Below, piece after piece: positions 1 to 64,000 of a DNA stretch of 64,000 bases. The DNA lies in contig JAEUOR010000002.1 in NCBI GenBank assembly GCA_016790635.1, forward strand, positions 124,001 to 188,000, written 5' to 3'. This DNA is from Burkholderiales bacterium (GTDB lineage: Bacteria > Pseudomonadota > Gammaproteobacteria > Burkholderiales > JAEUOS01). The notes beneath the pieces were generated by a model. That model had not been told where the DNA came from. It saw only the letters and a list, made by a program, of their open reading frames with translations, and searched no databases. The position numbers and the translations under genes were made by a program. Each line of letters begins with the position of its first letter. Positions within the stretch are counted from its first letter, which is position 1.

Positions 1-1
1 G

Positions 2-97
2 CGCATTCCGGTCGGCTACGCACAGGTGCTGGAAAACGAGTCGCGACTGTCGGCAGCCAAGATCGAGGCGGCGGCGCGCGCGTTGCTCGCACAGTAA
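2..97 (+). CDS. C-terminal end of an unidentified protein (partial)
   Basis: An open frame enters from the left edge and stops with TAA at 95-97, leaving 31 residues that end in an Ala-rich helix (KIEAAARALLAQ). It lies 13 nt before the SDR gene on the same strand, so it is probably the preceding gene of the same operon. The fragment has no motif I can assign to a family. It is called coding because of its frame, GC3-rich codons and close spacing to the next gene. Confidence 0.5.
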   Translation, partial: RIPVGYAQVLENESRLSAAKIEAAARALLAQ

Positions 98-110
98 GCA
101 AGGAGAAGTC

Positions 111-860
111 ATGGCCGAGGTACGCAGGAAGGCGATCGTCACCGGTGCCGCCAGCGGCATCGGCGCGGCGACCATGGTCGAACTGGCGCGACGCGGCTTC
201 GATGTCGCCTGCCTGGACATCAACGCCGCGGGCGGGCAGGCGACCGTGCAAGCGGCCACCGCGCACGGTGGCCGACACGCTGCCTTCGCGGTGGACGTGG
301 CCGACGAGCCCGAACTCACGCGCGTTTTCGCCGCGGCCGTGGCGCACCTGGGCGGGCTGGACGCGCTGGCCACCGCCGCCGGGGTCGGCGACATGGTGCC
401 CTTCATGGAACTCGATGCGGCCACCTTCCGGCGCGTCTACGATGTCAACGTGGTCGGCACCTTCCTGTGCCTGCGCGAGGCGGCCAGGGTCATGCCACGC
501 GGTTCCCGCATCTGCACGGTGGCATCCGTCGCGGGCCTGCGGGGCGGCGGGCTCTCGGGCACGGCTGCCTATGCGGCCAGCAAGGGCGGGGTGCTGGCAC
601 TGACCAAGAACGCCGCGCGCGCGCTGGCCGAGCGCGGCATCAGTGTCAACACCATCGCGCCGGGAGCGACCATGACGCCGATGATCGCAGAGCCATGGAA
701 AAACCCCGCGCACCGCGCGCGGGTGGAAGCCATGGCGGTGCAGAACCGCACCGGTGAGCCGCACGAGATCGCGCAGGCCATCGCCTTCCTGCTTTCCGCC
801 GACGCGTCGTTCATCACCGGCTCGACCCTGGTGGCCGACGGCGGCCTGGTGATGTATTGA
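111..860 (+). CDS. SDR family NAD(P)-dependent oxidoreductase
   Basis: This is a 249-residue classical short-chain dehydrogenase/reductase, the normal family length, predicted to be cytoplasmic. The cofactor-binding TGAASGIG motif is at residues 11-18, the catalytic Ser is about S139, and the YxxxK pair is Y154/K158 (YAASK). The C-terminal FITGSTLVADGG segment is typical of the family. The ATG follows an AAGGAGAAG ribosome site. It lies directly upstream of a TRAP transporter, so it probably oxidises the imported hydroxy-acid or a related alcohol. The substrate cannot be read from sequence. Confidence 0.9.
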   Translation: MAEVRRKAIVTGAASGIGAATMVELARRGFDVACLDINAAGGQATVQAATAHGGRHAAFAVDVADEPELTRVFAAAVAHLGGLDALATAAGVGDMVPFMELDAATFRRVYDVNVVGTFLCLREAARVMPRGSRICTVASVAGLRGGGLSGTAAYAASKGGVLALTKNAARALAERGISVNTIAPGATMTPMIAEPWKNPAHRARVEAMAVQNRTGEPHEIAQAIAFLLSADASFITGSTLVADGGLVMY

Positions 861-862
861 GC

Positions 863-1360
863 ATGACCGTGCGCGAAGACACTCCTCCGGCGCCGCCGAC
901 GGATGAGCCTCTCAAGGCCGAGGACTGGGCCGCGGCGCTCATGATGGCGGCGCTTTGCCTGATCACGTTTGCCAACGTTCTGGTGCGTTATTTCACCGAT
1001 GAGTCCTTCGCCTGGACCGAGGAGATCTCGATCTTCCTCATGATGGCCATGGCCATGGCGGCAGGCGCAGCGGCCTACGCGCGCGACCGGCACATCCGCA
1101 TCGAGTACTTCTTCGCCGGCGGCGGCGCTGCACGGCAACGCCGGCTGGCGATTTTTTCGGCCTTGTGCGTGCTGATGTTTTTCGCAGGCCTGGCCGTGCT
1201 TGGCGCGCGCATGACCTGGGACGACTATCGCTTCGCCGAGACGACCTCGGGCATGAGCTGGCCCAAGTGGCCATTCACGATCTGGTTGCCGCTCTTGTCG
1301 CTGCTGATCGTGGCACGTACAGCCGGCTTGCTCAAGCGCTCCTGGAGCGGGCGCGGCTAG
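863..1360 (+). CDS. TRAP transporter small permease (DctQ type)
   Basis: A small integral membrane protein of 165 residues with four predicted transmembrane segments, the usual DctQ layout. The segment around WTEEISIFLMMAMAMAAGA is characteristic of the family. I chose ATG at 863; a TTG at 857 overlapping the stop of the dehydrogenase is also possible. It is translationally close to the SDR gene and is followed after 3 nt by the large permease, so it forms the membrane part of a sodium-driven uptake system for an organic acid with the DctM and DctP proteins downstream. Confidence 0.88.
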   Translation: MTVREDTPPAPPTDEPLKAEDWAAALMMAALCLITFANVLVRYFTDESFAWTEEISIFLMMAMAMAAGAAAYARDRHIRIEYFFAGGGAARQRRLAIFSALCVLMFFAGLAVLGARMTWDDYRFAETTSGMSWPKWPFTIWLPLLSLLIVARTAGLLKRSWSGRG

Positions 1361-1363
1361 TTC

Positions 1364-2662
1364 ATGGTCGCCTGGCTGCTCTTCATCGTCTTCGCGTTGC
1401 TCATGCTGGCGGGCGTGCCCATCGGCGTGGCGCTGGGATTCGGCGGCGCGCTGGCAATCTTCCTGTCCAATCTGGACACGCAGTGGTTCGGCCTCATCGC
1501 CGCCCCGCAGAACTTCTATGCAGGCCTGGCCAAGTACCCGCTCCTGGCGCTGCCGATGTTCGTGCTGGTGGGCAGCATCTTCGATCGTTCCGGCGTCGCG
1601 CAGCGCCTGGTCAATTTCGCGGTGGCGATGGTGGGACGCGGCGCGGGCATGCTGCCCCTGGTCGCCATCGGCGTGGCGATGTTTCTGGGCGGCATCTCCG
1701 GCTCCGGCCCGGCCAACGCCGCGGCGGTGGGCGCGGTCATGATCGGCGCGATGGCGCGCGCAGGCTATCCGCCGGCCTATTCGGCCAGCGTCATAGGCGC
1801 AGCCGCTGCCACCGACATCCTGATCCCGCCGTCGATCGCCTTCATCGTCTACAGCGTCATGGTGCCGGGCGCCTCGGTACCGGCGCTTTTCGCGGCAGGC
1901 ATGCTCCCCGGCGTGCTGGCCGGGTTGGCGCTGATCGTCCCGGCGGTATGGCTGGCGCGACGCCATGGCTTGGGCACGCACGAGGCCGATCTGCCGCGAC
2001 CGCCTTTCTGGAAAAGCCTGCGCGATGCATCCTGGGGATTGTTCGCGCCGGTGCTGATCCTGGGCGGAATGCGCGCAGGCTGGTTCACTCCCACCGAGGC
2101 AGCCGTGGTCGCGGTCGCCTACGGCCTCTTCGTCGGCATGGTCGTCTATCGCACCATTCGCGCGCGCGAACTGCCGCGCATCTTCGCCGAGGCTGCCGAA
2201 CTCTCCGCGGTCATCCTCCTGATCGTCGCCTTGGCCGGCATCTTCGCCTACGCGGTCAACACGCTTTCGATCGCCGACCCGATCACGCGGGCGATCACCC
2301 AGTCGGGCCTGGGCGAATGGGGCGTGCTGGCGCTTTTGATCGCCTTCCTCCTGATTGTCGGCATGTTCCTGGATGGCGTTTCGATATTTCTCATCTTCAT
2401 CCCGCTCCTGATCCCGATCGCCAATGCCTATCGCTGGGATCTGGTCTGGTTTGGTGTCATCCTGACCCTGATGGTCGCCGTCGGCCAGTTCACCCCGCCA
2501 TTGGCGGTCAACCTGATGGTCAGCTGCCGCATTGCCGGGGTGCGCATCGAAGAAACCGTGCGCTGGGTGCTGCCGCTGGTGGTGAGCTTCATGCTCGCAC
2601 TGGTGCTGGTGGTAATCTTTCCGCAACTCGCGCTGTGGCTACCCGGGGTGCTGGGCTATTGA
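1364..2662 (+). CDS. TRAP transporter large permease (DctM type)
   Basis: This 432-residue protein has a run of hydrophobic segments covering nearly its full length, as in DctM permeases (about 11-13 helices). The conserved stretch GGISGSGPANAAAVGAVMIGAM and the later P-S-I-A-F-I segment after ATDILIPPS are family hallmarks. It is the ion-coupled channel of the system and works with the DctQ protein immediately upstream (3-nt gap) and the periplasmic binding protein downstream. Confidence 0.93.
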   Translation: MVAWLLFIVFALLMLAGVPIGVALGFGGALAIFLSNLDTQWFGLIAAPQNFYAGLAKYPLLALPMFVLVGSIFDRSGVAQRLVNFAVAMVGRGAGMLPLVAIGVAMFLGGISGSGPANAAAVGAVMIGAMARAGYPPAYSASVIGAAAATDILIPPSIAFIVYSVMVPGASVPALFAAGMLPGVLAGLALIVPAVWLARRHGLGTHEADLPRPPFWKSLRDASWGLFAPVLILGGMRAGWFTPTEAAVVAVAYGLFVGMVVYRTIRARELPRIFAEAAELSAVILLIVALAGIFAYAVNTLSIADPITRAITQSGLGEWGVLALLIAFLLIVGMFLDGVSIFLIFIPLLIPIANAYRWDLVWFGVILTLMVAVGQFTPPLAVNLMVSCRIAGVRIEETVRWVLPLVVSFMLALVLVVIFPQLALWLPGVLGY

Positions 2663-2728
2663 GGCCGAGCCGGCCTGCCGGATGTGCAGACGCGCCATAG
2701 ATCGTTCATTACCAAGAGGAGAGCTTTC

Positions 2729-3763
2729 ATGAAACGCAGAAACTTCGTTCTGGGCACCGCAGCCGGTGGTGCCGGACTCGCCTTTCCGGCCATTGTCACC
2801 GGGCAATCGCAGTACCGCGCCGAGTACAAGCTCTCGACCGTGGTCGGCACCGCCTTCCCTTGGGGCAAGGGCGCCGAGCACTGGATCAACCTGGTGCGCG
2901 AAAAGACCGCCGGGCGCATCAACATGAAACTCTACCCCGGCGTTTCCCTGGTGCAGGGCGACCAGACGCGCGAGTTTTCGGCCGTGCGCCAGGGCATCAT
3001 CGACATGGCCATCGGCTCGACGATCAACTGGTCGCCGCAGATCAAGGAATTGAATCTTTTCTCGCTGCCTTTCCTGATGCCGGACTTCGCCGCCGTCGAT
3101 GCGCTGACGCAGGGGCCGGTGGGCAAGCGCATGTTCGAACTCATCGACCGTGCCGGCGCGGTTCCGCTGGCCTGGGGCGAGAACGGGTTCCGCGAATTGA
3201 CCAACTCCAAGCGCGAAATCCGCACCCCGGCCGACATGAAAGGCCTCAAGGTGCGCATCGCCGGTTCGGCATTGTTCTCCGAGACCTTCACCGACCTGGG
3301 CGCCAACCCGACGCAAATGAGCTGGGCCGACGCGCAGCCGGCCTTCGCCTCCGGCGCGGTCGACGGCCAGGAGAACCCGATGACGGTGTTCACCGCCGCC
3401 AAGCTGCACACCCTGGGGCACAAGTTCTGCACCGTGTGGGGCTACGTGTGCGACCCGCTCGCCTTTGTCGTCAACCGCGAGGTGTGGAATTCCTGGACCG
3501 CTGCCGATCGCGACATCGTCCGCGCTAGCGCGATCGAGGCCGGCAAGTTCGAAGTCGACCTGGCGCGGAAGGGCCTGACCAAGTCCGACGACAGCGTCTA
3601 CAAGCAGGTCGAAGGTTTCGGTGTCAAGGTGACCCGCCCGGACGCCAAGGAGCGCGATCAGTTCGTCATCGCCACCCGCCGCGTGTACGCGCGCTGGAAG
3701 GCGCAGACCGGCAAGGACCTGGTCGACCTGGCCGAGCAGTCGATCGCCAAGCGCAAGGTCTGA
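2729..3763 (+). CDS. TRAP transporter substrate-binding protein (DctP type)
   Basis: A 344-residue periplasmic solute-binding protein of the DctP family. Translation is placed at ATG 2729 behind an AAGAGGAGA ribosome site; an upstream in-frame extension to 2684 is ignored. The N-terminus KRRNFVLGTAAGGAGLAFP is a signal peptide with a twin-arginine-like RRNF motif, so export may be via Tat. The region NSKREIRTPADMKGLKVRI followed by QMSWADAQPAFASGAVDGQENP is the usual ligand-contacting part. It closes the SDR-DctQ-DctM-DctP operon and is followed by a terminator. Confidence 0.93.
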   Translation: MKRRNFVLGTAAGGAGLAFPAIVTGQSQYRAEYKLSTVVGTAFPWGKGAEHWINLVREKTAGRINMKLYPGVSLVQGDQTREFSAVRQGIIDMAIGSTINWSPQIKELNLFSLPFLMPDFAAVDALTQGPVGKRMFELIDRAGAVPLAWGENGFRELTNSKREIRTPADMKGLKVRIAGSALFSETFTDLGANPTQMSWADAQPAFASGAVDGQENPMTVFTAAKLHTLGHKFCTVWGYVCDPLAFVVNREVWNSWTAADRDIVRASAIEAGKFEVDLARKGLTKSDDSVYKQVEGFGVKVTRPDAKERDQFVIATRRVYARWKAQTGKDLVDLAEQSIAKRKV

Positions 3764-3783
3764 GAGCAGTAATGCGGGACTTG

Positions 3784-3811
3784 AAAGGCCGCTCCTCCGG
3801 GCGGCTTTTTT
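3784..3811 (+). terminator. Rho-independent terminator after the TRAP operon
   Basis: GCCGC at 3788-3792 pairs with GCGGC at 3801-3805 around an 8-nt loop, followed by six T. It lies 20 nt after the DctP stop. Its T-tract runs right up to the start of the next gene. Confidence 0.8.
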
Positions 3812-3812
3812 G

Positions 3813-4634
3813 ATGGCGGACCGCTCGAGTCGCCCGATCCTCGCCGCGGAATCGGTCACGGCGTTGGGCAAAGAGGTGCGTGGCGCGGTCCTCGTGGCCG
3901 GTTCGCATGGCGGCATCATCGCCTGCTATCTGGGCGCCAGCGCCGGCGCGCATGCCTTGATCCTCAATGATGCCGGGTGCGGCCGGGACAATGCCGGAGT
4001 AGCCGGGCTCGAGTGGTTGGAGGCCATTGGCATGGCGGCGGCCACCGTATCGCACGACAGTGCGCGTATCGGCGACGGCCTGGACGCGCTGGCGCGTGGC
4101 GTGATCTCGCACGCCAATCGCCCGGCGCGGGCGGTTGGTGTGGCCCCCGACATGAGGGCGAGCGAGGCAGCGGAACGCCTGCGCCTCGCCGCGACGCCCT
4201 TCGCCAAGCCGACGCCCTATGCCGAAGGACGCTGGCACGTGGCCGACGCAGGCGGTGCGCAGGTCTGGGCGCTGGATTCGGTGGGCAAGCTGGTTCGCGA
4301 GGATGCCGGACGCATCCTCATCATCGGTTCGCATGGTGCGCTCCATGGCGGGCGGCCCGAGACCGCGCTCAATCTGCATGACGCGCCCGTCGCCGCGCGC
4401 GCCGCGGTGTTTCACGATGCAGGCGGCGGCTGCGAACGTGCGGGCATCACTCGCCTGGCTGAACTGGACCGTCGCGGCATCGCGGCCGCCACGGTGGCGC
4501 ATTCCAGCGCGCGCATCGGGGATGGGCGCTCGATGTGGCAGGACGGTGTTCTGTCGCATGTGGGTGAAGTCGCGATGGCGTGCGGCTGGCGCGCGCGCAT
4601 GCGGCTGCGCGACCTGATTTTGACTGCCCTGTAG
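3813..4634 (+). CDS. Unrecognised protein made of two tandem homologous halves
   Basis: This 273-residue protein belongs to no family I can name. It is plainly an internal duplication. SHG at 31-33 recurs at 173-175, DAG at 53-55 recurs at 202-204, AAATVSHDSARIGDG at 75-89 recurs as AAATVAHSSARIGDG at 224-238, and GVISH at 96-100 recurs as GVLSH at 245-249. The conserved Ser/His/Asp/Arg residues suggest an enzyme or binding protein with two related sites. There is no signal peptide or membrane segment. The ATG at 3813 abuts the T-tract of the preceding terminator with no clear ribosome site, so transcription may be read-through from the TRAP operon. Coding status is supported by the repeat itself. 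Confidence 0.75.
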   Translation: MADRSSRPILAAESVTALGKEVRGAVLVAGSHGGIIACYLGASAGAHALILNDAGCGRDNAGVAGLEWLEAIGMAAATVSHDSARIGDGLDALARGVISHANRPARAVGVAPDMRASEAAERLRLAATPFAKPTPYAEGRWHVADAGGAQVWALDSVGKLVREDAGRILIIGSHGALHGGRPETALNLHDAPVAARAAVFHDAGGGCERAGITRLAELDRRGIAAATVAHSSARIGDGRSMWQDGVLSHVGEVAMACGWRARMRLRDLILTAL

Positions 4635-4712
4635 GGGCGCCGCACGCGGCATGCCGTTCGGCGCGAGAATCGGGGTTCCGACAGCGTGCCCTGCGATCCC
4701 CTTGCCCCGCAC

Positions 4713-6794
4713 ATGCCCGCCGCGCCGAACTCCTCGCCTGCCGGCAACCCGCTCTTGAGGAGCGAGTTCGCCGGCGAGCTCGCGCGCACCCTGCGCGCGG
4801 TGCTCGGGACGTTGCTGGTGGTAGTGCCGGCCCTCCTGATGCTGGCCTGGTTCGACACTTCGGCGCGACCCGGGGAAATCGTTGCGGTAGCGGCCATGCT
4901 GCCGTTGCTGATCGGCCTCTACGCAGCCACTCGCGCAGGCAGGCTGGGCGTGGCCATCGGCGGGCTGGTGGTCCTGCTGATCGTCTACGCGATCGCCGGC
5001 ACGGTCACCTATGGCTCGATCCGCGGCGCGGCGACCCTGGGATTCATCGGCGCGGTGGTCATCGGCGGCATTTTCCTGGACGCGCGCGCGTTGGCCGCGG
5101 CCGTCGCGTCCAGCGTGTTGGCGGTATTCGCGCTGATCGCAGCGCAGAACGCCGGCCTGTTGCCGCAGCCGGACTTCTCGCTTTCCGCCATCCATGGCGC
5201 GATCTGGTCGTTGGCGCTGGCGGCGATCGCGCTCACCCTGCACTTCGCCCGGCTTCTGGTGCTGCGCTCATTGGCGCGCGTCGAACGCCAGGCCGCGGAA
5301 CAACGCCGCGCCGAGGCCGAACTCACGGCCAGTGAAAAGCGCCTGGAGGCGATCTTCCGGCGCGGGCCGATGCCTGTGGTGATCACCGACTTCGACCGGC
5401 GTGTCATCGTCGATCTGAATAGCGCCACCGAGCGCTTGCTGGAACTCGGGCGCGACGCCGTGCTCGGCCGCTCGGTGTTCGATTTCGTCGCCGATGCCGC
5501 GGCGGCCGAGCGCGTGCGCACCATACTCAAATCCGGGCCGCCGCTGACGCCCGCACGCCTGACGCTGGCCAGTCCCGGGGGCGGGCGGCGCATCGACGTC
5601 ATGGTCTCGGCTTCGGTCATCAACGACGCCGGGCGCCGTTATGCGGTCATCTCGATGATGGACGTTTCCGGCGAAGAGGCGGCGCGCGCGGCGTTGGCCG
5701 CCAGCGAAAAGCGCTTCTCGACCGCGTTCGACTTGAGTCCCATCGGCATGACCATCACCCGCATGACCGATGGCGTGATCCTCGAGGTCAACCGCGCCGA
5801 TGAGAAGGTGCTGGGCTATACGCGCGCAGAGACCATCGGCCGCAGCACGCTCGAAATCGGCACCTGGCCGAACCCGGACGATCGGGAACAGTTTCTCGAG
5901 CAACTCAAGCGGACCGGTCGCGTCGAAGGGCGCGAGCGCCAGGTCCGCACCAAGGACGGGCGCCTCATCGACGTGCGGGTTTTCGCCACGACCATCGAGA
6001 TCGACGGCGAACCCTGCGTGCTGGCGGCCGGGCTGGACATCACTGCCGAAAAGCGCATGGCCCGCGAGATCCGCGCGCTCAACGAGTCCCTCGAAGCGCG
6101 GGTGCGCGAACGCACCGCCGAACTCGAGGCCGCGGTGGCGGAGATCGAGTCGTTCTCCTACTCGGTCTCGCACGACCTGCGCACGCCGCTGCGTGCCATC
6201 GACGGCTTCACGCAGCTGCTGTCGGAAAGCACGACCGACAGGCTGACCGCCGAAGAACATGCCCTGCTTGCGCGGGTGCGCGCAGCCGCCGGCCGCATGG
6301 CCCACCTGATCGACGACCTCCTCGACCTGGCCAAGGTCGGTCGCTGCGAACTGCGACGTGAGTCGGTCGACCTGAGCGCACTGGCGCATCGGGTGGCCGC
6401 CGACCTGGCCGAGCGCGAGCCCGAGCGCAGCGTCGAATGGGACATTGAGGCCGGCATGGTCGCGCGCTGCGATGCCGGACTAGCGCGCATTCTCCTGGAA
6501 AACCTCATCGGCAATGCCTGGAAGTTCTCGGCGCGCGCGACAGCGCCGCGCATCCGCGTCGGCCGCTACGGCGATGCCTGGGAAGTCGCGGACAATGGCG
6601 CCGGCTTCGACATGCGCTATGCGGAGCGGCTTTTCGAACCATTCGTGCGCCTGCACCGCGAGGAGGAATTTGCCGGTACCGGCATCGGGCTTGCGATCGT
6701 CAAGCGCATCGTCGCCCGACACGGCGGCCATCTGTCGGCCGAAGGCACGCCGGGAGCCGGGGCGGCGTTCCGCTTCACGTTCAACGGCGGCTGA
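4713..6794 (+). CDS. Membrane histidine kinase with two PAS domains
   Basis: The 693-residue protein (a GTG at 4686 would add 9) begins with about six hydrophobic segments (residues 30-185), then two PAS domains (about 205-325 and 335-455, the second ending in a PAC-like VLAAGLDITAEKR) and a short coiled-coil linker. HisKA follows, with phospho-acceptor His487 in SYSVSHDLRTPLRAIDGF. The HATPase domain has N-box Asn about 601, DNGAGFD (about 627) and a GTGIGLAIVKRIV lid. It is a phytochrome-like sensor kinase of unknown signal. No response regulator lies on either side, so the partner is elsewhere. Confidence 0.9.
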   Translation: MPAAPNSSPAGNPLLRSEFAGELARTLRAVLGTLLVVVPALLMLAWFDTSARPGEIVAVAAMLPLLIGLYAATRAGRLGVAIGGLVVLLIVYAIAGTVTYGSIRGAATLGFIGAVVIGGIFLDARALAAAVASSVLAVFALIAAQNAGLLPQPDFSLSAIHGAIWSLALAAIALTLHFARLLVLRSLARVERQAAEQRRAEAELTASEKRLEAIFRRGPMPVVITDFDRRVIVDLNSATERLLELGRDAVLGRSVFDFVADAAAAERVRTILKSGPPLTPARLTLASPGGGRRIDVMVSASVINDAGRRYAVISMMDVSGEEAARAALAASEKRFSTAFDLSPIGMTITRMTDGVILEVNRADEKVLGYTRAETIGRSTLEIGTWPNPDDREQFLEQLKRTGRVEGRERQVRTKDGRLIDVRVFATTIEIDGEPCVLAAGLDITAEKRMAREIRALNESLEARVRERTAELEAAVAEIESFSYSVSHDLRTPLRAIDGFTQLLSESTTDRLTAEEHALLARVRAAAGRMAHLIDDLLDLAKVGRCELRRESVDLSALAHRVAADLAEREPERSVEWDIEAGMVARCDAGLARILLENLIGNAWKFSARATAPRIRVGRYGDAWEVADNGAGFDMRYAERLFEPFVRLHREEEFAGTGIGLAIVKRIVARHGGHLSAEGTPGAGAAFRFTFNGG

Positions 6795-6998
6795 GGCTAG
6801 ACTTCGGGTCGCCCCATCGCCTCCCACTGCCCGGCCCGGCATCGACCTGGACGCTCTACCGTGAATTCTTGATGCCACCCTGTCGGCCAAAGACCTGCCG
6901 ACACGCCGTCTGCGCCGGTTGCGCGGACTTTGAGTCACTGCCTCCCTCGACAATCCTGGCGCATCTTCACGTGCCGCCCCTGCCTTACGCGACTTCCG

Positions 6999-9023
6999 AT
7001 GCTTCCCTACGCACTCACGATCTTTCTTTCCGCGTTTCTGCTGTTCCTGGTCCAGCCCTTGATCGCCAAGCAGATCCTGCCCTGGTTCGGCGGTTCAGCC
7101 TCGGTGTGGACCACCTGCCTGCTCTTTTTCCAGAGCGCGCTCCTGGCAGGCTATGCGTATGCCGACGCGTCGGTGCGCTGGCTCAAGCCGCGCCAGCAGC
7201 TGGGCCTGCACGCGTTCCTGCTGCTGCTGTCGCTTATCACGCTGCCGATCCTGGCTGACGCGGCCTGGAAGCCGGCCGGCGACGAGGATCCGATCCTGCG
7301 CATCCTGGGCCTGCTCGCGGCCACCATCGGACTGCCATACCTGCTGCTGTCGACAACCACGCCGCTGCTGCAGGCCTGGTACTGGCAGCGCTTCAACACC
7401 AGCGTGCCGTATCGCCTGTTCGCGCTGTCGAACCTGGCATCGCTGCTTGCGCTCCTGGGCTATCCGGTGATCGTCGAACCCTTCTTCGGAGTCGCCGCAT
7501 CGGCCAAGCTATGGTCGGCGCTGTACGCGTTCTTCGCGCTGATCTGCATCGCCACTGGCTGGCATTCGGTGCGCAACGCGCGCGCGCGCGAAGTCGAGGC
7601 GGGCGCCGCGCCTGCCGCGGCCCCGGTATCGCCGCCGGGTGCCATGACGCTCGCGACCTGGCTGGTCTTGTCCGCTACCGGTTCGTGCGTGCTCCTGGCG
7701 GTGTCCAATCACATCACCCAGAACATCGCCTCGGTGCCGTTCCTGTGGGTGCTGCCGCTGTCCCTCTACCTCATCACCTTCATCATCTGCTTCGATCATC
7801 CACGCTGGTATTCGCGCGCCGTGTTCATGCCGCTCCTGGCGGCATTGGTTCTGGCGATGGCCTGGCAGATCGACTCGTTGCAACTCAAGTACGTCCTGCC
7901 GCTCTTCGCCGCGGGCCTGTTCGTGGCCTGCATGTTCGCGCACGGTGAACTGGCGCGGCAGAAGCCCGACCCGCGCCACCTGACCCTCTACTACCTGATG
8001 ATGTCGGTCGGCGGCGCGCTCGGCGCGCTGCTGGTGGCGATCGGTGCACCGCTGTTCCTGCGCGGTTACTTCGAGTTGCATGTCGTGCTGGTCGTCCTGG
8101 CGCTGCTGCTGGCGATCGCCGTATGGCGCCTGCCGGGCAACGCGAACGGCCTGCGCTGGGCGTTCCGCATCGCCGCCGTGGCCGTGGTTGCCGGTGTCGT
8201 CCGCCTCGATGCTCTCGCGGTCGTCGAGTACACGCGCGGAGTACGCGAGATGGATCGCAATTTCTACGGCGTGGTGCGCATCCGTGACCAGGACGACCCG
8301 GCACCGTTTCGCAACATGATCCACGGCGGCATCAACCACGGCGGCCAGCACCTGGAGCCCGGCCGCACCATGGAGCCGACCAGCTACTTCTCGCGCTCGT
8401 CGGGTTATGGGAGGCTGCTGGAGAACCTGCCGGGGCCGCGGCGCATCGGCGTCATCGGCCTGGGGGCCGGGGCGCTCCTGACCCACAGCCGCGAGGGTGA
8501 CCTGTGGGTGTTCTACGAAATCGACCCGGTGGTCGTCGACTTCGCGGCGCGCGAATTCACCTTCCAGCAGGAGACCCGCGCCAAGGTCGAGGTGGTGCTG
8601 GGCGACGGCCGCCTGGCGCTGGAGCGGGAGGCGCCGCGGCAGTACGACATGCTGGGCATCGACGCTTTTTCGGGCGACTCGATTCCCATGCACCTGATCA
8701 CGCGCGAGGCGATGGCCGCCTATGTGCGGCACCTCAAGCCCGACGGCGCAATCGTGTTCCAGGCGACCAACCGCTTTGTCGACCTGATGCCGGTGATCCG
8801 CCGCCTGGCCGACGAGTTCGGCATGCATACCGCCTGGGTCAGCGACTCGGCCGAAAGCGGCGACTACTTCGTTTCCTCGACCGACCAGGTCATCGTCACG
8901 CGCAACAAGGCGTTGCTTGAATCGCCCAGCATCAAGTCGGCGTCAGAGCCGGCACCGGCGCGGCCGGCCTACAAGACCTTCACCGACGATTTCTACAACC
9001 TGCTCACCATCCTCAAGCGATGA
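6999..9023 (+). CDS. Membrane-anchored spermidine-synthase-like protein
   Basis: I start this at ATG 6999 (674 residues) because the protein then begins directly in a transmembrane helix (MLPYALTIFLSAFLLFLVQP). The first 430 residues hold about 10-12 transmembrane helices. The C-terminal third is a Rossmann methyltransferase-like domain of the spermidine synthase fold, with GVIGLGAGALL at about 483, an acidic residue after strand 2 (YEIDP), LGDGR and the LGIDAFSGDSIP stretch. Such fused proteins are common in proteobacteria, but their substrate is uncertain and true polyamine synthesis is not shown. It stands alone, convergent with the flavoprotein gene downstream. Confidence 0.85.
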   Translation: MLPYALTIFLSAFLLFLVQPLIAKQILPWFGGSASVWTTCLLFFQSALLAGYAYADASVRWLKPRQQLGLHAFLLLLSLITLPILADAAWKPAGDEDPILRILGLLAATIGLPYLLLSTTTPLLQAWYWQRFNTSVPYRLFALSNLASLLALLGYPVIVEPFFGVAASAKLWSALYAFFALICIATGWHSVRNARAREVEAGAAPAAAPVSPPGAMTLATWLVLSATGSCVLLAVSNHITQNIASVPFLWVLPLSLYLITFIICFDHPRWYSRAVFMPLLAALVLAMAWQIDSLQLKYVLPLFAAGLFVACMFAHGELARQKPDPRHLTLYYLMMSVGGALGALLVAIGAPLFLRGYFELHVVLVVLALLLAIAVWRLPGNANGLRWAFRIAAVAVVAGVVRLDALAVVEYTRGVREMDRNFYGVVRIRDQDDPAPFRNMIHGGINHGGQHLEPGRTMEPTSYFSRSSGYGRLLENLPGPRRIGVIGLGAGALLTHSREGDLWVFYEIDPVVVDFAAREFTFQQETRAKVEVVLGDGRLALEREAPRQYDMLGIDAFSGDSIPMHLITREAMAAYVRHLKPDGAIVFQATNRFVDLMPVIRRLADEFGMHTAWVSDSAESGDYFVSSTDQVIVTRNKALLESPSIKSASEPAPARPAYKTFTDDFYNLLTILKR

Positions 9024-9060
9024 ACGAGGCCTGGTGCTTGCATGCGCGGCGCGCGGGTCA

Positions 9061-9684
9061 TCAGTACAGCGTGCTGCGCAGCCGCTCCGGATAGGCGCGA
9101 TCGTATTCGGCCGCATCGACCTGCCCCGCGCTGATCTCGGCCAGGATCTGACCGTTGCTCGGCACGCTTGCGCGCGGCACCTGCGCGTCGGCAGCCCACA
9201 GGCGTGACCGCACCAGTGCCTTGGCGCACTGGAAATAGACGCGCTCCGCGGTGACTTCGATGACGGTCGTCGGCGCCTTGCCGTCCATCGCGAAACTCTG
9301 CGCGAGTGCGGCATCGTCCAAGATGCGGGCGCGACCGTTGATGCGCAAGGTCTCGTTGACGCCCGGTATCAGGAACAAGAGGGAAATGCGCGGATCGCCG
9401 ATCAGGTTCTTGAGCGAATCCAGCCGATTGTTGCCGCGCCGGTCGGGGATCAGCACGCGCTTCCTGTCGAGCACGCGCACGAACCCGGCCGGGTCGCCGC
9501 GCGGCGAGCAGTCCGTGCCACCCGGCCCGACGGTGGCGATGAGCACGAAGGGCGAGGCTTCGATCAAGGCGCGATACGCGTCGCTGATGTAGTCGATCTC
9601 CTTAGTCAGCGAGGCGCCGCCGGCCTGGCCATAAAGGGCTTCGAGGGCTTGCAGGGAGGTGATTTCAGACGCTGAAGTCGACAT
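9061..9684 (-). CDS. Pyridoxamine 5'-phosphate oxidase-family FMN protein
   Basis: A 207-residue protein of the split-barrel flavin-binding superfamily. The segments FVLIATVGPGGTDCSPRGDPAGFVRV, LIPDRRGNNRLDSLKNL and LLFLIPGVNETLRINGRA match, from memory, the MSMEG_1061-type subgroup. It probably binds FMN and reduces or oxidises a small molecule; a role in pyridoxal phosphate synthesis is not implied. It is convergent with the spermidine-synthase-like gene. The ATG at 9684 is the first in frame. Confidence 0.87.
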   Translation of the reverse strand: MSTSASEITSLQALEALYGQAGGASLTKEIDYISDAYRALIEASPFVLIATVGPGGTDCSPRGDPAGFVRVLDRKRVLIPDRRGNNRLDSLKNLIGDPRISLLFLIPGVNETLRINGRARILDDAALAQSFAMDGKAPTTVIEVTAERVYFQCAKALVRSRLWAADAQVPRASVPSNGQILAEISAGQVDAAEYDRAYPERLRSTLY

Positions 9685-9806
9685 GGACTGATCCTGAAGA
9701 AAATCTCGCTATGCTGCGATGGCGCAGTGCAAGCCTACCGTATCACGCTTCCTTTGCGCGGCGCGAAGGCACGATCGCGTCGTCCATTCCCGGCTTGCCC
9801 CCGGCG

Positions 9807-10673
9807 TCATCCGCCGCTGGCCGCCCCGTTACGGCGGCGAAACTCGGCGCAGGGATCGGGGCGTACATGAGCTTCGGTGGCGATCTGCCGGTCGTAGGCG
9901 CCGGCAGCCTCGATTGTGCCGGCTTCGGTAAAGCCCACCACCCAGGCGGGCTTCGCACCCAGGCGCGCAAGCCACACCGGCACACCGAAGTCGCGGCGCA
10001 CGTGGCCGTTGCCGGCGATCAGCACTGCGCCGGTCGCGCCCCGGTCGTGCAGTGCGAGGGCCATCGCGGCATCGCGTGCCATCTGCGCGCGCGCCATGGC
10101 CGGCAGCAAGGTGCGGGGCAAGGCATCGCAGTGACCGACGCGGACCGCTTCTTCGATGGCGGCGACGACTGCCGGCGGCAGTGGGGCATGAAGTTCAAGA
10201 CGCGCGAGCTCGGCGGACGAGAACGCCGCGGCAATCCCTTCGCGAACCACCCGCTGCGCGTCGGCGCGCGAGACGTTGACCGCGATGAGCGGCAGGTCGT
10301 ACTGCAACGCGAGGGCGACGAATGGCCGGTAGAAAACCCAGTTCCAGGCGCTGCGCTCCGGCGTGGCCTGCGCGATCAGATAGGCGGCGTCGCGCGGGCG
10401 TTCGCGCCGTGCGCGTTCGATGTCCGCCTGGCGCTCACGGTCGAATTGCTCCATCAGGAGCGCTGGCCTGGACGACGGGTCTGTCGCCAGCGCGGTGGCC
10501 AACGCTTCGGCACGCAGGCGGTGGTGGTGCGGGTTGTCGTGCATCTCGCCCAGAAGGACCACCCGGTGGCGCATCAGATCGGCAGACAGCCTGGCCGAAT
10601 CGGAACTGCTGGTGGTGGCGCAGCCGGCAAGAAAGAGGCTGGCTGCGGCGAGCAGCGCGCTCCCTGTGCGCAA
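9807..10673 (-). CDS. ChaN/DUF399-family lipoprotein, probable heme-binding
   Basis: The family is recognised by GEMHDNPHHHRLRAEAL near the N-terminus, the LLMEQFDRERQ segment and the C-terminal VLIAGNGHVRRDFGVPVWL. In Campylobacter ChaN the same fold binds heme. I place the start at TTG 10673 (288 residues), which gives a lipoprotein signal MRTGSALLAAASLFLAGC with the lipobox Cys 18. A CTG at 10682 overlapping the upstream stop is an alternative. The gene follows bacterioferritin by 5 nt on the same strand, so the context supports iron or heme handling at the membrane. Confidence 0.82.
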   Translation of the reverse strand: MRTGSALLAAASLFLAGCATTSSSDSARLSADLMRHRVVLLGEMHDNPHHHRLRAEALATALATDPSSRPALLMEQFDRERQADIERARRERPRDAAYLIAQATPERSAWNWVFYRPFVALALQYDLPLIAVNVSRADAQRVVREGIAAAFSSAELARLELHAPLPPAVVAAIEEAVRVGHCDALPRTLLPAMARAQMARDAAMALALHDRGATGAVLIAGNGHVRRDFGVPVWLARLGAKPAWVVGFTEAGTIEAAGAYDRQIATEAHVRPDPCAEFRRRNGAASGG

Positions 10674-10678
10674 GTGCC

Positions 10679-11158
<480 letters not shown>

Positions 11159-11194
11159 TGGGATGGTCCGGTTGTTGGTAAGCGAATCTGAATG

Positions 11195-11416
11195 CTAAAG
11201 AGGCCGCGGGTTTGCGGCAACCCGGCCGCGCACTTCAAGTCTAGCGACTGGTCTGGGCCTTGCATCGTCGAATATTTCCTTGGCCAGCACTGCGCAGCGC
11301 CCGCATTGCTGAGCGATGCCCAGATGCACTGCCATTTCGCGGAACGACGCGCAGCCATCACCCGCGCAGGCGCGGATGGCGCGATCAGAGACGGGGTTGC
11401 AGAGACAGACGATCAT
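11195..11416 (-). CDS. bfd: Bacterioferritin-associated ferredoxin
   Basis: A 73-residue BFD-like [2Fe-2S] protein with cysteines at 4, 6, 38 and 41 (CLC and CGRC), the family arrangement. It is known to dock on bacterioferritin and pass electrons to release stored iron. It is the first gene of bfd-bfr-chaN and reads away from tonB. The intergenic region holds a Fur-box-like sequence, so iron starvation probably induces it. Confidence 0.93.
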   Translation of the reverse strand: MIVCLCNPVSDRAIRACAGDGCASFREMAVHLGIAQQCGRCAVLAKEIFDDARPRPVARLEVRGRVAANPRPL

Positions 11417-11480
11417 TGGCGCGACTGGTGTCAGGACTCCGAAGTGTCAATGCTAACGGGTCCCAATTGAAAATGCAATT

Positions 11481-11499
11481 GATACGCATTATCATTATA
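11481..11499 (-). promoter_or_regulatory. Fur-box-like operator between bfd and tonB
   Basis: Read on the minus strand this is TATAATGATAATGCGTATC, which matches the left part of the Fur consensus GATAATGATAATCATTATC over 11 consecutive bases. It lies 64 nt before bfd and 90 nt before the chosen tonB start, so one site could control both directions. Binding is inferred from sequence only. Confidence 0.65.
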
Positions 11500-11588
11500 C
11501 CTGTAATTGACCCCACGCGGCTTCTACAAGGGGTCGTCCGCAGTTGCCGGGGCTGTTATTCTTGCAACTGGATTTCATAAGCACCCCT

Positions 11589-12305
11589 GTGGCTGCTATC
11601 ACTGTCTTGAGGCCATTCGATTCCGCGCGCTGGACCGGCATTGCGGTCGCGCTTGCGCTGCATGTCTTGGCGGCGCTGCTCATCTTCAGCTACGCACCCG
11701 CGCGCGAAGCGCTGCGCGTCATCGCGCCGGTGATCGTCGACATCATCACCCCACCCACAGCGGCGCCGCCGCGCGTGGTGCCGGAAACACCGCGTCCGCC
11801 GCCGCCCCAGGCGCCGCCGCCGCGTCCGCGCGCCGAGGTGCGCCCGCCGCCTACCGCACCTGCGAGTTCCGCGCCGGTATTGGCAACCGAAGCGCCGGCA
11901 GCGCCACCGGCCGCCGCGCCTGCGCCCGCTCCGCCGCGGCCTGCACCTGAGGCACCCCCCGCGGTCGCTTCGCCGCCGGTGGCGATCGCCCCGCCGACCG
12001 CGCCGCCTCCGCCCGTCCCAATCACTCCCCCTGACTTCAAGGCCGATTACCTGGACAACCCGGCGCCGGCTTATCCGCCACTGTCGCGCCGCATGGGCGA
12101 GCAGGGGCGCGTGGTGTTGCGGGTCATGGTCGATGCGAGCGGATTGCCCTCGAGTGTCGAAGTCCGTACCAGCAGCGGCTCGGAGCGCCTCGACCTGGCC
12201 GCGCTCGAAGCGGTGAAGCGCTGGAAGTTCGTTCCCGCGCGACAGGGCGAGCGCGCCGTGCCGGCGCAGGTGCTGGTCCCGATTTCATTCAATTTGAAAG
12301 GCTGA
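11589..12305 (+). CDS. tonB: Energy transducer TonB
   Basis: The protein has one N-terminal transmembrane helix (TGIAVALALHVLAALLIFSY), a Pro/Ala-rich periplasmic spacer of about 100 residues and a C-terminal TonB domain (PAYPPLSRRMGEQGRVVLRV, then LDLAALEAVKRWKFVPA). It couples the proton-motive force to outer-membrane receptors, of which two are encoded nearby (zinc and heme). I chose GTG 11589 (238 residues); a TTG at 11544 would add 15 residues and a later TTG is possible. It leads tonB-exbB-exbD, with only 2 nt to exbB. Confidence 0.92.
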   Translation: MAAITVLRPFDSARWTGIAVALALHVLAALLIFSYAPAREALRVIAPVIVDIITPPTAAPPRVVPETPRPPPPQAPPPRPRAEVRPPPTAPASSAPVLATEAPAAPPAAAPAPAPPRPAPEAPPAVASPPVAIAPPTAPPPPVPITPPDFKADYLDNPAPAYPPLSRRMGEQGRVVLRVMVDASGLPSSVEVRTSSGSERLDLAALEAVKRWKFVPARQGERAVPAQVLVPISFNLKG

Positions 12306-12307
12306 AC

Positions 12308-13066
12308 ATGCAGCAGTCCCTGGGCTTTGCCCACTTCCTGGCGCAGGCCGACGGTGTCGCCCGCGCCATCCTGGTGATCATGTTGCTGATGTCGCTGACG
12401 ACCTGGTACCTCATCATCGCCAAGTCGTTGCGCAACATCCTGATCCGGCGCGAAAGCGCGCGCTTTCTCAAGGAGTTCTGGCAGGCGCGCGACCTCGACG
12501 CCGTGGCGCGCGGGCTTGCCGCAGCGCCGCCGCAGGAGCCGTTCGGACTCCTGCTGCAGCGCGGCCTGCGGGCAATCGAGCAACATCGCACGCGTGGTGC
12601 GACGCGCCTGGCCGAGTCCGGCGGTGCCGACGAGTACCTGACCCGCGCCCTGCGCCGCGCCATCGATGAGGCCGCGGCGCGCGCCGAGTCCGGTCTGACC
12701 GTGCTGGCCTCGGTGGGCAGCTCGGCGCCCTTCATCGGCCTCTTCGGTACCGTCTGGGGCATCTACCACGCGCTGATCGCGATCGGGCTTTCCGGACAGG
12801 GCACGCTCGACAAGGTCGCCGGGCCGGTCGGCGAGGCGCTCATCATGACCGCTTTGGGGCTGGCGGTCGCGATTCCCGCGGTGCTGGCCTACAACGCCTT
12901 CACGCGCCACAACCGGGTCGTCGCCGCGGAGCTGGACGGCTTTGCGCACGATGTCTACGCGTTCATGTCGACCGGGCATCGCGATGAAAATGGCGGCCAG
13001 GCGGGCGACCGTCAAGCCGCCGGCGCAGCGCGGCAGGTCCCTGCCGCGGCGACGAAGGGAGCCTGA
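12308..13066 (+). CDS. exbB: ExbB (MotA/TolQ/ExbB proton channel family)
   Basis: A 252-residue inner-membrane protein with three hydrophobic helices: an early one (ILVIMLLMSLTTWYLIIAKS) and a later pair around ASVGSSAPFIGLFGTVWGIYHAL and ALIMTALGLAVAIPAVLAYN. These are the conserved TolQ/ExbB signatures. With ExbD it forms the proton channel that energises TonB. Its stop is 1 nt before the exbD start, so translation is coupled. Confidence 0.95.
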   Translation: MQQSLGFAHFLAQADGVARAILVIMLLMSLTTWYLIIAKSLRNILIRRESARFLKEFWQARDLDAVARGLAAAPPQEPFGLLLQRGLRAIEQHRTRGATRLAESGGADEYLTRALRRAIDEAAARAESGLTVLASVGSSAPFIGLFGTVWGIYHALIAIGLSGQGTLDKVAGPVGEALIMTALGLAVAIPAVLAYNAFTRHNRVVAAELDGFAHDVYAFMSTGHRDENGGQAGDRQAAGAARQVPAAATKGA

Positions 13067-13067
13067 C

Positions 13068-13487
13068 ATGGCCTTCGGCGGATTCGACCGTTCCGCGCAT
13101 GGCACGCCGCAGGCGGAGATCAACATGATCCCGCTGATCGACGTGATGCTGGTGCTGCTGGTGATCTTCATCGTCACCGCGCCACTCCTCACGCACGCGG
13201 TCAAGATCGACCTGCCGCGCGCATCATCGAGCGCCAACCAGACCAAGCCCGACAATGTGCAGCTGGGCATTTTCGCCGACGGGCGGGTGTTCTGGAACGG
13301 CAGTGAGATCGACGCGAAATCGCTGCCGGAGCGTTTCGCCGAGGCGGCACGCATGCAGCCGCCGCCGGAACTGCACTTGCGTGCCGAACGCGCAGCGCGC
13401 TATGAACTGGTCGCGCAGACCATGTCCGCGGCCGCCAAGGCGGGAATTCAGCGCATCGGCTTCGTCACCGATCCCGGCGAGCGCTGA
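13068..13487 (+). CDS. exbD: ExbD (biopolymer transport protein)
   Basis: This 139-residue protein has a short cytoplasmic N-terminus, a single transmembrane helix with the essential aspartate (INMIPLIDVMLVLLVIFIVT) and a periplasmic domain. The ATG at 13068 follows GAAGGGAG at normal distance; a longer in-frame extension overlapping exbB is unnecessary. It completes the TonB-ExbB-ExbD energiser. A GCCGC-AA-GCGGC hairpin (13490-13501) follows without a T-tract, and the Fur-family gene begins 72 nt later. Confidence 0.95.
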   Translation: MAFGGFDRSAHGTPQAEINMIPLIDVMLVLLVIFIVTAPLLTHAVKIDLPRASSSANQTKPDNVQLGIFADGRVFWNGSEIDAKSLPERFAEAARMQPPPELHLRAERAARYELVAQTMSAAAKAGIQRIGFVTDPGER

Positions 13488-13559
13488 AGGCCGCAAGCGG
13501 CGCTCGCTTCAGGAGCGGCGGCGCAGTAAACTTGCGCGGTTCTTCCCTGGAGGCACCGC

Positions 13560-13961
13560 ATGGAACGCTATAGCCGGCAGCGCGACGCGATATTCGCGGC
13601 GATCTCGGCTGCCGGCCGCCCGCTTTCTCCGCAAGAGGTCCTGGCAGCGGGGCGTGGCGAAGTCGCCTCGCTGAGCATCGCCACGGTCTATCGCGCCTTG
13701 AAGACCCTGACCGAGGAAAAGTGGATTCGCGCAGTCGAACTGCCGGGCGAGCCGGACCGCTACGAGGTCACTTCGCTTGGCGAGCATCATCATTTCAAAT
13801 GCCGCTCATGCGGGCGCGTGTTCGACGTGTTCCACGATTTTGACAGCCGCAAGCTGCCTGCGCCGCCGGAATTTCATGTTGACCGGCTCGACATCCTGCT
13901 CTACGGTCGCTGCAACGAATGCCCCGGCCCGAGCGGCGGGCGCACGCGCTCGCGCGCCTGA
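13560..13961 (+). CDS. Fur-family metalloregulator, probable Zur
   Basis: A 133-residue repressor with an N-terminal winged helix (SIATVYRALKTLTEE is the recognition region). The metal-binding half has His76-78 (HHH), Cys81/Cys84 (CRSC) and Cys118/Cys121 (CNEC), a structural zinc site. Fur, Zur and PerR cannot be separated by motif alone. The neighbours are a ZnuD-type zinc receptor and PEP-CTERM proteins, one resembling a Zur-repressed family, so Zur is favoured. The preceding tonB-exbBD group also fits Fur. The start has a good CTGGAGG ribosome site. Confidence 0.85.
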   Translation: MERYSRQRDAIFAAISAAGRPLSPQEVLAAGRGEVASLSIATVYRALKTLTEEKWIRAVELPGEPDRYEVTSLGEHHHFKCRSCGRVFDVFHDFDSRKLPAPPEFHVDRLDILLYGRCNECPGPSGGRTRSRA

Positions 13962-14114
13962 AGACCTCTCGCCGCCGCGCGCGGCGACCCTGCCTTTCGC
14001 GCTGGTTTCAGTCCGCCAAGTCCGTAGCGCGACGGCGCATCGCTACGCGCTGCGCGGCCGTTCTCTGCGTCGCGCTTTCAAGTGTCGGCAGGGCGCCGGA
14101 ACGTCAGAGCTAGT

Positions 14115-14855
14115 TCAGGCGCTCTTGCGGCGCCTACGCGCTACCGTGCCGACCAGCGCCAATCCTGCCAGCAACATGGCGTAGGCCTCGGGCTCGGGTA
14201 CTGCGAGCGCATGGACTGCGTTCTCGAAGTTCGCGGCTGACAGGCCGTGATTCATGACGAACAGGAATGGATCGCTATCCTGATAGCCGGTCGCTGACAT
14301 GCCGTCGACTCCGCGCGACGTCAAGGCCAGGGTGACCATGTAGGCGCCGACGGGGGTGGGTACCGGGCCTGCGTTGCTGATCAGAAAATCGATATGGGTA
14401 TGGATGCCGCCACCGGCGTCGGCTGCGTCGAGCACACCCAACGGGTTGGTCACACCCATGCCATTGATGAAGGTCTGCCCGCCAAACGCGTCCTCGATGG
14501 TAAAGGTCTTGCCTGCCGCGGGCGCACCCCAGGCCGAGCCGTTCCAGAATTTGAGTACGCTGCTGGCCTGGTACCACAACTGCTGTCCCGCCAGGAATGT
14601 CCCGTCCTCCATCTCGAAGCCAGGATCATCGGTCTTGTGTGGACCGCCAAACAGGTCACCGAAATTGCCTTCGTAAATCTTGTAGCCGGTACTGAACTGC
14701 GTCTCGGCGTTGCCGCCTAGCGTGATTTTGCCGGCGTTGAGAGTGATCTGAACATCGCCAGCGTGTTGTGCGGAAACGGGCGGGGACAGCAGCAGGGCGG
14801 CGGACGTGAATACCGCTGCCACAAGGGCGGAGTGACGGGCGGAGGGACGAAGCAT
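14115..14855 (-). CDS. PEP-CTERM protein with HTHID motif, paralogue of the 17085 gene
   Basis: This 246-residue secreted protein has a signal peptide (cut after PPVSA) and a C-terminal exosortase sorting signal: VPEPEAYAMLLAGLALVGTVA followed by RRRRKS. The mature part shares GDxxGGPxKTDDPGF, an FW near the middle, an HxHxD block (IHTHIDFLI), GAYxVxLxL and a final GLSAANFENA segment with the protein at 17085-17948. I know no named function. The His/Asp block could bind metal. It is divergent from the ZnuD-like receptor across 91 nt, which suggests shared zinc-responsive control. Confidence 0.82.
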   Translation of the reverse strand: MLRPSARHSALVAAVFTSAALLLSPPVSAQHAGDVQITLNAGKITLGGNAETQFSTGYKIYEGNFGDLFGGPHKTDDPGFEMEDGTFLAGQQLWYQASSVLKFWNGSAWGAPAAGKTFTIEDAFGGQTFINGMGVTNPLGVLDAADAGGGIHTHIDFLISNAGPVPTPVGAYMVTLALTSRGVDGMSATGYQDSDPFLFVMNHGLSAANFENAVHALAVPEPEAYAMLLAGLALVGTVARRRRKSA

Positions 14856-14910
14856 GATGGTTCCTGGCTGATATGAAAGGGAGCTATGGGGCCGTCTTGA
14901 TCTAATCTAT

Positions 14911-14928
14911 AATGAGAAGTCATTCGCA
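14911..14928 (+). promoter_or_regulatory. Candidate Fur/Zur-type operator upstream of znuD
   Basis: AATGAGAAGTCATTCGCA contains the dyad AATGA-GAAG-TCATT and resembles a Fur box with one inserted base. The same AATGAGAA-N7-CGCA pattern recurs at 18058-18075 before the third PEP-CTERM gene (12 of 18 bases identical). It lies between two divergent genes. Whether Zur or Fur binds is not shown. Confidence 0.45.
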
Positions 14929-14946
14929 GTTTGAGGGTTCGCAGTC

Positions 14947-17064
14947 ATGTTGTCAAGCGGGCGCTGGCGCACCGCCATGCTGCTGGCATGCGCCTTGTGG
15001 TCCGCGGCTGCGCTTGCCCGCGATGCCGCGCCGGGCGCGGCCGGCGAGACGGAGCTCAAGGAAATCGAAGTACGCGAGAGCGCGCCCGCAGACGCGCCGC
15101 GTGAGCCGGTGCGCCCCACCTTGCGTCTGCGCATCGACGAGTTGCGCGAGCGTGGCGGCGAGACCTTGGGCGAGGCGATCGCCGACGAGCCCGGCGTGGC
15201 CAATTCGACCTTCGGCCCCGGTGTCGGTATTCCGGTAATCCGCGGCCTGACCGGCAGCCGCGTGCGCGTCCTGTCCAATGGCGCTGCCACGCATGACGCG
15301 GCGACTTTCAGTCCCGACCATGCGACCAGTGCGGAAGCCATGCTGGCCGACGAGGTGCGCATCCTGCGCGGGCCGGCGACCATCCGCTACGGCGGCGGTG
15401 CGATCGGCGGTGCGATCGACGTGATCGACAATCGTATTCCGCGCCGCCCGCCGCAACGTCCTGTCAGTGGCGTGCTGCAGGGACGCCACAATTTCAATGG
15501 CGACGTCGATGCCGCTTCGTTCAAGTTCGACGCCGGCTCGGGTCTGGCGGCGCTGCATGCCAGCGGCTTCACGCGCCGTCGCAACAACGCGGTCATTCCC
15601 GGCTGCGCCGTCGATGGTGAAGCGATCCGCGCGCAGTTCGGCCTCGTCAGCACGCGCAACACCTGCGGCTACCTCGACAACACGCGCGCGCGCGCCGACG
15701 CGCTGACCGTAGGCGGCGCATGGTTCGGCAGCGCCGGCAGCCTGGGCCTGGCGACCTCGCGCCTGACCAACAACTACGGCATACCGCCTTCGGCCGGGCA
15801 TTCGCACGGTGACGGCGCGGTGCGCATCGACCTGGCCAACGAGCGCCATGACCTGCGCGCCGAAGTTTGGGGCGAAGGCGAATGGATCGACGTGGTGCGT
15901 CTGGAACTGGGGCGCACTCGCTATCGCCATCACGAACTCGAAGGTACGCGCATCGCGACCACCTTCGAGAACCGTGTCACGGAACTGCGCGTCGAGGTCG
16001 AACACCGTCTCGGCCGGCGCGTCTCGGGCACTCTGGGCTGGCAGTCCGTCGACCGCGATTTCTCGGCCGTCGGCGCCGAGGCGTTCATCCCGCGTACCGC
16101 GACCGATACACGCGCGCTGTACCTGACGGAGCGCATCGATCTGGGTGGTGGATTGCGCCTGGAAGCGGCCTGGCGGCAAGAGCGCCAGGGCACTCAAGCT
16201 CAGCCGCAGCGCACCGTCGATCGTCGCTTGTTGACCTTTCCGTTGCGCACGTTTCGCATCGAGTCGCATTCGCTGTCGGCGAGCTGGGAATTCGCCGAAA
16301 AGGCCAGCGTTTCATTTGTGCAGTCGCGCGGACGGCGCGCCCCCGACGTGCACGAACTGTATTCCTTCGGCCCGCATCTGGCCACCAACACCTTTGACAT
16401 CGGCAGCTCCAACTTGCGCGCTGAAACCATGCGCGGCAAGGACTTGATCCTGGATGTCGACCGCGAGCGCGTGCGTGCGCACGTCGCCGTATTCGAGAAC
16501 TCCGCGACCGACTTTCTCTTCCAGCGCAGTGCCGGCAACTTGTTTTTCGACACCGACGAGGCACGCTTTCGCGTCCGATGCGTGCGCCTGGAGGACTGCC
16601 TGCCGGTGACCCGCTACGACCAGGCGGACGCGCGCTTTCGCGGTTACGAGGTCGATCTGGCACTGCGTCTGCGCGGTTACCTGCCCGGTGTCACCGAGTT
16701 GTCGGTATTCGGCGATCGGGTGCGCGGGCGTTTCCCGGCACGCTTCGAGGATGTGCCCCGCCTGCCCACGCCGCGCTATGGGGTCGGCATCGCCAACGTC
16801 ACTGGCGCTTGGACCTTACGCATGCGCTACACGCGTGTCGAAGGCCAGGCCTATCCCGGCGCCAACGAGACCATGACGCGCGGATACGAACTGCTCAACG
16901 CCAGCGCAGCGTGGCGCTGGCGCGGCGGCGGGCGTGATGCCACTCTTTTCATTCGGGGTCGCAACCTGCTGGATCGCGAGATTCGCAACGCGACGTCTTT
17001 CCTGCGCAACTTCAGCCCGGAAGCCGGGCGCGCCGTGGAAATCGGCGCGGAGGTGCGTTATTGA
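14947..17064 (+). CDS. znuD: TonB-dependent zinc receptor, ZnuD-like
   Basis: This 705-residue outer-membrane protein has a signal peptide (ending about ALARDA), a plug with GIPVIRGLTGSRVRVLSNGA, the ZnuD-type FSPDHATSAEAM and EVRILRGPATIRYGGGAIGGAIDVID stretches, and a 22-strand barrel ending in Tyr. An extracellular-loop segment NNYGIPPSAGHSHGDG (His-rich, about residue 280) closely resembles the zinc-binding loop of Neisseria ZnuD. It would import zinc, or possibly heme, powered by the TonB-ExbBD encoded just upstream. It is flanked by two paralogous PEP-CTERM genes. I see no znuABC in the window. Confidence 0.87.
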   Translation: MLSSGRWRTAMLLACALWSAAALARDAAPGAAGETELKEIEVRESAPADAPREPVRPTLRLRIDELRERGGETLGEAIADEPGVANSTFGPGVGIPVIRGLTGSRVRVLSNGAATHDAATFSPDHATSAEAMLADEVRILRGPATIRYGGGAIGGAIDVIDNRIPRRPPQRPVSGVLQGRHNFNGDVDAASFKFDAGSGLAALHASGFTRRRNNAVIPGCAVDGEAIRAQFGLVSTRNTCGYLDNTRARADALTVGGAWFGSAGSLGLATSRLTNNYGIPPSAGHSHGDGAVRIDLANERHDLRAEVWGEGEWIDVVRLELGRTRYRHHELEGTRIATTFENRVTELRVEVEHRLGRRVSGTLGWQSVDRDFSAVGAEAFIPRTATDTRALYLTERIDLGGGLRLEAAWRQERQGTQAQPQRTVDRRLLTFPLRTFRIESHSLSASWEFAEKASVSFVQSRGRRAPDVHELYSFGPHLATNTFDIGSSNLRAETMRGKDLILDVDRERVRAHVAVFENSATDFLFQRSAGNLFFDTDEARFRVRCVRLEDCLPVTRYDQADARFRGYEVDLALRLRGYLPGVTELSVFGDRVRGRFPARFEDVPRLPTPRYGVGIANVTGAWTLRMRYTRVEGQAYPGANETMTRGYELLNASAAWRWRGGGRDATLFIRGRNLLDREIRNATSFLRNFSPEAGRAVEIGAEVRY

Positions 17065-17065
17065 A

Positions 17066-17083
17066 GGCCGACGGGCGTCGGCC
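17066..17083. terminator. Hairpin between convergent znuD and PEP-CTERM genes
   Basis: GGCCGAC (17066-17072) and GTCGGCC (17077-17083) form a perfect 7-bp stem with a 4-nt GGGC loop in the 20-nt gap between convergent genes. It has no clear T-tract on either strand, so termination is plausible rather than certain. Confidence 0.5.
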
Positions 17084-17084
17084 C

Positions 17085-17948
17085 TCAGGCACCGGCCTTG
17101 GTTTTTCGCGCGGCGGTCCTGGCGACCAGCGCGGCTCCCAGCGCGAGCATGACCCAAACCGCCGGTTCAGGCACCGCAGGAAGAGGCGGCGTAGCGAGTG
17201 AAGCGTAGGCCGTCTGGAATTGCGCGCTTGTGAGCCCGTAGTTGAACAACAGGCTGAAGGGCGTCGAATCCGCGTAGCCGGGTGCCGCGAGGCTGAGCCC
17301 GATCAGGTAGGCACCATTGGCAGGCGTGCCGCCGGTCTTGCCGATCTCCCAGTCCAGGTGTGCATGGAAGGAGCCATTTGGCGCCGCTTCGTCGATCAGC
17401 GCCGGGTTGGGGCCGCTGATGCCGGTGCCTGAAATGCGTGTGCCCTGCTCATAGAGCGTGAATTGCGCTGCCAACGCGGGATTGCAAAGGAACTCGTCTC
17501 CGATCTCGCAGAACAGGTAAGCAGTGGCAATGTCGGTCGGCACCGCGCCGTCCAGGCGCACGAACGTGCCTGCCGCGGCGCTGCTCCAGGCGGGGGCGGA
17601 CGGCGTCCAGAATTGCAAGGTGCCGATACCGCGCGCATACACCAGCGTGTCCGCCGGGAGCGCGCCTGCAAAACTCTGAAAGCCGGGATCGTCGGTCTTG
17701 CGCGGGCCGCCAGCGAAGTCGCCGAAATCGGCGGTGTAGAGGTTGCGGTTTGCCAGGTAGTCAAAGCCGAATCCGCCGGCCGGTGGAACCCCGCCATGCG
17801 CAAAAAAGCCGGCCGTGAGCCTACCCGCCGATTGGCCGACCAGCACATCGTAGCCGGCGGCGAACGCCAGGGAGGCCGGCACGGACAGGACCGCTGCCAG
17901 CACGCAGGAAGTGAGTCGGCGGCCGGACGGTAGGAGAGCTTGCAACAT
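17085..17948 (-). CDS. PEP-CTERM protein with HAHLD motif, paralogue of the 14115 gene
   Basis: A 287-residue exported protein with a signal peptide (cleaved near AFA-AGYD) and a C-terminal VPEPAVWVMLALGAALVARTAARK sorting signal. It shares with the 14115 gene the blocks FGDFAGGPRKTDDPGF, QFW, HAHLDWEI, NGAYLIGLSL and NYGLTSAQF. Unlike its paralogue it has a two-cysteine insert (CEIGDEFLC). Function is unknown; metal capture at the cell surface is my inference from the His/Asp block and the ZnuD neighbour. It is divergent from the 18162 gene. Confidence 0.8.
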   Translation of the reverse strand: MLQALLPSGRRLTSCVLAAVLSVPASLAFAAGYDVLVGQSAGRLTAGFFAHGGVPPAGGFGFDYLANRNLYTADFGDFAGGPRKTDDPGFQSFAGALPADTLVYARGIGTLQFWTPSAPAWSSAAAGTFVRLDGAVPTDIATAYLFCEIGDEFLCNPALAAQFTLYEQGTRISGTGISGPNPALIDEAAPNGSFHAHLDWEIGKTGGTPANGAYLIGLSLAAPGYADSTPFSLLFNYGLTSAQFQTAYASLATPPLPAVPEPAVWVMLALGAALVARTAARKTKAGA

Positions 17949-17999
17949 GGGAGCACCTGGAGAGAGTCAAAGAAAGTCTACCATCTTGCGAATGCATGC

Positions 18000-18075
18000 G
18001 CGTTATCCAGAATGCATCAATCGTCTTGACGGGAACTATTAATGCAACTAAGATGCAAATGAGAACAATAACGCA
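18000..18075. promoter_or_regulatory. Candidate operator region between two divergent PEP-CTERM genes
   Basis: This AT-richer spacer carries an inverted pair, GCGTTAT (18000-18006) and ATAACGC (18068-18074), and the AATGAGAACAATAACGCA element (18058-18075) that matches the one before znuD. ATGCAT-like repeats lie between. Coordinated metal-responsive control of both flanking genes is inferred. Confidence 0.4.
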
Positions 18076-18161
18076 ACAACGGCTGCGACGCGCCTTTCTG
18101 CAGTGTCGTGACGCAGCGCTTGGCGCACATCCCAGTGAACGAATCTCCGGAGATACGACCC

Positions 18162-18989
18162 ATGTTTTCCTTTCCACGCCTGGCCGCCGCCGTCCTCATC
18201 ACGGCCTCAATGTCTGCGCAAGCCTTCGTACGCCACGACGAGGGCATCGGCTTTTACGTCGGTTTTGACAATCGCGCCGTGTTTCCCAGTGGGGGCTACG
18301 CCGGTCTGCCCAACCCGAATCACAATCGCCTTTCGCTCCTGTTCGACCATGGGGATCACTTCCATGGCATCGGCACCTACAGTTTCGTCGGTCCGGCGCC
18401 GCATCCGGGGGTGCTCGACACCAACAGCAACAACCGTATCCCGGAGACCTACACCGGCGATCCTCCGCTTTCACTTACTGCGGGCAGCGGGCTGTATGCG
18501 GGAAGGATGCGATCCAGTGTCGGCGCCTCCGAGTACAGTCACCTTGGAATCGCCTCGATCCAGACCTTGTCGAGCTTTGCTCCTGGAACCGATGAGAACA
18601 TCCTGTTCACGAGCAGCGGCAACCGCTGGTCCGGCAGCCTTACCGGTGTCAATGTCGGGCTGCAACTGCTCAATGCGACACCGGGCCTCAAGATCGGGAC
18701 GGAGGCCGTGCTCGACCTCTTCGCGTTGAGCAGCACCATCCTCCTGGGCCATGGCAACACCTTCGAGTTCAAGCCGGTGTTTTCCGTGGCGGCAGCTGCG
18801 CTGCCCGGCACCTACACGGCGGAATTCAAGCTGGTCAATCTCAATCCGGCGTCGCCTTACGGTGACTCAGGGCGCTTCTACTTCGATTTCGCGGTTGCGG
18901 CGCCAGTGCCCGAGCCGTCCGCGTACCTGATGATGCTCGCCGGCCTGATCTTCATGGGAACGGTCGCGGCGCGTCGTCGTCGCATGTAG
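18162..18989 (+). CDS. His-rich PEP-CTERM protein, resembles the Zur-repressed all3515 family
   Basis: The 275-residue protein has a signal peptide (cut after SAQA) and a PVPEPSAYLMMLAGLIFMGTVAARRRR sorting tail. The segment NRLSLLFDHGDHFHGIGTY packs three His and two Asp together, with a further PHPG. From memory this is the hallmark of a PEP-CTERM family named after Nostoc all3515 and described as Zur-repressed. ATG 18162 has a CCGGAG ribosome site; a GTG at 18108 is in frame. It probably binds zinc outside the inner membrane when zinc is scarce. Confidence 0.8.
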   Translation: MFSFPRLAAAVLITASMSAQAFVRHDEGIGFYVGFDNRAVFPSGGYAGLPNPNHNRLSLLFDHGDHFHGIGTYSFVGPAPHPGVLDTNSNNRIPETYTGDPPLSLTAGSGLYAGRMRSSVGASEYSHLGIASIQTLSSFAPGTDENILFTSSGNRWSGSLTGVNVGLQLLNATPGLKIGTEAVLDLFALSSTILLGHGNTFEFKPVFSVAAAALPGTYTAEFKLVNLNPASPYGDSGRFYFDFAVAAPVPEPSAYLMMLAGLIFMGTVAARRRRM

Positions 18990-19006
18990 CCTGTTGTCTG
19001 CAATTT

Positions 19007-19036
19007 CCACCCGCGCGCCGCCCAGGCGCCGGGTGG
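19007..19036. terminator. Strong hairpin between PEP-CTERM gene and hmuV
   Basis: CCACCCG (19007-19013) pairs with CGGGTGG (19030-19036), and the inner GCGCC/GGCGC arms extend the stem around a 5-nt loop. It sits between convergent genes. No T-tract follows, so its efficiency as an intrinsic terminator is uncertain. Confidence 0.5.
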
Positions 19037-19057
19037 GTTGGTCCTGTCGCGAATCGT

Positions 19058-19870
19058 TCAGGTTCGCGCGTCGGTGGCCGCGGCAATGAGGGGAGTGCCG
19101 CCCAACGGGTGGCGCAACACCCGGACCCGGATGTCGAATATCTCTTCGACCTGATTGCGGGTCAATACTTCGCGCGGCGTGCCCTGCGCGGCGACTGCGC
19201 CAGCACGCATCAGCAGCACGCGGTCTGCGTATTGCGCCGCGAGATTCAGGTCATGCAGCACGGCGATGACACCGACATCGCCCTGGGCTTGCGCAAAGCG
19301 GCGGGCAGCGGCCAGCGTCGCGTGCTGGTGTTTCAGATCCAGCGCCGCGGTGGGCTCGTCGAGCAGCAAAAGGCGAGTCAGCCGCGTGCCGGCCATTTCG
19401 CAAGGCGTCCACAACTGCGCCAGCACGCGCGCAAGCTGGACGCGCGCTTTTTCGCCGCCGGAAAGGGTCGTGAAGTCGCGGTCGGCGAGATGTGCCGCGT
19501 CGGTCAGGGCCAGCGCGGCCATGGCGATCTGCCGGTCTTCGCGCGCGAGCACGCCTGCGCGGTGCGGATAGCGGCCGAACAGCGCCACCTCCAGCCCGGT
19601 GAAGGCGAACGCCAGTCGCGACTCCTGCGGCAACACCGCCAGCATGCGGGCGCGTTCCTGCGCGCGCCAGCGATGAAGCGGGCGGCCGTTGAGGACGATA
19701 TCACCCTGCGCGGCTTCGATTTCGCCTGCCATGAGGCGCAGCAGGGTCGATTTACCGGCGCCGTTGGGGCCGGCCACGGCGACGACTTCACCCGGCGCGA
19801 CGCTTAGCGAAACGGCGTCCACCAATGCACGGCCGGCGGCACGGAAGGTGAGCGCGCGCAAGGAGAGCAT
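19058..19870 (-). CDS. hmuV: Heme ABC transporter ATP-binding protein
   Basis: A 270-residue ATPase with Walker A GPNGAGKS (about residue 35), signature LSGGEKARVQLAR, Walker B LLLLDEPTAALD and the switch His in VLHDLNLAAQYADR. It energises import of heme from periplasm to cytoplasm with HmuU and HmuT. The ATG at 19870 overlaps the hmuU stop by one base, so they are translationally coupled. It is the last gene of the minus-strand heme operon. Confidence 0.93.
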   Translation of the reverse strand: MLSLRALTFRAAGRALVDAVSLSVAPGEVVAVAGPNGAGKSTLLRLMAGEIEAAQGDIVLNGRPLHRWRAQERARMLAVLPQESRLAFAFTGLEVALFGRYPHRAGVLAREDRQIAMAALALTDAAHLADRDFTTLSGGEKARVQLARVLAQLWTPCEMAGTRLTRLLLLDEPTAALDLKHQHATLAAARRFAQAQGDVGVIAVLHDLNLAAQYADRVLLMRAGAVAAQGTPREVLTRNQVEEIFDIRVRVLRHPLGGTPLIAAATDART

Positions 19871-20964
19871 CAAGCGCCCCAGGCACGGCGCTGCGCAAGG
19901 AGCAGGCCCAAGAAAAACGGTGCGCCGATCAGCGCGGTGAGGATGCCGATCGGCATTTCCGCCGGCGCGGCAATGGTGCGGGCGACCGTGTCTGCCGCGA
20001 GCGTCAACGTTGCGCCCAGGAGTGCCGAACCCGGAATCACGATCCGGTGGTCCGGCCCGGCGACGAGCCGCAGCATGTGCGGCGCGACCAGGCCGATGAA
20101 GCCGATGATGCCGGTGAACGCCACCAGGGTTCCGACCGCGAGCGCGGTGGCGACGATCACACTGATCTTGAGGCGCTTCACGTCCACCCCCAGGTGCCCG
20201 GCCTCGGCTTCGCCCAGGAGAATGGCATTGAGTGGCCCGGCGGTGCTCCAGGCCAGCGCCACCGCCAACATTGTCGCGGGCGCGCACAAGGCGATCACTC
20301 TCCAACTGCTGCCGGCCAAGGACCCGAGGCTCCAGAAAGTGATGTTGCGCAGCTGCTCATCGGTGGCGATATAGGTGAAGAGCCCGATGCCTGCGCCCGC
20401 CAGCGCGTTGACCGCGATGCCGGCCAGGAGCATGATTGGCAGCGACAGGCGGCCGTCGCGGGTGGCGAGCGTGTAGATGACAACGGTTACCGCCAGTCCG
20501 CCCAGAAAAGCCGCCAGCGGAAGGGTGAAGAGCCCCAGAGCACGCGAGAGACCGGGCAGGAGCGTGGCGCCCAACACGATCACGAACGCCGCCGCCAGTG
20601 CCGCCCCGGAGGACACGCCGATCAGCCCAGGGTCGGCCAGCGGGTTGCGAAACAGTCCCTGCATGGCGGCGCCCGCCGCGGCCAGCCCGGCGCCTACCAG
20701 CACCGCCATGAGTACGCGCGGCAGGCGGATGGCGTGGAACACCGTCTCCTGCTGTGGGGCGAAAGTGATTCCAGTGTCGATGCCGACCGCATACAGCAGG
20801 ATGGACAGGACCTCACGCGGAGCGATCGCGAATGCGCCGGTGCCGGCGGCGACCAGGATCGTGATCATCATCAAGCCCGTCAGGGCGCACAGGACGAGCG
20901 CTTTGCCAGGCCGGCGCGCCGCAGTGGCAGCACGCGCTCCGTGCTGTTGGAGTACCGCACTCAC
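19870..20964 (-). CDS. hmuU: Heme ABC transporter permease (FecCD family)
   Basis: The 364-residue protein has nine or ten hydrophobic helices and the FecCD hallmarks RLPRVLMAVLVGAGLAAAGAAMQGLFRNPLADPGLIGVSSGA and GFIGLVAPHMLRLVAGPDHR (quoted as separate short blocks: RLPRVLMA, NPLADPGLIG, GLVAPHMLR). I take GTG 20964 as the start; it lies 28 nt after the hmuT stop, and longer extensions overlap hmuT. It forms the membrane channel of the heme importer. Confidence 0.92.
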   Translation of the reverse strand: MSAVLQQHGARAATAARRPGKALVLCALTGLMMITILVAAGTGAFAIAPREVLSILLYAVGIDTGITFAPQQETVFHAIRLPRVLMAVLVGAGLAAAGAAMQGLFRNPLADPGLIGVSSGAALAAAFVIVLGATLLPGLSRALGLFTLPLAAFLGGLAVTVVIYTLATRDGRLSLPIMLLAGIAVNALAGAGIGLFTYIATDEQLRNITFWSLGSLAGSSWRVIALCAPATMLAVALAWSTAGPLNAILLGEAEAGHLGVDVKRLKISVIVATALAVGTLVAFTGIIGFIGLVAPHMLRLVAGPDHRIVIPGSALLGATLTLAADTVARTIAAPAEMPIGILTALIGAPFFLGLLLAQRRAWGA

Positions 20965-20992
20965 GGCTGCGTGACCATGTCGGGCGCGCTGC

Positions 20993-21844
20993 TCACGTGC
21001 CGCTCCTGATGTGCGTGGCCACCTCGCGCACCGCCTGCGGCAGGCGCGGGCCGAAACCCAATAGGTACAGCGCATCGGGCGCGGCATAGCGGCGTTGTTT
21101 GGCGGCTGGCGACAACGCCAGTCCGGGACGCTGCCAGAGCTTGTCGACGCCGCCGACGGCGTCCAGGCCCTGCTGGGTGAGGAGCACGAAATCCGGCGCG
21201 GCCGCGATCAAGGCTTCATCGGCCAATGTCTTGTAGCCGGTGTAGCCGGACACCGCGTTGACGCCGCCGGCGTAGCGGATCATCGCGTCGGCGGCGGTAC
21301 CCTGGCCGGAAGCCATCAGGCCGCCGGAGGCCGAGTGCAGCAGCAGGAAAAGCACGCGCGGCTTTTTCGGCGCGCGCCGCTCCTCGGCCGCGACGTAGGC
21401 TTGTGTGGATTGCCAATCGCGCGTCAGCGAAGAGTCAAGCTCCGCGCCGCGCGCGCTCAATCCCAGCGCGTTGGCAACCACGCGCACCTTGTTGCGCACC
21501 TCTTCAAAGCTATGATCGGCGCTGACGGTCTCGAAGCGCACGCCGGCGCCTTTCAACTGGCTGATCACCGTCGGCGGCCCGGCCTCGCTGGTCGCAAGCA
21601 CCACGGTGGGCCTGAGAGACAAGAGGCCTTCGGCCGCCAACTGGCGCTGGTAGCCGACTTTGGGCAATTTTTGCGCCTCGGGCGGAAAGAGGCTGGTCGT
21701 ATCGACGCCGACCAGACGGCCTTCCGCACCCAACGCGTAGACGATCTCTGTGATCGCGCCGCCGACCGCGACCACGCGCGGCACCTGCGCATGTGCCGTG
21801 CAGGCCATGAGGAGCGCCGCGAGAAAAAGGGATCTCGACATCAT
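20993..21844 (-). CDS. hmuT: Heme/hemin ABC transporter substrate-binding protein
   Basis: A 283-residue periplasmic binding protein of the cluster-8 (BtuF/HmuT) type. It has a signal peptide ending AHA and the typical RVVAVGGAITEIVYALGAEGRLVGVDTTS start. Conserved Tyr in VGYQRQLAAEGLLSL and YTGYKTLADEAL are at the usual heme-contact regions. The start ATG at 21844 follows CCGGAGG at 6 nt; a second ATG is the next codon. It passes heme to HmuUV. A 143-nt spacer with GC-rich inverted repeats separates it from hmuS. Confidence 0.92.
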   Translation of the reverse strand: MMSRSLFLAALLMACTAHAQVPRVVAVGGAITEIVYALGAEGRLVGVDTTSLFPPEAQKLPKVGYQRQLAAEGLLSLRPTVVLATSEAGPPTVISQLKGAGVRFETVSADHSFEEVRNKVRVVANALGLSARGAELDSSLTRDWQSTQAYVAAEERRAPKKPRVLFLLLHSASGGLMASGQGTAADAMIRYAGGVNAVSGYTGYKTLADEALIAAAPDFVLLTQQGLDAVGGVDKLWQRPGLALSPAAKQRRYAAPDALYLLGFGPRLPQAVREVATHIRSGT

Positions 21845-21987
21845 GATGAACCTCCGGTGATTGACGGTCGGCCGGCAAAGCGGGGAATGACTCCCGCTCC
21901 GCCGCCGAGACCGCGTCATGCGAATCCGGCTTCCCGGTCGGACCCGCGCGACGACCCCCCTGCGCATCCGCGCGCAGGCGAATCCGT

Positions 21988-23055
21988 TTACAAGCGAGGC
22001 AGGGCCGCGACCAGATCGCGCCAGGCCGGCAGCTCGGGGACGCCGGGCTTGCGCTTGCCGAAGAACATGGCGATGGTTTCTCCTTCGCCGTCGAAGAGTT
22101 CGAGGGAGGTGACTGTGCCCTCGGTGGTCGGCTTTTGCACCACCCAGCTTTGGGCGATACGGTCCGCGCGCAGGTGCAGGTTGAATGCCGGGTCGAGCAC
22201 GTTGACCCAGTCGCCCATGACCTTGATGTTGACCACCGGCCCGGTGTGGATCTGGATGATGCCGGGGTTGCCGACGAAGCACATGATCGGCAGGGCCGCA
22301 GCGGCCGCGGATTCGAGCATCGCCAAGGTGGCGCCGTGGCCGACCCGGTAGGCGAAATCGTCGCCGACCAGGCGCAGTGCCTGGGTGCGCGCGACGCTGA
22401 ATTTCTTGAGCAGGCCGAAGAACTCGTGGGTGTCCTTCATTCCGGCCCAGGCCAGCTGCAGGCCATCTACGTCGATCTCTGCGTCCGGGCGCGGCGTCGT
22501 CTTGACCGCTGCGGGTATCACGCTGATGCCGGCGGACTGCTCGGCCGCGGTCCAGTCGTCCACCAGCCTGGTGTACTCCTCGAGTGAAGATTGCGGCTTG
22601 AGAAACACCTTGTGCACCGCCGCTCCGGCGGCGTCGTAGATCTGCAGGCTCCTCTGCGGCCCGCGCGGCGTGTCTTCGGTGACGGCGAATCCGTGCTTCC
22701 AGTGGCTGTAGAAGATGCGCAGGTCGATGTCCTCGCCCACTACCAGCCCGACATGCCCCTCGTGGCTGGCGTTCCTGTAGGTGCCGACGCGTTCGTGTAC
22801 GACCGACTCGTTGCGCGTCAGCGCCATCACGTCGCCCAGGGTCTCCAGCCGGGCGATCATGGCTGCGTAGTCGCCCTTGAGGCGGATTGCGCCAAAGCCT
22901 TGGTTGCTGCCGACACCGCTGGCAATGACTTCACCTTCGGTGACACCCAAGGCGGCGGCGGCGTCGCGGTTGCGCAGGTTCTTCTCGGCCTTGATGGCAC
23001 GGAAGGCTTCATTGAGGAGCTGTGGATCGGCGCGCAGGTTGACTGGAGCATTCAT
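21988..23055 (-). CDS. hmuS: Hemin-degrading / heme-trafficking protein HmuS (HemS family)
   Basis: This 355-residue cytoplasmic protein has the two-repeat HemS/ChuS architecture. The repeats start near VMALTRNESVVHERVGTY and, in the second half, ALPIMCFVGNPGIIQIHTGPV and WVNVLDPAFNLHLRADRI. Family members bind the heme delivered by HmuTUV and release iron from it. The ATG at 23055 opens MNAPVNLRAD after an AAAGGA ribosome site. It is located between hmuT and a small unknown gene. Confidence 0.93.
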   Translation of the reverse strand: MNAPVNLRADPQLLNEAFRAIKAEKNLRNRDAAAALGVTEGEVIASGVGSNQGFGAIRLKGDYAAMIARLETLGDVMALTRNESVVHERVGTYRNASHEGHVGLVVGEDIDLRIFYSHWKHGFAVTEDTPRGPQRSLQIYDAAGAAVHKVFLKPQSSLEEYTRLVDDWTAAEQSAGISVIPAAVKTTPRPDAEIDVDGLQLAWAGMKDTHEFFGLLKKFSVARTQALRLVGDDFAYRVGHGATLAMLESAAAAALPIMCFVGNPGIIQIHTGPVVNIKVMGDWVNVLDPAFNLHLRADRIAQSWVVQKPTTEGTVTSLELFDGEGETIAMFFGKRKPGVPELPAWRDLVAALPRL

Positions 23056-23153
23056 GGGAAGCGGTCCTTTCGTTGGTGGTGATGCTGGCAAGTGATGCAG
23101 GTGACTGATGCGGTTCGGTGAAAACGGGTTCCGGGGGCGCCTCGGCGGGCGGC

Positions 23154-23447
23154 TCAGTGGATGTCCCGACGAAAGCGGAACAGGCGCGCAGTCGCACGGG
23201 GCGCCGCGTCCTGGTCGCGCAGCATCTCGGTGAGCTTGGCGTCCCATTGCTCGGCCATCTGTGCGCAGGTCTGGCGCAGGATCGGCCCGACCTGGTCGTG
23301 CCCGGCCAGGATTCGCAGGTGACGCAGGATCACCTGCGCCAGACGCGGGCACCCGCCGGAACGTCCGAAGGACGACATCAGATACAGCGCGGCACTGACG
23401 ATGACATCGGGCCGGCCGGGGTCAGCGGGGGCGGTCTTGGCGATCAT
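23154..23447 (-). CDS. Small uncharacterised protein in the heme operon
   Basis: A 97-residue protein with a good TAGGAG ribosome site before ATG 23447, placed 10 nt after the receptor stop and 98 nt before hmuS, so it belongs to the operon. It appears soluble, with no signal peptide. The middle, PRLAQVILRHLRILAGHDQVGPILRQTCAQMAEQWDA (read as helices VILRHLRILAGH and PILRQTCAQMAEQW), looks helical, with single Cys residues. I do not recognise the family. A role in heme handling is suggested only by position. Confidence 0.72.
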   Translation of the reverse strand: MIAKTAPADPGRPDVIVSAALYLMSSFGRSGGCPRLAQVILRHLRILAGHDQVGPILRQTCAQMAEQWDAKLTEMLRDQDAAPRATARLFRFRRDIH

Positions 23448-23457
23448 GAAGGAACTC

Positions 23458-25791
23458 CTAGAAGTTGACGCGCAGATTGACGCTGGCATTGATGCCGGGT
23501 TGGGTGTAGCGATCCAGCGGCGAGGTCGCGACGGTGGTGTTGAGAAGTGGCGCGGCCGCGGTGGTCGAAGCCGCCAGCAGGCGCACATCGGACCAGTGCC
23601 AGTACTTCTTGTTGGTGATGTTGAAAAGACCGAAGGTGAGGCTCGCGTGCCTGGCCAGCGCGTAGTGGCCGGTCAGGTCGAGCAACTGGTAGGCCGGGGT
23701 GCGGAAACCCGAGTTGCTCAGGTCATCGACGCGGGTCTTGGCCGCCACATGGGTCAGCGTGACCTCGCCGCCCCAGTGGGCGGCAGGCGTCCAGCGCAAG
23801 CCGGCCACGGCCTTGAGCGGATCAACGGTATTGATCGGTACGTTGCGGCTGCGGTCGGTGCCGTTTGCATAGCCCAGCGCACCGCGCGCGGTCAAGGCGC
23901 GGTCGATTTTCCAGTCACCGCGCAGTTCGACGCCGTAGATGCGCACGTTGGACAGGTTGACGTTCTGGAACACATTGGCCACCCCGCCCACGCCGCAGCT
24001 CGGGTGCGACGGACAGATGTCGATCTGCGAGATGAAGTCGCGGTAGCGGTTGTCGAAGACCGCCAGCCCCAGGTTGACCGCGCCCAGGTCCGCACGCACG
24101 CCGACTTCGACGCCGCGGCTCTTTTCCGGCTTCAGATTGCCATTGGGCGCCAGGATGTAGCCCGCGCCGGGATTGGAGAAGGCCGCCTGCGCTTCCAGCG
24201 CCGAGGGCGCGCGGAATCCGTGCGCGTAGTTGGCGTACACGCTCAATTCTTCGGCTGCCTTGTAGGTCGCGCCCAACTTCGGGGACAACGCCGCTTCACT
24301 GACTTCGCGCGCGGCTGCCAGATTCACCGGGTTGGCGACGTTGTTGCGCCGGAACACGGGGTCATCGTGCGGAGTCAGCCGGTAGGTGTCGTAACGCAGG
24401 CCGCCCACAGCCAGGATGCGACCCTCCATGAAGGCAGCTTCGTCCTGCACGTACAGCCCGCGCAGAGTCGTGTCTGCTTCGGGAAAGTCGTGCACCGGAA
24501 AGGCCGGGTCCGGAAACAGGGTCTTGGTCGTGGCGCCGGTGGTCTGGTTGACGCGCACGCCGTCGCGTTGTTCGAAGGTGTTGGTGCGGCTGGCGTCGCC
24601 ACCCCAGGTCAGGCGATGCAGGCCGCCGAGGGCGTTGAACACCTGTTCGACAGAAAAGCTGCCGCCCAGGACGCGCTGGCTGAACGTGGTGTCCAGGTCG
24701 AGCACGCACCGGTTGATTCCGGCGGTCACGCCCGAGCAGGCCGCGGTGGTGTTGGTACGCACCTGGCGCGAGCGCTGCAGGGTCACCGAGTCCTGGCTGT
24801 AGACCTGCCAGCGCAGGCGGTCGATCCAGGCGGTCGGCGAGCGCCACTCATGGTCGAGGGCGACACGGCGGCGATCGACGGTGTCCATGCCCTGCAGGTC
24901 GGTCACGCGCGGCAGCGCCGGTACGCCGGAGAGCACGTTGGTGCTGGTGCTGGAATGGCGCTCCTCGAAAGTCACTCGCAGCTGCTGGCCGGCAGCGGGC
25001 TTTAGCACCAGCTTGGCGAGTACGGAATCGATGCGATAGGACTGCGGGTTCGCCGCGGTGCGCGTGGCGCCCTGCACGTCCAGATTGCCGCGGTTGTCGG
25101 TCTCGTGCCCGCCGCGGTTGTTGTACATGAGCATGGCCTGCACTGCCTCACGTCCGGCGGCCACCGCGAAGCCGTTGGTCCAAGAGCGGTCATGCGAGGC
25201 GTAGCCGCTCCTCATGCCGGCGAAAGCGGCACGACCGGTGCGCCGCAGCAGATCGTCCGGGTCCAGGGTCAGGAAGGACACGACGCCGCCGATCGCATCC
25301 GACCCGTACAGCGAGGAGGCCGCGCCGCGCACGATCTCGACCCGCTTCAAGGTGTCCAGGTCCACCATATCGCGCCCGGCGCCGTTGAGCTGCGAGTTGC
25401 CGAACGCAAACTCGTCGGCGATGCGCGCGCCGTCGACCTGGATCAGGACGCGGTTGCCATCGATGCCGCGGATGCCGAAGCTCGAGTTGCCGAAGCGACG
25501 CGTGTCGCCGCGCACCGAAATGCCGGGCTCGTAGCGGATCAGGTCGGCGATGTCCTGCATCTGGCCACGCTCGATGTCCTGAGCAGAGATGACCGAGACG
25601 GTATTGGGCACGTCGGCCACGTCGCGCTCGGTGCGAGTGGAGGTGACCGTGATTTCGCCCAGGCGCTGGGCCACGACCTGCGCGCCGGCATCCGGCAGCG
25701 ACATCGCGGCCGTGGCGAACAAGGGGTAGAGCAGGGCGCGGAACGCGGGGGATGAGGGCGGGCGCGTGGCGCGCGAAGCGAGTGAAGTCAC
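23458..25791 (-). CDS. hmuR: TonB-dependent heme/hemoglobin receptor
   Basis: A 777-residue outer-membrane receptor. The TonB box region is EITVTSTRTERDV. The plug contains SVRGDTRRFGNSSFGIRGIDGNRVLIQVDGARI and VEIVRGAASSLYGSDAIGGVVSF (family signatures: GIRGIDGNRV, VEIVRGAASSLYG). The barrel carries the heme-receptor FRAP motif in ANYAHGFRAPSALEAQ followed by NGNLKPEKS in place of NPNL, and ends in Phe. The start GTG 25791 is the best option but has a weak ribosome site. It delivers heme to HmuT. The symbol follows common usage (bhuR/hmuR). Confidence 0.92.
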   Translation of the reverse strand: MTSLASRATRPPSSPAFRALLYPLFATAAMSLPDAGAQVVAQRLGEITVTSTRTERDVADVPNTVSVISAQDIERGQMQDIADLIRYEPGISVRGDTRRFGNSSFGIRGIDGNRVLIQVDGARIADEFAFGNSQLNGAGRDMVDLDTLKRVEIVRGAASSLYGSDAIGGVVSFLTLDPDDLLRRTGRAAFAGMRSGYASHDRSWTNGFAVAAGREAVQAMLMYNNRGGHETDNRGNLDVQGATRTAANPQSYRIDSVLAKLVLKPAAGQQLRVTFEERHSSTSTNVLSGVPALPRVTDLQGMDTVDRRRVALDHEWRSPTAWIDRLRWQVYSQDSVTLQRSRQVRTNTTAACSGVTAGINRCVLDLDTTFSQRVLGGSFSVEQVFNALGGLHRLTWGGDASRTNTFEQRDGVRVNQTTGATTKTLFPDPAFPVHDFPEADTTLRGLYVQDEAAFMEGRILAVGGLRYDTYRLTPHDDPVFRRNNVANPVNLAAAREVSEAALSPKLGATYKAAEELSVYANYAHGFRAPSALEAQAAFSNPGAGYILAPNGNLKPEKSRGVEVGVRADLGAVNLGLAVFDNRYRDFISQIDICPSHPSCGVGGVANVFQNVNLSNVRIYGVELRGDWKIDRALTARGALGYANGTDRSRNVPINTVDPLKAVAGLRWTPAAHWGGEVTLTHVAAKTRVDDLSNSGFRTPAYQLLDLTGHYALARHASLTFGLFNITNKKYWHWSDVRLLAASTTAAAPLLNTTVATSPLDRYTQPGINASVNLRVNF

Positions 25792-25888
25792 GAAGCAGCA
25801 AGCCTTGTCGGTTCGGTGGGAACGATTGGCTGGCTGGCTTCGGAATGTGCTGGAGCGCTCCGGGCTGGCTGGCTGGAAAGAAAGGGAA

Positions 25889-26080
25889 CTACGCGGTCAG
25901 GATCAGCTTTCCGTGCGCGGTAAGTCGCAGCCGGTAGTCGCGGCCTTGGTGGGCGATGATGATTTCATTGCGGCCGCTGAACAGCGCGGCACTGTCGATG
26001 CGTGGCGGGCCTGCGGGGACGGCGGAAGCCGGCGTCGTTCTGACGCCAGCATCCTGTTTGTCCTTCACGCGCCGCTCCAT
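25889..26080 (-). CDS. hemP: Hemin uptake protein HemP
   Basis: From ATG 26080 this is a 63-residue protein whose C-terminal half, RIDSAALFSGRNEIIIAHQG then YRLRLTAHGKLILTA, is the HemP domain (SxxLFxGxxEIxIxHxGxxYxLRxTxxGKLILTK). HemP-type proteins (HmuP in rhizobia and Burkholderia) are needed for heme-receptor expression and may act as regulators. It starts 23 nt after the Fe-binding-protein stop and precedes the receptor by 97 nt, the normal hemP-receptor order. Confidence 0.9.
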   Translation of the reverse strand: MERRVKDKQDAGVRTTPASAVPAGPPRIDSAALFSGRNEIIIAHQGRDYRLRLTAHGKLILTA

Positions 26081-26103
26081 GCGTGTTGAGGGTTGGACAA
26101 GTC

Positions 26104-27120
26104 CTAGCGCCAGCCCGCGCGATCGACGATGCGCTGCGCGACCGGCGTCAGGCGCCCGTATACGCCGGCGCCCAGGTTGTCGGCCTTGAACTCTCCCATC
26201 GACGCCAGAGCGTCGTTCTTGATCTTGACGCCCTTGACGGTCGGCCATTCGTTGTTGCCGTCGGCGAAGTAGCGCTGCGCGTCATCGCTGGCCAGATACT
26301 CCAGAAAGCGCACCGCCGACTCGCGATTCGGCGCATGGCGCGCCACTCCCGCACCGGACACGTTGAGGTGTGTGCCCCAGCCGGCCTGGTTGGGCCACAC
26401 CACGCCGACCTTGGCGACAACCTCGCGATCCTGCGGGCGGTTCGACTTCATCAGGCGCACCAGGTAGTAGGTGTTGGTCAACGCCGCGCCGCATTGCCCG
26501 GCCGCGACCGCGGTGATCTGGTCGGTGTCGCCGCCGGCGGGCTTGCGCGCGAAATTGGCGACAACGCCGCGCGCCCAGGCCTCGGCGCGCTGCTCGCCCA
26601 GGTGCTCGGTCATGGCCGCCACCAGCGAGAGCATGTAGGGGTGCGAGCCCGAGCGGGTGCAGACCCGGCCCTTCAATCCCGGCTCGGCCAACTGCTCGTA
26701 GGTGGCCACGTCGCTGGGCCGCAGTTCCGCCTTGTTGAAGACGATGACGCGCGCGCGCGTCGAAAACGCGAACCAGTGACCCTGCGCGTCGCGCAAGTCC
26801 GCCGGGATGCGCGACTCCAGCAGTGCAGACTTGACCGGCTGGAAGAGACCTGTCTGCTGGGCGTTGTGCAGACGCGCGGCATCGACCAGCATGATGACGT
26901 CAGCCGGGCTGTTGGCGCCTTCGTTGCGCACGCGCTCTAGCAGGGGGTCATCGCCGGCCTCGATGCGATTGATGCGGATACCGGTGGCCTTGGTGAAGTT
27001 GGCGTACAGCGCTTCGTCGGTCTGGTAGTGGCGTGCCGAATACAGGTTGAGGACGCGCTCCTGCGCGTTGGCCGAAAAGGCCATTGTGCAAGTCAGCGCG
27101 GCTAGCAGGAGACGATTCAT
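26104..27120 (-). CDS. Fe(3+) ABC transporter substrate-binding protein (FutA/FbpA type)
   Basis: The 338-residue periplasmic protein has a signal peptide ending SANA and then VLNLYSARHYQTDEALYANF, the standard opening of ferric-binding proteins with the first Tyr ligand. The paired Tyr iron ligands are in AALTNTYYLVRL. It should bind ferric iron, but no FbpB/FbpC permease or ATPase is encoded nearby. It heads the minus-strand iron/heme operon and its promoter region has two Fur-box-like palindromes. Confidence 0.92.
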   Translation of the reverse strand: MNRLLLAALTCTMAFSANAQERVLNLYSARHYQTDEALYANFTKATGIRINRIEAGDDPLLERVRNEGANSPADVIMLVDAARLHNAQQTGLFQPVKSALLESRIPADLRDAQGHWFAFSTRARVIVFNKAELRPSDVATYEQLAEPGLKGRVCTRSGSHPYMLSLVAAMTEHLGEQRAEAWARGVVANFARKPAGGDTDQITAVAAGQCGAALTNTYYLVRLMKSNRPQDREVVAKVGVVWPNQAGWGTHLNVSGAGVARHAPNRESAVRFLEYLASDDAQRYFADGNNEWPTVKGVKIKNDALASMGEFKADNLGAGVYGRLTPVAQRIVDRAGWR

Positions 27121-27140
27121 GACGTTTCTCGCGGTTGGGA

Positions 27141-27160
27141 TGATGAGAATTATTCTCGAC
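27141..27160 (-). promoter_or_regulatory. Fur-box-like palindrome 1 of the iron/heme operon
   Basis: The core GAGAAT-T-ATTCTC (27145-27157) is a perfect 6-1-6 palindrome of the Fur type, 24 nt upstream of the Fe-binding-protein start. It would overlap the promoter of the whole operon. Confidence 0.7.
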
Positions 27161-27180
27161 AACGAGTCGATTGTCAATAG

Positions 27181-27195
27181 TAATGATTCTCATTA
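27181..27195 (-). promoter_or_regulatory. Fur-box-like palindrome 2 of the iron/heme operon
   Basis: TAATGA-TTC-TCATTA is a perfect 6-3-6 palindrome matching the centre of the Fur consensus. It lies 23 nt beyond the first box, which suggests cooperative Fur binding. The surrounding 60 nt are markedly AT-rich compared with the window. Confidence 0.72.
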
Positions 27196-27239
27196 ATTAG
27201 GGGGGGGATTCCCGTCCATGGGTTGTGGTCTTTGACATG

Positions 27240-27270
27240 CGGACGAAAAAAAAGCCCCTTGCGGGGCTTG
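27240..27270 (-). terminator. Rho-independent terminator of the Tim44-like gene
   Basis: On the minus strand AAGCCCC-GCAA-GGGGCTT is followed by a run of T (the eight A at 27246-27253 on the plus strand). It is downstream of the 27324 stop and upstream of the Fur boxes, and insulates the iron/heme operon from read-through. Confidence 0.85.
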
Positions 27271-27323
27271 GGGCGAAATCCGCGCCAGCGACTGCCGGCA
27301 CGGATGTCACGCTGACAGTGGAA

Positions 27324-28319
27324 TCAATGTTTGGTTGCGGATTCCTGCTGAATTCCTGCGACCACCCAGCTCGCTCTCGCGGACGCGGGTTTGGTCAGGT
27401 TCCATACCTCGGCAAACGGCATGGCGGGCGCATCGCGTCCTTCGCGGATCGTTCCGGACAGGCGCACGCTCGCCATGGTGGTGTCACCGAGTTCTTCGAC
27501 GCCCAAGAACTGGGCATCGAGCGAGACGACCTCGGTGACGCTTTCTTCGGCGCCGCGTGCGACCAGGTCGAGCTTGACCTCGGCGTAGACCTCGGGCGTG
27601 GTGAAGTCACGCAGGTCTTTCTCGTTGCCGGCATCCCAGGCGGCCTGCATGCGCACAAAGTACATCTTGGCGATGTGCAGGAAATTCTCCGTATCGAATC
27701 CCTCCGGAGTGATCCACGAGCCGCCGCCGGCCGTGCTGGTGGCAGGTGCAGGGGCGGGCGCGGCCTCACCCGCACCGCGTAGCGTAATGCCCTCGGTGAG
27801 GGAGCGCGCAGGCGCCGGGCCGGCCGGCTGCGCCGGTGCGGCGGAGAACGGCATGGCTGTCGCGGGAGTCTGACCTGCCCCCGGGCCGGCCCCCACGGTC
27901 GCTGCCGCGGGCGCGTTGCCGCGCTTGATCATGCGGAAGATGAACACGGCGGCCAGGATGGCCAGACCGATCATCAGGAACATCATCAGGGCTTCGGCAA
28001 ACGCGCCGCCCAGGCCCAGGTGCGACAGCAGCGCGGCAATGCCCAGCCCGGCGGCGATCCCGGCCAGGGGGCCGAGCCAGCGATTGCCGGCTGCGGCAGG
28101 CGCGGCTGCCGGCGGCGTCTGCGCCGGCGCAGCCTGGGCTTGCTGCTGCTTGGCAGGCGCGGCGGGCGCGGCCTGACGGTTGACGTTGTCGGACTGCTTG
28201 CCGACATTGCGCCCGCCGCCGAAGCGCTTGGCCGCATCGGCCTCGGGAATGGTCATGGCGGTGGTCATCAGTCCGGCGAACACCGCGATCGCGGCGCGCT
28301 TGATCCAGGGCTTGGTCAC
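27324..28319 (-). CDS. Tim44-like domain membrane protein
   Basis: A 331-residue protein starting at GTG 28319 behind GGAGACAATC. It has a signal or anchor segment (AAIAVFAGLMTTAMT), a low-complexity Ala/Pro/Gln region, then two close hydrophobic helices (LAGIAAGLGIAALLSHLG and MMFLMIGLAILAAVFIFRMI). A C-terminal Tim44/MRPL45-type domain spans about residues 205-325 (FLHIAKMYFVRMQAAWDAG, then DLRDFTTPEVYAEV). Such proteins are widespread in betaproteobacteria and their role is unclear. It is monocistronic with its own terminator. Confidence 0.87.
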   Translation of the reverse strand: MTKPWIKRAAIAVFAGLMTTAMTIPEADAAKRFGGGRNVGKQSDNVNRQAAPAAPAKQQQAQAAPAQTPPAAAPAAAGNRWLGPLAGIAAGLGIAALLSHLGLGGAFAEALMMFLMIGLAILAAVFIFRMIKRGNAPAAATVGAGPGAGQTPATAMPFSAAPAQPAGPAPARSLTEGITLRGAGEAAPAPAPATSTAGGGSWITPEGFDTENFLHIAKMYFVRMQAAWDAGNEKDLRDFTTPEVYAEVKLDLVARGAEESVTEVVSLDAQFLGVEELGDTTMASVRLSGTIREGRDAPAMPFAEVWNLTKPASARASWVVAGIQQESATKH

Positions 28320-28427
28320 GATTGTCTCCGTGAGGTTGATGAATGCCGGCGCAGCACGCACGGCCGTACGACAGAATGTGAGAATACTATGCATTGACAC
28401 CTTCTCGTAGACAAGGAAAACCCTCAA

Positions 28428-29408
28428 ATGTTCCGCCTTCGCTCCGCGTGCCGTCCGCTCTTCGTCGCTGCGGCGCTGGCCGCCACGGTCGCGCTGATAC
28501 CCGCCGCCGTGGCGCAGACCTACCCCGCCAAGCCGGTGCGCATCGTCGTCCCCTACGCGCCTGGCGGCGGCACCGACATCCTCGGTCGCCTGTTCGCGCA
28601 AAAGCTCACTGAGGCCTGGGGCCAGTCGGTGGTGGTCGAGAACCGTCCCGGTGCGGATGGCATCATCGGCACCGAGATGGTGGTGACCTCGCCGCCGGAC
28701 GGCCACAGCCTGGCCCTGGTGGTGGCGGCGCACGTGATCAACCCCTTCGTCAAGGCGAAGATGCCCTTCGACCCGATCAAGGACCTGTCGCCGATCACCC
28801 TGGTGGCGGCGTCTCCCTGGGTGGTGGTGGTCAACCCGACGGTCGCGGCGGGCAACATCCGCGAACTGATCGCGCTGGCCAAGGCCCAGCCCGGGCGCCT
28901 GTCCTTCGGTTCGTCCGAGCCTTCCTCGCGCCTGGCCGGCGAGCAGTTCAAGGCCAACGCAGGCGTCAACCTGCTGCACGTGCCCTACAAGGGCGGGTCG
29001 CAGATCATGACCGACCTTCTGGGCGGGCACATCCAGGTCGGCTTCACCAGCGTGCTCACCGTCTTGCAGCACTACAAGAGCGGCAAGTTGAAGGTCCTGG
29101 GCGTGGCCGGCAAGTCGCGCTGGCCCTCGATGCCGGACGTGCCGACGGTGGTGGAGGCCGGGCTGCCGGGTTATGAAACTTCGGCGTGGTACGGGCTCTT
29201 CGGCCCGCCCGGGCTGCCGATGGAATTGGCGCGGCGCGTGCAGGGCGAGTTTGCGCGCATCGTCAAGCTGCCTGACGTGGCCGAGCGCCTGACTTCACTC
29301 GGTGCGATCGCGGCCGCATCCACGCCCGAGGACTTCGCCGCATTCGCGCGCGCCGAGCATGCCAAGTACGGCAAGCTGGTCAAGGACGCGGGCATCATGC
29401 CGGAGTAG
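28428..29408 (+). CDS. Bug/TctC-family tripartite tricarboxylate transporter substrate-binding protein (1)
   Basis: A 326-residue periplasmic binding protein with a signal peptide ending AVAQ and the canonical Bug pattern TYPAKPVRIVVPYAPGGGTDILGR, VENRPGADGIIGTEMV, VPYKGGSQIMTDLLGGHI and SMPDVPTVVEAGLPGYE (short blocks: PAKPVRIVVPY, PGADGIIG, LPGYE). It probably binds a carboxylate. No TctA/TctB is in the window. It is divergent from the Tim44-like gene and convergent with the next Bug gene. Confidence 0.92.
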   Translation: MFRLRSACRPLFVAAALAATVALIPAAVAQTYPAKPVRIVVPYAPGGGTDILGRLFAQKLTEAWGQSVVVENRPGADGIIGTEMVVTSPPDGHSLALVVAAHVINPFVKAKMPFDPIKDLSPITLVAASPWVVVVNPTVAAGNIRELIALAKAQPGRLSFGSSEPSSRLAGEQFKANAGVNLLHVPYKGGSQIMTDLLGGHIQVGFTSVLTVLQHYKSGKLKVLGVAGKSRWPSMPDVPTVVEAGLPGYETSAWYGLFGPPGLPMELARRVQGEFARIVKLPDVAERLTSLGAIAAASTPEDFAAFARAEHAKYGKLVKDAGIMPE

Positions 29409-29455
29409 CACGCGGGCGCAACCGGCCGGCAGGCGACGGCGCGTTCAGGGCGTCG

Positions 29456-30421
29456 CTACTCGACCTTGACGTTGGCTTCGCGGATGATCTTGCCCCACTT
29501 GGCGACTTCGGCGCGCAGGAACGCAGCGGCCTCCTCCGGCGTGTTGCCGACCGGGATCACGCCCATGCCCTCGATGCGCTCCTTGAGCGCCTGGGAGCGG
29601 ATCGCCTTGGCCGTCTCGCCAGCCAGGCGATTGACGATGTCCGCCGGTGTGCCGGCCGGGGCCAAGGTCATGGTCCAGCTGCCGGCGGTGAAGCCGGGCA
29701 TGCCCGACTCGGCGAACACCGGCACCTCGGGGGCTGCCGCGATGCGTTTCTCGGCGGTGATGGCGATGGCCTTGATCTTGCCCGCCCGCACGTGCTGCAT
29801 CATGGTCGAGGGCACGTCGAAAAGGATGCCGATCTGCCCGCCGATCAGGTCGGTCAGCGCCGGCGCGGTGCCCTTGTAGGGGATGTGCTGCATCTTGGTC
29901 CCGGTCGCCAGCATGAGTCCTTCCATGGTCAGGTGCGCTGCGGCTCCGGAACCGGACGAACCGAAATTGATCTTGCCCGGATTGGCCTTGGCATGCGCGA
30001 TCACCTCGGCCACGGTCCTGGCCGGGAAGTCGTTGTTGGCCACCAGGATCAGCGGCGACACCGAGGTCAAGGACACCGGTACGAAATCCTTGACCGGATC
30101 GAAGGGCAGCTTGGGGTAGAGCGTGGCGTTGGCCGAGTGCGCGGCGATCACGGTGGCGAGCGTGTAGCCGTCGGCGGGCGCCTTGGCCAGCATCTCGACG
30201 CCGACGATGCTGTTGGCGCCGGGCCGGTTCTCGTAGATGATGTTCGCGTTCAAGGCTCGGCCCACCGCGTCGCCAACCAGGCGCGCCATGGTGTCGGTGT
30301 AGCCGCCCGGGGTATAGGGCACGATCATGCGAATGGGCTTGGCAGGCCAGGCCTGGGCCAATGCCGCCGGCACGGCAAGGCACATGAGGCAGGCGGCGAT
30401 GAGGCGCGACAGGGCGTTCAT
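29456..30421 (-). CDS. Bug/TctC-family substrate-binding protein (2)
   Basis: This 321-residue protein has a signal peptide ending ALAQA and the Bug motifs WPAKPIRMIVPYTPGGYTD, YENRPGANSIVGVEM, IPYKGTAPALTDLIGGQIG and VFAESGMPGFTAG. Its ATG overlaps the stop of the IclR gene (ATGA), so it is the last gene of the TRAP-hydroxylase-IclR operon. This suggests its ligand is linked to that pathway. Confidence 0.92.
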   Translation of the reverse strand: MNALSRLIAACLMCLAVPAALAQAWPAKPIRMIVPYTPGGYTDTMARLVGDAVGRALNANIIYENRPGANSIVGVEMLAKAPADGYTLATVIAAHSANATLYPKLPFDPVKDFVPVSLTSVSPLILVANNDFPARTVAEVIAHAKANPGKINFGSSGSGAAAHLTMEGLMLATGTKMQHIPYKGTAPALTDLIGGQIGILFDVPSTMMQHVRAGKIKAIAITAEKRIAAAPEVPVFAESGMPGFTAGSWTMTLAPAGTPADIVNRLAGETAKAIRSQALKERIEGMGVIPVGNTPEEAAAFLRAEVAKWGKIIREANVKVE

Positions 30422-31236
30422 GTTGTCTCCAATCGGTGGTTGTACCCGGATTGTGCACGCGCGGCGCGTGCCTGGGTAACAGGCGGCCCATCGCCCGCCG
30501 GCAGCGGCAGGTTGGCGATGACGCGGTCCGCGGCGGCGCGGATCATCGTGGCCAGGCGCTTTTCGTCGAATGCGGCATAGCGCTGCTTGCCGATGATCAG
30601 ACCGAGTGAGGCGATGATGCGATGCTCCGGGCTGGCCAACGGTACGCCGATGCCGACCAGCCCCGGATCGAGCTCGCCGTAGGTGACGCAATAGCCCGCG
30701 CGGCGGATGCGGCGCATTTCCGCGAGCAGGGTCTCGAAATCGCGCGCGAACGGCTCGGCGCGCGCCTGTCCGGCCGCAGCCTCGTGGAGTTTTTTCAGTC
30801 GCGCGCGCGGCAGCGCGGACAGGATGTTCCTGGACATCATGCCGCGGAACGGCGGCATGCGCCGGCCGCGCCCGAACGAGGCACTGATGCGCTCGCTGCC
30901 GGCTTCGTGGTGCACCGTGACGATGTTCTGTCCGTAGATGGTTGCCAGCACCGCGTCGCAACCGGTCTCGTCGGCCAGGTCGCGCATGGCCTGCTGGCTG
31001 GCGATGATGAGCGGATCGCCGACGCGGATGCGATGGTCCAGTTCGATCACGCGCGGGCCCAGCACATAGGTACCACCGGCGTCGCGCCGCAAGAGGCCGG
31101 AGTCGGACAATTCACGCACGTAGCGATAGCCGGTCGGGAGCGAGATGGCCAGGCGCTGCGCGATGGCCTCGGCAGTCCAGGCGGCGCTCTCGTCGAAAAG
31201 ATCGAGCACCGCCAGCATGCGCGCCAGGCTGCTCAT
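30418..31236 (-). CDS. IclR-family transcriptional regulator
   Basis: A 272-residue protein with an N-terminal winged helix-turn-helix (TAEAIAQRLAISLPTGYRYV, then DSGLLRRDAGGTYVLG) and an IclR effector domain (residues about 80-255, ending GPPVT region). It probably senses an aromatic or organic acid and controls the operon it belongs to or the divergent genes at 36160-36318. It starts 12 nt after the hydroxylase stop and overlaps the following Bug gene by four bases. Confidence 0.9.
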   Translation of the reverse strand: MSSLARMLAVLDLFDESAAWTAEAIAQRLAISLPTGYRYVRELSDSGLLRRDAGGTYVLGPRVIELDHRIRVGDPLIIASQQAMRDLADETGCDAVLATIYGQNIVTVHHEAGSERISASFGRGRRMPPFRGMMSRNILSALPRARLKKLHEAAAGQARAEPFARDFETLLAEMRRIRRAGYCVTYGELDPGLVGIGVPLASPEHRIIASLGLIIGKQRYAAFDEKRLATMIRAAADRVIANLPLPAGDGPPVTQARAARAQSGYNHRLETT

Positions 31237-31248
31237 GCCAGTCGAGGC

Positions 31249-32754
31249 TCAGGCCGCTCGCGCGTGCGGCAGCAGCGCGGCCAGCCGCGCCAGGCCAGCG
31301 GGGTCGCGCGCGATGCCGGCGACGTAACGGTCAGGGCGCAGCAGCACCGCGCGGGCGTCGTGCGCGTCAAGCCACGCGCGCAATCCCGGGTGGCGGTCGT
31401 CGAGTTCGACCACACCGGCGTCCCGCAGGCGACGGCGCGTCGCGCCGTCCGCATGATCGATCAGCGCGGCCTGGCCGATGAGGCCGAAGCGGCCACCCAG
31501 TTCGCAATCCAGCAGGCGGCCATCGGCGAGCTCGGGTTGCGGGAACGGCTGGCCGACCGGCGCCGGCTCATCGCTGCGCAGTCCCGGCCCCAGGCCCGGC
31601 GCTGGAAAGGTGAAGACCTCGGGGTCACCGGCCGCGAACTTGCGGTCGCGCTCGGCGGCGACGTCCGCATCGACGGTCTGGATGATCGCGCCCAGGCGCA
31701 CCGCCAGTTCGATGAAGGCGCGCACATGCGGCTTGCGCTCGGATTCGTAGGTATCCAGCAGCGCATCGGGTGCGTTGGCGCGCAGCACCAGCGCCAGCTT
31801 CCAGGCCAGGTTGGCGGCATCGCGGATGCCGGCACACATGCCCTGGCCGAGGAAGGGTGGCGTCTGGTGGGCGCTGTCGCCGGCGATCATGAGACGGCCG
31901 CGCCGCCAGCCATGCGCGATCACCGAATGGAAGGTGTAGACCACCGCGCGCTCGAGGTCGGCGTCATCCGGCGAGATCCACGGCGCGACCAGCTTCCAGA
32001 CGTTCTCCGGTCGCGCGATGGCCACCGGGTCGTCGCCCGGCATCAGCATGACCTCCCAGCGCCTCCGGTCCCCGCGCAGGTTGCAGTAGGTGATCGGGCG
32101 GGCCGGGTCGCAGTACTGCACGGTGTGGTCGGGCAGGCCGGGGTCGCGCTTCAAGAGCGCATCGAACACCAGCCAGGGCTGGTGCAGGCCCAGGTCCTCG
32201 GTGACACTGCCCATCAGGCGCCGCACCAGCGAGCGTGCACCGTCGCAACCGATCACGTAGCGGGCGCGAATGCCCAGCAGTTCGCCGTTGGCGCAGTTCT
32301 CGACTGAGAGGGACGCGCCGCTGCCGTCCTCGGCGATGGCGAAGACATCGTGGCGGGTCAGCACCTTGACCGCGGCGAAGCGGGCGAGGCCCTGGCGCAA
32401 TACGCGCTCCAGTTGCGGCTGGTTGAAATAGTGGTTGTTGGCGCAGCCGTGCGGGCCCTTGAGCGCGTTGCCGCCGCGCACCATCAGCACCTGTCCTTGC
32501 GCGTTGACGAACTCCATGGGTTTCAGGCCCGGGTGGGTCACCGCCTCGACCTCGGCCTTGAGACCCATGCTGTGGAAGACGCGCATGACCTCGCCGTCGA
32601 AGTGCACCGCGCGCGGCAGCGGATAGACCTCCGCGTCGCGTTCCAGCGCGATCACCGACACGCCGGCTGAGCCCAGCAGGTTGGCCAGCGCTGCGCCGAC
32701 CGGGCCGAGTCCGACGATGGCGACGTCGCACTCGTGCGCGATGGGCGGGCTCAT
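31249..32754 (-). CDS. FAD-dependent aromatic hydroxylase (MhpA/PheA-like)
   Basis: The 501-residue flavoprotein has the FAD-binding GxGxxG (VGLGPVGAALANLLG), the DG motif (YVIGCDGARSLVRR) and the GD motif (MIAGDSAHQTPPFLGQGMC) of class A monooxygenases. It most resembles 3-(3-hydroxyphenyl)propanoate hydroxylase. It would use NAD(P)H and oxygen to hydroxylate a phenolic acid. Its ATG overlaps the stop of the VOC gene (ATGA), a ring-cleavage candidate. The context is a TRAP-fed aromatic catabolic operon. Confidence 0.88.
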   Translation of the reverse strand: MSPPIAHECDVAIVGLGPVGAALANLLGSAGVSVIALERDAEVYPLPRAVHFDGEVMRVFHSMGLKAEVEAVTHPGLKPMEFVNAQGQVLMVRGGNALKGPHGCANNHYFNQPQLERVLRQGLARFAAVKVLTRHDVFAIAEDGSGASLSVENCANGELLGIRARYVIGCDGARSLVRRLMGSVTEDLGLHQPWLVFDALLKRDPGLPDHTVQYCDPARPITYCNLRGDRRRWEVMLMPGDDPVAIARPENVWKLVAPWISPDDADLERAVVYTFHSVIAHGWRRGRLMIAGDSAHQTPPFLGQGMCAGIRDAANLAWKLALVLRANAPDALLDTYESERKPHVRAFIELAVRLGAIIQTVDADVAAERDRKFAAGDPEVFTFPAPGLGPGLRSDEPAPVGQPFPQPELADGRLLDCELGGRFGLIGQAALIDHADGATRRRLRDAGVVELDDRHPGLRAWLDAHDARAVLLRPDRYVAGIARDPAGLARLAALLPHARAA

Positions 32755-33323
32755 GCGTGGATTCCGGCCAGCATGCGCCGACGCATCTCCCCCACCCATT
32801 CCGCGCGCGGCTGGAACTTGGGTGCGGCGCGCGCCAGGCGTTCGGAGTGGGCCAGGATTTCGGTTTCGCTCAAGGCCATGTCGACCGGCTCGCGCAGGGG
32901 CTGCTCGCAATACCAGGGCGTGTCGAAGAACACCTCGATGCGCGTGCCTTCCGGGTCGCGGAAATAGATCGAGATCGCGTTGCCGTGGGTGGCTGGCGAG
33001 ATTTCGCTCACTCCCGGTTCGGCGGCGAGTCGCGCGTGCAGGTCCTTGAGGTAGGCGATGCCGGGTACGCGGAACGACACCTGGTTGACGATGTTGTAGT
33101 CATTGTCGGTCGGGCGCCCGTTGGCGAGCACGATCTGGTGGTGCTCCTCGGGATCGCGCGACAGGAACACCAGGTCCACCGGGCCGCGCGGCGTCATGAG
33201 GTTGCCGCGGTCGGTGACGATGAAGCCCATGACGCGCTTGTAGAAGTCCTCCATGCGGGCGAGATCGCGGCAGTAGAAGCCGACGTGGCTGAAGGAGGGG
33301 CCGGAGGCGGCGAAAGGATTCAT
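32751..33323 (-). CDS. VOC-family protein, probable extradiol-dioxygenase-like enzyme
   Basis: A 190-residue protein of the vicinal-oxygen-chelate fold. Candidate metal ligands are His in FSHVGFYCRDL, His in HHQIVLANGR and Glu in GTRIEVFFDTPWYC. Two beta-alpha-beta-beta-beta units and a helical tail are predicted. It resembles catechol 2,3-dioxygenase-like proteins. Placed between a TRAP transporter and a phenol-type hydroxylase, it may open or modify the hydroxylated ring; the substrate is not known. Confidence 0.82.
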   Translation of the reverse strand: MNPFAASGPSFSHVGFYCRDLARMEDFYKRVMGFIVTDRGNLMTPRGPVDLVFLSRDPEEHHQIVLANGRPTDNDYNIVNQVSFRVPGIAYLKDLHARLAAEPGVSEISPATHGNAISIYFRDPEGTRIEVFFDTPWYCEQPLREPVDMALSETEILAHSERLARAAPKFQPRAEWVGEMRRRMLAGIHA

Positions 33324-33352
33324 GGCAAGGTTCCAGTCATGGTTGACAGGGT

Positions 33353-34654
33353 TTACTTGAGGAGCGCCGGCAGCCACAGCGCCAGCGCGGGAAAGGTCGC
33401 GATCAGTGCGAGCAGGATGAGGTCGGCGAGGATGAAGGGCGTGACGCCGCGATAAATGGTGCGCATCGGGATGTCGGGCGCCATGCCGTGCAGCACGAAA
33501 ACGATCACCCCGACCGGCGGGATGATCATGCCCAGTTCGATGATCACCACGTTGATGATGCCCCACCAGATCGGGTCGTAGCCCAGGTTGGTGATGACCG
33601 GCAGCGCGAAGGGGAGCGTGATGAGCATGGCGGCGATCTCGTCGAACACCGCGCCCAGCGCCAGGTAGGCCGCCAGCATGATCGCGATCACTGCCAGCGG
33701 CGGAATGGTGAGCGAGGCGATCGCCGCGATCAGCGCCTCGGGTACCTTGGCCGCGGTTATGAAGTAGGTGAAGACCGACGCACCGATGATGATCATGTAG
33801 ATCATCGCGGTGGCGGTCGCGGTGTCGCGCATTCCTGTCCACAGCACCTTGCCGTTGAGCCGTCCGCGCACGAGCGCGAACACCAGCGACAGGACGGCAG
33901 CAACCGAGGCCGCCTCGTTGACCGTGAAGACACCGCTGTAGAGCCCGGCGAAGATGGTCAGCATGAGGACGATCACCGGGCCGGCGCGCCGGAGGGCCGC
34001 GATGCGCTCGGGCCACGGCACCGCCGGGCCGACCGGCGCCAGGCTCGGATCGAGGCACACCGCGATGGCGATCGCCAGCATGTTGAGCGTGATGATCAGG
34101 AGCGCCGGGATCACGGCAGCGATGAAGAGATCGAAAATGAAGGTCCGTGCGACGATGCAGTAGAGGATCATCACCACCGAGGGCGGGATCAGGGACTTGA
34201 GCGCGCCTCCGGCGGCGATCGTGCCGGTCGCGAAGGCGTCCGAGTAGCCGCGCCGCTGCATCTCCGGCAAGGCCGCCTTGGCGAAGGTCGCGGCCGTCGC
34301 GGTGGAGCTGCCGCACACCGCGCCGAACACCGCGCAGCCGCCGACGGTGGCGTAGCCCAGTCCGCCGCGGCGATGCCCGAGGAAGGCCGCCGCCGCGTTG
34401 TAGATGTCGGCGGAAAAGCCGGCCGCGGTCGCGAACGTGCCCATGATCAGGAACAGCGGAACGGTTGCCAGATCGACGTTGGACAGGAGTGCGGAGGGGT
34501 CGTTGGCCAGGATGGTCAGGGCCGGCGTCCAGCCGGTCTGCAGGGCGAAGCCGACCACGCCGACGATGATCATCGCGAACGCGATCGGCACCTGCAGGAG
34601 GATCAGGACGCACAGGGCCGCCAGGCCCAGCGCACCGATCAGGAGAGGTGTCAC
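33353..34654 (-). CDS. TRAP transporter large permease (DctM type), second system
   Basis: A 433-residue multi-helix permease with the DctM signatures VFGAVCGSSTATAATFAKAALPEM and GGALKSLIPPSVVMILY. The start is GTG 34654, overlapping the small permease stop (GTGA). It belongs to a DctP-DctQ-DctM set at the head of the aromatic catabolic operon and is followed 29 nt later by the VOC gene. Confidence 0.92.
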   Translation of the reverse strand: MTPLLIGALGLAALCVLILLQVPIAFAMIIVGVVGFALQTGWTPALTILANDPSALLSNVDLATVPLFLIMGTFATAAGFSADIYNAAAAFLGHRRGGLGYATVGGCAVFGAVCGSSTATAATFAKAALPEMQRRGYSDAFATGTIAAGGALKSLIPPSVVMILYCIVARTFIFDLFIAAVIPALLIITLNMLAIAIAVCLDPSLAPVGPAVPWPERIAALRRAGPVIVLMLTIFAGLYSGVFTVNEAASVAAVLSLVFALVRGRLNGKVLWTGMRDTATATAMIYMIIIGASVFTYFITAAKVPEALIAAIASLTIPPLAVIAIMLAAYLALGAVFDEIAAMLITLPFALPVITNLGYDPIWWGIINVVIIELGMIIPPVGVIVFVLHGMAPDIPMRTIYRGVTPFILADLILLALIATFPALALWLPALLK

Positions 34655-35148
34655 GCGTCGCGCCCGCGCATGTCCGCCATCTGGCGCAGGAGCACGATGG
34701 CCTGCACCACGGCACCCGCGGCCAGGATGGTCGCGACGCCGTACCAGAACGGCGCGCGCGGCCACTTGAGGATCCAGGTGGTCTCGCCGGCCTGCGCGAT
34801 CTTGCCGGCGTAGACGAAGAACTGCCAGCAGATCACCGCCATGACGAGAGTCACGAGGATCGTCGCCGCGAGGTCCAGCCAGCGTGCGGCGCGCGCGCCG
34901 AGCGCGGCCTCTGCGACACGGATGGTGATGTGACTGCGCTCGGCCAGGCCCACCGGCAGCAGGCAGGCCACGGCCACGGCGATGACGAGCGAACCGACGT
35001 CGCGCACTCCCTCGATGGGCGCGTTGAAGAGCCAGCGCGCCAGTCCGTCGGCCAGTGTCATCGCAGCCAGGCACAGGAGTGCGGCCAGGCCCACGGCCGA
35101 GAGCGCACGCGCCGCTCCCAGGGCGGCGCGCTCGAGCACGGCGATCAT
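34651..35148 (-). CDS. TRAP transporter small permease (DctQ type), second system
   Basis: A 165-residue protein with four hydrophobic helices. The segment FNAPIEGVRDVGSLVIAVAVACLLPVGLAERSHI (key: GVRDVGSL, ERSHI) is the usual DctQ helix II-III region. It starts 3 nt after the DctP stop and overlaps DctM by four bases, so the three transporter genes are tightly coupled. Confidence 0.87.
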   Translation of the reverse strand: MIAVLERAALGAARALSAVGLAALLCLAAMTLADGLARWLFNAPIEGVRDVGSLVIAVAVACLLPVGLAERSHITIRVAEAALGARAARWLDLAATILVTLVMAVICWQFFVYAGKIAQAGETTWILKWPRAPFWYGVATILAAGAVVQAIVLLRQMADMRGRDA

Positions 35149-35151
35149 GCG

Positions 35152-36159
35152 CTACTTGCCGCCGCGGACCCGCGCGATCTCGGCCTCGACCAGCTTGAAC
35201 AGTTCCTGGTTGCGCGGTGCCTTGGCCAGCCATTCGTCAACCACCGGCTTCATGGTCTTTTGCATCGCATCGAGGTCGGCGGCCGAAGGCATCACGACCT
35301 TGCGCTTGGGGTCGGCCTGCAGGCGCTTGACCAGGGAATCGTTGTAGGCCTGGATACCGTCATTGAAGCGTGTCGCGGTCCACATGCCGCTGTGCTTGCG
35401 GATCGCGTCCTGGCAGGCCTTGGGCGCGGCGTCGAATTTCTTCTTGTTCATGAGGATGGCCAGCGGCACCACGCCCAGGCGCGTGAAGAAATGGCTGTTG
35501 GTGACCCGGTCGATGCCGAAGTCGAACAGCGGCGAAGGGTGCGAGGTGGTCGCGTCGATGGTGCCGCGACCGATGGCTTCGGGAATCTCGGTCACCGGCA
35601 TGCCCACCGGCACCCCGCCGAAGGCGCGGATCGCGGCGCCCTCGATGGCGCTGACCGAGCGGATCTTCTTGCCTTTCAGGTCGGCCACCGAGTTGATCGG
35701 AAAGCGCGCGTGGATGCTGTAGGGCGCGGTGCCGAAGACGCCGATCGGAAAGAAGTCGTCGTAGCCCCTGATCTGTCCCCCGGCGACCAGGCGGGTCAGG
35801 ACCAGGGTGGCCTCGGGCAGGTCGCGAAACAGTCCCGGCAGTTCGAAGACCTCGTTTTCCTGAAAGCGCCCGGGCGTGTAGGCGGCGATCACCCAGGCGA
35901 TGTCCGCCACGCCATCAAGCACCATCTGCGCTTGCTGCACGGGGCTCCTGCCCAGTGCGCCATTGGGAAAGGTCTCGATCTCGCAGGCGCCAGCGGCATC
36001 CTTGTTGACCGCGTCGGCAAACGGCTTCATGACCGTGATGAAGGTCTGTTCCTTGTCCGGGGTGAAGACGGCGAACTTGAATTTTTGCGCCTGGGCCTGC
36101 GCGGGCGCGGCGAGGATGGTGGCGCAGAGTGCAGAAGCCAGGGTCAGGGCGAATCGCAT
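35152..36159 (-). CDS. TRAP transporter substrate-binding protein (DctP type), second system
   Basis: The 335-residue periplasmic protein has a signal peptide ending AQAQ and DctP motifs FPNGALGRSPVQQAQMVLDG, ADLKGKKIRSVSAIEGAAIRAFGG and the C-terminal DEWLAKAPRN helix. It presumably captures the aromatic or carboxylic substrate of the downstream hydroxylase. It is the first gene of a seven-gene minus-strand operon, reading away from PhyH across a 159-nt spacer with GCAAT repeats. Confidence 0.92.
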   Translation of the reverse strand: MRFALTLASALCATILAAPAQAQAQKFKFAVFTPDKEQTFITVMKPFADAVNKDAAGACEIETFPNGALGRSPVQQAQMVLDGVADIAWVIAAYTPGRFQENEVFELPGLFRDLPEATLVLTRLVAGGQIRGYDDFFPIGVFGTAPYSIHARFPINSVADLKGKKIRSVSAIEGAAIRAFGGVPVGMPVTEIPEAIGRGTIDATTSHPSPLFDFGIDRVTNSHFFTRLGVVPLAILMNKKKFDAAPKACQDAIRKHSGMWTATRFNDGIQAYNDSLVKRLQADPKRKVVMPSAADLDAMQKTMKPVVDEWLAKAPRNQELFKLVEAEIARVRGGK

Positions 36160-36211
36160 GGGCTGTCTCCGATAGGGGTGAAAAGCGACGCTGCGTATGG
36201 CGTGCGGAACC

Positions 36212-36262
36212 GCAATGTATTGCAAAAATTATCACATTGCAATAATCTTCCCAGAAATATTG
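36212..36262. promoter_or_regulatory. GCAAT/ATTGC repeat array between divergent DctP and PhyH genes
   Basis: The spacer holds the dyad GCAAT-GT-ATTGC (36212-36223), an inverted pair TATTGCAA (36218-36225) and TTGCAATA (36237-36244), and a further ATTGC at 36258-36262. This AT-rich array is a good candidate operator for both transcripts, perhaps bound by the IclR protein of the operon. The binding protein is inferred. Confidence 0.55.
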
Positions 36263-36318
36263 CGGCTCGGGGCAGGCAACGGTCTTGCCGGCACGCTGCG
36301 ACCAATGCGGAGACGACC

Positions 36319-37167
36319 ATGAACAAGCAACCCTTGCGGCCGATCACTGCCGCAGACCGTGCCGACTTCGAACGTGACGGCGTGGTCTGCCTGCGTGGCA
36401 TGTTTGATTTCGAGTGGCTGGAACGCATGCGCCGCGCGGTCGACCACGCGATGGACGCCGAGCATCCGCTGGCGCGTCGGCGCGAGGTCACCAAGGCGCT
36501 CGGCGGCAAGACCGGGCGCTCGCACATCAACACCTTCGTTTGGGCCTGGAACGACGACTTCCGGGACTGGGTCCTCAACTCCCCCTGCGCCGAAATCGCG
36601 GCGCGCATCATGGGCGTGGACGAAGTGCGCTTTTTCTACGACCAGGTCTTCGTCAAGGAGCCCAACACCGCCGAGCGCACCGACTGGCACCACGACCTGC
36701 CGTTCTGGCCCATGCGCGGCAACGACATCGTCTCGGTATGGGTGGCGCTGACCGACGTGGATTCGACCAACAGCCAGCTCGAGTACATCGCCGGTTCCCA
36801 CAAGTGGGGCAAGTTCTACGCGGCGGCGATTCCCGACAAGGACCCGCGCTTCAAGTCGGAACTGGAGCCCTGCCCCGACTTCTCCACCCGCCGCGACGAC
36901 CCCACGCTCCGTTTCCTGCGCTGGGACATGCAGGCCGGTGACTGCCTGGTGCATCATCCGCTGACCGTGCACGGATCGGACGGAAACTTCTCCTTGCAGC
37001 GCAGGCGCGTGGCGATCTCGACACGCTACATGGGCCCGGACGCGCGCTGGGATCCGCGTCCCGCCGTGATGGCCATCACCGGCGATCCGCAACTCGAGCC
37101 GGGCGCCTACCCGGCCGATGACCGCGTCTTTCCGGTGGCGTGGCGCAGCAGCGCTGCCCGCGCATGA
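36319..37167 (+). CDS. Phytanoyl-CoA dioxygenase (PhyH) family Fe(II)/2-oxoglutarate oxygenase
   Basis: A 282-residue non-heme iron oxygenase. The metal triad is probably in TDWHHDLPFW (HxD) and the distal His of VHHPLTVHGSDGN, with a 2-oxoglutarate Arg in RRRVAISTRYMG. It would hydroxylate a substrate while decarboxylating 2-oxoglutarate. It starts at ATG 36319; the long open frame upstream is antisense to the TRAP genes. Its stop overlaps the GST start (ATGA), so the two form an operon. Confidence 0.88.
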   Translation: MNKQPLRPITAADRADFERDGVVCLRGMFDFEWLERMRRAVDHAMDAEHPLARRREVTKALGGKTGRSHINTFVWAWNDDFRDWVLNSPCAEIAARIMGVDEVRFFYDQVFVKEPNTAERTDWHHDLPFWPMRGNDIVSVWVALTDVDSTNSQLEYIAGSHKWGKFYAAAIPDKDPRFKSELEPCPDFSTRRDDPTLRFLRWDMQAGDCLVHHPLTVHGSDGNFSLQRRRVAISTRYMGPDARWDPRPAVMAITGDPQLEPGAYPADDRVFPVAWRSSAARA

Positions 37168-37979
37168 GCACGGCGGCCGGCGCGAAGCCGGTCCTCTATC
37201 ACAACGACATGTCGGTGTGCGCCGCCAAGGTGCGCATGGCCTTGGCCGAAAAAGCGGTCGAATACGACGGCGTGCACCTGAACCTGCGCGCGGGCGACGC
37301 GCAAAAGCCTGACTACGTCAAGCTCAACCCCAACCAGGTGGTGCCGACCCTGGTGCACGCAGACCAGGTGATCATCGAGTCGAACGTGATCTGCGAGTAC
37401 GTCGACGACGCCTGGCCCGATGCGCCCTTGCGGCCGGCGGCACCCGCCGATCGGGCGCGCATGCGCCTGTGGATGAGGCAACTCGACGAGGGCGTGCATG
37501 CGGCTACCGGCACGATCAGTTCGTGCATCGCCTTTCGGCATCAGCACCTGCAGCGCGATCCTGCAGAACTGCAAGCGTGGCTGGAGCGCATGACCGATCC
37601 CGCGCGACGCGAACGCACGCGTCACGCGATCGAACTCGGCGTCGATGCACCGGAATTCGCGCCCGCGGTGCGGCGATTCCAGAAGCTCCTTGGCGACATG
37701 GATACCGCGCTGGCAGGCGGCGCGTGGCTGGCCGGTCCGACCTATTCGCTGGCCGACCTGGCCTACGCGCCCTACATGACGCGCCTGGACCATCTGGGCC
37801 TGGCGGTCTTGATCGACGCGCGGCCGCGTGTGCGTGACTGGGCTGGTCGACTGTTCGCGCGGCCGGCGTATGCGCAGGGTATCGCCGCCTGGTTCAATCC
37901 CTCGTACCTGGAGATCTTTGCGCGCGAGCGGGCTGCCGCCGGTGCACGCGTGGCGACCATCATCGCGCAGTCAGGTTGA
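37164..37979 (+). CDS. Glutathione S-transferase family protein
   Basis: A 271-residue GST. The thioredoxin-like N-terminal domain has LYHNDMSVCAAKVRMALAEK (possible catalytic Ser/Cys), the cis-Pro loop NQVVPTLVHADQVIIES and the start of the alpha-helical domain after DDAWPDAPLRP. The later GPTYSLADLAYAPYM motif is the usual GST C-domain N-capping region. It may conjugate or isomerise a ring-cleavage intermediate. It is coupled to PhyH and converges with the amidohydrolase, with which it overlaps by 9 nt. Confidence 0.9.
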   Translation: MSTAAGAKPVLYHNDMSVCAAKVRMALAEKAVEYDGVHLNLRAGDAQKPDYVKLNPNQVVPTLVHADQVIIESNVICEYVDDAWPDAPLRPAAPADRARMRLWMRQLDEGVHAATGTISSCIAFRHQHLQRDPAELQAWLERMTDPARRERTRHAIELGVDAPEFAPAVRRFQKLLGDMDTALAGGAWLAGPTYSLADLAYAPYMTRLDHLGLAVLIDARPRVRDWAGRLFARPAYAQGIAAWFNPSYLEIFARERAAAGARVATIIAQSG

Positions 37980-39008
37980 ACGGGGGCGCAGCGGGCCGGG
38001 CCGGCCTTGGTGTTCCTTGCGCAGCAGACGCCGCGCATGCGGAGCGAGTTCGACACCGAGGGTTGAAAATTCGTCGACCTCGGGTTGGTCCCAGCCGGCG
38101 AAGTTGGTCCCGTAGACCAGGCGGTCGCGGCCGACGATGTCGGCCAGCAGGTCCAGGGCGCGCGGTTCCGCGGTGTGCGCATCGAACCAGAGTCGCTTGA
38201 GCCCGGCCCGGAACGCGTCCGGCGCGCGCGTGTGCTGCGGAGCCCATGGCCGCACGCGTCCGGCCTGGGCGAGTCGCGCGGCCAGCACCGGGATCGAGCC
38301 GCCGGCGTTGCTGATGCAGATGTCCAGCGCCGGGTGGCGTTCGAGCACGCCGCCGAAGATCAGCGAGGCAACCGCGATGGTCTCCTGGCCGGCATAGCCT
38401 GCGACGATGTTGAGGTCGTAGCGCAGCAGGTTGGGGTCACCCTTCGGGCCGTCGATTCCCGCCGGTGCCGGATGCAGGAACAGCGGCACATCGAGCGACG
38501 TGCAGGCCCGGTACAGCACGTCGAACGCGGGGTCGTCGAGAGGGCGCGTGGTATCGGTGCCGGTGTACCCGGCCCACAGCCCGAGTTCCTGCACGGCCCG
38601 CTTGAGTTCATCGGCCGCGGCGGTCGGGTCCTGCATTGGCAGGGCGGCGGCGCCGGCCAAACGCTCGGGGTGGCGCCCGACGATGCCGGCCAGCGCATCG
38701 TTGTGGCGGCGGCAAAACGCGATCGCCTCGGGCGCGGGGATGTAGTGAAAATAGGTCAGCGGGTTGGGCGACAGCATCTGGAAGTCGATCGAGGCCGCGT
38801 CCATGCGCGCGAGCCTGACCTCGGGATCCATGAACGGGCTGCCGCGATAGCGCACGCCGGTGAGCGTGTAATCGCCGGCCCGGTACCAGGGTCTGCCCGC
38901 GGCGTCGACACCCATCTCCGGGCCGAAGCGACCCGCCGCACCCAGGGTTTCGTCGAGCACGGCGTGGGCGTGCAGGTCGATGATGCGTGCGGTGCCGATG
39001 CCTGACAT
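37971..39008 (-). CDS. Amidohydrolase-2 (ACMSD-like) family protein with two metal ligands replaced by Asn
   Basis: This 345-residue TIM-barrel protein resembles amino-carboxymuconate-semialdehyde decarboxylase and gamma-resorcylate decarboxylase. HxH is present at His13/His15 (DLHAHA) and His179 in LFLHPA. At the position of the next His ligand it has Asn234 (ISNAGG instead of AHGGG), and at the usual Asp it has Asn302 (YGTNFAGWD instead of YGTDxP). Both codons read AAC. The enzyme may use a different metal set, or be inactive. It follows a Bug gene by 44 nt. Confidence 0.87.
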   Translation of the reverse strand: MSGIGTARIIDLHAHAVLDETLGAAGRFGPEMGVDAAGRPWYRAGDYTLTGVRYRGSPFMDPEVRLARMDAASIDFQMLSPNPLTYFHYIPAPEAIAFCRRHNDALAGIVGRHPERLAGAAALPMQDPTAAADELKRAVQELGLWAGYTGTDTTRPLDDPAFDVLYRACTSLDVPLFLHPAPAGIDGPKGDPNLLRYDLNIVAGYAGQETIAVASLIFGGVLERHPALDICISNAGGSIPVLAARLAQAGRVRPWAPQHTRAPDAFRAGLKRLWFDAHTAEPRALDLLADIVGRDRLVYGTNFAGWDQPEVDEFSTLGVELAPHARRLLRKEHQGRPGPLRPRST

Positions 39009-39052
39009 TTTCCTCCCTGTGGGCGGTCAGCCTGGACGAGTTGCCGGCGAGG

Positions 39053-40021
39053 TCACTCGGGTTCGATGCCGGCGTCGCGCGCGGCCTTGGCCCACTTGGC
39101 GCGTTCGGCCGCCAGGTATTCGGCAAACTGCGTCGGCGTATTGGTAAGCGGCTGGAAGCCCAGCGTCGCCAGGCGTTCGACCACCTCCGGCAGGACCATG
39201 ATGCGCGCCATTTCGCCGGCGATGCGCGCGGCGATGGGTGCGGGCAGGCCGCGCGGACCCATCATGCCCATCCAGGTCACGACTTCGTAACCAGCCAGTC
39301 CGGCTTCGGCGGCGGTCGGAACGTCGGGCAGCGCGGCGACGCGTCGCGGACCGGTAGTCGCAAGGGCGCGCAACTTGCCGGCGCGCACGTTGGCGACGAC
39401 GGTGTTGTCGAAGGCCACCTGGATCTGGCCGCCGAGCAGGTCTGCCAGCATCGGAGCACTGCCCTTGTACGGGACATGCTGGATCTGCACCCTGGCCATG
39501 CTGTTGAAAAGTTCGCCAGCCAGGTGCGGCGTGGTGCCCTTGCCCGAGGAACCGAAATTGAGGGTCCCTGGCCTGGCGCGTGCCAGCTGGATCAGCTCCG
39601 CCAGATTCTGGGCGGGCACCGAGGGATGCACGGTGATGAAGAACGATGTTCCCGCCGCCAGGCTGATGGTGCTGAAATCGGCGATCGGGTCATAGGGCAT
39701 GCTCTTGTAGGCGCTGGGCGCGATCGCATGGCTGCTGACCACGCCCATCAGCAGGCTGTAGCCATCGGGCGCCGCCTTGGCGATGACGTCCGAGCCGATC
39801 AGCCCGCCCGCACCCGGTCGGTTTTCGACGACAAAGGGCTGGCCCAGCGAGCGCGACAGGTGCTCGGCCAGCACCCGTGTGACAACGTCGGTGGCGCCAC
39901 CCGGCGGATAGGCGACGACGATGCGCACCCCCTTGGCGGGGTAGGTCTGGGCCAACACGGCCGGCGCAGCCGCAGCGAGCAGAAGGGCAGCGGCCAAGCC
40001 GCGCAGCAAGCAAATGATCAT
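39053..40021 (-). CDS. Bug/TctC-family substrate-binding protein (3)
   Basis: A 322-residue protein with a signal peptide ending AVLAQ and the motifs YPAKGVRIVVAYPPGGATD, VENRPGAGGLIGSDVI, HVPYKGSAPMLADLLGGQI and AGLAGYEVVTWMG. It lies between the FMN dehydrogenase (55 nt upstream) and the amidohydrolase. No permease genes are nearby. Confidence 0.92.
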   Translation of the reverse strand: MIICLLRGLAAALLLAAAAPAVLAQTYPAKGVRIVVAYPPGGATDVVTRVLAEHLSRSLGQPFVVENRPGAGGLIGSDVIAKAAPDGYSLLMGVVSSHAIAPSAYKSMPYDPIADFSTISLAAGTSFFITVHPSVPAQNLAELIQLARARPGTLNFGSSGKGTTPHLAGELFNSMARVQIQHVPYKGSAPMLADLLGGQIQVAFDNTVVANVRAGKLRALATTGPRRVAALPDVPTAAEAGLAGYEVVTWMGMMGPRGLPAPIAARIAGEMARIMVLPEVVERLATLGFQPLTNTPTQFAEYLAAERAKWAKAARDAGIEPE

Positions 40022-40076
40022 GGGGTGGGACGGCGCTGGCGCGCCGGGTGGAAGAGTACTGGTTCGGTGCCCGCGT

Positions 40077-41237
40077 TCAGCGCGGTGTGGGACGAGAAAT
40101 GTTAGTCAGTATCCCGAGCCGGCGCAAGGCGCCGATATCACTCGCCCCGACCAAGCCCATGGTGCGATCGAGCTCCGCGCGCAGCAGTTCCAGCACGTGC
40201 GCGACACCGGCTTCGCCCGCCACCGCCAGCCCCCACAGCTGCGGGCGACCGATCAGGACCGCGCTGGCGCCCAGCGCGAGCGCCTTGGCCGCGTCGCCAC
40301 CGCGACGGATGCCGCCGTCGACCAGCACGGTCAACTGCCCGCCGGACGCATCGAGGATCGCGGGCAGGGCGCGCAGGCTGGCCTGTGCACCGTCGAGCTG
40401 GCGTCCGCCATGGTTGGAGACGATCACGCCGTCGACCCCCAGCGCCAGGGCGCGCCGCGCTTCGTGGACGTGCATCACTCCCTTGAGCAACAGCGGTCCG
40501 CGCCAGGCCTCGCGCAGCGCAGCGACGTCGTCCCAGTTCATGGCCGGGTCGAGCATCGCCGCCATGCGCCCCGCCAGCCCGGCGACAGATTCGCTCGACC
40601 CGGCGCGCACGTAGTTGCCAAAGGTGAGCCGCGGCAGCTCGGAGCGCATGGCCCACCACCACGACGCCGCGCGTGCGTAGTCCAGCCACTGGCGCGGGCC
40701 GAAGCGCGGCGGAATCGCAAAGCCGTTGACCAGATCGCGCTCGCGCTTGCCCAGTAGCTGGTTGTCGATGGTCAGCACCAGCGCCTGGAAGCCGGCGGCC
40801 TGGGCGCGCGTGGTCAGTTCGCGCGTGAAGCCGCGATCGCGGTAGATGAAGACCTGCATCCAGCGCGGCCCCTCGTGGGCGGCGGCCAGATCCTCGATCG
40901 AACACACCGAGCCGTGACTCATGCAATAGACCGTGCCGGCCGCGGCCGCAGCGCGGGCCGCGGCGATTTCGCCGCGCGGCCAGTAGAGCCCGGCAAGGCC
41001 GGTCGGGCCGATCAGGATCGGCAGGCGCAGGCGCTTGCCGAACAGTTCGACCGAGAGGTCGCGCGTGCCGGCGCCTTCGAGCGGGCGCGGCAGGAAGGAC
41101 CAGTCGGCGAAGGCCGCTTCGTTCTCGCGCAGGGTGTGTTCGTTCTCGGCGCCTCCGTCGGCGAAGTCGAAGATCGGCCGCGGAAGGCGCTTCTTGGCCG
41201 CGGCGCGCAGCAACGCGATGTTGTGTGCGTCGTGCAA
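40077..41237 (-). CDS. FMN-dependent alpha-hydroxy-acid dehydrogenase
   Basis: A 386-residue TIM-barrel flavoprotein of the lactate/glycolate/mandelate oxidase family. The catalytic His is in VSNHGGRQLDGA, the FMN phosphate loop is in VDGGIRRGGDAAKALALGA, and the N-terminal FDFADGGAENEHTLRENE segment is normal. It oxidises an L-2-hydroxy acid to a 2-oxo acid. It lies in a minus-strand group with an RraA-like lyase and two Bug proteins, pointing to hydroxy-acid catabolism. Confidence 0.92.
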   Translation of the reverse strand: MHDAHNIALLRAAAKKRLPRPIFDFADGGAENEHTLRENEAAFADWSFLPRPLEGAGTRDLSVELFGKRLRLPILIGPTGLAGLYWPRGEIAAARAAAAAGTVYCMSHGSVCSIEDLAAAHEGPRWMQVFIYRDRGFTRELTTRAQAAGFQALVLTIDNQLLGKRERDLVNGFAIPPRFGPRQWLDYARAASWWWAMRSELPRLTFGNYVRAGSSESVAGLAGRMAAMLDPAMNWDDVAALREAWRGPLLLKGVMHVHEARRALALGVDGVIVSNHGGRQLDGAQASLRALPAILDASGGQLTVLVDGGIRRGGDAAKALALGASAVLIGRPQLWGLAVAGEAGVAHVLELLRAELDRTMGLVGASDIGALRRLGILTNISRPTPR

Positions 41238-41261
41238 GGGCCGGCCTGCGCGCTGATGCCT

Positions 41262-41912
41262 CTAACCCAGGAACGAAGGCCGGCGCTCGCCGCGGCGCAC
41301 TGCCGCGTCCGCGTTGGCCTCGGCGGCGCGGATCGCGGGCAGGCGGGCGATGACCTCATCGAGCCGGGCCTGCGGGATCACGACCACACCATCCTCGTCT
41401 GCGATCACCACGTCGCCGCTGGCCACCGGATGACCCGCGATCGTCACCGGGAAGCCGATGGTTCCGGGGCCGCTGCGATGCGGCGAATTCGGCGTCACGC
41501 CCATGCACCAGGCGGGGATGCCCACCGCGCGCAAGCCGGGCAGGTCGCGCACGCAGCCATCGGTGACGAGCCCGATGGCGCCGCCGTTCCGTGCCATGCC
41601 GATGACGGCGTCGCCGGTGACCGCGCAGCGGGTATAGCCGCCGGTCGCGACCATGAGCACGTCGCCGGCGGCGACGTCATCGAGTGCGTGGATCAGCGCA
41701 AGGTTGTCGGCCGGGCCGGTGTCGCAGGTCAGCGCGACACCACAGAATGCCAGTTGCCCGGCGATCGCCGGGCGCAGGCGGTAATCGAGCGCACCGTCGC
41801 CTCCCAGGGCATCGACGATGAAGCCGGTCGGCGTACCGGCGATCGCGGCGACCTGCTCGGCGCGCGGTCGCTGGAACGCGCTGCGCTGGATGATGGGGAT
41901 TTCCTCGATCAT
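41262..41912 (-). CDS. RraA-like / HMG aldolase-type protein
   Basis: The 216-residue protein has the RraA fold: GTPTGFIVDALGG at the start, GDVLMVATGGYTRCAVTGD, the DGCVRDLPGL motif carrying the Arg-Asp pair, and a C-terminal GDVVIADEDGVVVIP. Homologues are either RNase E inhibitors or metal-dependent 4-hydroxy-4-methyl-2-oxoglutarate aldolase/oxaloacetate decarboxylases. The catabolic context (25 nt before the FMN dehydrogenase) favours a lyase acting on a 2-oxo acid. Confidence 0.87.
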   Translation of the reverse strand: MIEEIPIIQRSAFQRPRAEQVAAIAGTPTGFIVDALGGDGALDYRLRPAIAGQLAFCGVALTCDTGPADNLALIHALDDVAAGDVLMVATGGYTRCAVTGDAVIGMARNGGAIGLVTDGCVRDLPGLRAVGIPAWCMGVTPNSPHRSGPGTIGFPVTIAGHPVASGDVVIADEDGVVVIPQARLDEVIARLPAIRAAEANADAAVRRGERRPSFLG

Positions 41913-41954
41913 GGTTGTTGTCTTTCCTGCGTTGCTGACTAGCGGCGCGCAGGC

Positions 41955-42920
41955 TCACTCGGCCTTGGCGCCGACGGCTTTGGCCACCGCTACCCACTTG
42001 GCGATCTCGTCGCGAATGTGGCGCGCGAACTGCTCCTGGCTGCTGGACACGATCTCCAGTCCCGCGCCGATCATCTTCTCGCGCACCTCCGGCAGCGCCA
42101 TGGCGCGCGCGAGTGCCTCGTTGATACGCCGCGCGATATCCGGTGGCAGTCCGGCGGGCGCGAGGATGCCCTGCCAGGCACCCGCTTCGTAACCCGGAAA
42201 CCCCTGCTCGGCGATCGTCGGCAGGTCCTTGTAGACCGGCGAGCGATTCTTGCTGCCGACGCCCAGGGCGCGCAGCTTGCCGGCGCGCACCTGCGGCATC
42301 AGGTTGGCCTGGTCGCCGATTCCTAGTTGAATCTGCCCGCCCAGCAGGTCGGTCACCATCGGCCCGCCGCCGCGATACGGAATGTGGACCACGAAAATGC
42401 CGGCGCGCTGCTTGAGAAGCTCGGTGGCCAGGTGCGGCGCGCTGCCGGCACCGGCCGAGCCGTAGGTCAACCGGCCCGGATTGGCCTTGGCGTGTGCGAC
42501 CAGTTCCTTGAGGTTGGCCGCCGGCACGCCGGGGTGCACGACCAGGACGTAGTTCACGTCCACGGTGTGCATGATGGGCGTGAAGTCGCGCAGCGGGTCG
42601 TAGGGCATGGAGGCGTAGACGCCGACATTCATCGCCATGTTGGCGATATTGCCCAGCAGCAGCGTGTAGCCATCGGGCGCCGACTTGGCGACGATCTCGG
42701 CGCCGATCATGCCACCGGCGCCGCCGCGATTGTCGATCAGGATGCTCGTGCCCAGCGCCTCGCCCAGGCGCACCTGCACGATGCGCGCCCAGGCGTCGGT
42801 GGCGCCGCCGGGCGGGAACGGAACCACCAGGCGTATCGGCTTCATCGGATAGGGCTGCGCTTGCGCCTGCGCGGTGAGCATGGCAAGTGCAAGCGCGCAG
42901 ACTGAAAGCAGAAGACGCAT
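41955..42920 (-). CDS. Bug/TctC-family substrate-binding protein (4)
   Basis: A 321-residue protein with a signal peptide ending AQAQ, then YPMKPIRLVVPFPPGGATD, DNRGGAGGMIGAEIV, IPYRGGGPMVTDLLGGQIQ and EQGFPGYEAGAWQG. It leads the minus-strand group Bug, RraA-like, FMN dehydrogenase, Bug, amidohydrolase. It is divergent from the enolase-superfamily gene, with about 90 nt between starts. Confidence 0.92.
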   Translation of the reverse strand: MRLLLSVCALALAMLTAQAQAQPYPMKPIRLVVPFPPGGATDAWARIVQVRLGEALGTSILIDNRGGAGGMIGAEIVAKSAPDGYTLLLGNIANMAMNVGVYASMPYDPLRDFTPIMHTVDVNYVLVVHPGVPAANLKELVAHAKANPGRLTYGSAGAGSAPHLATELLKQRAGIFVVHIPYRGGGPMVTDLLGGQIQLGIGDQANLMPQVRAGKLRALGVGSKNRSPVYKDLPTIAEQGFPGYEAGAWQGILAPAGLPPDIARRINEALARAMALPEVREKMIGAGLEIVSSSQEQFARHIRDEIAKWVAVAKAVGAKAE

Positions 42921-43011
42921 GGCAGAACCTTTTAAGGGAGCGGGCGGCGAACGGAGGGATGAATATACTGCGAGGCTCGCCAGCGTGTCCTCTCCGTATG
43001 CCCTTCATCCC

Positions 43012-44133
43012 ATGACCATCACCAGCCTCGATCGTTGGGTCTTTCGCGCCCCTGTCGAAAACGCCGTGCGCAATGCATTCGGCGCGATGAGCAACCGCCC
43101 GGCGCTGTTCCTGCGCATCACGGCAAGCGACGGCGCCTTCGGCTGGGGCGAGGTGTTCTGCAATTTTCCGCAGGTCGGCGCCGAACACCGGGCACGCCTG
43201 GTGTCTTCGATCTTCGCTCCCCTCGTGGCGGGCATGCCCGACGACGATCCGGCGACAGTGCGTGCGCAACTGGAGACGCGCACCCGGCGCATGGCCATCC
43301 AGTGCGGCGAACCGGGACCGTTTGCCCAGATCATCGGTGCGATCGACCAGGCGCTCTGGGACCTGGGCGCGCGCCGCGCCGGCGTGCCGCTGTGGCGACA
43401 CCTCGCACGTCCCGGCGAAGGCGTTGCGCGCGTGCGCGTCTACGCCAGTGGCATCGGGCCCGAGGGCGTGGTCGAACTCGCGCGCAAGCGCTGGCAGGAC
43501 GGATACCGCGCCTTCAAGCTCAAGGTCGGATTCGATCCGCAGGTCGATCGTGCCAATCTCGTCGCGCTGCGTGACACGCTCGGGCCGGAGACGCCGATCA
43601 TGATCGATGCCAACCAGGCCTGGCACCCGAGTGATGCGCGCGCGCGCATCGCGGCGCTGGCCGACTTGCGGCCAACCTGGGTCGAGGAACCGCTGGCTGC
43701 AGACGAGACCCTTTCCGACTGGTCCGCCCTGGCGCGCGACTGTGCGCTGCCGCTCGCGGCCGGCGAGAACCTGCGCGGCGAAACGGAGTTTCATGCCGCC
43801 ATCGACGCGGGCTATCTGCGCTTCGTGCAGCCCGATGTCGGCAAGTGGGGCGGCATGACCGGGTGTCTGGCGGTCGCACGGCACGCGCTTGCGAAAGGCG
43901 TCGAGGTCTGCCCGCACTGGCTGGCCGGTGGCATCGGCCTGGCACACTCGATGCACCTGCGTGCCGCGTTGGGCGAAGGTGGGTTCGTCGAGGTCGACGC
44001 GAATCCGAATCCGCTGCGCGAGGATGTGCTGCGGCTGGAGGTGGTTGACGGATTCGCCGCGCTCGACGATGCCAGCGGCCTGGGGTTCGAGCCGGACCTG
44101 GCGCCTCTGCAAGAATTTCTCATCAACGTTTGA
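43012..44133 (+). CDS. Mandelate racemase/muconate-lactonizing enzyme family protein
   Basis: A 373-residue enolase-superfamily enzyme. It has the KxK acid-base motif (AFKLKVGFD) and metal ligands Asp in IMIDANQAW, Glu in TWVEEPLA and Glu in LAAGENLRGE. The C-terminal VCPHWLAGGIGLA segment is also typical. It would abstract a proton next to a carboxylate, giving racemisation, dehydration or cycloisomerisation. I use ATG 43012 (MTITSLDRW); an upstream in-frame extension is not supported. It is followed 11 nt later by an amidase. Confidence 0.9.
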   Translation: MTITSLDRWVFRAPVENAVRNAFGAMSNRPALFLRITASDGAFGWGEVFCNFPQVGAEHRARLVSSIFAPLVAGMPDDDPATVRAQLETRTRRMAIQCGEPGPFAQIIGAIDQALWDLGARRAGVPLWRHLARPGEGVARVRVYASGIGPEGVVELARKRWQDGYRAFKLKVGFDPQVDRANLVALRDTLGPETPIMIDANQAWHPSDARARIAALADLRPTWVEEPLAADETLSDWSALARDCALPLAAGENLRGETEFHAAIDAGYLRFVQPDVGKWGGMTGCLAVARHALAKGVEVCPHWLAGGIGLAHSMHLRAALGEGGFVEVDANPNPLREDVLRLEVVDGFAALDDASGLGFEPDLAPLQEFLINV

Positions 44134-44144
44134 TCGGGTTTGCG

Positions 44145-45566
44145 ATGAATTCCACTGAACTCTGCTTTCTCCCCGCCACCGAACAGGCCGCGATGGTGCG
44201 CGACAAGCGCATTTCGGCGCTCGAGCTGACGCAGGCGCATCTGGCGCAGATCGACCGCGTCAATCCCAAGGTCAACGCCATCGTCACTCTCGACGCCGAG
44301 GGCGCGCTTGCGCGTGCCCGCGCCGCCGATGCCCGCCAGGCCAAGGGTGAGGCGCTCGGGCCCCTGCATGGCCTGCCAGTCGCGCACAAGGATCTGTTCC
44401 TCACCCGTGGCATGCGCACCACCATGGGTTCGCCGATCTTCAAGGACCAGATTCCGGACCGCAGCATGCTGGTGGTCGATCGCACGTGGAACGCGGGCGC
44501 GATCTGCGTGGGCAAGACCAACACCCCGGAATTCGGCGCTGGTTCGCAGACCTTCAATGCGGTCTTCGGCGCGACTAAGAATCCGTACGACCTGACGAAG
44601 ACCTGCGGCGGATCATCGGGCGGCGCCGGCGTGGTGCTGGCCACAGGCATGGTGCCGATCGCCGACGGCAGCGACCTGGGCGCCTCCTTGCGCAATCCGG
44701 GCAACTTCTGCAACGTGGTCGGTCTGCGCCCGTCGCCCGGGCGCGTGCCGACCTGGCCTACCAAGCACCTGTGGGGCACGCTCGGCGTCGAGGGGCCGAT
44801 GGCGCGCACGGTCGCGGACACGGCGCTCTTGCTCTCGGTGCAGGCGGGGCCGGACGACCGCGTGCCGATCTCGCTCATGGAGCCCGGGGCCATGTTCCGC
44901 GCGCCGCTCGCGCGCGACTTCAAGGGCGTCAAGGTCGCGTTCTCGCCCGGTTTCGGCGGGCAGATTCCGGTGGATCGCCGTGTCGAGACCATCATCGCGG
45001 CCCAGCGCCCGGTGTTCGACGCGCTGGGCTGCATCATGGATGATGTGGTGCCCGATTTCAGCGGCGCGCATGAAGTCTTCCTCGACTTGCGCGCGCATCT
45101 GTTCGAACTCAACAACGGCGTTTACCTGGACCAGCACCGTGACAAGCTGAAGGAGACGGTGATCTGGAACATCGAGGCCGGGCGCAAGCTCTCGGCGGCC
45201 GACATTGCGCGCGCGGATGCGGCGCGCTCGCGCATCTACGAGCGTGTTTCGGCCTTCTTTGAAAAATGGGAATACCTGGTCACGGTGGTCAACCAGGTGC
45301 CGCCGTTTTCCATCGATCAGGAATACGTGACCGAGATCAACGGCGAGAAGCTCGCCACCTATCTCGACTGGATGAAGAGCTGCTACTACATCACCATCAC
45401 CGGCCATCCGGCGATCTCGGTGCCGGCAGGGTTTACCGCGGACGGCCTCCCGGTCGGCATCCAGATCGTCGGGCGGCGCAACGCGGACTTCTCGGTGTTG
45501 CAGCTTGCCTATGCCTTCGAACAAGCGACGCAGATGTGGAAGCGGCGTCCTGGTGTCGCGGATTGA
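44145..45566 (+). CDS. Amidase (amidase-signature family)
   Basis: A 473-residue hydrolase with the Ser-cisSer-Lys triad: Lys82 (VAHKDLF), Ser157 in CGGSSGGAG and the nucleophile Ser181 in DLGASLRNP. Length and the late VNQVPPFSIDQEY and GLPVGIQIVG segments fit the family. It hydrolyses a carboxamide to acid and ammonia. The ATG at 44145 is preferred over a TTG at 44130. It forms a plus-strand pair with the enolase-superfamily gene. Confidence 0.92.
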   Translation: MNSTELCFLPATEQAAMVRDKRISALELTQAHLAQIDRVNPKVNAIVTLDAEGALARARAADARQAKGEALGPLHGLPVAHKDLFLTRGMRTTMGSPIFKDQIPDRSMLVVDRTWNAGAICVGKTNTPEFGAGSQTFNAVFGATKNPYDLTKTCGGSSGGAGVVLATGMVPIADGSDLGASLRNPGNFCNVVGLRPSPGRVPTWPTKHLWGTLGVEGPMARTVADTALLLSVQAGPDDRVPISLMEPGAMFRAPLARDFKGVKVAFSPGFGGQIPVDRRVETIIAAQRPVFDALGCIMDDVVPDFSGAHEVFLDLRAHLFELNNGVYLDQHRDKLKETVIWNIEAGRKLSAADIARADAARSRIYERVSAFFEKWEYLVTVVNQVPPFSIDQEYVTEINGEKLATYLDWMKSCYYITITGHPAISVPAGFTADGLPVGIQIVGRRNADFSVLQLAYAFEQATQMWKRRPGVAD

Positions 45567-45579
45567 CTTGATCGAATGT

Positions 45580-45596
45580 TGTCGAAAAATCTTACA
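45580..45596 (+). promoter_or_regulatory. Upstream activating element of a PEP-CTERM gene
   Basis: TGTCGAAAAATCTTACA. Fifteen of 17 bases are identical to the element at 53097-53113 before the other PEP-CTERM gene, and each copy is a short distance upstream of a sigma-54-type promoter. A PrsR/EpsR-type enhancer-binding protein is the likely ligand; that is inference from known exosortase systems. Confidence 0.65.
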
Positions 45597-45658
45597 CTTG
45601 CCGCAACCACGCGGCAAGATTGCTTCCTATTAACATGATATATAAAGAGTTTTATATT

Positions 45659-45675
45659 TTGGCGTGAAGATTGCT
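45659..45675 (+). promoter_or_regulatory. Sigma-54-type promoter of a PEP-CTERM gene
   Basis: TTGGCGTGAAGATTGCT has GG at 45661-45662 and GC at 45673-45674 with exactly 10 nt between, the -24/-12 arrangement of RpoN promoters. Transcription would start near 45685, about 37 nt before the ATG. Confidence 0.68.
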
Positions 45676-45721
45676 CATGATTGGTATGACAGCCCCGTCA
45701 GTTCATATGAAAGGATCTGAA

Positions 45722-46423
45722 ATGGCCAAATTTGGAAAACTCGCGGTCGCCGGGCTGCTCGGTATAGCATTGGTGGGCGGCGCAAACGCGGCGGCGATCG
45801 GGAGTCGCGCTGCCCTGCAAGTGCTGCTCGGCGGCCCCGGGACCCTCGAAAACTTCGAGGGCTACTCGGTCGGGGCAGGGGGCGCGACCGGCGTATCGTG
45901 TGATACGGGCAGCGTGCTCAACGCGTCCTCGATTTGCGACGGTCAAGGGCCTGGACTTGTCAACTCCGGCATTTCCCTTATCAAGACCGGCGGCGGCTTC
46001 CAGTGGGACGGCGCCGGCTATTTTGGCGCACCATCGAGAGAGTTCCTGATCGGCGCAGGGGCGAGCCAGCCTCTGATCGTTGACTTTACCTCTGCCGTGA
46101 ACGCGTTCGGGCTTGACCTTCGCGCATTTAGCGGCTACGACGCGACCGCCAGCATCGACATTTTTGCAGCGGACGATGTCACCGTTATCGGCACGCTATC
46201 CGGTGTCGCGCTTGGCTCAGACGGTATTCCAGTTTTTGCTGGCTGGGAGGATGCGGGCGGTATCGGCGGTTTTTCGCTGAGTCAGTCCGGGCAATCCTGG
46301 TCTCCCATCATCGACAATGTTGAATGGGGTGGCGCACGCAACAACACGCCAGAACCCGGATCGCTGGCACTTCTGGGCCTGGCCCTGGGGGCGGTCGGTC
46401 TTAGCCGTCGCAAGCGCACCTAG
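45722..46423 (+). CDS. PEP-CTERM sorting-domain protein
   Basis: A 233-residue exported protein with a signal peptide (cut near GGANA-AAIG) and the exosortase signal NTPEPGSLALLGLALGAVGLSRRKR at the end. The mature part is Gly/Ala/Ser-rich and probably beta-stranded, with one Cys pair (CDTGS and SICDG). I cannot assign a function. It starts at ATG 45722 after AAAGGA, lies behind a sigma-54-type promoter and is closed by a strong terminator. Confidence 0.85.
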   Translation: MAKFGKLAVAGLLGIALVGGANAAAIGSRAALQVLLGGPGTLENFEGYSVGAGGATGVSCDTGSVLNASSICDGQGPGLVNSGISLIKTGGGFQWDGAGYFGAPSREFLIGAGASQPLIVDFTSAVNAFGLDLRAFSGYDATASIDIFAADDVTVIGTLSGVALGSDGIPVFAGWEDAGGIGGFSLSQSGQSWSPIIDNVEWGGARNNTPEPGSLALLGLALGAVGLSRRKRT

Positions 46424-46442
46424 CGCAGCGGCCAGTCCTCAA

Positions 46443-46475
46443 CAAAAACCCCGCGCATGCGGGGTTTTTTTTGTT
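46443..46475. terminator. Bidirectional Rho-independent terminator
   Basis: CCCCGC (46449-46454) pairs with GCGGGG (46459-46464) around GCAT. It is flanked by AAAAA on one side and eight T on the other, so it works for both the PEP-CTERM gene and the convergent aldehyde dehydrogenase gene. Confidence 0.9.
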
Positions 46476-46504
46476 TCGTCGCGAGTATTCAGACCCGCAG
46501 GTTC

Positions 46505-47977
46505 TCACATCATCTGCGTCACGAACTTGAAGTTCAGATACGAGTCGATCGCCTCGCTGCCGCCCTCCGACCCATAGCCGGAATCCTTGACCCCGCCGAA
46601 CGGAGTCTCGGGCAGCGCCAGCCCGTGGTGATTGATCGACACCATGCCCGATTCGATCGCCGAACTGATGGCCCCGGCGGTCTTGAGCGAGGTCGTGTAG
46701 GCGTAGGACGCCAAGCCCCAGGGCAGTCGATTGGCCTCGGTGGCGACTTCGTCGAAGGTCTTGAAGGCAACGATGGGCGAGATCGGGCCGAAGGGCTCGT
46801 CGTTCATGATGTTCGTCTCCCGGGACACCCCGGTCAGGACCGTGGGCTCGAAGAAGTTGCCCTTGTCGCCGATGCGGCTGCCGCCGGTCACGACCTTGGC
46901 GCCCTTGGCGAGCGCGTCGTCGACCAGCTTTTCCATCGCCGCACTGCGCCGCGGATTGGCCAGCGGTCCCATGGTCGTGCTCGCTTCCAGGCCGTTGCCG
47001 ACCTTGAGCGCCCGGGAGGCCGCGATGAAGTGCTCGGTGAACTCGTCAAGCACCTTTTCCTGGACCAGAAAGCGCGTCGGCGAGACGCACACCTGGCCGG
47101 CGTTGCGGTACTTGGCGCCTGCCAGGAGCTTGGCCGCGCGCGGGACGTCGGCGTCGTCGAAGACGATCGCCGGCGCGTGCCCGCCCAGTTCCATGGTCAC
47201 GCGCTTCATGTGCGCGCCCGCCAGGGCCGCGAGCTGCTTGCCGACCGGGGTCGAGCCGGTGAAGGTGATCTTGCGGATGATCGGGCTCTTGATCAGGTAC
47301 TCGGAGATCTCGGAGGGAACGCCGTAGACCAGCTGCACCACGCCGGCCGGCACGCCGGCATCGACAAAGGCCTGCACCAGTTGCGCGGGCGAGGCGGGGG
47401 TCTCTTCGGGAGCCTTGATGATGATCGAGCAGCCGGTCGTGAGGGCGGCCGACAGCTTGCGCACGATCTGGTTGACCGGGAAGTTCCAGGGGGTGAATGC
47501 GGCCACCGGGCCGACCGGCTCGCGGATGACCAGTTGCATGACGTTGTCGGCACGCGAGGGAATCACGCGGCCGTAGGCGCGCCGGCCTTCCTCGGCGAAC
47601 CAGTCGATGGTGTCGGCGCCGGCCATGATCTCGAGCTTGGCTTCGACCAGGGGCTTGCCCTGTTCCATGGTCATGAGGCGGCCGATGCCCTCGGCGCGTT
47701 CGCGCATCAGGTCAGCCGCCTTGCGAAGAATCTTGTAGCGGTCGAAGGCACCGACCTTGCGCCATTGGCGAAAGCCCTTGTCGGACGCGGCCAGCGCGCG
47801 GTCCAGGTCGGCGATCTCGGCGCGCGCGACCGTCGCGATCTGCTCGCCGGTCGCGGGATTGACCACCGGCAAGGTGCGTCCGCCGCTGCCTTCGCACCAG
47901 GCGCCGTCGATGAAAAGATGGGTGTTGGCATAGCGCACTTCGGCGCCAGCCAAGAGTTTGGGGTCGATGCGGTCCAT
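46505..47977 (-). CDS. gabD: NAD(P)-dependent succinate-semialdehyde dehydrogenase-like aldehyde dehydrogenase
   Basis: A 490-residue aldehyde dehydrogenase. The catalytic Cys is in [12 protein letters not shown], the general-base Glu is in [12 protein letters not shown], and the cofactor loop is [16 protein letters not shown]. The closing [19 protein letters not shown] is typical of the GabD group. It oxidises an aldehyde such as succinate semialdehyde to the acid; the exact substrate is inferred from overall resemblance. It is a single gene convergent with the PEP-CTERM gene. Confidence 0.85.
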
Positions 47978-48166
47978 GGGGAGAATTCCTTTGGGTCTGC
48001 CGGAAAGGGCGCAAGACTACCAAATCCGGCTGCCGCCGGCGTCGCGGCGCGGCCGGAGCGCGGAAGCGCCGGGGTATCATTCCCTTAGGCCAAGGCGACG
48101 CGATGTCGGAACAGGGCACGCGCAAGACGACGCCGCGCGCCGTCGGTTTCATTTTTCGGAGGCAGC

Positions 48167-49135
48167 ATGATTCATCGTCGCAGCTTTCTCTTAGCCGCGG
48201 GTGCAGCGGGACTTTCCGTCGGTGCGCGCGCCCAGCAGGCTGCTCCCTACCCGACCAAGCCGGTGCGGGTGATCGTCGCCTCCGGCGCGGGCTCGGGAGA
48301 CGATTTCACGACCCGCCTGGTCGCCGCGCGCATGGGCGAGCTGCTGGGCCAGCAGTTCATCGTCGAGAACCGGCCCGGCGCCGGCGGCATGATCGGCCAG
48401 ACCGCGGTCGCCAAGGCGGCGCCGGACGGCTATACCCTGCTCCTGGCCGGCGGTTCGATGGCAGGTTCGCACTACGTCAATGCCAACATGGGCTACGACC
48501 TGATGCGCGACTTCACGCCGATCTCGCTCATCGAGGTAGTGCCGTGGGGATTCGTCGCCAACGCTGCGCTGCCGGTCAAGAACGCGCGCGAATTGATCGC
48601 CTATGCACGTGCGCGGCCCGGCAAGCTCAACTACGGCACCATCGGGGTCGGACAGATCCCCTACTGGGCCGTGAAGCTCTTCAATCGCATGGCCGGCATC
48701 GAAGCGGTCGAGGTGGTCTACAAGGGCACGGCCGAGGCCATGATCGATGTCGCCGGGGGGCGCCTGGACTATTTCTTTCCGCCGATTCCGGCGGCCCAAA
48801 CCAGCCGCGACAAGGTGCGCATCGTGGCGGTGACCTCGCGCAATCGCTCCGACGCGTGGCCCGACGTGCCCACCTTGAACGAGGACGCGCTGCCCGGCTA
48901 CGAGATGACCGCCTGGCGCAGCTTCATGGGCCCGGCAGGATTGCCGCGCCCCATCGTCGAGACGCTCAACCGCGCCGTCGGGCAGAGCCTGGCGACTCCG
49001 GAGGTGCGCGAGCGACTGATCAAGAGCGGTTCGGTGCCCACGCCCAGCACGCCGGAGGAACTGCGCGCGCGCTATGCAGACTGGATGCGCATCTTCGGGC
49101 AGATCGCCAAGGACGTCGGCCTGAAACCGCAGTAA
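48167..49135 (+). CDS. Bug/TctC-family substrate-binding protein (5), Tat-like signal
   Basis: A 322-residue protein with the signal MIHRRSFLLAAGAAGLSVGA, whose RRSFL is a twin-arginine-type motif unlike the other Bug proteins here. The Bug blocks YPTKPVRVIVASGAGSGDDF, ENRPGAGGMIGQTA, VVYKGTAEAMIDVAGG and EDALPGYEMTAWRS follow. The G-D-D-F in the first block departs from the usual GGxTD. It is monocistronic, convergent with the molybdenum hydroxylase genes. Confidence 0.9.
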   Translation: MIHRRSFLLAAGAAGLSVGARAQQAAPYPTKPVRVIVASGAGSGDDFTTRLVAARMGELLGQQFIVENRPGAGGMIGQTAVAKAAPDGYTLLLAGGSMAGSHYVNANMGYDLMRDFTPISLIEVVPWGFVANAALPVKNARELIAYARARPGKLNYGTIGVGQIPYWAVKLFNRMAGIEAVEVVYKGTAEAMIDVAGGRLDYFFPPIPAAQTSRDKVRIVAVTSRNRSDAWPDVPTLNEDALPGYEMTAWRSFMGPAGLPRPIVETLNRAVGQSLATPEVRERLIKSGSVPTPSTPEELRARYADWMRIFGQIAKDVGLKPQ

Positions 49136-49183
49136 GCCGCAACAGGCCGCGATGGGGCGCGACAGCGCGCCCGGTGTTGCGCC

Positions 49184-51556
49184 CTACACCTTGCCCAGCG
49201 CCTTCAGCAGGCGCTCGGGCGTGAACGGCATCTCCGTCACGCGCGCGCCAAAAGGCGACAGCGCGTCGTTGATCGCGTTCATGACCGCGCCGGGCGCGCC
49301 GGCCGTGCCTGCCTCGCCGGCGCCCTTGGCGCCCAGCTCGGAGGACCGGGTCGGCGTCTCGACGTGGCCCACCACCATGTCGGGCATCTCGGCGGCCATC
49401 GGCAACAGGTAGTCGGCCAAGTTGCCGTTCTTGAGGTTGCCTTCGTCGTCGTAGAGGATCTCTTCCCACATCGCCGCGCCGATGCCCTGCGCGATGCCGC
49501 CGCGGATCTGCTCGTCGACCAGGAGCGGGTTGATGATGGTGCCGCAGTCCTCGACCATCCAGTGCTTGAGGAGCTTGACAAAGCCGGTCTCGGCATCCAC
49601 CTCCACGTAGCTGGCCGAGATGCCGTTGGTGAAGACGAAAGGCCAGTCGCGCTGGCCGTACTGGCGCGTCACCGACAGCTGGGGCGAGAATTCCCGCGGC
49701 AGGGTGTCGGGCCGGTACTGGCCGATGCGCGCTGCTTCCGCCAGCGACAGCAGCGACTCGCCCGTGGCCGCGTCGACGATCGAGCCCTGGCGCAGGTCCA
49801 GTCCGGCGGCGTCGCGCGTGAGGATCACGCCGGCCAAGGCCAGGATGTTGCGCTTCAGGTCATGCCCGGCCTGCAGGGCCGCTTCGCCGCCGATGCCGGC
49901 GCCGCGCGAGGCCCAGGTGCCGCCGCCATAAGGCGTAGTGTCGGTATCGCCGGTGATGACCTTGACGTGTTCGACCGGGATGCCGACGCTGCTTGCCACC
50001 ACCTGGGCGATGGCGCCTTCGGTGCCCTGGCCCTGCTCGGTCACGCCGGTGAGCGCGGTCACCCAGCCGGTGGGTTCGAGGCGCAGGGTGCAGCCATCCT
50101 GCGAGGAGATGCGCGCCCCGCCGACGCCGTAGAAGGCCGCCGAGGGGTTGGTCACCTCGATCAGCGCGGCCAGGCCGATGCCACGATGGATGCCCTTGGC
50201 GCGCAACGCCTTCTGCTCGGCGCGCAGGGCGTCGTAATCCATGAGTTGCTTGAGTTTCTCCAGGCAGGCGTGGTGCGAGAGCGCCTCGAACTTCATTCCC
50301 GAGGCCGAGGTGTACGGATACGCGTCGTCGGCAATCAGGTTGCGCCGCCTGAATTCGGCCGGGTCGAGCCCGAGCTTTTGCGCGGCGTGATCGACCAGTC
50401 CTTCGGTTACCGCCACCGCGATCGGGTGCCCCACCGCGCGGTACTGGCAGGTCGGCGTCTTGTTCTGGAACACCACGCGCAGGTTGGCCAGGTAATGCTT
50501 GAAGTCATAGGGGCCGCCGGTCAGGTTGACGACCTGGTTGCCCTCGACCGCGCTGGTGCGCGGGTAGACCGAGTAGGGGCCGATGCCGGTCAGGTCATCG
50601 AGTTCGAAGGCCAGGATGCGCCCGTCGCGGTCGGCCGCCAGTCGCGCCCGCACGCGGTGCTCGCGCGCGTGGATGTCGGTGGACATGGATTCCAGCCGGT
50701 CGGCGCTGTAGCGGATCGGCCGTCCGAGCAGGCGCGCCACGCCGACCACGGCCATCTCGTCGGGGTAGACGTGGACCTTGATGCCGAAGCTGCCGCCCAC
50801 GTCCGGGGCGATCACGCGCACGTTGGCCTCGGGGATCTCGAGGTGGCGCGCGAAGATGTCGCGCATCATGTGCGGCGCCTGGTTGTTGAGCCAGACCGTG
50901 AGCTGGTTCTCGGAGGCGTTGTAGTCGGCGGTGATCGCGCGCGGCTCCAGGCATACGCCGGTGTGGCGGCCGAAGCGGAAGATGTCCTCGACCACCACGT
51001 GCGCCTTGGCGAACACCTCGGCGACGCCGCCGGTGTCCACGCCGCGCGTGAAGGCCAGGTTGTCGCCCAGGTCCGGGTGGATCACCGGCGTGCCCGGGTC
51101 GAGCGCGGTCTCCATGTCGGTCACCGCCGGCAGCGGTTCGTAGTCGACTTCCACCAGCAGCGCCGCGTCCTCGGCCTGTGCGCGCGTCTGCGCCACCACC
51201 ACCGCGACCGCTTCGCCCTGCCAGGTGACGCGGCCCAGCGCCACCGCGTACTGCGGCGCTGATTTCATGCCCTTGAAGTGCGACAGGGTCGCGACCCAGG
51301 GCGAGACCGCCTTGGCCACATCCGCGCCGGCGCCGCACCAGAACACGCCCTTGGCGCGGCGCGCGGGGTCGAGATTTAGGCGCGTGATGCGCGCGTGCGC
51401 GTGCGGGCTCCTGACGAAGGCGGCGTGCAGCTCGCGCGGCAGGCGCAGGTCGTCGACAAAGCGCCCGCGCCCGGCCAGAAGGCGCTTGGCATTGGGGCGC
51501 GGCGTGTCGGTGCCGATGTAAGTGGTCGGCTGGATGCCGGGGATCGGGGCGTTCAT
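49184..51556 (-). CDS. Molybdenum hydroxylase large subunit (xanthine dehydrogenase / CoxL family)
   Basis: The 790-residue molybdopterin-binding subunit has IGTDTPRPNAKRLLAGRGRFVDDL at its start, QAPHMMRDIFARHLEIPEANVRVIAPDVGGSFGIK in the middle, and the C-terminal GAKGAGEAGTAGAPGAVMNAINDAL with the catalytic Glu (key: VGGSFGIK, GAKGAGEAG). In place of the AYRCSFR loop of true CO dehydrogenase it has TCQYRAVGHP, so it is an aldehyde- or heterocycle-type hydroxylase, not a CO oxidiser. Its ATG overlaps the small-subunit stop. Confidence 0.92.
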   Translation of the reverse strand: MNAPIPGIQPTTYIGTDTPRPNAKRLLAGRGRFVDDLRLPRELHAAFVRSPHAHARITRLNLDPARRAKGVFWCGAGADVAKAVSPWVATLSHFKGMKSAPQYAVALGRVTWQGEAVAVVVAQTRAQAEDAALLVEVDYEPLPAVTDMETALDPGTPVIHPDLGDNLAFTRGVDTGGVAEVFAKAHVVVEDIFRFGRHTGVCLEPRAITADYNASENQLTVWLNNQAPHMMRDIFARHLEIPEANVRVIAPDVGGSFGIKVHVYPDEMAVVGVARLLGRPIRYSADRLESMSTDIHAREHRVRARLAADRDGRILAFELDDLTGIGPYSVYPRTSAVEGNQVVNLTGGPYDFKHYLANLRVVFQNKTPTCQYRAVGHPIAVAVTEGLVDHAAQKLGLDPAEFRRRNLIADDAYPYTSASGMKFEALSHHACLEKLKQLMDYDALRAEQKALRAKGIHRGIGLAALIEVTNPSAAFYGVGGARISSQDGCTLRLEPTGWVTALTGVTEQGQGTEGAIAQVVASSVGIPVEHVKVITGDTDTTPYGGGTWASRGAGIGGEAALQAGHDLKRNILALAGVILTRDAAGLDLRQGSIVDAATGESLLSLAEAARIGQYRPDTLPREFSPQLSVTRQYGQRDWPFVFTNGISASYVEVDAETGFVKLLKHWMVEDCGTIINPLLVDEQIRGGIAQGIGAAMWEEILYDDEGNLKNGNLADYLLPMAAEMPDMVVGHVETPTRSSELGAKGAGEAGTAGAPGAVMNAINDALSPFGARVTEMPFTPERLLKALGKV

Positions 51557-52056
51557 GCGACCTCCTTGCCGAGCGCGCGGCCGGCGGCGCGATCCTTGAT
51601 GGTCGCCTCGATGGCATCGACGATCGCCTCGTAGCCGGTGCAGCGGCAGTAATTGCCGGACAGGCACTCGCGGATGGCTTCGCGCGATGCGGTCCTGTTG
51701 GCCTCGATGAAGGCGCTGGCGGCCATCAGCATCCCCGGTGTGCAGTAGCCGCATTGCAGCGCGTTGCGTTCATGAAAACGCGATTGCAGGTCCGCGATCG
51801 TGCCGTTCGCGGACAAGCCCTCGACGGTCCACACCTCGCTGCCTTCGAGCTGGCAGGCCAGCACCAGGCAGCCGCGCACGATCTCGCCGTCCACGCGCAC
51901 CGTGCAGGCGCCGCAGACGCCGTGCTCGCAGCCGACGTGCGAGCCGGTCAAGGCGAGTTCGTTCCGCAGGAAGTCGATCAGGTGGGTGCGCGGCTCGACC
52001 GCGCGGGTCACGGCCTCGCCGTTGACCTTGAGATTGAGAGTGACTTGGTGGTCCAT
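51553..52056 (-). CDS. Molybdenum hydroxylase [2Fe-2S] small subunit (CoxS family)
   Basis: A 167-residue protein with two iron-sulfur clusters. The plant-type cluster uses Cys43, Cys48, Cys51 and Cys63 (CEHGVCGAC). The helical-domain cluster uses Cys102, Cys105, Cys137 and Cys139 (CGYC and CRC). It carries electrons from the Mo centre to FAD. It lies between the FAD subunit (13 nt upstream) and the large subunit (4-nt overlap), giving the order M-S-L. Confidence 0.95.
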   Translation of the reverse strand: MDHQVTLNLKVNGEAVTRAVEPRTHLIDFLRNELALTGSHVGCEHGVCGACTVRVDGEIVRGCLVLACQLEGSEVWTVEGLSANGTIADLQSRFHERNALQCGYCTPGMLMAASAFIEANRTASREAIRECLSGNYCRCTGYEAIVDAIEATIKDRAAGRALGKEVA

Positions 52057-52069
52057 GGCAGGTTTTCCT

Positions 52070-52921
52070 TCAGGCGGCGAGGCGCTTGACGAGGCGTGCG
52101 AGCAGCACGCCGGACAGGTGCAGCTTGGTGGCGCGGCTGTTGGTCAGGTCGGCGATCGGGTCGAGGTCGGCTTCCAGGGCGCTCTTTGCGCTGGCCACGG
52201 CGGCCTCGTCGCCGCTACTGCCCTCGAGCGCGGCCATCGCGCCGCGCGCCAGACGCGCGCGATCGGAGGTGCCGAAGTACGCCACCCGGACCGATATGAG
52301 GTTCGCTCCCTTCCGCCCTGCCGTGACGAAGGCGCCTGCGATCGCGTAGTCGCCGCTGCGGCGCACCAGTTCCCCGAAGGCCGCGCGGCGGCCTGCCACC
52401 AGCGGCACACGCACCGCGGTCAGGACTTCATCGGGCGCCAGCGCGGTCTCATAGAGGCCTTTGAAGAACCCGTCCGCCTCCAGGCGCCGCTCGCCACGGC
52501 TGGAGACGACGTCGAAGCGCATCGCAAAGGCCAGCGCGGCGGCCGGCCATTCGGCGGCCGGATCGGCCAGCGCGATCGACCCGCCGATGGTGCCGCGATT
52601 GCGGATCGCGGGATGAGCGATCTGGCGCGCCGCCTCGGCCAGCGCAGGCAGGTGGCGCGCCACGTCGGCGGAGGTTTCGATGTCGGCGTGCCGGGTCAGC
52701 GCACCGATGACCATCTCGTCGCCGTCGATGCGGATGCCGCGCAGCGTGGCGATGCGCGAGATGTCGATCAGGATCTCGGGCTGCGACAGGCGCAGGTTGA
52801 GCGAAGGGATCAGGCTCTGGCCGCCGGCCAAGAGTCGGGCGCCCGAGCCGTGGGCGTCAAGCATGGCGCAGGCCGCCGCCAGCGAATCGGCGCGACGGTA
52901 GGCGAAGGGGTGGGGTTTCAT
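52070..52921 (-). CDS. Molybdenum hydroxylase FAD-binding subunit (CoxM family)
   Basis: A 283-residue protein with the FAD pyrophosphate loop GARLLAGGQSLIPSLNLRL, the second loop NRGTIGGSIALADPAAEWPA and a C-terminal CO_deh_flav_C domain. It is the first gene of the three-subunit hydroxylase operon. Transcription must begin in the AT-rich stretch to its right (52922-53311), which it shares with the divergent PEP-CTERM gene. Confidence 0.93.
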   Translation of the reverse strand: MKPHPFAYRRADSLAAACAMLDAHGSGARLLAGGQSLIPSLNLRLSQPEILIDISRIATLRGIRIDGDEMVIGALTRHADIETSADVARHLPALAEAARQIAHPAIRNRGTIGGSIALADPAAEWPAAALAFAMRFDVVSSRGERRLEADGFFKGLYETALAPDEVLTAVRVPLVAGRRAAFGELVRRSGDYAIAGAFVTAGRKGANLISVRVAYFGTSDRARLARGAMAALEGSSGDEAAVASAKSALEADLDPIADLTNSRATKLHLSGVLLARLVKRLAA

Positions 52922-53096
52922 ATGGAATGCAGAATGGCCAAGGGTAGAAGAGTCATATTACCGAAGCTGGTTGCAGTGAAAGGTATGCGAATCGCGGGCT
53001 GCTCCCGCACGCGATGTCGCGCGGTCTTCATGGTCACCGGATACAGGTACAGCGCAACGCATTGACAACAGAAGCTCGGTGCCCGGAAGCAAGTGG

Positions 53097-53113
53097 TGTC
53101 GAAAAAATTTACA
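53097..53113 (+). promoter_or_regulatory. Upstream activating element of a second PEP-CTERM gene
   Basis: TGTCGAAAAAATTTACA, nearly identical to the element at 45580-45596 although the two genes are otherwise unrelated in sequence. It has TGT and ACA ends like a degenerate dyad. Confidence 0.65.
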
Positions 53114-53228
53114 CTTTGGGTCGAATTGGTCATTCGGTGTCTCGAATATGCCTCCAGAATAGAGCCAGACGACAAAAAACCCTTTCCAATTCAGAAATTT
53201 ATCGGCCGCGAGTACTTTGGCGACCGAT

Positions 53229-53245
53229 TTGGCGCGTTTCGTGCT
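53229..53245 (+). promoter_or_regulatory. Sigma-54-type promoter of the second PEP-CTERM gene
   Basis: TTGGCGCGTTTCGTGCT has GG at 53231-53232 and GC at 53243-53244 with exactly 10 nt between. Its start point would be near 53255. A weaker alternative is TTTGCGTCAAGATTGTT around 53268-53284, which resembles the 45659 promoter but lacks the GG. Confidence 0.58.
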
Positions 53246-53311
53246 TTTAACCTTGAACGACGGTAGCTTTGCGTCAAGATTGTTCGAATTTTCAGATCGG
53301 AGATTGAATCC

Positions 53312-53980
53312 ATGAAGGTCCTCAAGAGTTTATTTGTCGCAACAGCACTTTTCGCGGGATTGGCGGGCTCATCGGCCGCACTTACGATCACCAAGTCACC
53401 CGACCTCGGGGCCTACTGGTCGCCGATTTCGAACAACAGCACCTACATTTACGCCAACAGTTTTGTTGCTTCGGCGGGTGGAAACGTGACGGGCCTGGGG
53501 ACTTGGCTGCTGGGTGACGATGGTCCGGACATTCGGTTTCAGGTGTATGGGTCGATTGGTGGCAACCCTGCGAATGGGCCGGACTCGACCAATGTTCTAG
53601 CGACGACGGGCGTAATCGCAGGGATGTCGCTAAACAGTCTGACTTTCATCGACGGCGGCTTGGTAACCAGCCTCATGGCGTTGACGATGGGCGAAACGTA
53701 CTGGTTTGGAGCCAGCGTGGTTGGGATTGCGGGGGGCGGAAGCGGTTCCTACCAAACCGGCGGCCATACCCAGAACTCCGCGTTTGCCGACAACGGCACG
53801 TTTTGGTATTCCAATGACGTCAACGGACTCTTGTTCGATGGACAGGCTCTTACACCTGAAATGGCCTTTAGCGTGACCATTGACAGTGCAGTTGTACCGG
53901 AACCGGATAGCCTCGCACTGCTTGCTCTGGGCCTGCTTGCCGCCGGCACGCTGCGCGCGCGTCGCGCCATCAAGACCTGA
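53312..53980 (+). CDS. PEP-CTERM sorting-domain protein
   Basis: A 222-residue exported protein with a signal peptide (MKVLKSLFVATALFAGLAGS, cut near SSA) and the C-terminal VVPEPDSLALLALGLLAAGTLRARR exosortase signal. The mature part is rich in Gly, Asn, Ser and Thr with aromatic residues, probably a beta-sandwich of the choice-of-anchor type. Function is not recognisable. Codon use is less GC-biased than its neighbours, as often seen in surface proteins. It has its own promoter elements and terminator. Confidence 0.85.
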   Translation: MKVLKSLFVATALFAGLAGSSAALTITKSPDLGAYWSPISNNSTYIYANSFVASAGGNVTGLGTWLLGDDGPDIRFQVYGSIGGNPANGPDSTNVLATTGVIAGMSLNSLTFIDGGLVTSLMALTMGETYWFGASVVGIAGGGSGSYQTGGHTQNSAFADNGTFWYSNDVNGLLFDGQALTPEMAFSVTIDSAVVPEPDSLALLALGLLAAGTLRARRAIKT

Positions 53981-54003
53981 TGACCTGATCGGCGATGGTC
54001 GTT

Positions 54004-54031
54004 GTCGCCGCCTTCGGGCGGCGTTTTTTTT
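54004..54031 (+). terminator. Rho-independent terminator after the PEP-CTERM gene
   Basis: CGCCGCC (54006-54012) and GGCGGCG (54017-54023) form a 7-bp stem with a TTCG tetraloop, followed by eight T. A second palindrome GGGCGCGCCC (54045-54054) with seven T follows directly. Confidence 0.9.
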
Positions 54032-54107
54032 GTGTGCCCGGCCCGGGCGCGCCCTTTTTTTCATCCGCCCCTTGCCGAACTGCATGCCGCGCGGTGCGGG
54101 AGGCGAT

Positions 54108-54167
54108 CAGTCAGGTATCCTGACTGCCCCTATCCCGATTGAGCGCACGGAACCACACGACTAGGGG
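54108..54167. promoter_or_regulatory. Nested palindromes upstream of the two-domain VOC gene
   Basis: CAGTCAGG-TAT-CCTGACTG (54108-54126) is a perfect 8-3-8 inverted repeat. It is immediately followed by CCCCTA (54127-54132), whose complement TAGGGG recurs at 54162-54167. The block ends 24 nt before the VOC start, so an operator or a 5'-leader structure is plausible. Confidence 0.45.
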
Positions 54168-54191
54168 TTTCTGGCAATTTGGAATCGGAGC

Positions 54192-55109
54192 ATGATCGCG
54201 GGAAAACACGAGACAGCGCTGCCGGCGGCGTCGCCGCCATTCGACCGCTGCACAGAAGACATCGGCAACATCGTCGAGTTCGGTCACGTGAACCTGCGCG
54301 TACCGGACCAGCAGATCGCGATCCTCTTCTACGTGACCGGCCTGGGACTGACGCGAGACCCTTATCTGGTGACCGGGGTGGACAACGCCTGGATCAATGT
54401 CGGCACCTGCCAGTTCCACCTGCCGGTCGGGCCGGCGCAGGTGTTGAACGGCCGCGTCGGCCTGGTGATGCCGGACCTGGACGCCCTTGCCCTGCGCCTG
54501 GAACGCGTCGCGCCAAGGCTTGCCGGCACCCGTTTCGCGGTCGCTCGCGCGGATACGGCAATCGACCTCACCTGTCCGTGGGGCAATCGCCTGCGCGTGC
54601 ATGCGCCGGATGCGGCCCGCTTCGGCCGGATCGTCCTCGGCATGCCCTACGTCGAGATCGACGTCGCGCCCGGAAGCGCGGCCGGGATCGCGCGCTTTTA
54701 CCGCGAGGTGCTGGCCGCACCCGTGACGACCGCTACCGATGCCGACGGTCCATTTGCGCGCGTCGCCACCGGGCTCAACGGCAGCCTCGTCTATCGGGAG
54801 ACCGAACGCGAGCTGCCGGCCTATGACGGGCACCACGTGCAGATCACAGTCGCCGACTTCTCCGGGGTGCACCGGCGCCTCATGGAGCGCGGCCTGATCT
54901 CCGAGGAGAGCGACCAGAGCCAGTATCGTTTTGTCGACATCGTGGACCCGCGCGATGGCGCGCGCCTTTGCATGCTGGAGCACGAGGTACGCAGCATGCG
55001 CCACCCGATGTACGCGCGACGCCTGGTGAATCGTGATCCTGCGATCACCAACCGCTCGTTCTCGGCCGGGCACGAAACCGGTCTGTGGCAGATGCCGCCG
55101 GAAGGCTGA
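54192..55109 (+). CDS. Two-domain VOC-family protein (extradiol-dioxygenase-like)
   Basis: A 305-residue protein with two VOC units (about 30-145 and 155-265). Candidate ligands are His in EFGHVNLRV, His in YDGHHVQITVAD and Glu in LCMLEHEVR. The first strand of the second unit has Glu instead of His (YVEIDVAP). The C-terminal tail RNPAITN-like segment (NRDPAITNRSFSAGHE) is a feature of several VOC proteins annotated as dioxygenases. It may be a metal enzyme, but substrate and activity are unknown. It stands alone, convergent with the glycosyltransferase gene. Confidence 0.78.
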   Translation: MIAGKHETALPAASPPFDRCTEDIGNIVEFGHVNLRVPDQQIAILFYVTGLGLTRDPYLVTGVDNAWINVGTCQFHLPVGPAQVLNGRVGLVMPDLDALALRLERVAPRLAGTRFAVARADTAIDLTCPWGNRLRVHAPDAARFGRIVLGMPYVEIDVAPGSAAGIARFYREVLAAPVTTATDADGPFARVATGLNGSLVYRETERELPAYDGHHVQITVADFSGVHRRLMERGLISEESDQSQYRFVDIVDPRDGARLCMLEHEVRSMRHPMYARRLVNRDPAITNRSFSAGHETGLWQMPPEG

Positions 55110-55146
55110 ATTCGGCGGACGAGGCGAATTCGCCAGACCGTCGTGC

Positions 55147-55884
55147 CTATTCGAACCTGCCGGACAGAACGACATCCTCGTAGGGCTTGGCGCACGCCAT
55201 GAAGCGCTGCCACACCCGCTTGCCCCATTCCTGGAAATGCGGGATGTCGCTTTTTTCGCGCCAGCTCATTCCCTCGAAGTGTTCGACGTACTCCGGCAGG
55301 GTGTCAGCCACCTGGCCGACCTTGAGTCCCAGTGCCAGGCAATCCTCGAGCAGCGTCGAACCCACGTCGTAGTGCTTGCGCCCGTCGTTGTCCTGCAATG
55401 GCAGATTTGAAAAAAATCCCTGGCTCCCGGTCGACTCGATGCGTTTCTGGTCGTGGTAGCGCAGGCCGTGCTTTTTCAGCGTGGCCCGGTTGATGAAGCA
55501 GCAATAGGGCGCCACCCTGGAGTAGAGGTCGTAGCCGCCGCGCGACTCCTGCACTTCGCCCATCAAGGTCAGGTCCTCCGACCTGAATTGGTCGTACAGG
55601 GGGGAGACATCGTCATGAAAGATGATGTCGGTGTCGATCAGGAGAACATGCTTGGTGTCGATGTTCGCTAGGCCCAAATCCACCGAAGGGGAATGGGTCC
55701 CGCCGGGGTTGGCGAGATGGCGAATACCATTGGCACGCAGCAGGTCGCGGGTCGCCTCGTCGCGCGAGTTCTCAACCACCAGGAGTCGATGCTTACCCGG
55801 ATGATGGGCAAGGAAGGACCTGAGCATCGCGACAGTGATCTCCGGGGTCTCGTAGGAGCAGGTCAGGAGAGTCAGGTCTTGCAT
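55147..55884 (-). CDS. GT2-like glycosyltransferase
   Basis: A 245-residue protein with a GT-A fold: LTLLTCSYETPEITVAMLRSF at the start, LLVVENSRDEATRDLL, and a DxD metal motif Asp84-Thr-Asp86 in VLLIDTDIIF. Six cysteine or aromatic-rich segments follow (APYCCFINRATLKKHGL). It probably transfers a sugar from a nucleotide donor. It is a single gene, 25 nt after the stop of the dehydrogenase on the same strand, with no polysaccharide genes nearby. Confidence 0.75.
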   Translation of the reverse strand: MQDLTLLTCSYETPEITVAMLRSFLAHHPGKHRLLVVENSRDEATRDLLRANGIRHLANPGGTHSPSVDLGLANIDTKHVLLIDTDIIFHDDVSPLYDQFRSEDLTLMGEVQESRGGYDLYSRVAPYCCFINRATLKKHGLRYHDQKRIESTGSQGFFSNLPLQDNDGRKHYDVGSTLLEDCLALGLKVGQVADTLPEYVEHFEGMSWREKSDIPHFQEWGKRVWQRFMACAKPYEDVVLSGRFE

Positions 55885-55909
55885 GGTTGCGTCGAGCGAT
55901 GCGCGGTCT

Positions 55910-56893
55910 TCACGATCCGCTGCGTCGGGCCCTGCGTGGTGTCGCAGCCTTCGCGCCGCTGCGGCGCGGCCGGGGCGCAGCGGTCGGGCGCTGCGGTGCG
56001 CCGGCCATGCGTTCGAGGACGGCGTAGACGGCGCCGGTATCGTCCTTGGCCAGCCCCTGGGCCAGCGCAGCGCTGTAGAGAGGTACGGTGGCGGCGAAGA
56101 GCGGCGCCGGTGTTTCCGTTGCAAGGAGCGCGTCGTGGATCAGGCGCATGTCCTTTTGCCAGAGCGCCATCGACATGGTCGCCTTGTCCCAGGTGCGTTC
56201 GACCATCATCGGCCCGCGCACCTGGAACATGCGCGACGAGCCGGCGCCGTCGCCGATGACCTTGAGCACCGTTGCCGCGTCCAGACCCGAGCGCACTCCC
56301 ATCAGGAGCGCCTCGGCGGCGGACACGTTGTGGATCGCCACCAGCAAGTTGGCCACCAGCTTCATGCGCATGCCGTTGCCGAACGCGCCAAGGTTGAAGT
56401 GCGAGCGCGCGAAGCCTTCGAAGACCGGCGCCATGGCGCGGATCGCGCGCCCATCGCCGCTGGCGTAGACCGACAGGTCGCCGCTCCTGGCCTGCGCTCC
56501 GGTGCCCGAAAGCGGGCAATCGAGCAGGGTGATGCCGCAGCGCGCCAGCGCGTCGCGTGCGGCAAGCTTGGCCTCGATCGGCAGGGTGCCGGTCTCGGCG
56601 GCGATGACGCCGCGCACGCCGGCGCGCGCCAGGTTCGCGCACACCGCTTCGAGCGCCGCCACCGAAGGCAGGGACAGGATCAGGAATGCCGAGGAGCGCG
56701 CGACCTCGACCGCGTCGCGCAGTGGTGTGCCGCCGGCGCGACGCAACGCCGCGCGCGCGGCGCCGACCGGGTCGCAGCCGCTCACGGCGAAGCCTGCCTT
56801 GACCAGGTTGGCAGCCATGGCCCCGCCCATGGCACCCAGGCCGATCACGCCCACGCGCCGCTTGCCGTCCGTTGTCGTGCGCCTGCCCGCCAT
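55910..56893 (-). CDS. 3-Hydroxyisobutyrate dehydrogenase-family protein
   Basis: A 327-residue NAD(P)-dependent beta-hydroxyacid dehydrogenase. The dinucleotide fold is VGVIGLGAMGGAMAANLVKAGF, the substrate motif is DCPLSGTGAQARSGDLSVYASG, and the catalytic Lys is in GNGMRMKLVANLLVAIHNVSAAEAL. The C-terminal 25 residues are Arg/Pro/Ala-rich and probably disordered. It is divergent from the Gfo/Idh gene across 71 nt containing AATTGAG direct repeats. Confidence 0.9.
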   Translation of the reverse strand: MAGRRTTTDGKRRVGVIGLGAMGGAMAANLVKAGFAVSGCDPVGAARAALRRAGGTPLRDAVEVARSSAFLILSLPSVAALEAVCANLARAGVRGVIAAETGTLPIEAKLAARDALARCGITLLDCPLSGTGAQARSGDLSVYASGDGRAIRAMAPVFEGFARSHFNLGAFGNGMRMKLVANLLVAIHNVSAAEALLMGVRSGLDAATVLKVIGDGAGSSRMFQVRGPMMVERTWDKATMSMALWQKDMRLIHDALLATETPAPLFAATVPLYSAALAQGLAKDDTGAVYAVLERMAGAPQRPTAAPRPRRSGAKAATPRRARRSGS

Positions 56894-56906
56894 GAGTCCT
56901 CCGCTT

Positions 56907-56929
56907 AATTGAGCTTTTGATAAATTGAG
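56907..56929. promoter_or_regulatory. AATTGAG direct repeats in a divergent promoter
   Basis: AATTGAG occurs at 56907-56913 and again at 56923-56929, 16 nt apart, in the AT-rich spacer between the divergent dehydrogenase and Gfo/Idh genes. This is a possible regulator site. Confidence 0.35.
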
Positions 56930-56964
56930 ATTAGCATACGTGCCTTTGCCCAACGGAGTGGCAC

Positions 56965-57990
56965 ATGGCAGGAGGCAGGTTGCGGGTGGCGGTCGTCGGG
57001 TACGGCTGGTGGGGACGCACCATCGTGCGCACCCTGGCCGAAAGCGGCCTGATCGAGGTGGCGGCGGTGGTCGAGACCGATGCGGACGCGGCGGCCATGG
57101 CGCGCGCCGATGCCGCCGGAGCCTTCCGGGTCCTGCCCGATTTCGCGTCCGCGTTGTCCGACGCGAGCCTCGCGGCGGTGGTGCTGTGCACGCCGCACAA
57201 GGCGCACGCGGCGCAGATCGTCGCCGCCGCGCAGGCGGGCAAGCATGTGTTCTGCGAAAAGCCGCTCACGCTTTCTCTCGGCGATGCACAGGCGGCGGTG
57301 GCTGCGTGCCGCGCGGCCGGCGTGGTGCTGGGTATCGGGCACGAGCGGCGCTTCGAGCCGGCCGTGCTCGATCTGCGTCGCCGCATCGCCGCCGGAGAGC
57401 TCGGCACGCTGCTGCAGGTTGAGGCCAACTTCAGCCAGGACAAGTTTCTTGCCATGAAGCCGGACAACTGGCGCCTGTCGCCGTTGCACGCTCCGGTCGG
57501 CCCGCTATCCGCCACCGGCATTCATCTGGTCGACCTGGCGATCGCCATCCTCGGCCCGGCGGAGTCGGTGTGGGCGCGGCTGGCCACGCGTGGCAGCGAG
57601 TTCGCCAATGGCGACACCCTGGGCGTGATGCTGGGGTTCGCCGGCGGCGCCAATGCACTCGTCAGCGCGATCCTGGCGACGCCTTTCGAAGGCCGCTTTG
57701 CGGTTTATGGCTCGCGCGGCTGGGTCGACATTCGCGACCGTACGCACCCGGAAAGCCCGACCGGCTGGGACGTGACCACCTGCCTGCGCGGCGCGGAGCG
57801 GGTCACCGCATTCGTCGCGCCGCATGGCGCGGTGCGCGCCAACCTCGAGGCGTTCGCACAAGCGGCGCAGGGCGGCGCGGCCTATCCGGTCACTCAGGCG
57901 GAAATGCTCGCCAACGTCGCGGCGCTCGAAGCCATCATGCGCTCGGTAGCGTCCGGACGGGTGGAGCCGGTGGAGAGGACAGGACCATGA
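56965..57990 (+). CDS. Gfo/Idh/MocA-family oxidoreductase
   Basis: A 341-residue NAD(P)-dependent oxidoreductase with the Rossmann motif VAVVGYGWWGRTIVRTL, the conserved EKP motif (HVFCEKPLTLS) carrying the catalytic Lys, and the substrate-domain GIHLVDLAIAILG with the catalytic His. It would oxidise a sugar- or cyclitol-like hydroxyl. Its stop overlaps the next VOC gene (ATGA), so they are coupled. Confidence 0.9.
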   Translation: MAGGRLRVAVVGYGWWGRTIVRTLAESGLIEVAAVVETDADAAAMARADAAGAFRVLPDFASALSDASLAAVVLCTPHKAHAAQIVAAAQAGKHVFCEKPLTLSLGDAQAAVAACRAAGVVLGIGHERRFEPAVLDLRRRIAAGELGTLLQVEANFSQDKFLAMKPDNWRLSPLHAPVGPLSATGIHLVDLAIAILGPAESVWARLATRGSEFANGDTLGVMLGFAGGANALVSAILATPFEGRFAVYGSRGWVDIRDRTHPESPTGWDVTTCLRGAERVTAFVAPHGAVRANLEAFAQAAQGGAAYPVTQAEMLANVAALEAIMRSVASGRVEPVERTGP

Positions 57991-58769
57991 CCATGCGCAT
58001 TCGCCAGATCGTTTTCGCAGCCGCCGACCTCGCTGCCACCCGCGCGCAGTTGAAGGAGTTGCTCGCGCTCGACGCGCCCTACGCCGACCCCGGGGTCGGT
58101 GAATTCGGCCTCGACAATGCGGTATTCGCGTTGGGCGACCAGTTCATCGAGATCGTCTCGCCGATCACCGGCGACACCGCCTGCGGCCGTCACCTCGTGC
58201 GGCGCGGCGACAGCGGCTACATGGTGATCCTGCAGACCGACGACATCGACGAAGTGCGATCCCGCATGCAGTTCCTCGGTGTGCGTGCCATCTGGCAAAA
58301 GGACCTGGACGACATCCGCGCCATGCATCTGCACCCCAAGGATATCGGCGGGTCGATCGTCAGCATCGACGAACCGAGGCCGCCGGCAAGCTGGCGCTGG
58401 GGCGGTCCGGATTGGCGCGTGCAGGACGGCGCGGCGGGCCGGCAGCGGGTCGTTGGCGTGACCATCGAGGCGCATGACCCGGGCGCCATGGCGCGGCGCT
58501 GGGCCGAGGTCCTGGGCCTGGGCGCGGCGCACGAGGAGGGTGCGCTCTGGCGACTGCCTTTGCATGAAGGCGTGATCGACTTCGTTCGTGCTGACGCGCG
58601 CGGCGAAGGTGTGGCCGGCTACACGCTCGCGGTGGCAGACCCGGCCGCGGTCTTGCAGCGGGCGCGGCGCCTGGCGCTCGTCGTGAGCGGGCAGAACGTG
58701 CGGCTGATGGGTGTGGAGGTCGGGCTGCGCTCGCTCGACTCGCTGGGCGCCGAACGAGCGCCCGCCTAG
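57987..58769 (+). CDS. VOC-family (glyoxalase-like domain) protein
   Basis: A 260-residue protein. The N-terminal half RIRQIVFAAADLAATRAQLKELL and LGDQFIEIVSPI fits a glyoxalase-like VOC unit, and a second degenerate unit follows from about residue 150 (RVVGVTIEAHDPGAMARRW). Several typical ligand positions are not His or Glu, so metal binding is uncertain. It is coupled to the Gfo/Idh gene. Confidence 0.78.
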   Translation: MTMRIRQIVFAAADLAATRAQLKELLALDAPYADPGVGEFGLDNAVFALGDQFIEIVSPITGDTACGRHLVRRGDSGYMVILQTDDIDEVRSRMQFLGVRAIWQKDLDDIRAMHLHPKDIGGSIVSIDEPRPPASWRWGGPDWRVQDGAAGRQRVVGVTIEAHDPGAMARRWAEVLGLGAAHEEGALWRLPLHEGVIDFVRADARGEGVAGYTLAVADPAAVLQRARRLALVVSGQNVRLMGVEVGLRSLDSLGAERAPA

Positions 58770-58782
58770 CAGATCGGCGATT

Positions 58783-59823
58783 TCAGCCGGGCGCGGAAAT
58801 GGCGCCCACCGCCTGGAACAGCGCGCGGATCGAGTCGGCCTCGATGCCGCGTGTGATGAAAACCAGCCGGGTGCGCCTGTCTTCACTCGGCCAGCGATCC
58901 AGCGTCACCGGCGGGTGGAAGATGTGCTGGACACCCTGCACGACCACGGGCCTGCCTTCGACATTGACGATGCCCTTGACGCGCAGCATGTCCGGTCCGC
59001 GCAGGTTGGTGAGAAGTTGGAGGGCGGCGGCGAAGGCATCCCAGGTGAAAGGGGTGTCGAAGCGCAAGGACAGGGTGCCGATGCGCTGGTCGTGGCGCGC
59101 AGCGCGCGCGCCCAGGTAACGCTCGCCGGCTTCGCCTGCCGCATCGAGCGTCTCGCCCAGAAAGCGCGTGGTGGCCGCGCTCGCGCGCGCGCTGCCCAGG
59201 CCCAGGCCGATGAGTTCGGCGGGGTCGATCTCGCCGTGCACGACATCGACGATGTCGGCATGCCGGTTGATGGCTTGCACGGCTGCCTTCAGGTCCTGCA
59301 CGGCTTCCGGGCTGGCGAGGTCGCTCTTGGTTACCAGGACGCGGTCGGCCAGCGCGACCTGCTTCTCGGCTTCGGGCTGCCCTGCCAGCAGGTGTGCACC
59401 GTTGACCGCGTCGAGCAGGGTTACGACGCCGTCCAGCCGGTATTGCGCTTCAAGCAGGGAGTCGGAGACCATGGTCTGCACGACCGGTGCCGGATCGGCC
59501 AGGCCGGTGGTTTCGACGATGACGCGGTCGAAATCGGCGATGCGCCCGGCGCGGCGGTCGTTGAAGAGGGCCCGCAGGGTCTCCTGCAGGTCGGTGCGCA
59601 CCGTGCAGCACAGGCAGCCGTTGGCGAGCAGGGTGACGTTCTCGGATGACTGGGTGACGAGGTCGTGATCGATGCCGATCTCGCCGACTTCGTTGATCAC
59701 CACCGCCACCCGATTCATGTCCGGGTGGCGCACCAGTCGGGAGATGAGGGTGGTCTTGCCGCTGCCGAGGAAGCCCGTGATGAGCGTCAGCGGGATCTTG
59801 CCGGCCAGTGCATCGCGGTCCAT
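58783..59823 (-). CDS. COG0523 (CobW/ZNG1-type) GTPase, putative metallochaperone
   Basis: A 346-residue P-loop GTPase. Walker A is GFLGSGKT (17-24), the metal-binding CxCC motif is Cys70-Leu-Cys72-Cys73 (GCLCC), the later TKSD is the guanine-specificity motif, and a CobW C-terminal domain starts near residue 245. Family members deliver zinc, cobalt or other metals to client proteins. It follows the beta-propeller gene by 26 nt on the same strand. A link to the zinc group at 13.5-19 kb is possible but unproven. Confidence 0.9.
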   Translation of the reverse strand: MDRDALAGKIPLTLITGFLGSGKTTLISRLVRHPDMNRVAVVINEVGEIGIDHDLVTQSSENVTLLANGCLCCTVRTDLQETLRALFNDRRAGRIADFDRVIVETTGLADPAPVVQTMVSDSLLEAQYRLDGVVTLLDAVNGAHLLAGQPEAEKQVALADRVLVTKSDLASPEAVQDLKAAVQAINRHADIVDVVHGEIDPAELIGLGLGSARASAATTRFLGETLDAAGEAGERYLGARAARHDQRIGTLSLRFDTPFTWDAFAAALQLLTNLRGPDMLRVKGIVNVEGRPVVVQGVQHIFHPPVTLDRWPSEDRRTRLVFITRGIEADSIRALFQAVGAISAPG

Positions 59824-59849
59824 GGCTGCGGGCAGTGGCGGGAAGGCTG

Positions 59850-61103
59850 CTAGATGTTCATCTCGAGCACATACAGGCCGCCGGCGAAGCGGTCCTGCGT
59901 GTAGACGATGCGCCGGTCGTCGACGAAGCAATCGTTCAACTGGATCGCGCCGGCCGGGGAGAGCGGCGGCGCGCCCGGCACGTAGTAGGCGATCTCCTCG
60001 ACCTGGTAGGGGTTGCTGGTGTCGTAGACACGCACACCGGCGTTGAAGAACGTGCCGACGATGATGGTGTCGGAAGAGAACGAGGTCTCGACCGGCAGGT
60101 TCTCGTGCAGGTTGTGCGCGCCAAAGCGCCCGCCGCGCTTCAGGAACGCATCCACCGGTGCCGGCGGAAAGGTGCCGATCGGCACCGGGTTGTCCTCGCG
60201 TCGTGCATCGAGCATCCACACCAGCTTGGGCCAGTCTGCGCCGTTGTCGCGCACGCATTCGTCGGAGACGACCCACAGGTCGCGCGAGAACAGCGGCAGG
60301 ATGGTGTGGATGAAGCCGTTGAAGGGCGGCGAATGGTTCCAGCGCGAAGCCACTCTGATGTTCGACAGGTCGGAAATGTCGAGCACGAAGGCGCCGCCGT
60401 CGATGTAGCCGATGTAGGCGCGGTCGGGTCGCTGCGGGAAGACGTTGGTGTTGTGGGCGCGAAAGCCGGTGTCGAACTGCCGGGGCAGGCGCTCCGGCGG
60501 CGGCGCCGCGTCCCCCTCGCGTGTGCCCGGATACCACCAACGCCCGGCCTCGACCGGACGCGCCGGGTTGGAGACATCCAGCACGCGGTAGAACTGGTCG
60601 TCCAGCGGGTTGCGCGGCTGGAAGTCGGGCGCGCCCGACGCCATGTGCACGGTCTTGCCATCAACGAACCACACGGCATGCACGCCGCGTGAATGCGGCC
60701 CCGAGCAATCGAAGTGCGAAATCAGCTTCGGCGCCTCCGGAGTGCCGATGTCGAACAGGTCCACGCCCGCCGGCCGCATGCCGGCTTCCTGGGTCTGGTA
60801 GGCCACCGCCATGAGGTCGCCGACCACATCCAGGGAGTTCGATCGCACCCTTGCGTGCGGCAGGTCGGTCTGCACGACCAGCTTGGGCGCCCTGGGGTCG
60901 GTCACGTCCACGGCGGTGAAATTCTTCGGCGCGGACTCGTGTGCCATCCACAGGATGCGCCGGCCGTCGCGGGTCTTCTGCATCGCCATGCCTTCACCCA
61001 TGCCGCCGAAGCCGGCGAGCTCATGGTGGGCGAGAAGCTTCATGTTGCGGGCAAGCGTCTGGTCGGCGCGAGAGGCTTGCGAGGGTGTGCTGAGGGTGGC
61101 CAT
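59850..61103 (-). CDS. LVIVD-repeat beta-propeller protein
   Basis: A 417-residue protein with repeated strands of the LVIVD type (NFTAVDVTDPRAPKLV, GVDLFDIGTPEAPKLI, FYRVLDVSNPARPVEA, AFVLDISDLSNIRVAS, GVRVYDTSNPYQVEEI). There is no signal peptide, so it is probably cytoplasmic. Many His and Asp residues (HNLHENLP, HSRGVHAVW) could form a metal site. Function is unknown. It is transcribed together with the COG0523 GTPase, which may load its metal. Confidence 0.8.
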   Translation of the reverse strand: MATLSTPSQASRADQTLARNMKLLAHHELAGFGGMGEGMAMQKTRDGRRILWMAHESAPKNFTAVDVTDPRAPKLVVQTDLPHARVRSNSLDVVGDLMAVAYQTQEAGMRPAGVDLFDIGTPEAPKLISHFDCSGPHSRGVHAVWFVDGKTVHMASGAPDFQPRNPLDDQFYRVLDVSNPARPVEAGRWWYPGTREGDAAPPPERLPRQFDTGFRAHNTNVFPQRPDRAYIGYIDGGAFVLDISDLSNIRVASRWNHSPPFNGFIHTILPLFSRDLWVVSDECVRDNGADWPKLVWMLDARREDNPVPIGTFPPAPVDAFLKRGGRFGAHNLHENLPVETSFSSDTIIVGTFFNAGVRVYDTSNPYQVEEIAYYVPGAPPLSPAGAIQLNDCFVDDRRIVYTQDRFAGGLYVLEMNI

Positions 61104-61216
61104 GGCGGCGTTCTTGTTTATTTAGCAAGCGATAATATAGACTACCTCGCGCCGCGGCTCCGACCAGGTTTTGCCCGTGCCGGGAGCGGGCACCAACACC
61201 ATTCCAAGGAGACACG

Positions 61217-62200
61217 ATGAAGATCACGCAAATTGCCGCCGCGGCGAGCCGCCTGGTGGTGTTGATGTCGGCGGCCGTCGCCCTCTCGACGGCGCAGGCG
61301 CAGAACTTTCCCGTGAAGCCGGTCAAGCTCATCGTGACCTACCCGGTGGGCGGCAGTTCGGACCTGATGGCGCGCATCATGGGCCAGAAACTCTCCGAAC
61401 ACTGGGGCCAGCCGGTGGTCGTCGAGTCCAAGCCCGGCGCCGCCGGTTCGATCGGCATGGAGTTCGCCGCGCGCCAGCCCAACGACGGCTACACCTTCGT
61501 CATCGGCAACCTCGGCCCGGCGGCGGTCAACCCGCTGATCACCAAGGTTCCCTACAACATGGACCGCGACTTCATTGCCGTGTCGCTGACCGCAACCGGG
61601 CCCAACATCCTGGTGGTCCCCGCCTCGTCCCCCTACAAGTCGCTGGGTGAACTGGTTGGCGCCGCGCGTGCGAAGCCCGGGGCGATCAATTTCGCCACCA
61701 GCGGTCCCGGCAGCATGTCGCACCTTGCGGGTGAACTGATGATGCGCCAGGCCGGCATCAAGATGGCGCAGATTCCCTACAAGGGCGGTGGCCAGGCGGT
61801 CGTCGACGTGCTCGCCGGCCAGGTGCAGATGATCGTCTCGGACGCGCTGCCGGTGGCGCAGCACATCAAGTCCGGCAAGCTGCGCCCGCTGGCGATCACG
61901 AGTGGTCGGCGTTCCCCGCACTGGCCGGATATCCCGACCTTCGCCGAGGGGGGGCTGAACGGCATCGTGGCGGTCAACTGGTGGGGGGTGTTCCTGCCGG
62001 CCGGCACGCCGCAGGCGGTTGTCAACAGCTATCTCGCGGCGCTGGTCAAGACCCAGGCCGACCCGGACCTGAAGGAACGCTTCAACGGCCTGGGCGTGGA
62101 TGCGCAGGTGAGCACGCAGGAGGAGTTCCGCACCTTCCTGGCCGCCGAGCGCGCCATGTACGCCAAGCTCGTCGCCGACAACAACATCAAGGCGGAGTGA
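61217..62200 (+). CDS. Bug/TctC-family substrate-binding protein (6)
   Basis: A 327-residue protein with a signal peptide ending AQAQ and the motifs FPVKPVKLIVTYPVGGSSDLM, SKPGAAGSIGMEFAA, IPYKGGGQAVVDVLAGQVQ and FAEGGLNGIVAVNWWGV (first block shortened: KPVKLIVTYP). It has a good CAAGGAG ribosome site. It starts a plus-strand group with a deacetylase-like gene (2-nt gap) and a TetR regulator, and is divergent from the beta-propeller gene across an AT-rich promoter. Confidence 0.92.
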   Translation: MKITQIAAAASRLVVLMSAAVALSTAQAQNFPVKPVKLIVTYPVGGSSDLMARIMGQKLSEHWGQPVVVESKPGAAGSIGMEFAARQPNDGYTFVIGNLGPAAVNPLITKVPYNMDRDFIAVSLTATGPNILVVPASSPYKSLGELVGAARAKPGAINFATSGPGSMSHLAGELMMRQAGIKMAQIPYKGGGQAVVDVLAGQVQMIVSDALPVAQHIKSGKLRPLAITSGRRSPHWPDIPTFAEGGLNGIVAVNWWGVFLPAGTPQAVVNSYLAALVKTQADPDLKERFNGLGVDAQVSTQEEFRTFLAAERAMYAKLVADNNIKAE

Positions 62201-62202
62201 GC

Positions 62203-63111
62203 GTGTCCGCCATTCCCGGCGTCGATGAGTCAGGGCTGCCGAGCCGGCGGGTGCCGTATTCGGCCATCGTCGATCGGCCGGCCCTGGTTGGCCCGGACGG
62301 CGCGCGCTTGCTGGTGTGGATCATCGTCAATGTCGAGCACTGGAGCATGGAGCGCGCGATGCCGCGCATGGTGCTCTCGCCGCCCATGGGCCAGCCGCTC
62401 AAGCCCGACCTGCCCAACTGGGCCTGGCACGAGTACGGCATGCGTGTCGGCTACTGGCGCCTGCACGAGGCGCTGGCCGCGCGCGGCATCGTGCCGACGC
62501 TCGCCATCAACGGCGTGGTGTGCAGGAGCTATCCGCGCATCGCCACGGCCGCCAGGGATGCCGGCTGGGAATTCATGGGCCACGGCTACGTGCAGGGGCC
62601 GATGCACGCGCTGCCCGACCAGCGCGCGGCGATCGCCGACACCGTCGCCGCGATCCGCGATTTCACGGGGCGCGCGCCGAAGGGTTGGGAAAGCCCCGGC
62701 CTGACCGAGACCGCCGAGACCATCGACCACCTCTCCGAGGCCGGTATCGAGTACGTTGCCGACTGGGTGTTCGACGACCAGCCGGTGTGGATCCCGGCCA
62801 AGCCGCGTCCGGTGCTTTCGGTGCCCTATAGCGTGGAGGTCAACGACATTCCGATGATGGTGCTGCAAAGCCACAGCGGGGAGGAGCTTTTCCTGCGCGG
62901 CGTGGCGCAATGCGATCGCCTGTGGGCCGAGGGCGAGCGCATCACGCGGGTCATGGCCATCAGCGTGCATCCCTACATCACCGGTGTGCCGCACCGCATC
63001 GGCGCCTTCGAGCGCCTGCTGGACAACGTCGCGGCGCGTCCCGGCGTCGCCATCCGCACCGGCGAAGCGATCGCCGACTGGTACCGCGCCCAGGTGCCGG
63101 CGCCAAAGTAA
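62203..63111 (+). CDS. Polysaccharide-deacetylase-family hydrolase (PuuE/allantoinase-like)
   Basis: A 302-residue NodB-type barrel protein. The segments NVEHWSMERAMPR, WHEYGMRVGYWRLHEALAARGI, WEFMGHGYVQGPMHALPDQ and HPYITGVPHRI are typical of the PuuE/chitin-deacetylase-like hydrolases that act on amides such as allantoin rather than on polysaccharide. Metal ligands are probably the Asp/Glu-His set in these segments. GTG 62203 is the first plausible start, 2 nt after the Bug stop. The Bug protein probably imports the substrate. Confidence 0.86.
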   Translation: MSAIPGVDESGLPSRRVPYSAIVDRPALVGPDGARLLVWIIVNVEHWSMERAMPRMVLSPPMGQPLKPDLPNWAWHEYGMRVGYWRLHEALAARGIVPTLAINGVVCRSYPRIATAARDAGWEFMGHGYVQGPMHALPDQRAAIADTVAAIRDFTGRAPKGWESPGLTETAETIDHLSEAGIEYVADWVFDDQPVWIPAKPRPVLSVPYSVEVNDIPMMVLQSHSGEELFLRGVAQCDRLWAEGERITRVMAISVHPYITGVPHRIGAFERLLDNVAARPGVAIRTGEAIADWYRAQVPAPK

Positions 63112-63116
63112 GCGGC

Positions 63117-63824
63117 ATGCCGAAACAGGTCGCCACCCGGCGCACCCCGCGCGAGCGCCTGTCGCCGGCCGAACGCGAGCAGCGCATCGTCGAAGGCGCA
63201 ATCGCCTATTTCTCGGAAGCAGGGTTCGCCGGCCAGACGCGCGAGCTGTCGCGCCGCCTCGGTGTCACACAGCCGCTCCTGTACCGCTACTTCCCGTCCA
63301 AGCAGGCGTTGATCGAGCGCGTCTACCGCACTGTCTTCGAGGGGCGCTGGAACCCGCAATGGCTGGACCTGCTGCGCGATCGCAGCCGGCCGCTGCGCGA
63401 ACGCCTCATCGAGTTCTATCGCCAGTACTCGGAAGCCACCTACCGGCCCGAGTGGATCCGCATCTACATGCACGCCGGCCTGGCGGACCCGGCCCTCAAC
63501 CGCCGCTACATCAGCCTCATTCGCCGCGAACTGATGCCCGTGTACTGCCGCGAACTGCGCGACTACTGCCGCGTGCGCGACGACAAGGCGCCGGTCACGG
63601 GCGAGGAAATGGAATTCGCCTGGAACCTGCACGGCGGGCTCTTTTATTACGCGATGCGCCGCGACGTCTACCAGATCCGCATGGAGGTGGACTTCATGGA
63701 CAAGGCCGCCTACGCGATCGATACGTTTCTTGCGGGCGCGAAGATCACGTATCCGCGACTTCTCGCGGCGCGCGTGCCGGTCGCTCGCCCTGGTCAGCCC
63801 GCTAAGCGCACCAGCAGGGCTTAG
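63117..63824 (+). CDS. TetR-family transcriptional regulator
   Basis: A 235-residue repressor. The N-terminal helix-turn-helix is IVEGAIAYFSEAGFAGQTREL followed by LGVTQPLLYRYFPSKQALIERVY, a clear TetR signature. The ligand domain is all-helical. It starts 5 nt after the deacetylase stop, so it likely controls this operon in response to its substrate. Confidence 0.92.
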   Translation: MPKQVATRRTPRERLSPAEREQRIVEGAIAYFSEAGFAGQTRELSRRLGVTQPLLYRYFPSKQALIERVYRTVFEGRWNPQWLDLLRDRSRPLRERLIEFYRQYSEATYRPEWIRIYMHAGLADPALNRRYISLIRRELMPVYCRELRDYCRVRDDKAPVTGEEMEFAWNLHGGLFYYAMRRDVYQIRMEVDFMDKAAYAIDTFLAGAKITYPRLLAARVPVARPGQPAKRTSRA

Positions 63825-63878
63825 GCCGCGTCGGCTTCATGGCCGGCGGCTCGTCCGGGCCGGCGGGCATTGATCAGT

Positions 63879-64000
63879 TCAGGGTCGCAGCACCCGAGCC
63901 AGTCGCGTGGCAGCAGCCGAGTTGACGGAGCCTTTGGGAAAACGCCCTTGCAGGATCTCCGCCGCTTGCGCCACCGTTTCCAACGCCTGATGCTCGATGG
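63879..64000 (-). CDS. C-terminal end of a probable D-2-hydroxyacid dehydrogenase (partial)
   Basis: A minus-strand frame enters from the right edge and stops with TGA at 63879-63881, giving 39 residues. The ending ALETVAQAAEILQGRFPKGSVN resembles the last helix and PxxxVN tail of phosphoglycerate-dehydrogenase-like enzymes. It is convergent with the TetR gene across 54 nt. The family call is tentative because only the tail is visible. Confidence 0.5.
   Translation of the reverse strand, partial: IEHQALETVAQAAEILQGRFPKGSVNSAAATRLARVLRP

Follow-up and report, generated by a model that had tools for sequence, protein, structure and literature searches.

A ZnuD-like receptor and its putative surface zinc-capture partners A, B and ZepA in a Burkholderiales bacterium

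A locus in a 64,000-nucleotide stretch of a Burkholderiales genome (the window; Table 1) is probably a zinc-starvation uptake module of the outer surface, in which a ZnuD-like TonB-dependent receptor is served by three partners that capture zinc at the surface, the proteins A, B and ZepA. The basis is computational and consists of the linkage of the genes, a single receptor clade, the conservation of ligands, the positions of boxes, anchors that change among relatives, and one reading frame in which B, an autotransporter and a receptor are joined. A preliminary description of the window had reported a Fur-family gene and a ZnuD-like receptor with PEP-CTERM genes on either side within 13560-18989; all of these are present, with five open reading frames at the places given. 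The module reaches beyond this interval, as tonB-exbB-exbD at 11544-13487 is part of the unit. Homologues of TonB-ExbB-ExbD are also found near the receptor in other loci (L028/L058 and L073) and beside FurW and A in a locus of the same genus (L168). An Rfam search of positions 10000-26000 gave zero matches.

Table 1. Genes and predicted regulatory boxes of the module (positions in the window)
Feature	Position	Strand	Remarks
Predicted Zur-type box (type 2), tonB promoter region	11471..11491		AAATGCAATTGATACGCATTA; 12.6 bits, third-best type-2 in window
tonB (energy transducer)	11544..12305	+	TIGR01352
Second predicted type-2 box, tonB start	11560..11580		14.1 bits, second-best type-2 in window
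exbB	12308..13066	+	PF01618, 116 bits
exbD	13068..13487	+	PF02472, 107 bits
Fur-family regulator (FurW)	13560..13961	+	PF01475, 67.4 bits (cut-off 23.1); Zur role from context only
A protein, PEP1 (PEP-CTERM)	14115..14855	-	TIGR02595, 24 bits (cut-off 16)
Possible type-1 regulator box, divergent A/receptor promoter	14911..14930		best type-1 in window, 10.1 bits
ZnuD-like TonB-dependent receptor	14947..17064	+	aligns to ZnuD 4rdr
B protein, PEP2 (PEP-CTERM-like)	17085..17948	-	paralogue of A; PF07589, 20.6 bits (cut-off 20.7)
Predicted Zur box (type 2), zepA promoter	18040..18060		TAATGCAACTAAGATGCAAAT; 23.4 bits
zepA (all3515 family)	18162..18989	+	NF040463, 273 bits (cut-off 75)

The grouping recurs in many genomes and is therefore not a product of chance. 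About 27 complete loci of beta- and gammaproteobacteria have an A and a B next to a ZnuD-like receptor. In a contig scan seeded with a B-only alignment, the five-sequence A/B alignment being too divergent, the receptor was next to B in 20 of the 21 named loci. The sole exception is L067, where B lies beside zepA, and A lies beside the receptor on another contig of the same genome. This locus, together with stray A copies away from the receptor in L169, shows that the partners can lie apart from it. In an unselected sample of the class, 5 of 369 genomes carried A/B, and in all five A and B surrounded the receptor. In addition, A/B are present in seven of the eight zepA genomes of the order and in none of three relatives that lack zepA. 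Neighbours related to zinc, namely COG0523 (ZigA-like), ZrgA/ZrgB and Zur-like genes, are found at A/B loci. The association of the homologues with ZnuD and Zur, on which the preliminary description had staked its reading, held in this survey across genomes. The conserved linkage, the ZnuD ligands, the Zur-type boxes and the ZrgAB and COG0523 neighbours give good support to its proposal of a surface module for zinc starvation.

The receptor aligns over plug and barrel with Neisseria ZnuD (4rdr), which is its sole PDB match at E<=1e-10. It scores 300.9 bits with the ZnuD equivalog model NF038289, far under the cut-off of 950, and for this reason it is named ZnuD-like and not ZnuD. The high-affinity zinc ligands of ZnuD are D99, H100, E340 and H499 (PMC4557270), and these correspond in the alignment to the predicted ligands D124, H125, E330 and H477 of the window receptor. 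Compared with ZnuD of Neisseria and Acinetobacter, the alignment and all four ligands are thus shared, whereas the low model score, the separate clade, the dedicated A/B partners and a loop region with only a short histidine stretch (GHSHGD) set the window receptor apart.

The 25 A/B-linked receptors tested form a single clade (100/99), and all of them keep the four ligands. Among 29 related receptors outside this clade, no A or B was found within the stretches fetched. That A and B accompany one kind of receptor across many bacteria suggests that this receptor obtains scarce zinc from them. Alternatively, A and B could be surface or matrix proteins under Zur control that act as a zinc store or buffer, or that stabilise the receptor, with no hand-over, the linkage reflecting shared regulation only. 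Adjoining genes with shared Zur boxes do often act in parallel, the predicted folds of A and B are generic beta-sandwiches, and their zinc binding and hand-over are putative. However, A and B are tied to this one clade and not to other ZnuD-like receptors, and a fusion of B with the receptor exists, which is more than would be expected from shared regulation alone; this alternative is considered unlikely.

A role in the uptake of haem or haem proteins, with A and B acting like hemophores or as a haem relay, is a still less probable explanation. The module abuts a haem-uptake operon in the window, and for that reason a haem or iron role keeps a small share of the probability: on one side, at 19058-25791, it is followed by genes for HmuV, HmuU, HmuT, HemS and another TonB receptor, and on the other side there is a ferritin-like gene, so that hmuTUV, hemS, the haem receptor and a bacterioferritin could together form one iron island. 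A haem receptor homologue is also located near the L073 locus, and the ZnuD fold resembles that of haem receptors (PMC4557270). Purified ZnuD, on the other hand, does not bind haem-agarose (PMC4557270). At nearly all of the other A/B loci, HmuR/HmuV-like neighbours are missing and zinc genes take their place, and the conserved zinc ligands as well as the fit of the boxes to Zur consensus sequences also argue against haem.

A and B belong to one family, and as the preliminary description had proposed, the window pair are paralogues (31% identity, E 5e-30). When 21 A proteins were searched against NCBIfam, 21 B proteins against Pfam and the window A and B against both, the matches were confined to portions of the sorting signal and to chance hits, and no further Pfam or NCBIfam domain was recognised. 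Invariant residues are H31, D34, H152 and H154 in A, and D34, H195 and H197 in B. Of 26 B proteins, 22 have a conserved N-terminal histidine, which is missing from the window B. These invariant histidine clusters may bind zinc in both proteins. AF2 models of A and B (pLDDT 87 and 88) matched only pilin/FimH-like and Ig-like beta-sandwiches, with best Z scores of 6.8 and 6.6; such scores are within the range of common arrangements, and no function was therefore drawn from the fold. HxH motifs and near-N-terminal histidines suit copper and nickel too, and TonB receptors for copper, nickel and cobalt exist, so another metal, or a metal-ligand complex, could be the substrate at the histidine clusters. 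This is highly improbable, as the ZnuD ligand set, the Zur boxes, ZepA, ZrgA and the ZigA-like neighbours all indicate zinc.

Zinc as the substrate is also indicated by the protein encoded at 18162. The preliminary description had assigned it, from its DHGDHFH cluster, to a family that is Zur-repressed in cyanobacteria, and this is borne out by its match to NF040463 ("all3515 family Zur-repressed PEP-CTERM protein"). Its motif H63-G-D-H66-F-H68 fits the H-X2-9-H-[FY]-H motif of ZepA (PMC10957091), the three histidines are invariant in nine aligned relatives, and the C-terminus is a PEP-CTERM signal (PF07589, 26.8 bits, cut-off 20.7). When the profiles of A or B were compared with that of ZepA, probabilities of 97-98% resulted, but the PEP-CTERM tail common to these proteins accounts for much of this, so that kinship with ZepA is only a possibility.

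In Anabaena, ZepA (all3515) was described in 2024 as a Zur-repressed extracellular zinc-handling protein (PLoS Biol, PMC10957091). The available part of this article already describes Fur-family, TonB-receptor and PEP-CTERM genes as zepA neighbours, proposes hand-over to an outer-membrane receptor as a hypothesis and states that the route of zinc delivery from ZepA is unknown. The window zepA shares with it the NF040463 match, the PEP-CTERM end, the H-x2-H-F-H motif, a predicted upstream Zur box and the neighbouring genes. It differs in being tied to one ZnuD-like clade and to A and B, and neither the receptor nor the A/B family is named in that part of the article. The earlier suggestion that the system had not been described thus does not hold for ZepA and its neighbours, but the A/B pair and its tie to one receptor clade appear to be new with respect to the available text.

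FurW is a member of the Fur superfamily. No match to the Zur model (NF008646, E. coli type) was obtained at E<=0.01, and its best models are PerR/Fur, all under their cut-offs. Orthologues are found in nine further A/B loci and, at 81% identity, in the same-genus L168. Of the Zur-like regulator described earlier, the family assignment stands, but no model recognises the protein as Zur; from its context, we infer that it may act as one. The genome has another Fur-family gene, located next to zrgA outside the window, which is a Zur candidate at least as good.

The box at 18040 far exceeds the maximum of 13.5 bits in 100 simulated windows, and nowhere else in the 5.57-Mb genome is ATGCAANTNANNTGCA matched exactly. 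When up to one mismatch is allowed, six matches are found genome-wide, including the box at 11471; the four outside the module are in or near unrelated genes. The score of the box at 11560 was reached by no simulated window, and this box coincides with the tonB start or is located slightly within the gene, the position of the start being uncertain. The type-1 box at 14911 is not significant alone, as 20% of simulated windows reach 10.1 bits; at the equivalent place in L168, a 16.4-bit site is present. In four gammaproteobacterial loci (L049, L052, L070 and L071), the sequence that best matches the Zur operator of E. coli is just upstream of A. In the beta loci, boxes that agree with the predicted Desulfovibrio Zur site ATGCAACnnnGTTGCAT (PMC545781) are found in module promoters, also in the held-out L165, L166, L168 and L170.

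Under low zinc, Zur-type Fur-family repressors would leave the promoters of tonB-exbBD, A/receptor and zepA. A, B and ZepA would be exported to the cell surface, here probably with exosortase processing of their PEP-CTERM ends, and the invariant histidine cluster in each would bind zinc. As dedicated partners of the receptor encoded between them, A and B may catch zinc or take it from ZepA and pass it to the buried receptor site D124/H125/E330/H477, from which TonB-ExbBD would drive it into the periplasm. Direct contact of A and B with the receptor, the direction of transfer and the pairing of each Fur protein to its box are likewise what we infer.

TbpA-TbpB and similar systems, in which a TonB receptor works with a partner at the surface, offer a likeness of working only: in both cases a TonB receptor is genetically linked to a surface-anchored partner. 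A and B differ from such partners in that they have no lipoprotein anchor or detected kinship and that the proposed ligand is zinc. The proposed surface hand-over of scarce zinc to a receptor would be a step of zinc uptake that has not yet been worked out. With a specific receptor clade and two partner proteins named, the question of zinc delivery from ZepA becomes directly testable, and culturable relatives are available in Methyloversatilis, Methylobacillus and Nitrosospira. Also, a family labelled in databases only by its sorting tail obtains a function-linked identity.

C-terminal sorting signals like those of other PEP-CTERM/exosortase proteins are present in A and ZepA and marginally in B, the score of A being above and that of B just under the cut-off, and the genome has two exosortase genes (PF09721, 229 and 223 bits). 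No PEP-CTERM family model includes the A/B domain itself, which is also found on proteins that lack PEP-CTERM: among relatives the anchor may be a PEP-CTERM end, a VPLPA-like end or an autotransporter. The exosortase-anchored layer described earlier fits the window genome but not relatives with VPLPA-like ends or autotransporter fusions. The fusion of B to an autotransporter in some relatives is counted in favour of surface display of B. There is an even chance that A and B represent a new family of surface-displayed zinc co-receptors that dock on a dedicated ZnuD-like clade, forming a multi-part receptor that is fed by ZepA and has interchangeable anchors, with one lineage uniting autotransporter and TonB receptor in a polypeptide whose capture domain it displays itself. 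This last arrangement was seen once, in one Burkholderiales MAG, as a single frame of 2134 aa comprising B, PATR, an autotransporter barrel and a ZnuD-like receptor.

The five genes that the preliminary description had grouped together were all found in the window, and the grouping itself is confirmed. The paralogy claimed for the two further PEP-CTERM genes also holds, since A and B share 31% identity (E 5e-30). The only PDB match at E<=1e-10 of the TonB receptor between them is Neisseria ZnuD, although the receptor scores far under the ZnuD equivalog cut-off. The genes tonB, exbB and exbD and the Fur-family gene FurW lie 5' of A, the receptor and B. The source genome, from the same order as the named Burkholderiales MAGs, is a draft of 5.57 Mb in 90 contigs (completeness 89.8%, contamination 5.6%).

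Genes of the module and its downstream neighbours, in window positions
Feature	Position	Strand	Remark
tonB-exbB-exbD	11544-13487	+	
FurW	13560-13961	+	Fur family
A	14115-14855	-	paralogue of B
ZnuD-like receptor	14947-17064	+	
B	17085-17948	-	paralogue of A
zepA	18162-18989	+	all3515/ZepA family (NF040463, 273 bits, cut-off 75); ZepA histidine motif present
Haem-uptake operon	19058-25791	-	immediately after the zinc module; HmuV, HmuU, HmuT, HemS and TonB haem receptor
ABC-type iron-binding protein gene	near 26104-27132		next after the haem-uptake operon

According to PMC10957091, ZepA of Anabaena is a Zur-repressed, zinc-handling exoprotein; proteobacterial zepA genes neighbour Fur-family regulators, COG0523 chaperones, TonB receptors and other PEP-CTERM genes; and it is hypothesised there that ZepA delivers zinc to an outer-membrane receptor. 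The ZepA part of the system is therefore already published. What seems new is the combination of the A/B family with the receptor clade that goes with it; in the open-licence literature, nothing past PMC10957091 was found that links PEP-CTERM proteins to ZnuD or to zinc uptake, an absence that is weak evidence.

A and B belong to one family, as their profiles align with each other over the full length (E 3.5e-56). No domain model covers the family: 21 A proteins compared with NCBIfam, and 21 B proteins with Pfam, had only sorting tails and chance matches. In window numbering, H31, D34, H152 and H154 are invariant in all 27 A proteins, and D34, H195 and H197 in all 26 B proteins; 22 of the latter, the window's B not among them, also have a histidine close to the N-terminus of the mature protein. 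The A protein of locus L052 (5949-7400) has no sorting tail and ends in a long run of His-Asp repeats; the B protein of this locus has Kelch repeats instead. From these His and Asp patterns we infer zinc binding by A and B.

A scan of named genomes, seeded on the B alignment, yielded 21 loci from Nitrosospira, Nitrosovibrio, Methyloversatilis, Methylobacillus, Methylomicrobium and uncultured relatives. In 20, B adjoins a ZnuD-like receptor or an A gene that itself adjoins the receptor, and A is present in 19 of these, the other (L069) stopping at a contig end. At the exception, L067, B adjoins zepA, and A adjoins the receptor on a different contig of the same genome. Because that scan was B-seeded, an unselected class sample is the fairer test of linkage: A/B occurred in 5/369 genomes, each time around a ZnuD-like receptor. 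Fisher values are indicative only, with score limits picked afterwards. Complete trios of A, B and receptor number about 27, counting those of G271, G769 and a second G005 locus; a handful of the loci from MAGs could be near-duplicates.

In a tree of 54 receptors, all 25 A/B-linked receptors fall on one side of a branch (support 100/99). The nearest outsiders are two receptors without A/B, and 27 others are more distant; no A/B genes were present within the stretches fetched around these 29. One of the 29 is the second ZnuD-like receptor of the window's own genome (contig C56, L124), without A/B neighbours. The zinc ligands of ZnuD are D99, H100, E340 and H499 (PMC4557270), and all four are conserved in 25/25 A/B-linked receptors. 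It was also considered that the locus serves haem uptake, a haem operon coming right after the zinc module in the window; however, this operon is absent from nearly all other A/B loci, many of which have zinc genes instead. The zinc interpretation of the preliminary description is largely supported by this comparative evidence. The parsimonious reading is that ZepA, A and B would capture zinc at the cell surface and hand it over to the ZnuD-like receptor, whose zinc uptake TonB-ExbBD would power.

The window's genome carries two exosortase genes. The A proteins of gammaproteobacterial relatives have VPLPA-like tails, and at L050 and L051 B forms a fusion with an autotransporter. In G005 (L165:4223-10627, minus strand), one open frame is 2134 codons long, contains no N and has an even codon composition. 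It joins B and PATR repeats with the barrel of an autotransporter and a ZnuD-like receptor that is complete, and includes a linker, repeated three-fold, that resembles TonB-box regions. The C-terminus of an autotransporter barrel and the TonB-box end of a receptor both face the periplasm, so the topology of the fusion is coherent. As a single frame in a single MAG, it could be an assembly accident; it fits the linkage of A/B with the receptor.

At the gammaproteobacterial loci L049, L052, L070 and L071, the E. coli Zur operator finds its best match directly upstream of A. Two palindromes were found in the beta loci. The type-2 palindrome, TAATGCAACTAAGTTGCATTA, agrees with ATGCAACnnnGTTGCAT, the Zur site predicted for Desulfovibrio (PMC545781). 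With a matrix derived from other genomes, the predicted type-2 site in the zepA promoter (18040) scores 23.4 bits, against a maximum of 13.5 across 100 simulated windows; the second- and third-ranked sites are both at tonB. The zepA site is also the genome's sole exact match to ATGCAANTNANNTGCA in a pattern search. It again ranks first in the window with the published consensus alone; there 10/60 simulated windows hold a match as good, so the weight lies on where the site sits and not on how high it scores. At four held-out loci (L165, L166, L168, L170), the best type-2 site falls within module promoters. The type-1 palindrome, ATTGATAACGCGTTATCAAT, was found in FurW-carrying loci. At 14911 the window has a weak type-1 site (10.1 bits, a score reached in 20% of simulations), but the equivalent position in L168, of the same genus, has a site of 16.4 bits.

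FurW lies close to A or ZepA in the window, as do its orthologues in nine other loci; a further orthologue, in L168 (81% identity), sits between exbD and A, with zrgA and zrgB also nearby. By sequence, FurW is nearest to PerR/Fur models. The genome's other candidate regulator is a Fur-family gene adjoining a zrgA homologue on contig C46, and relatives of its product occur alongside type-2 boxes. In our reading of these sequences, FurW would putatively pair with type-1 sites and the C46 protein with type-2 sites. At L010:1453-3189, zrgA-like and ABC ATPase genes come after a Fur-family gene; this is probably the other zinc regulator locus of the genome. Two Fur-family Zur-like and two COG0523 genes (L030:410-4446) share a 7.3-kb contig with zepA and several strong type-2 palindromes.
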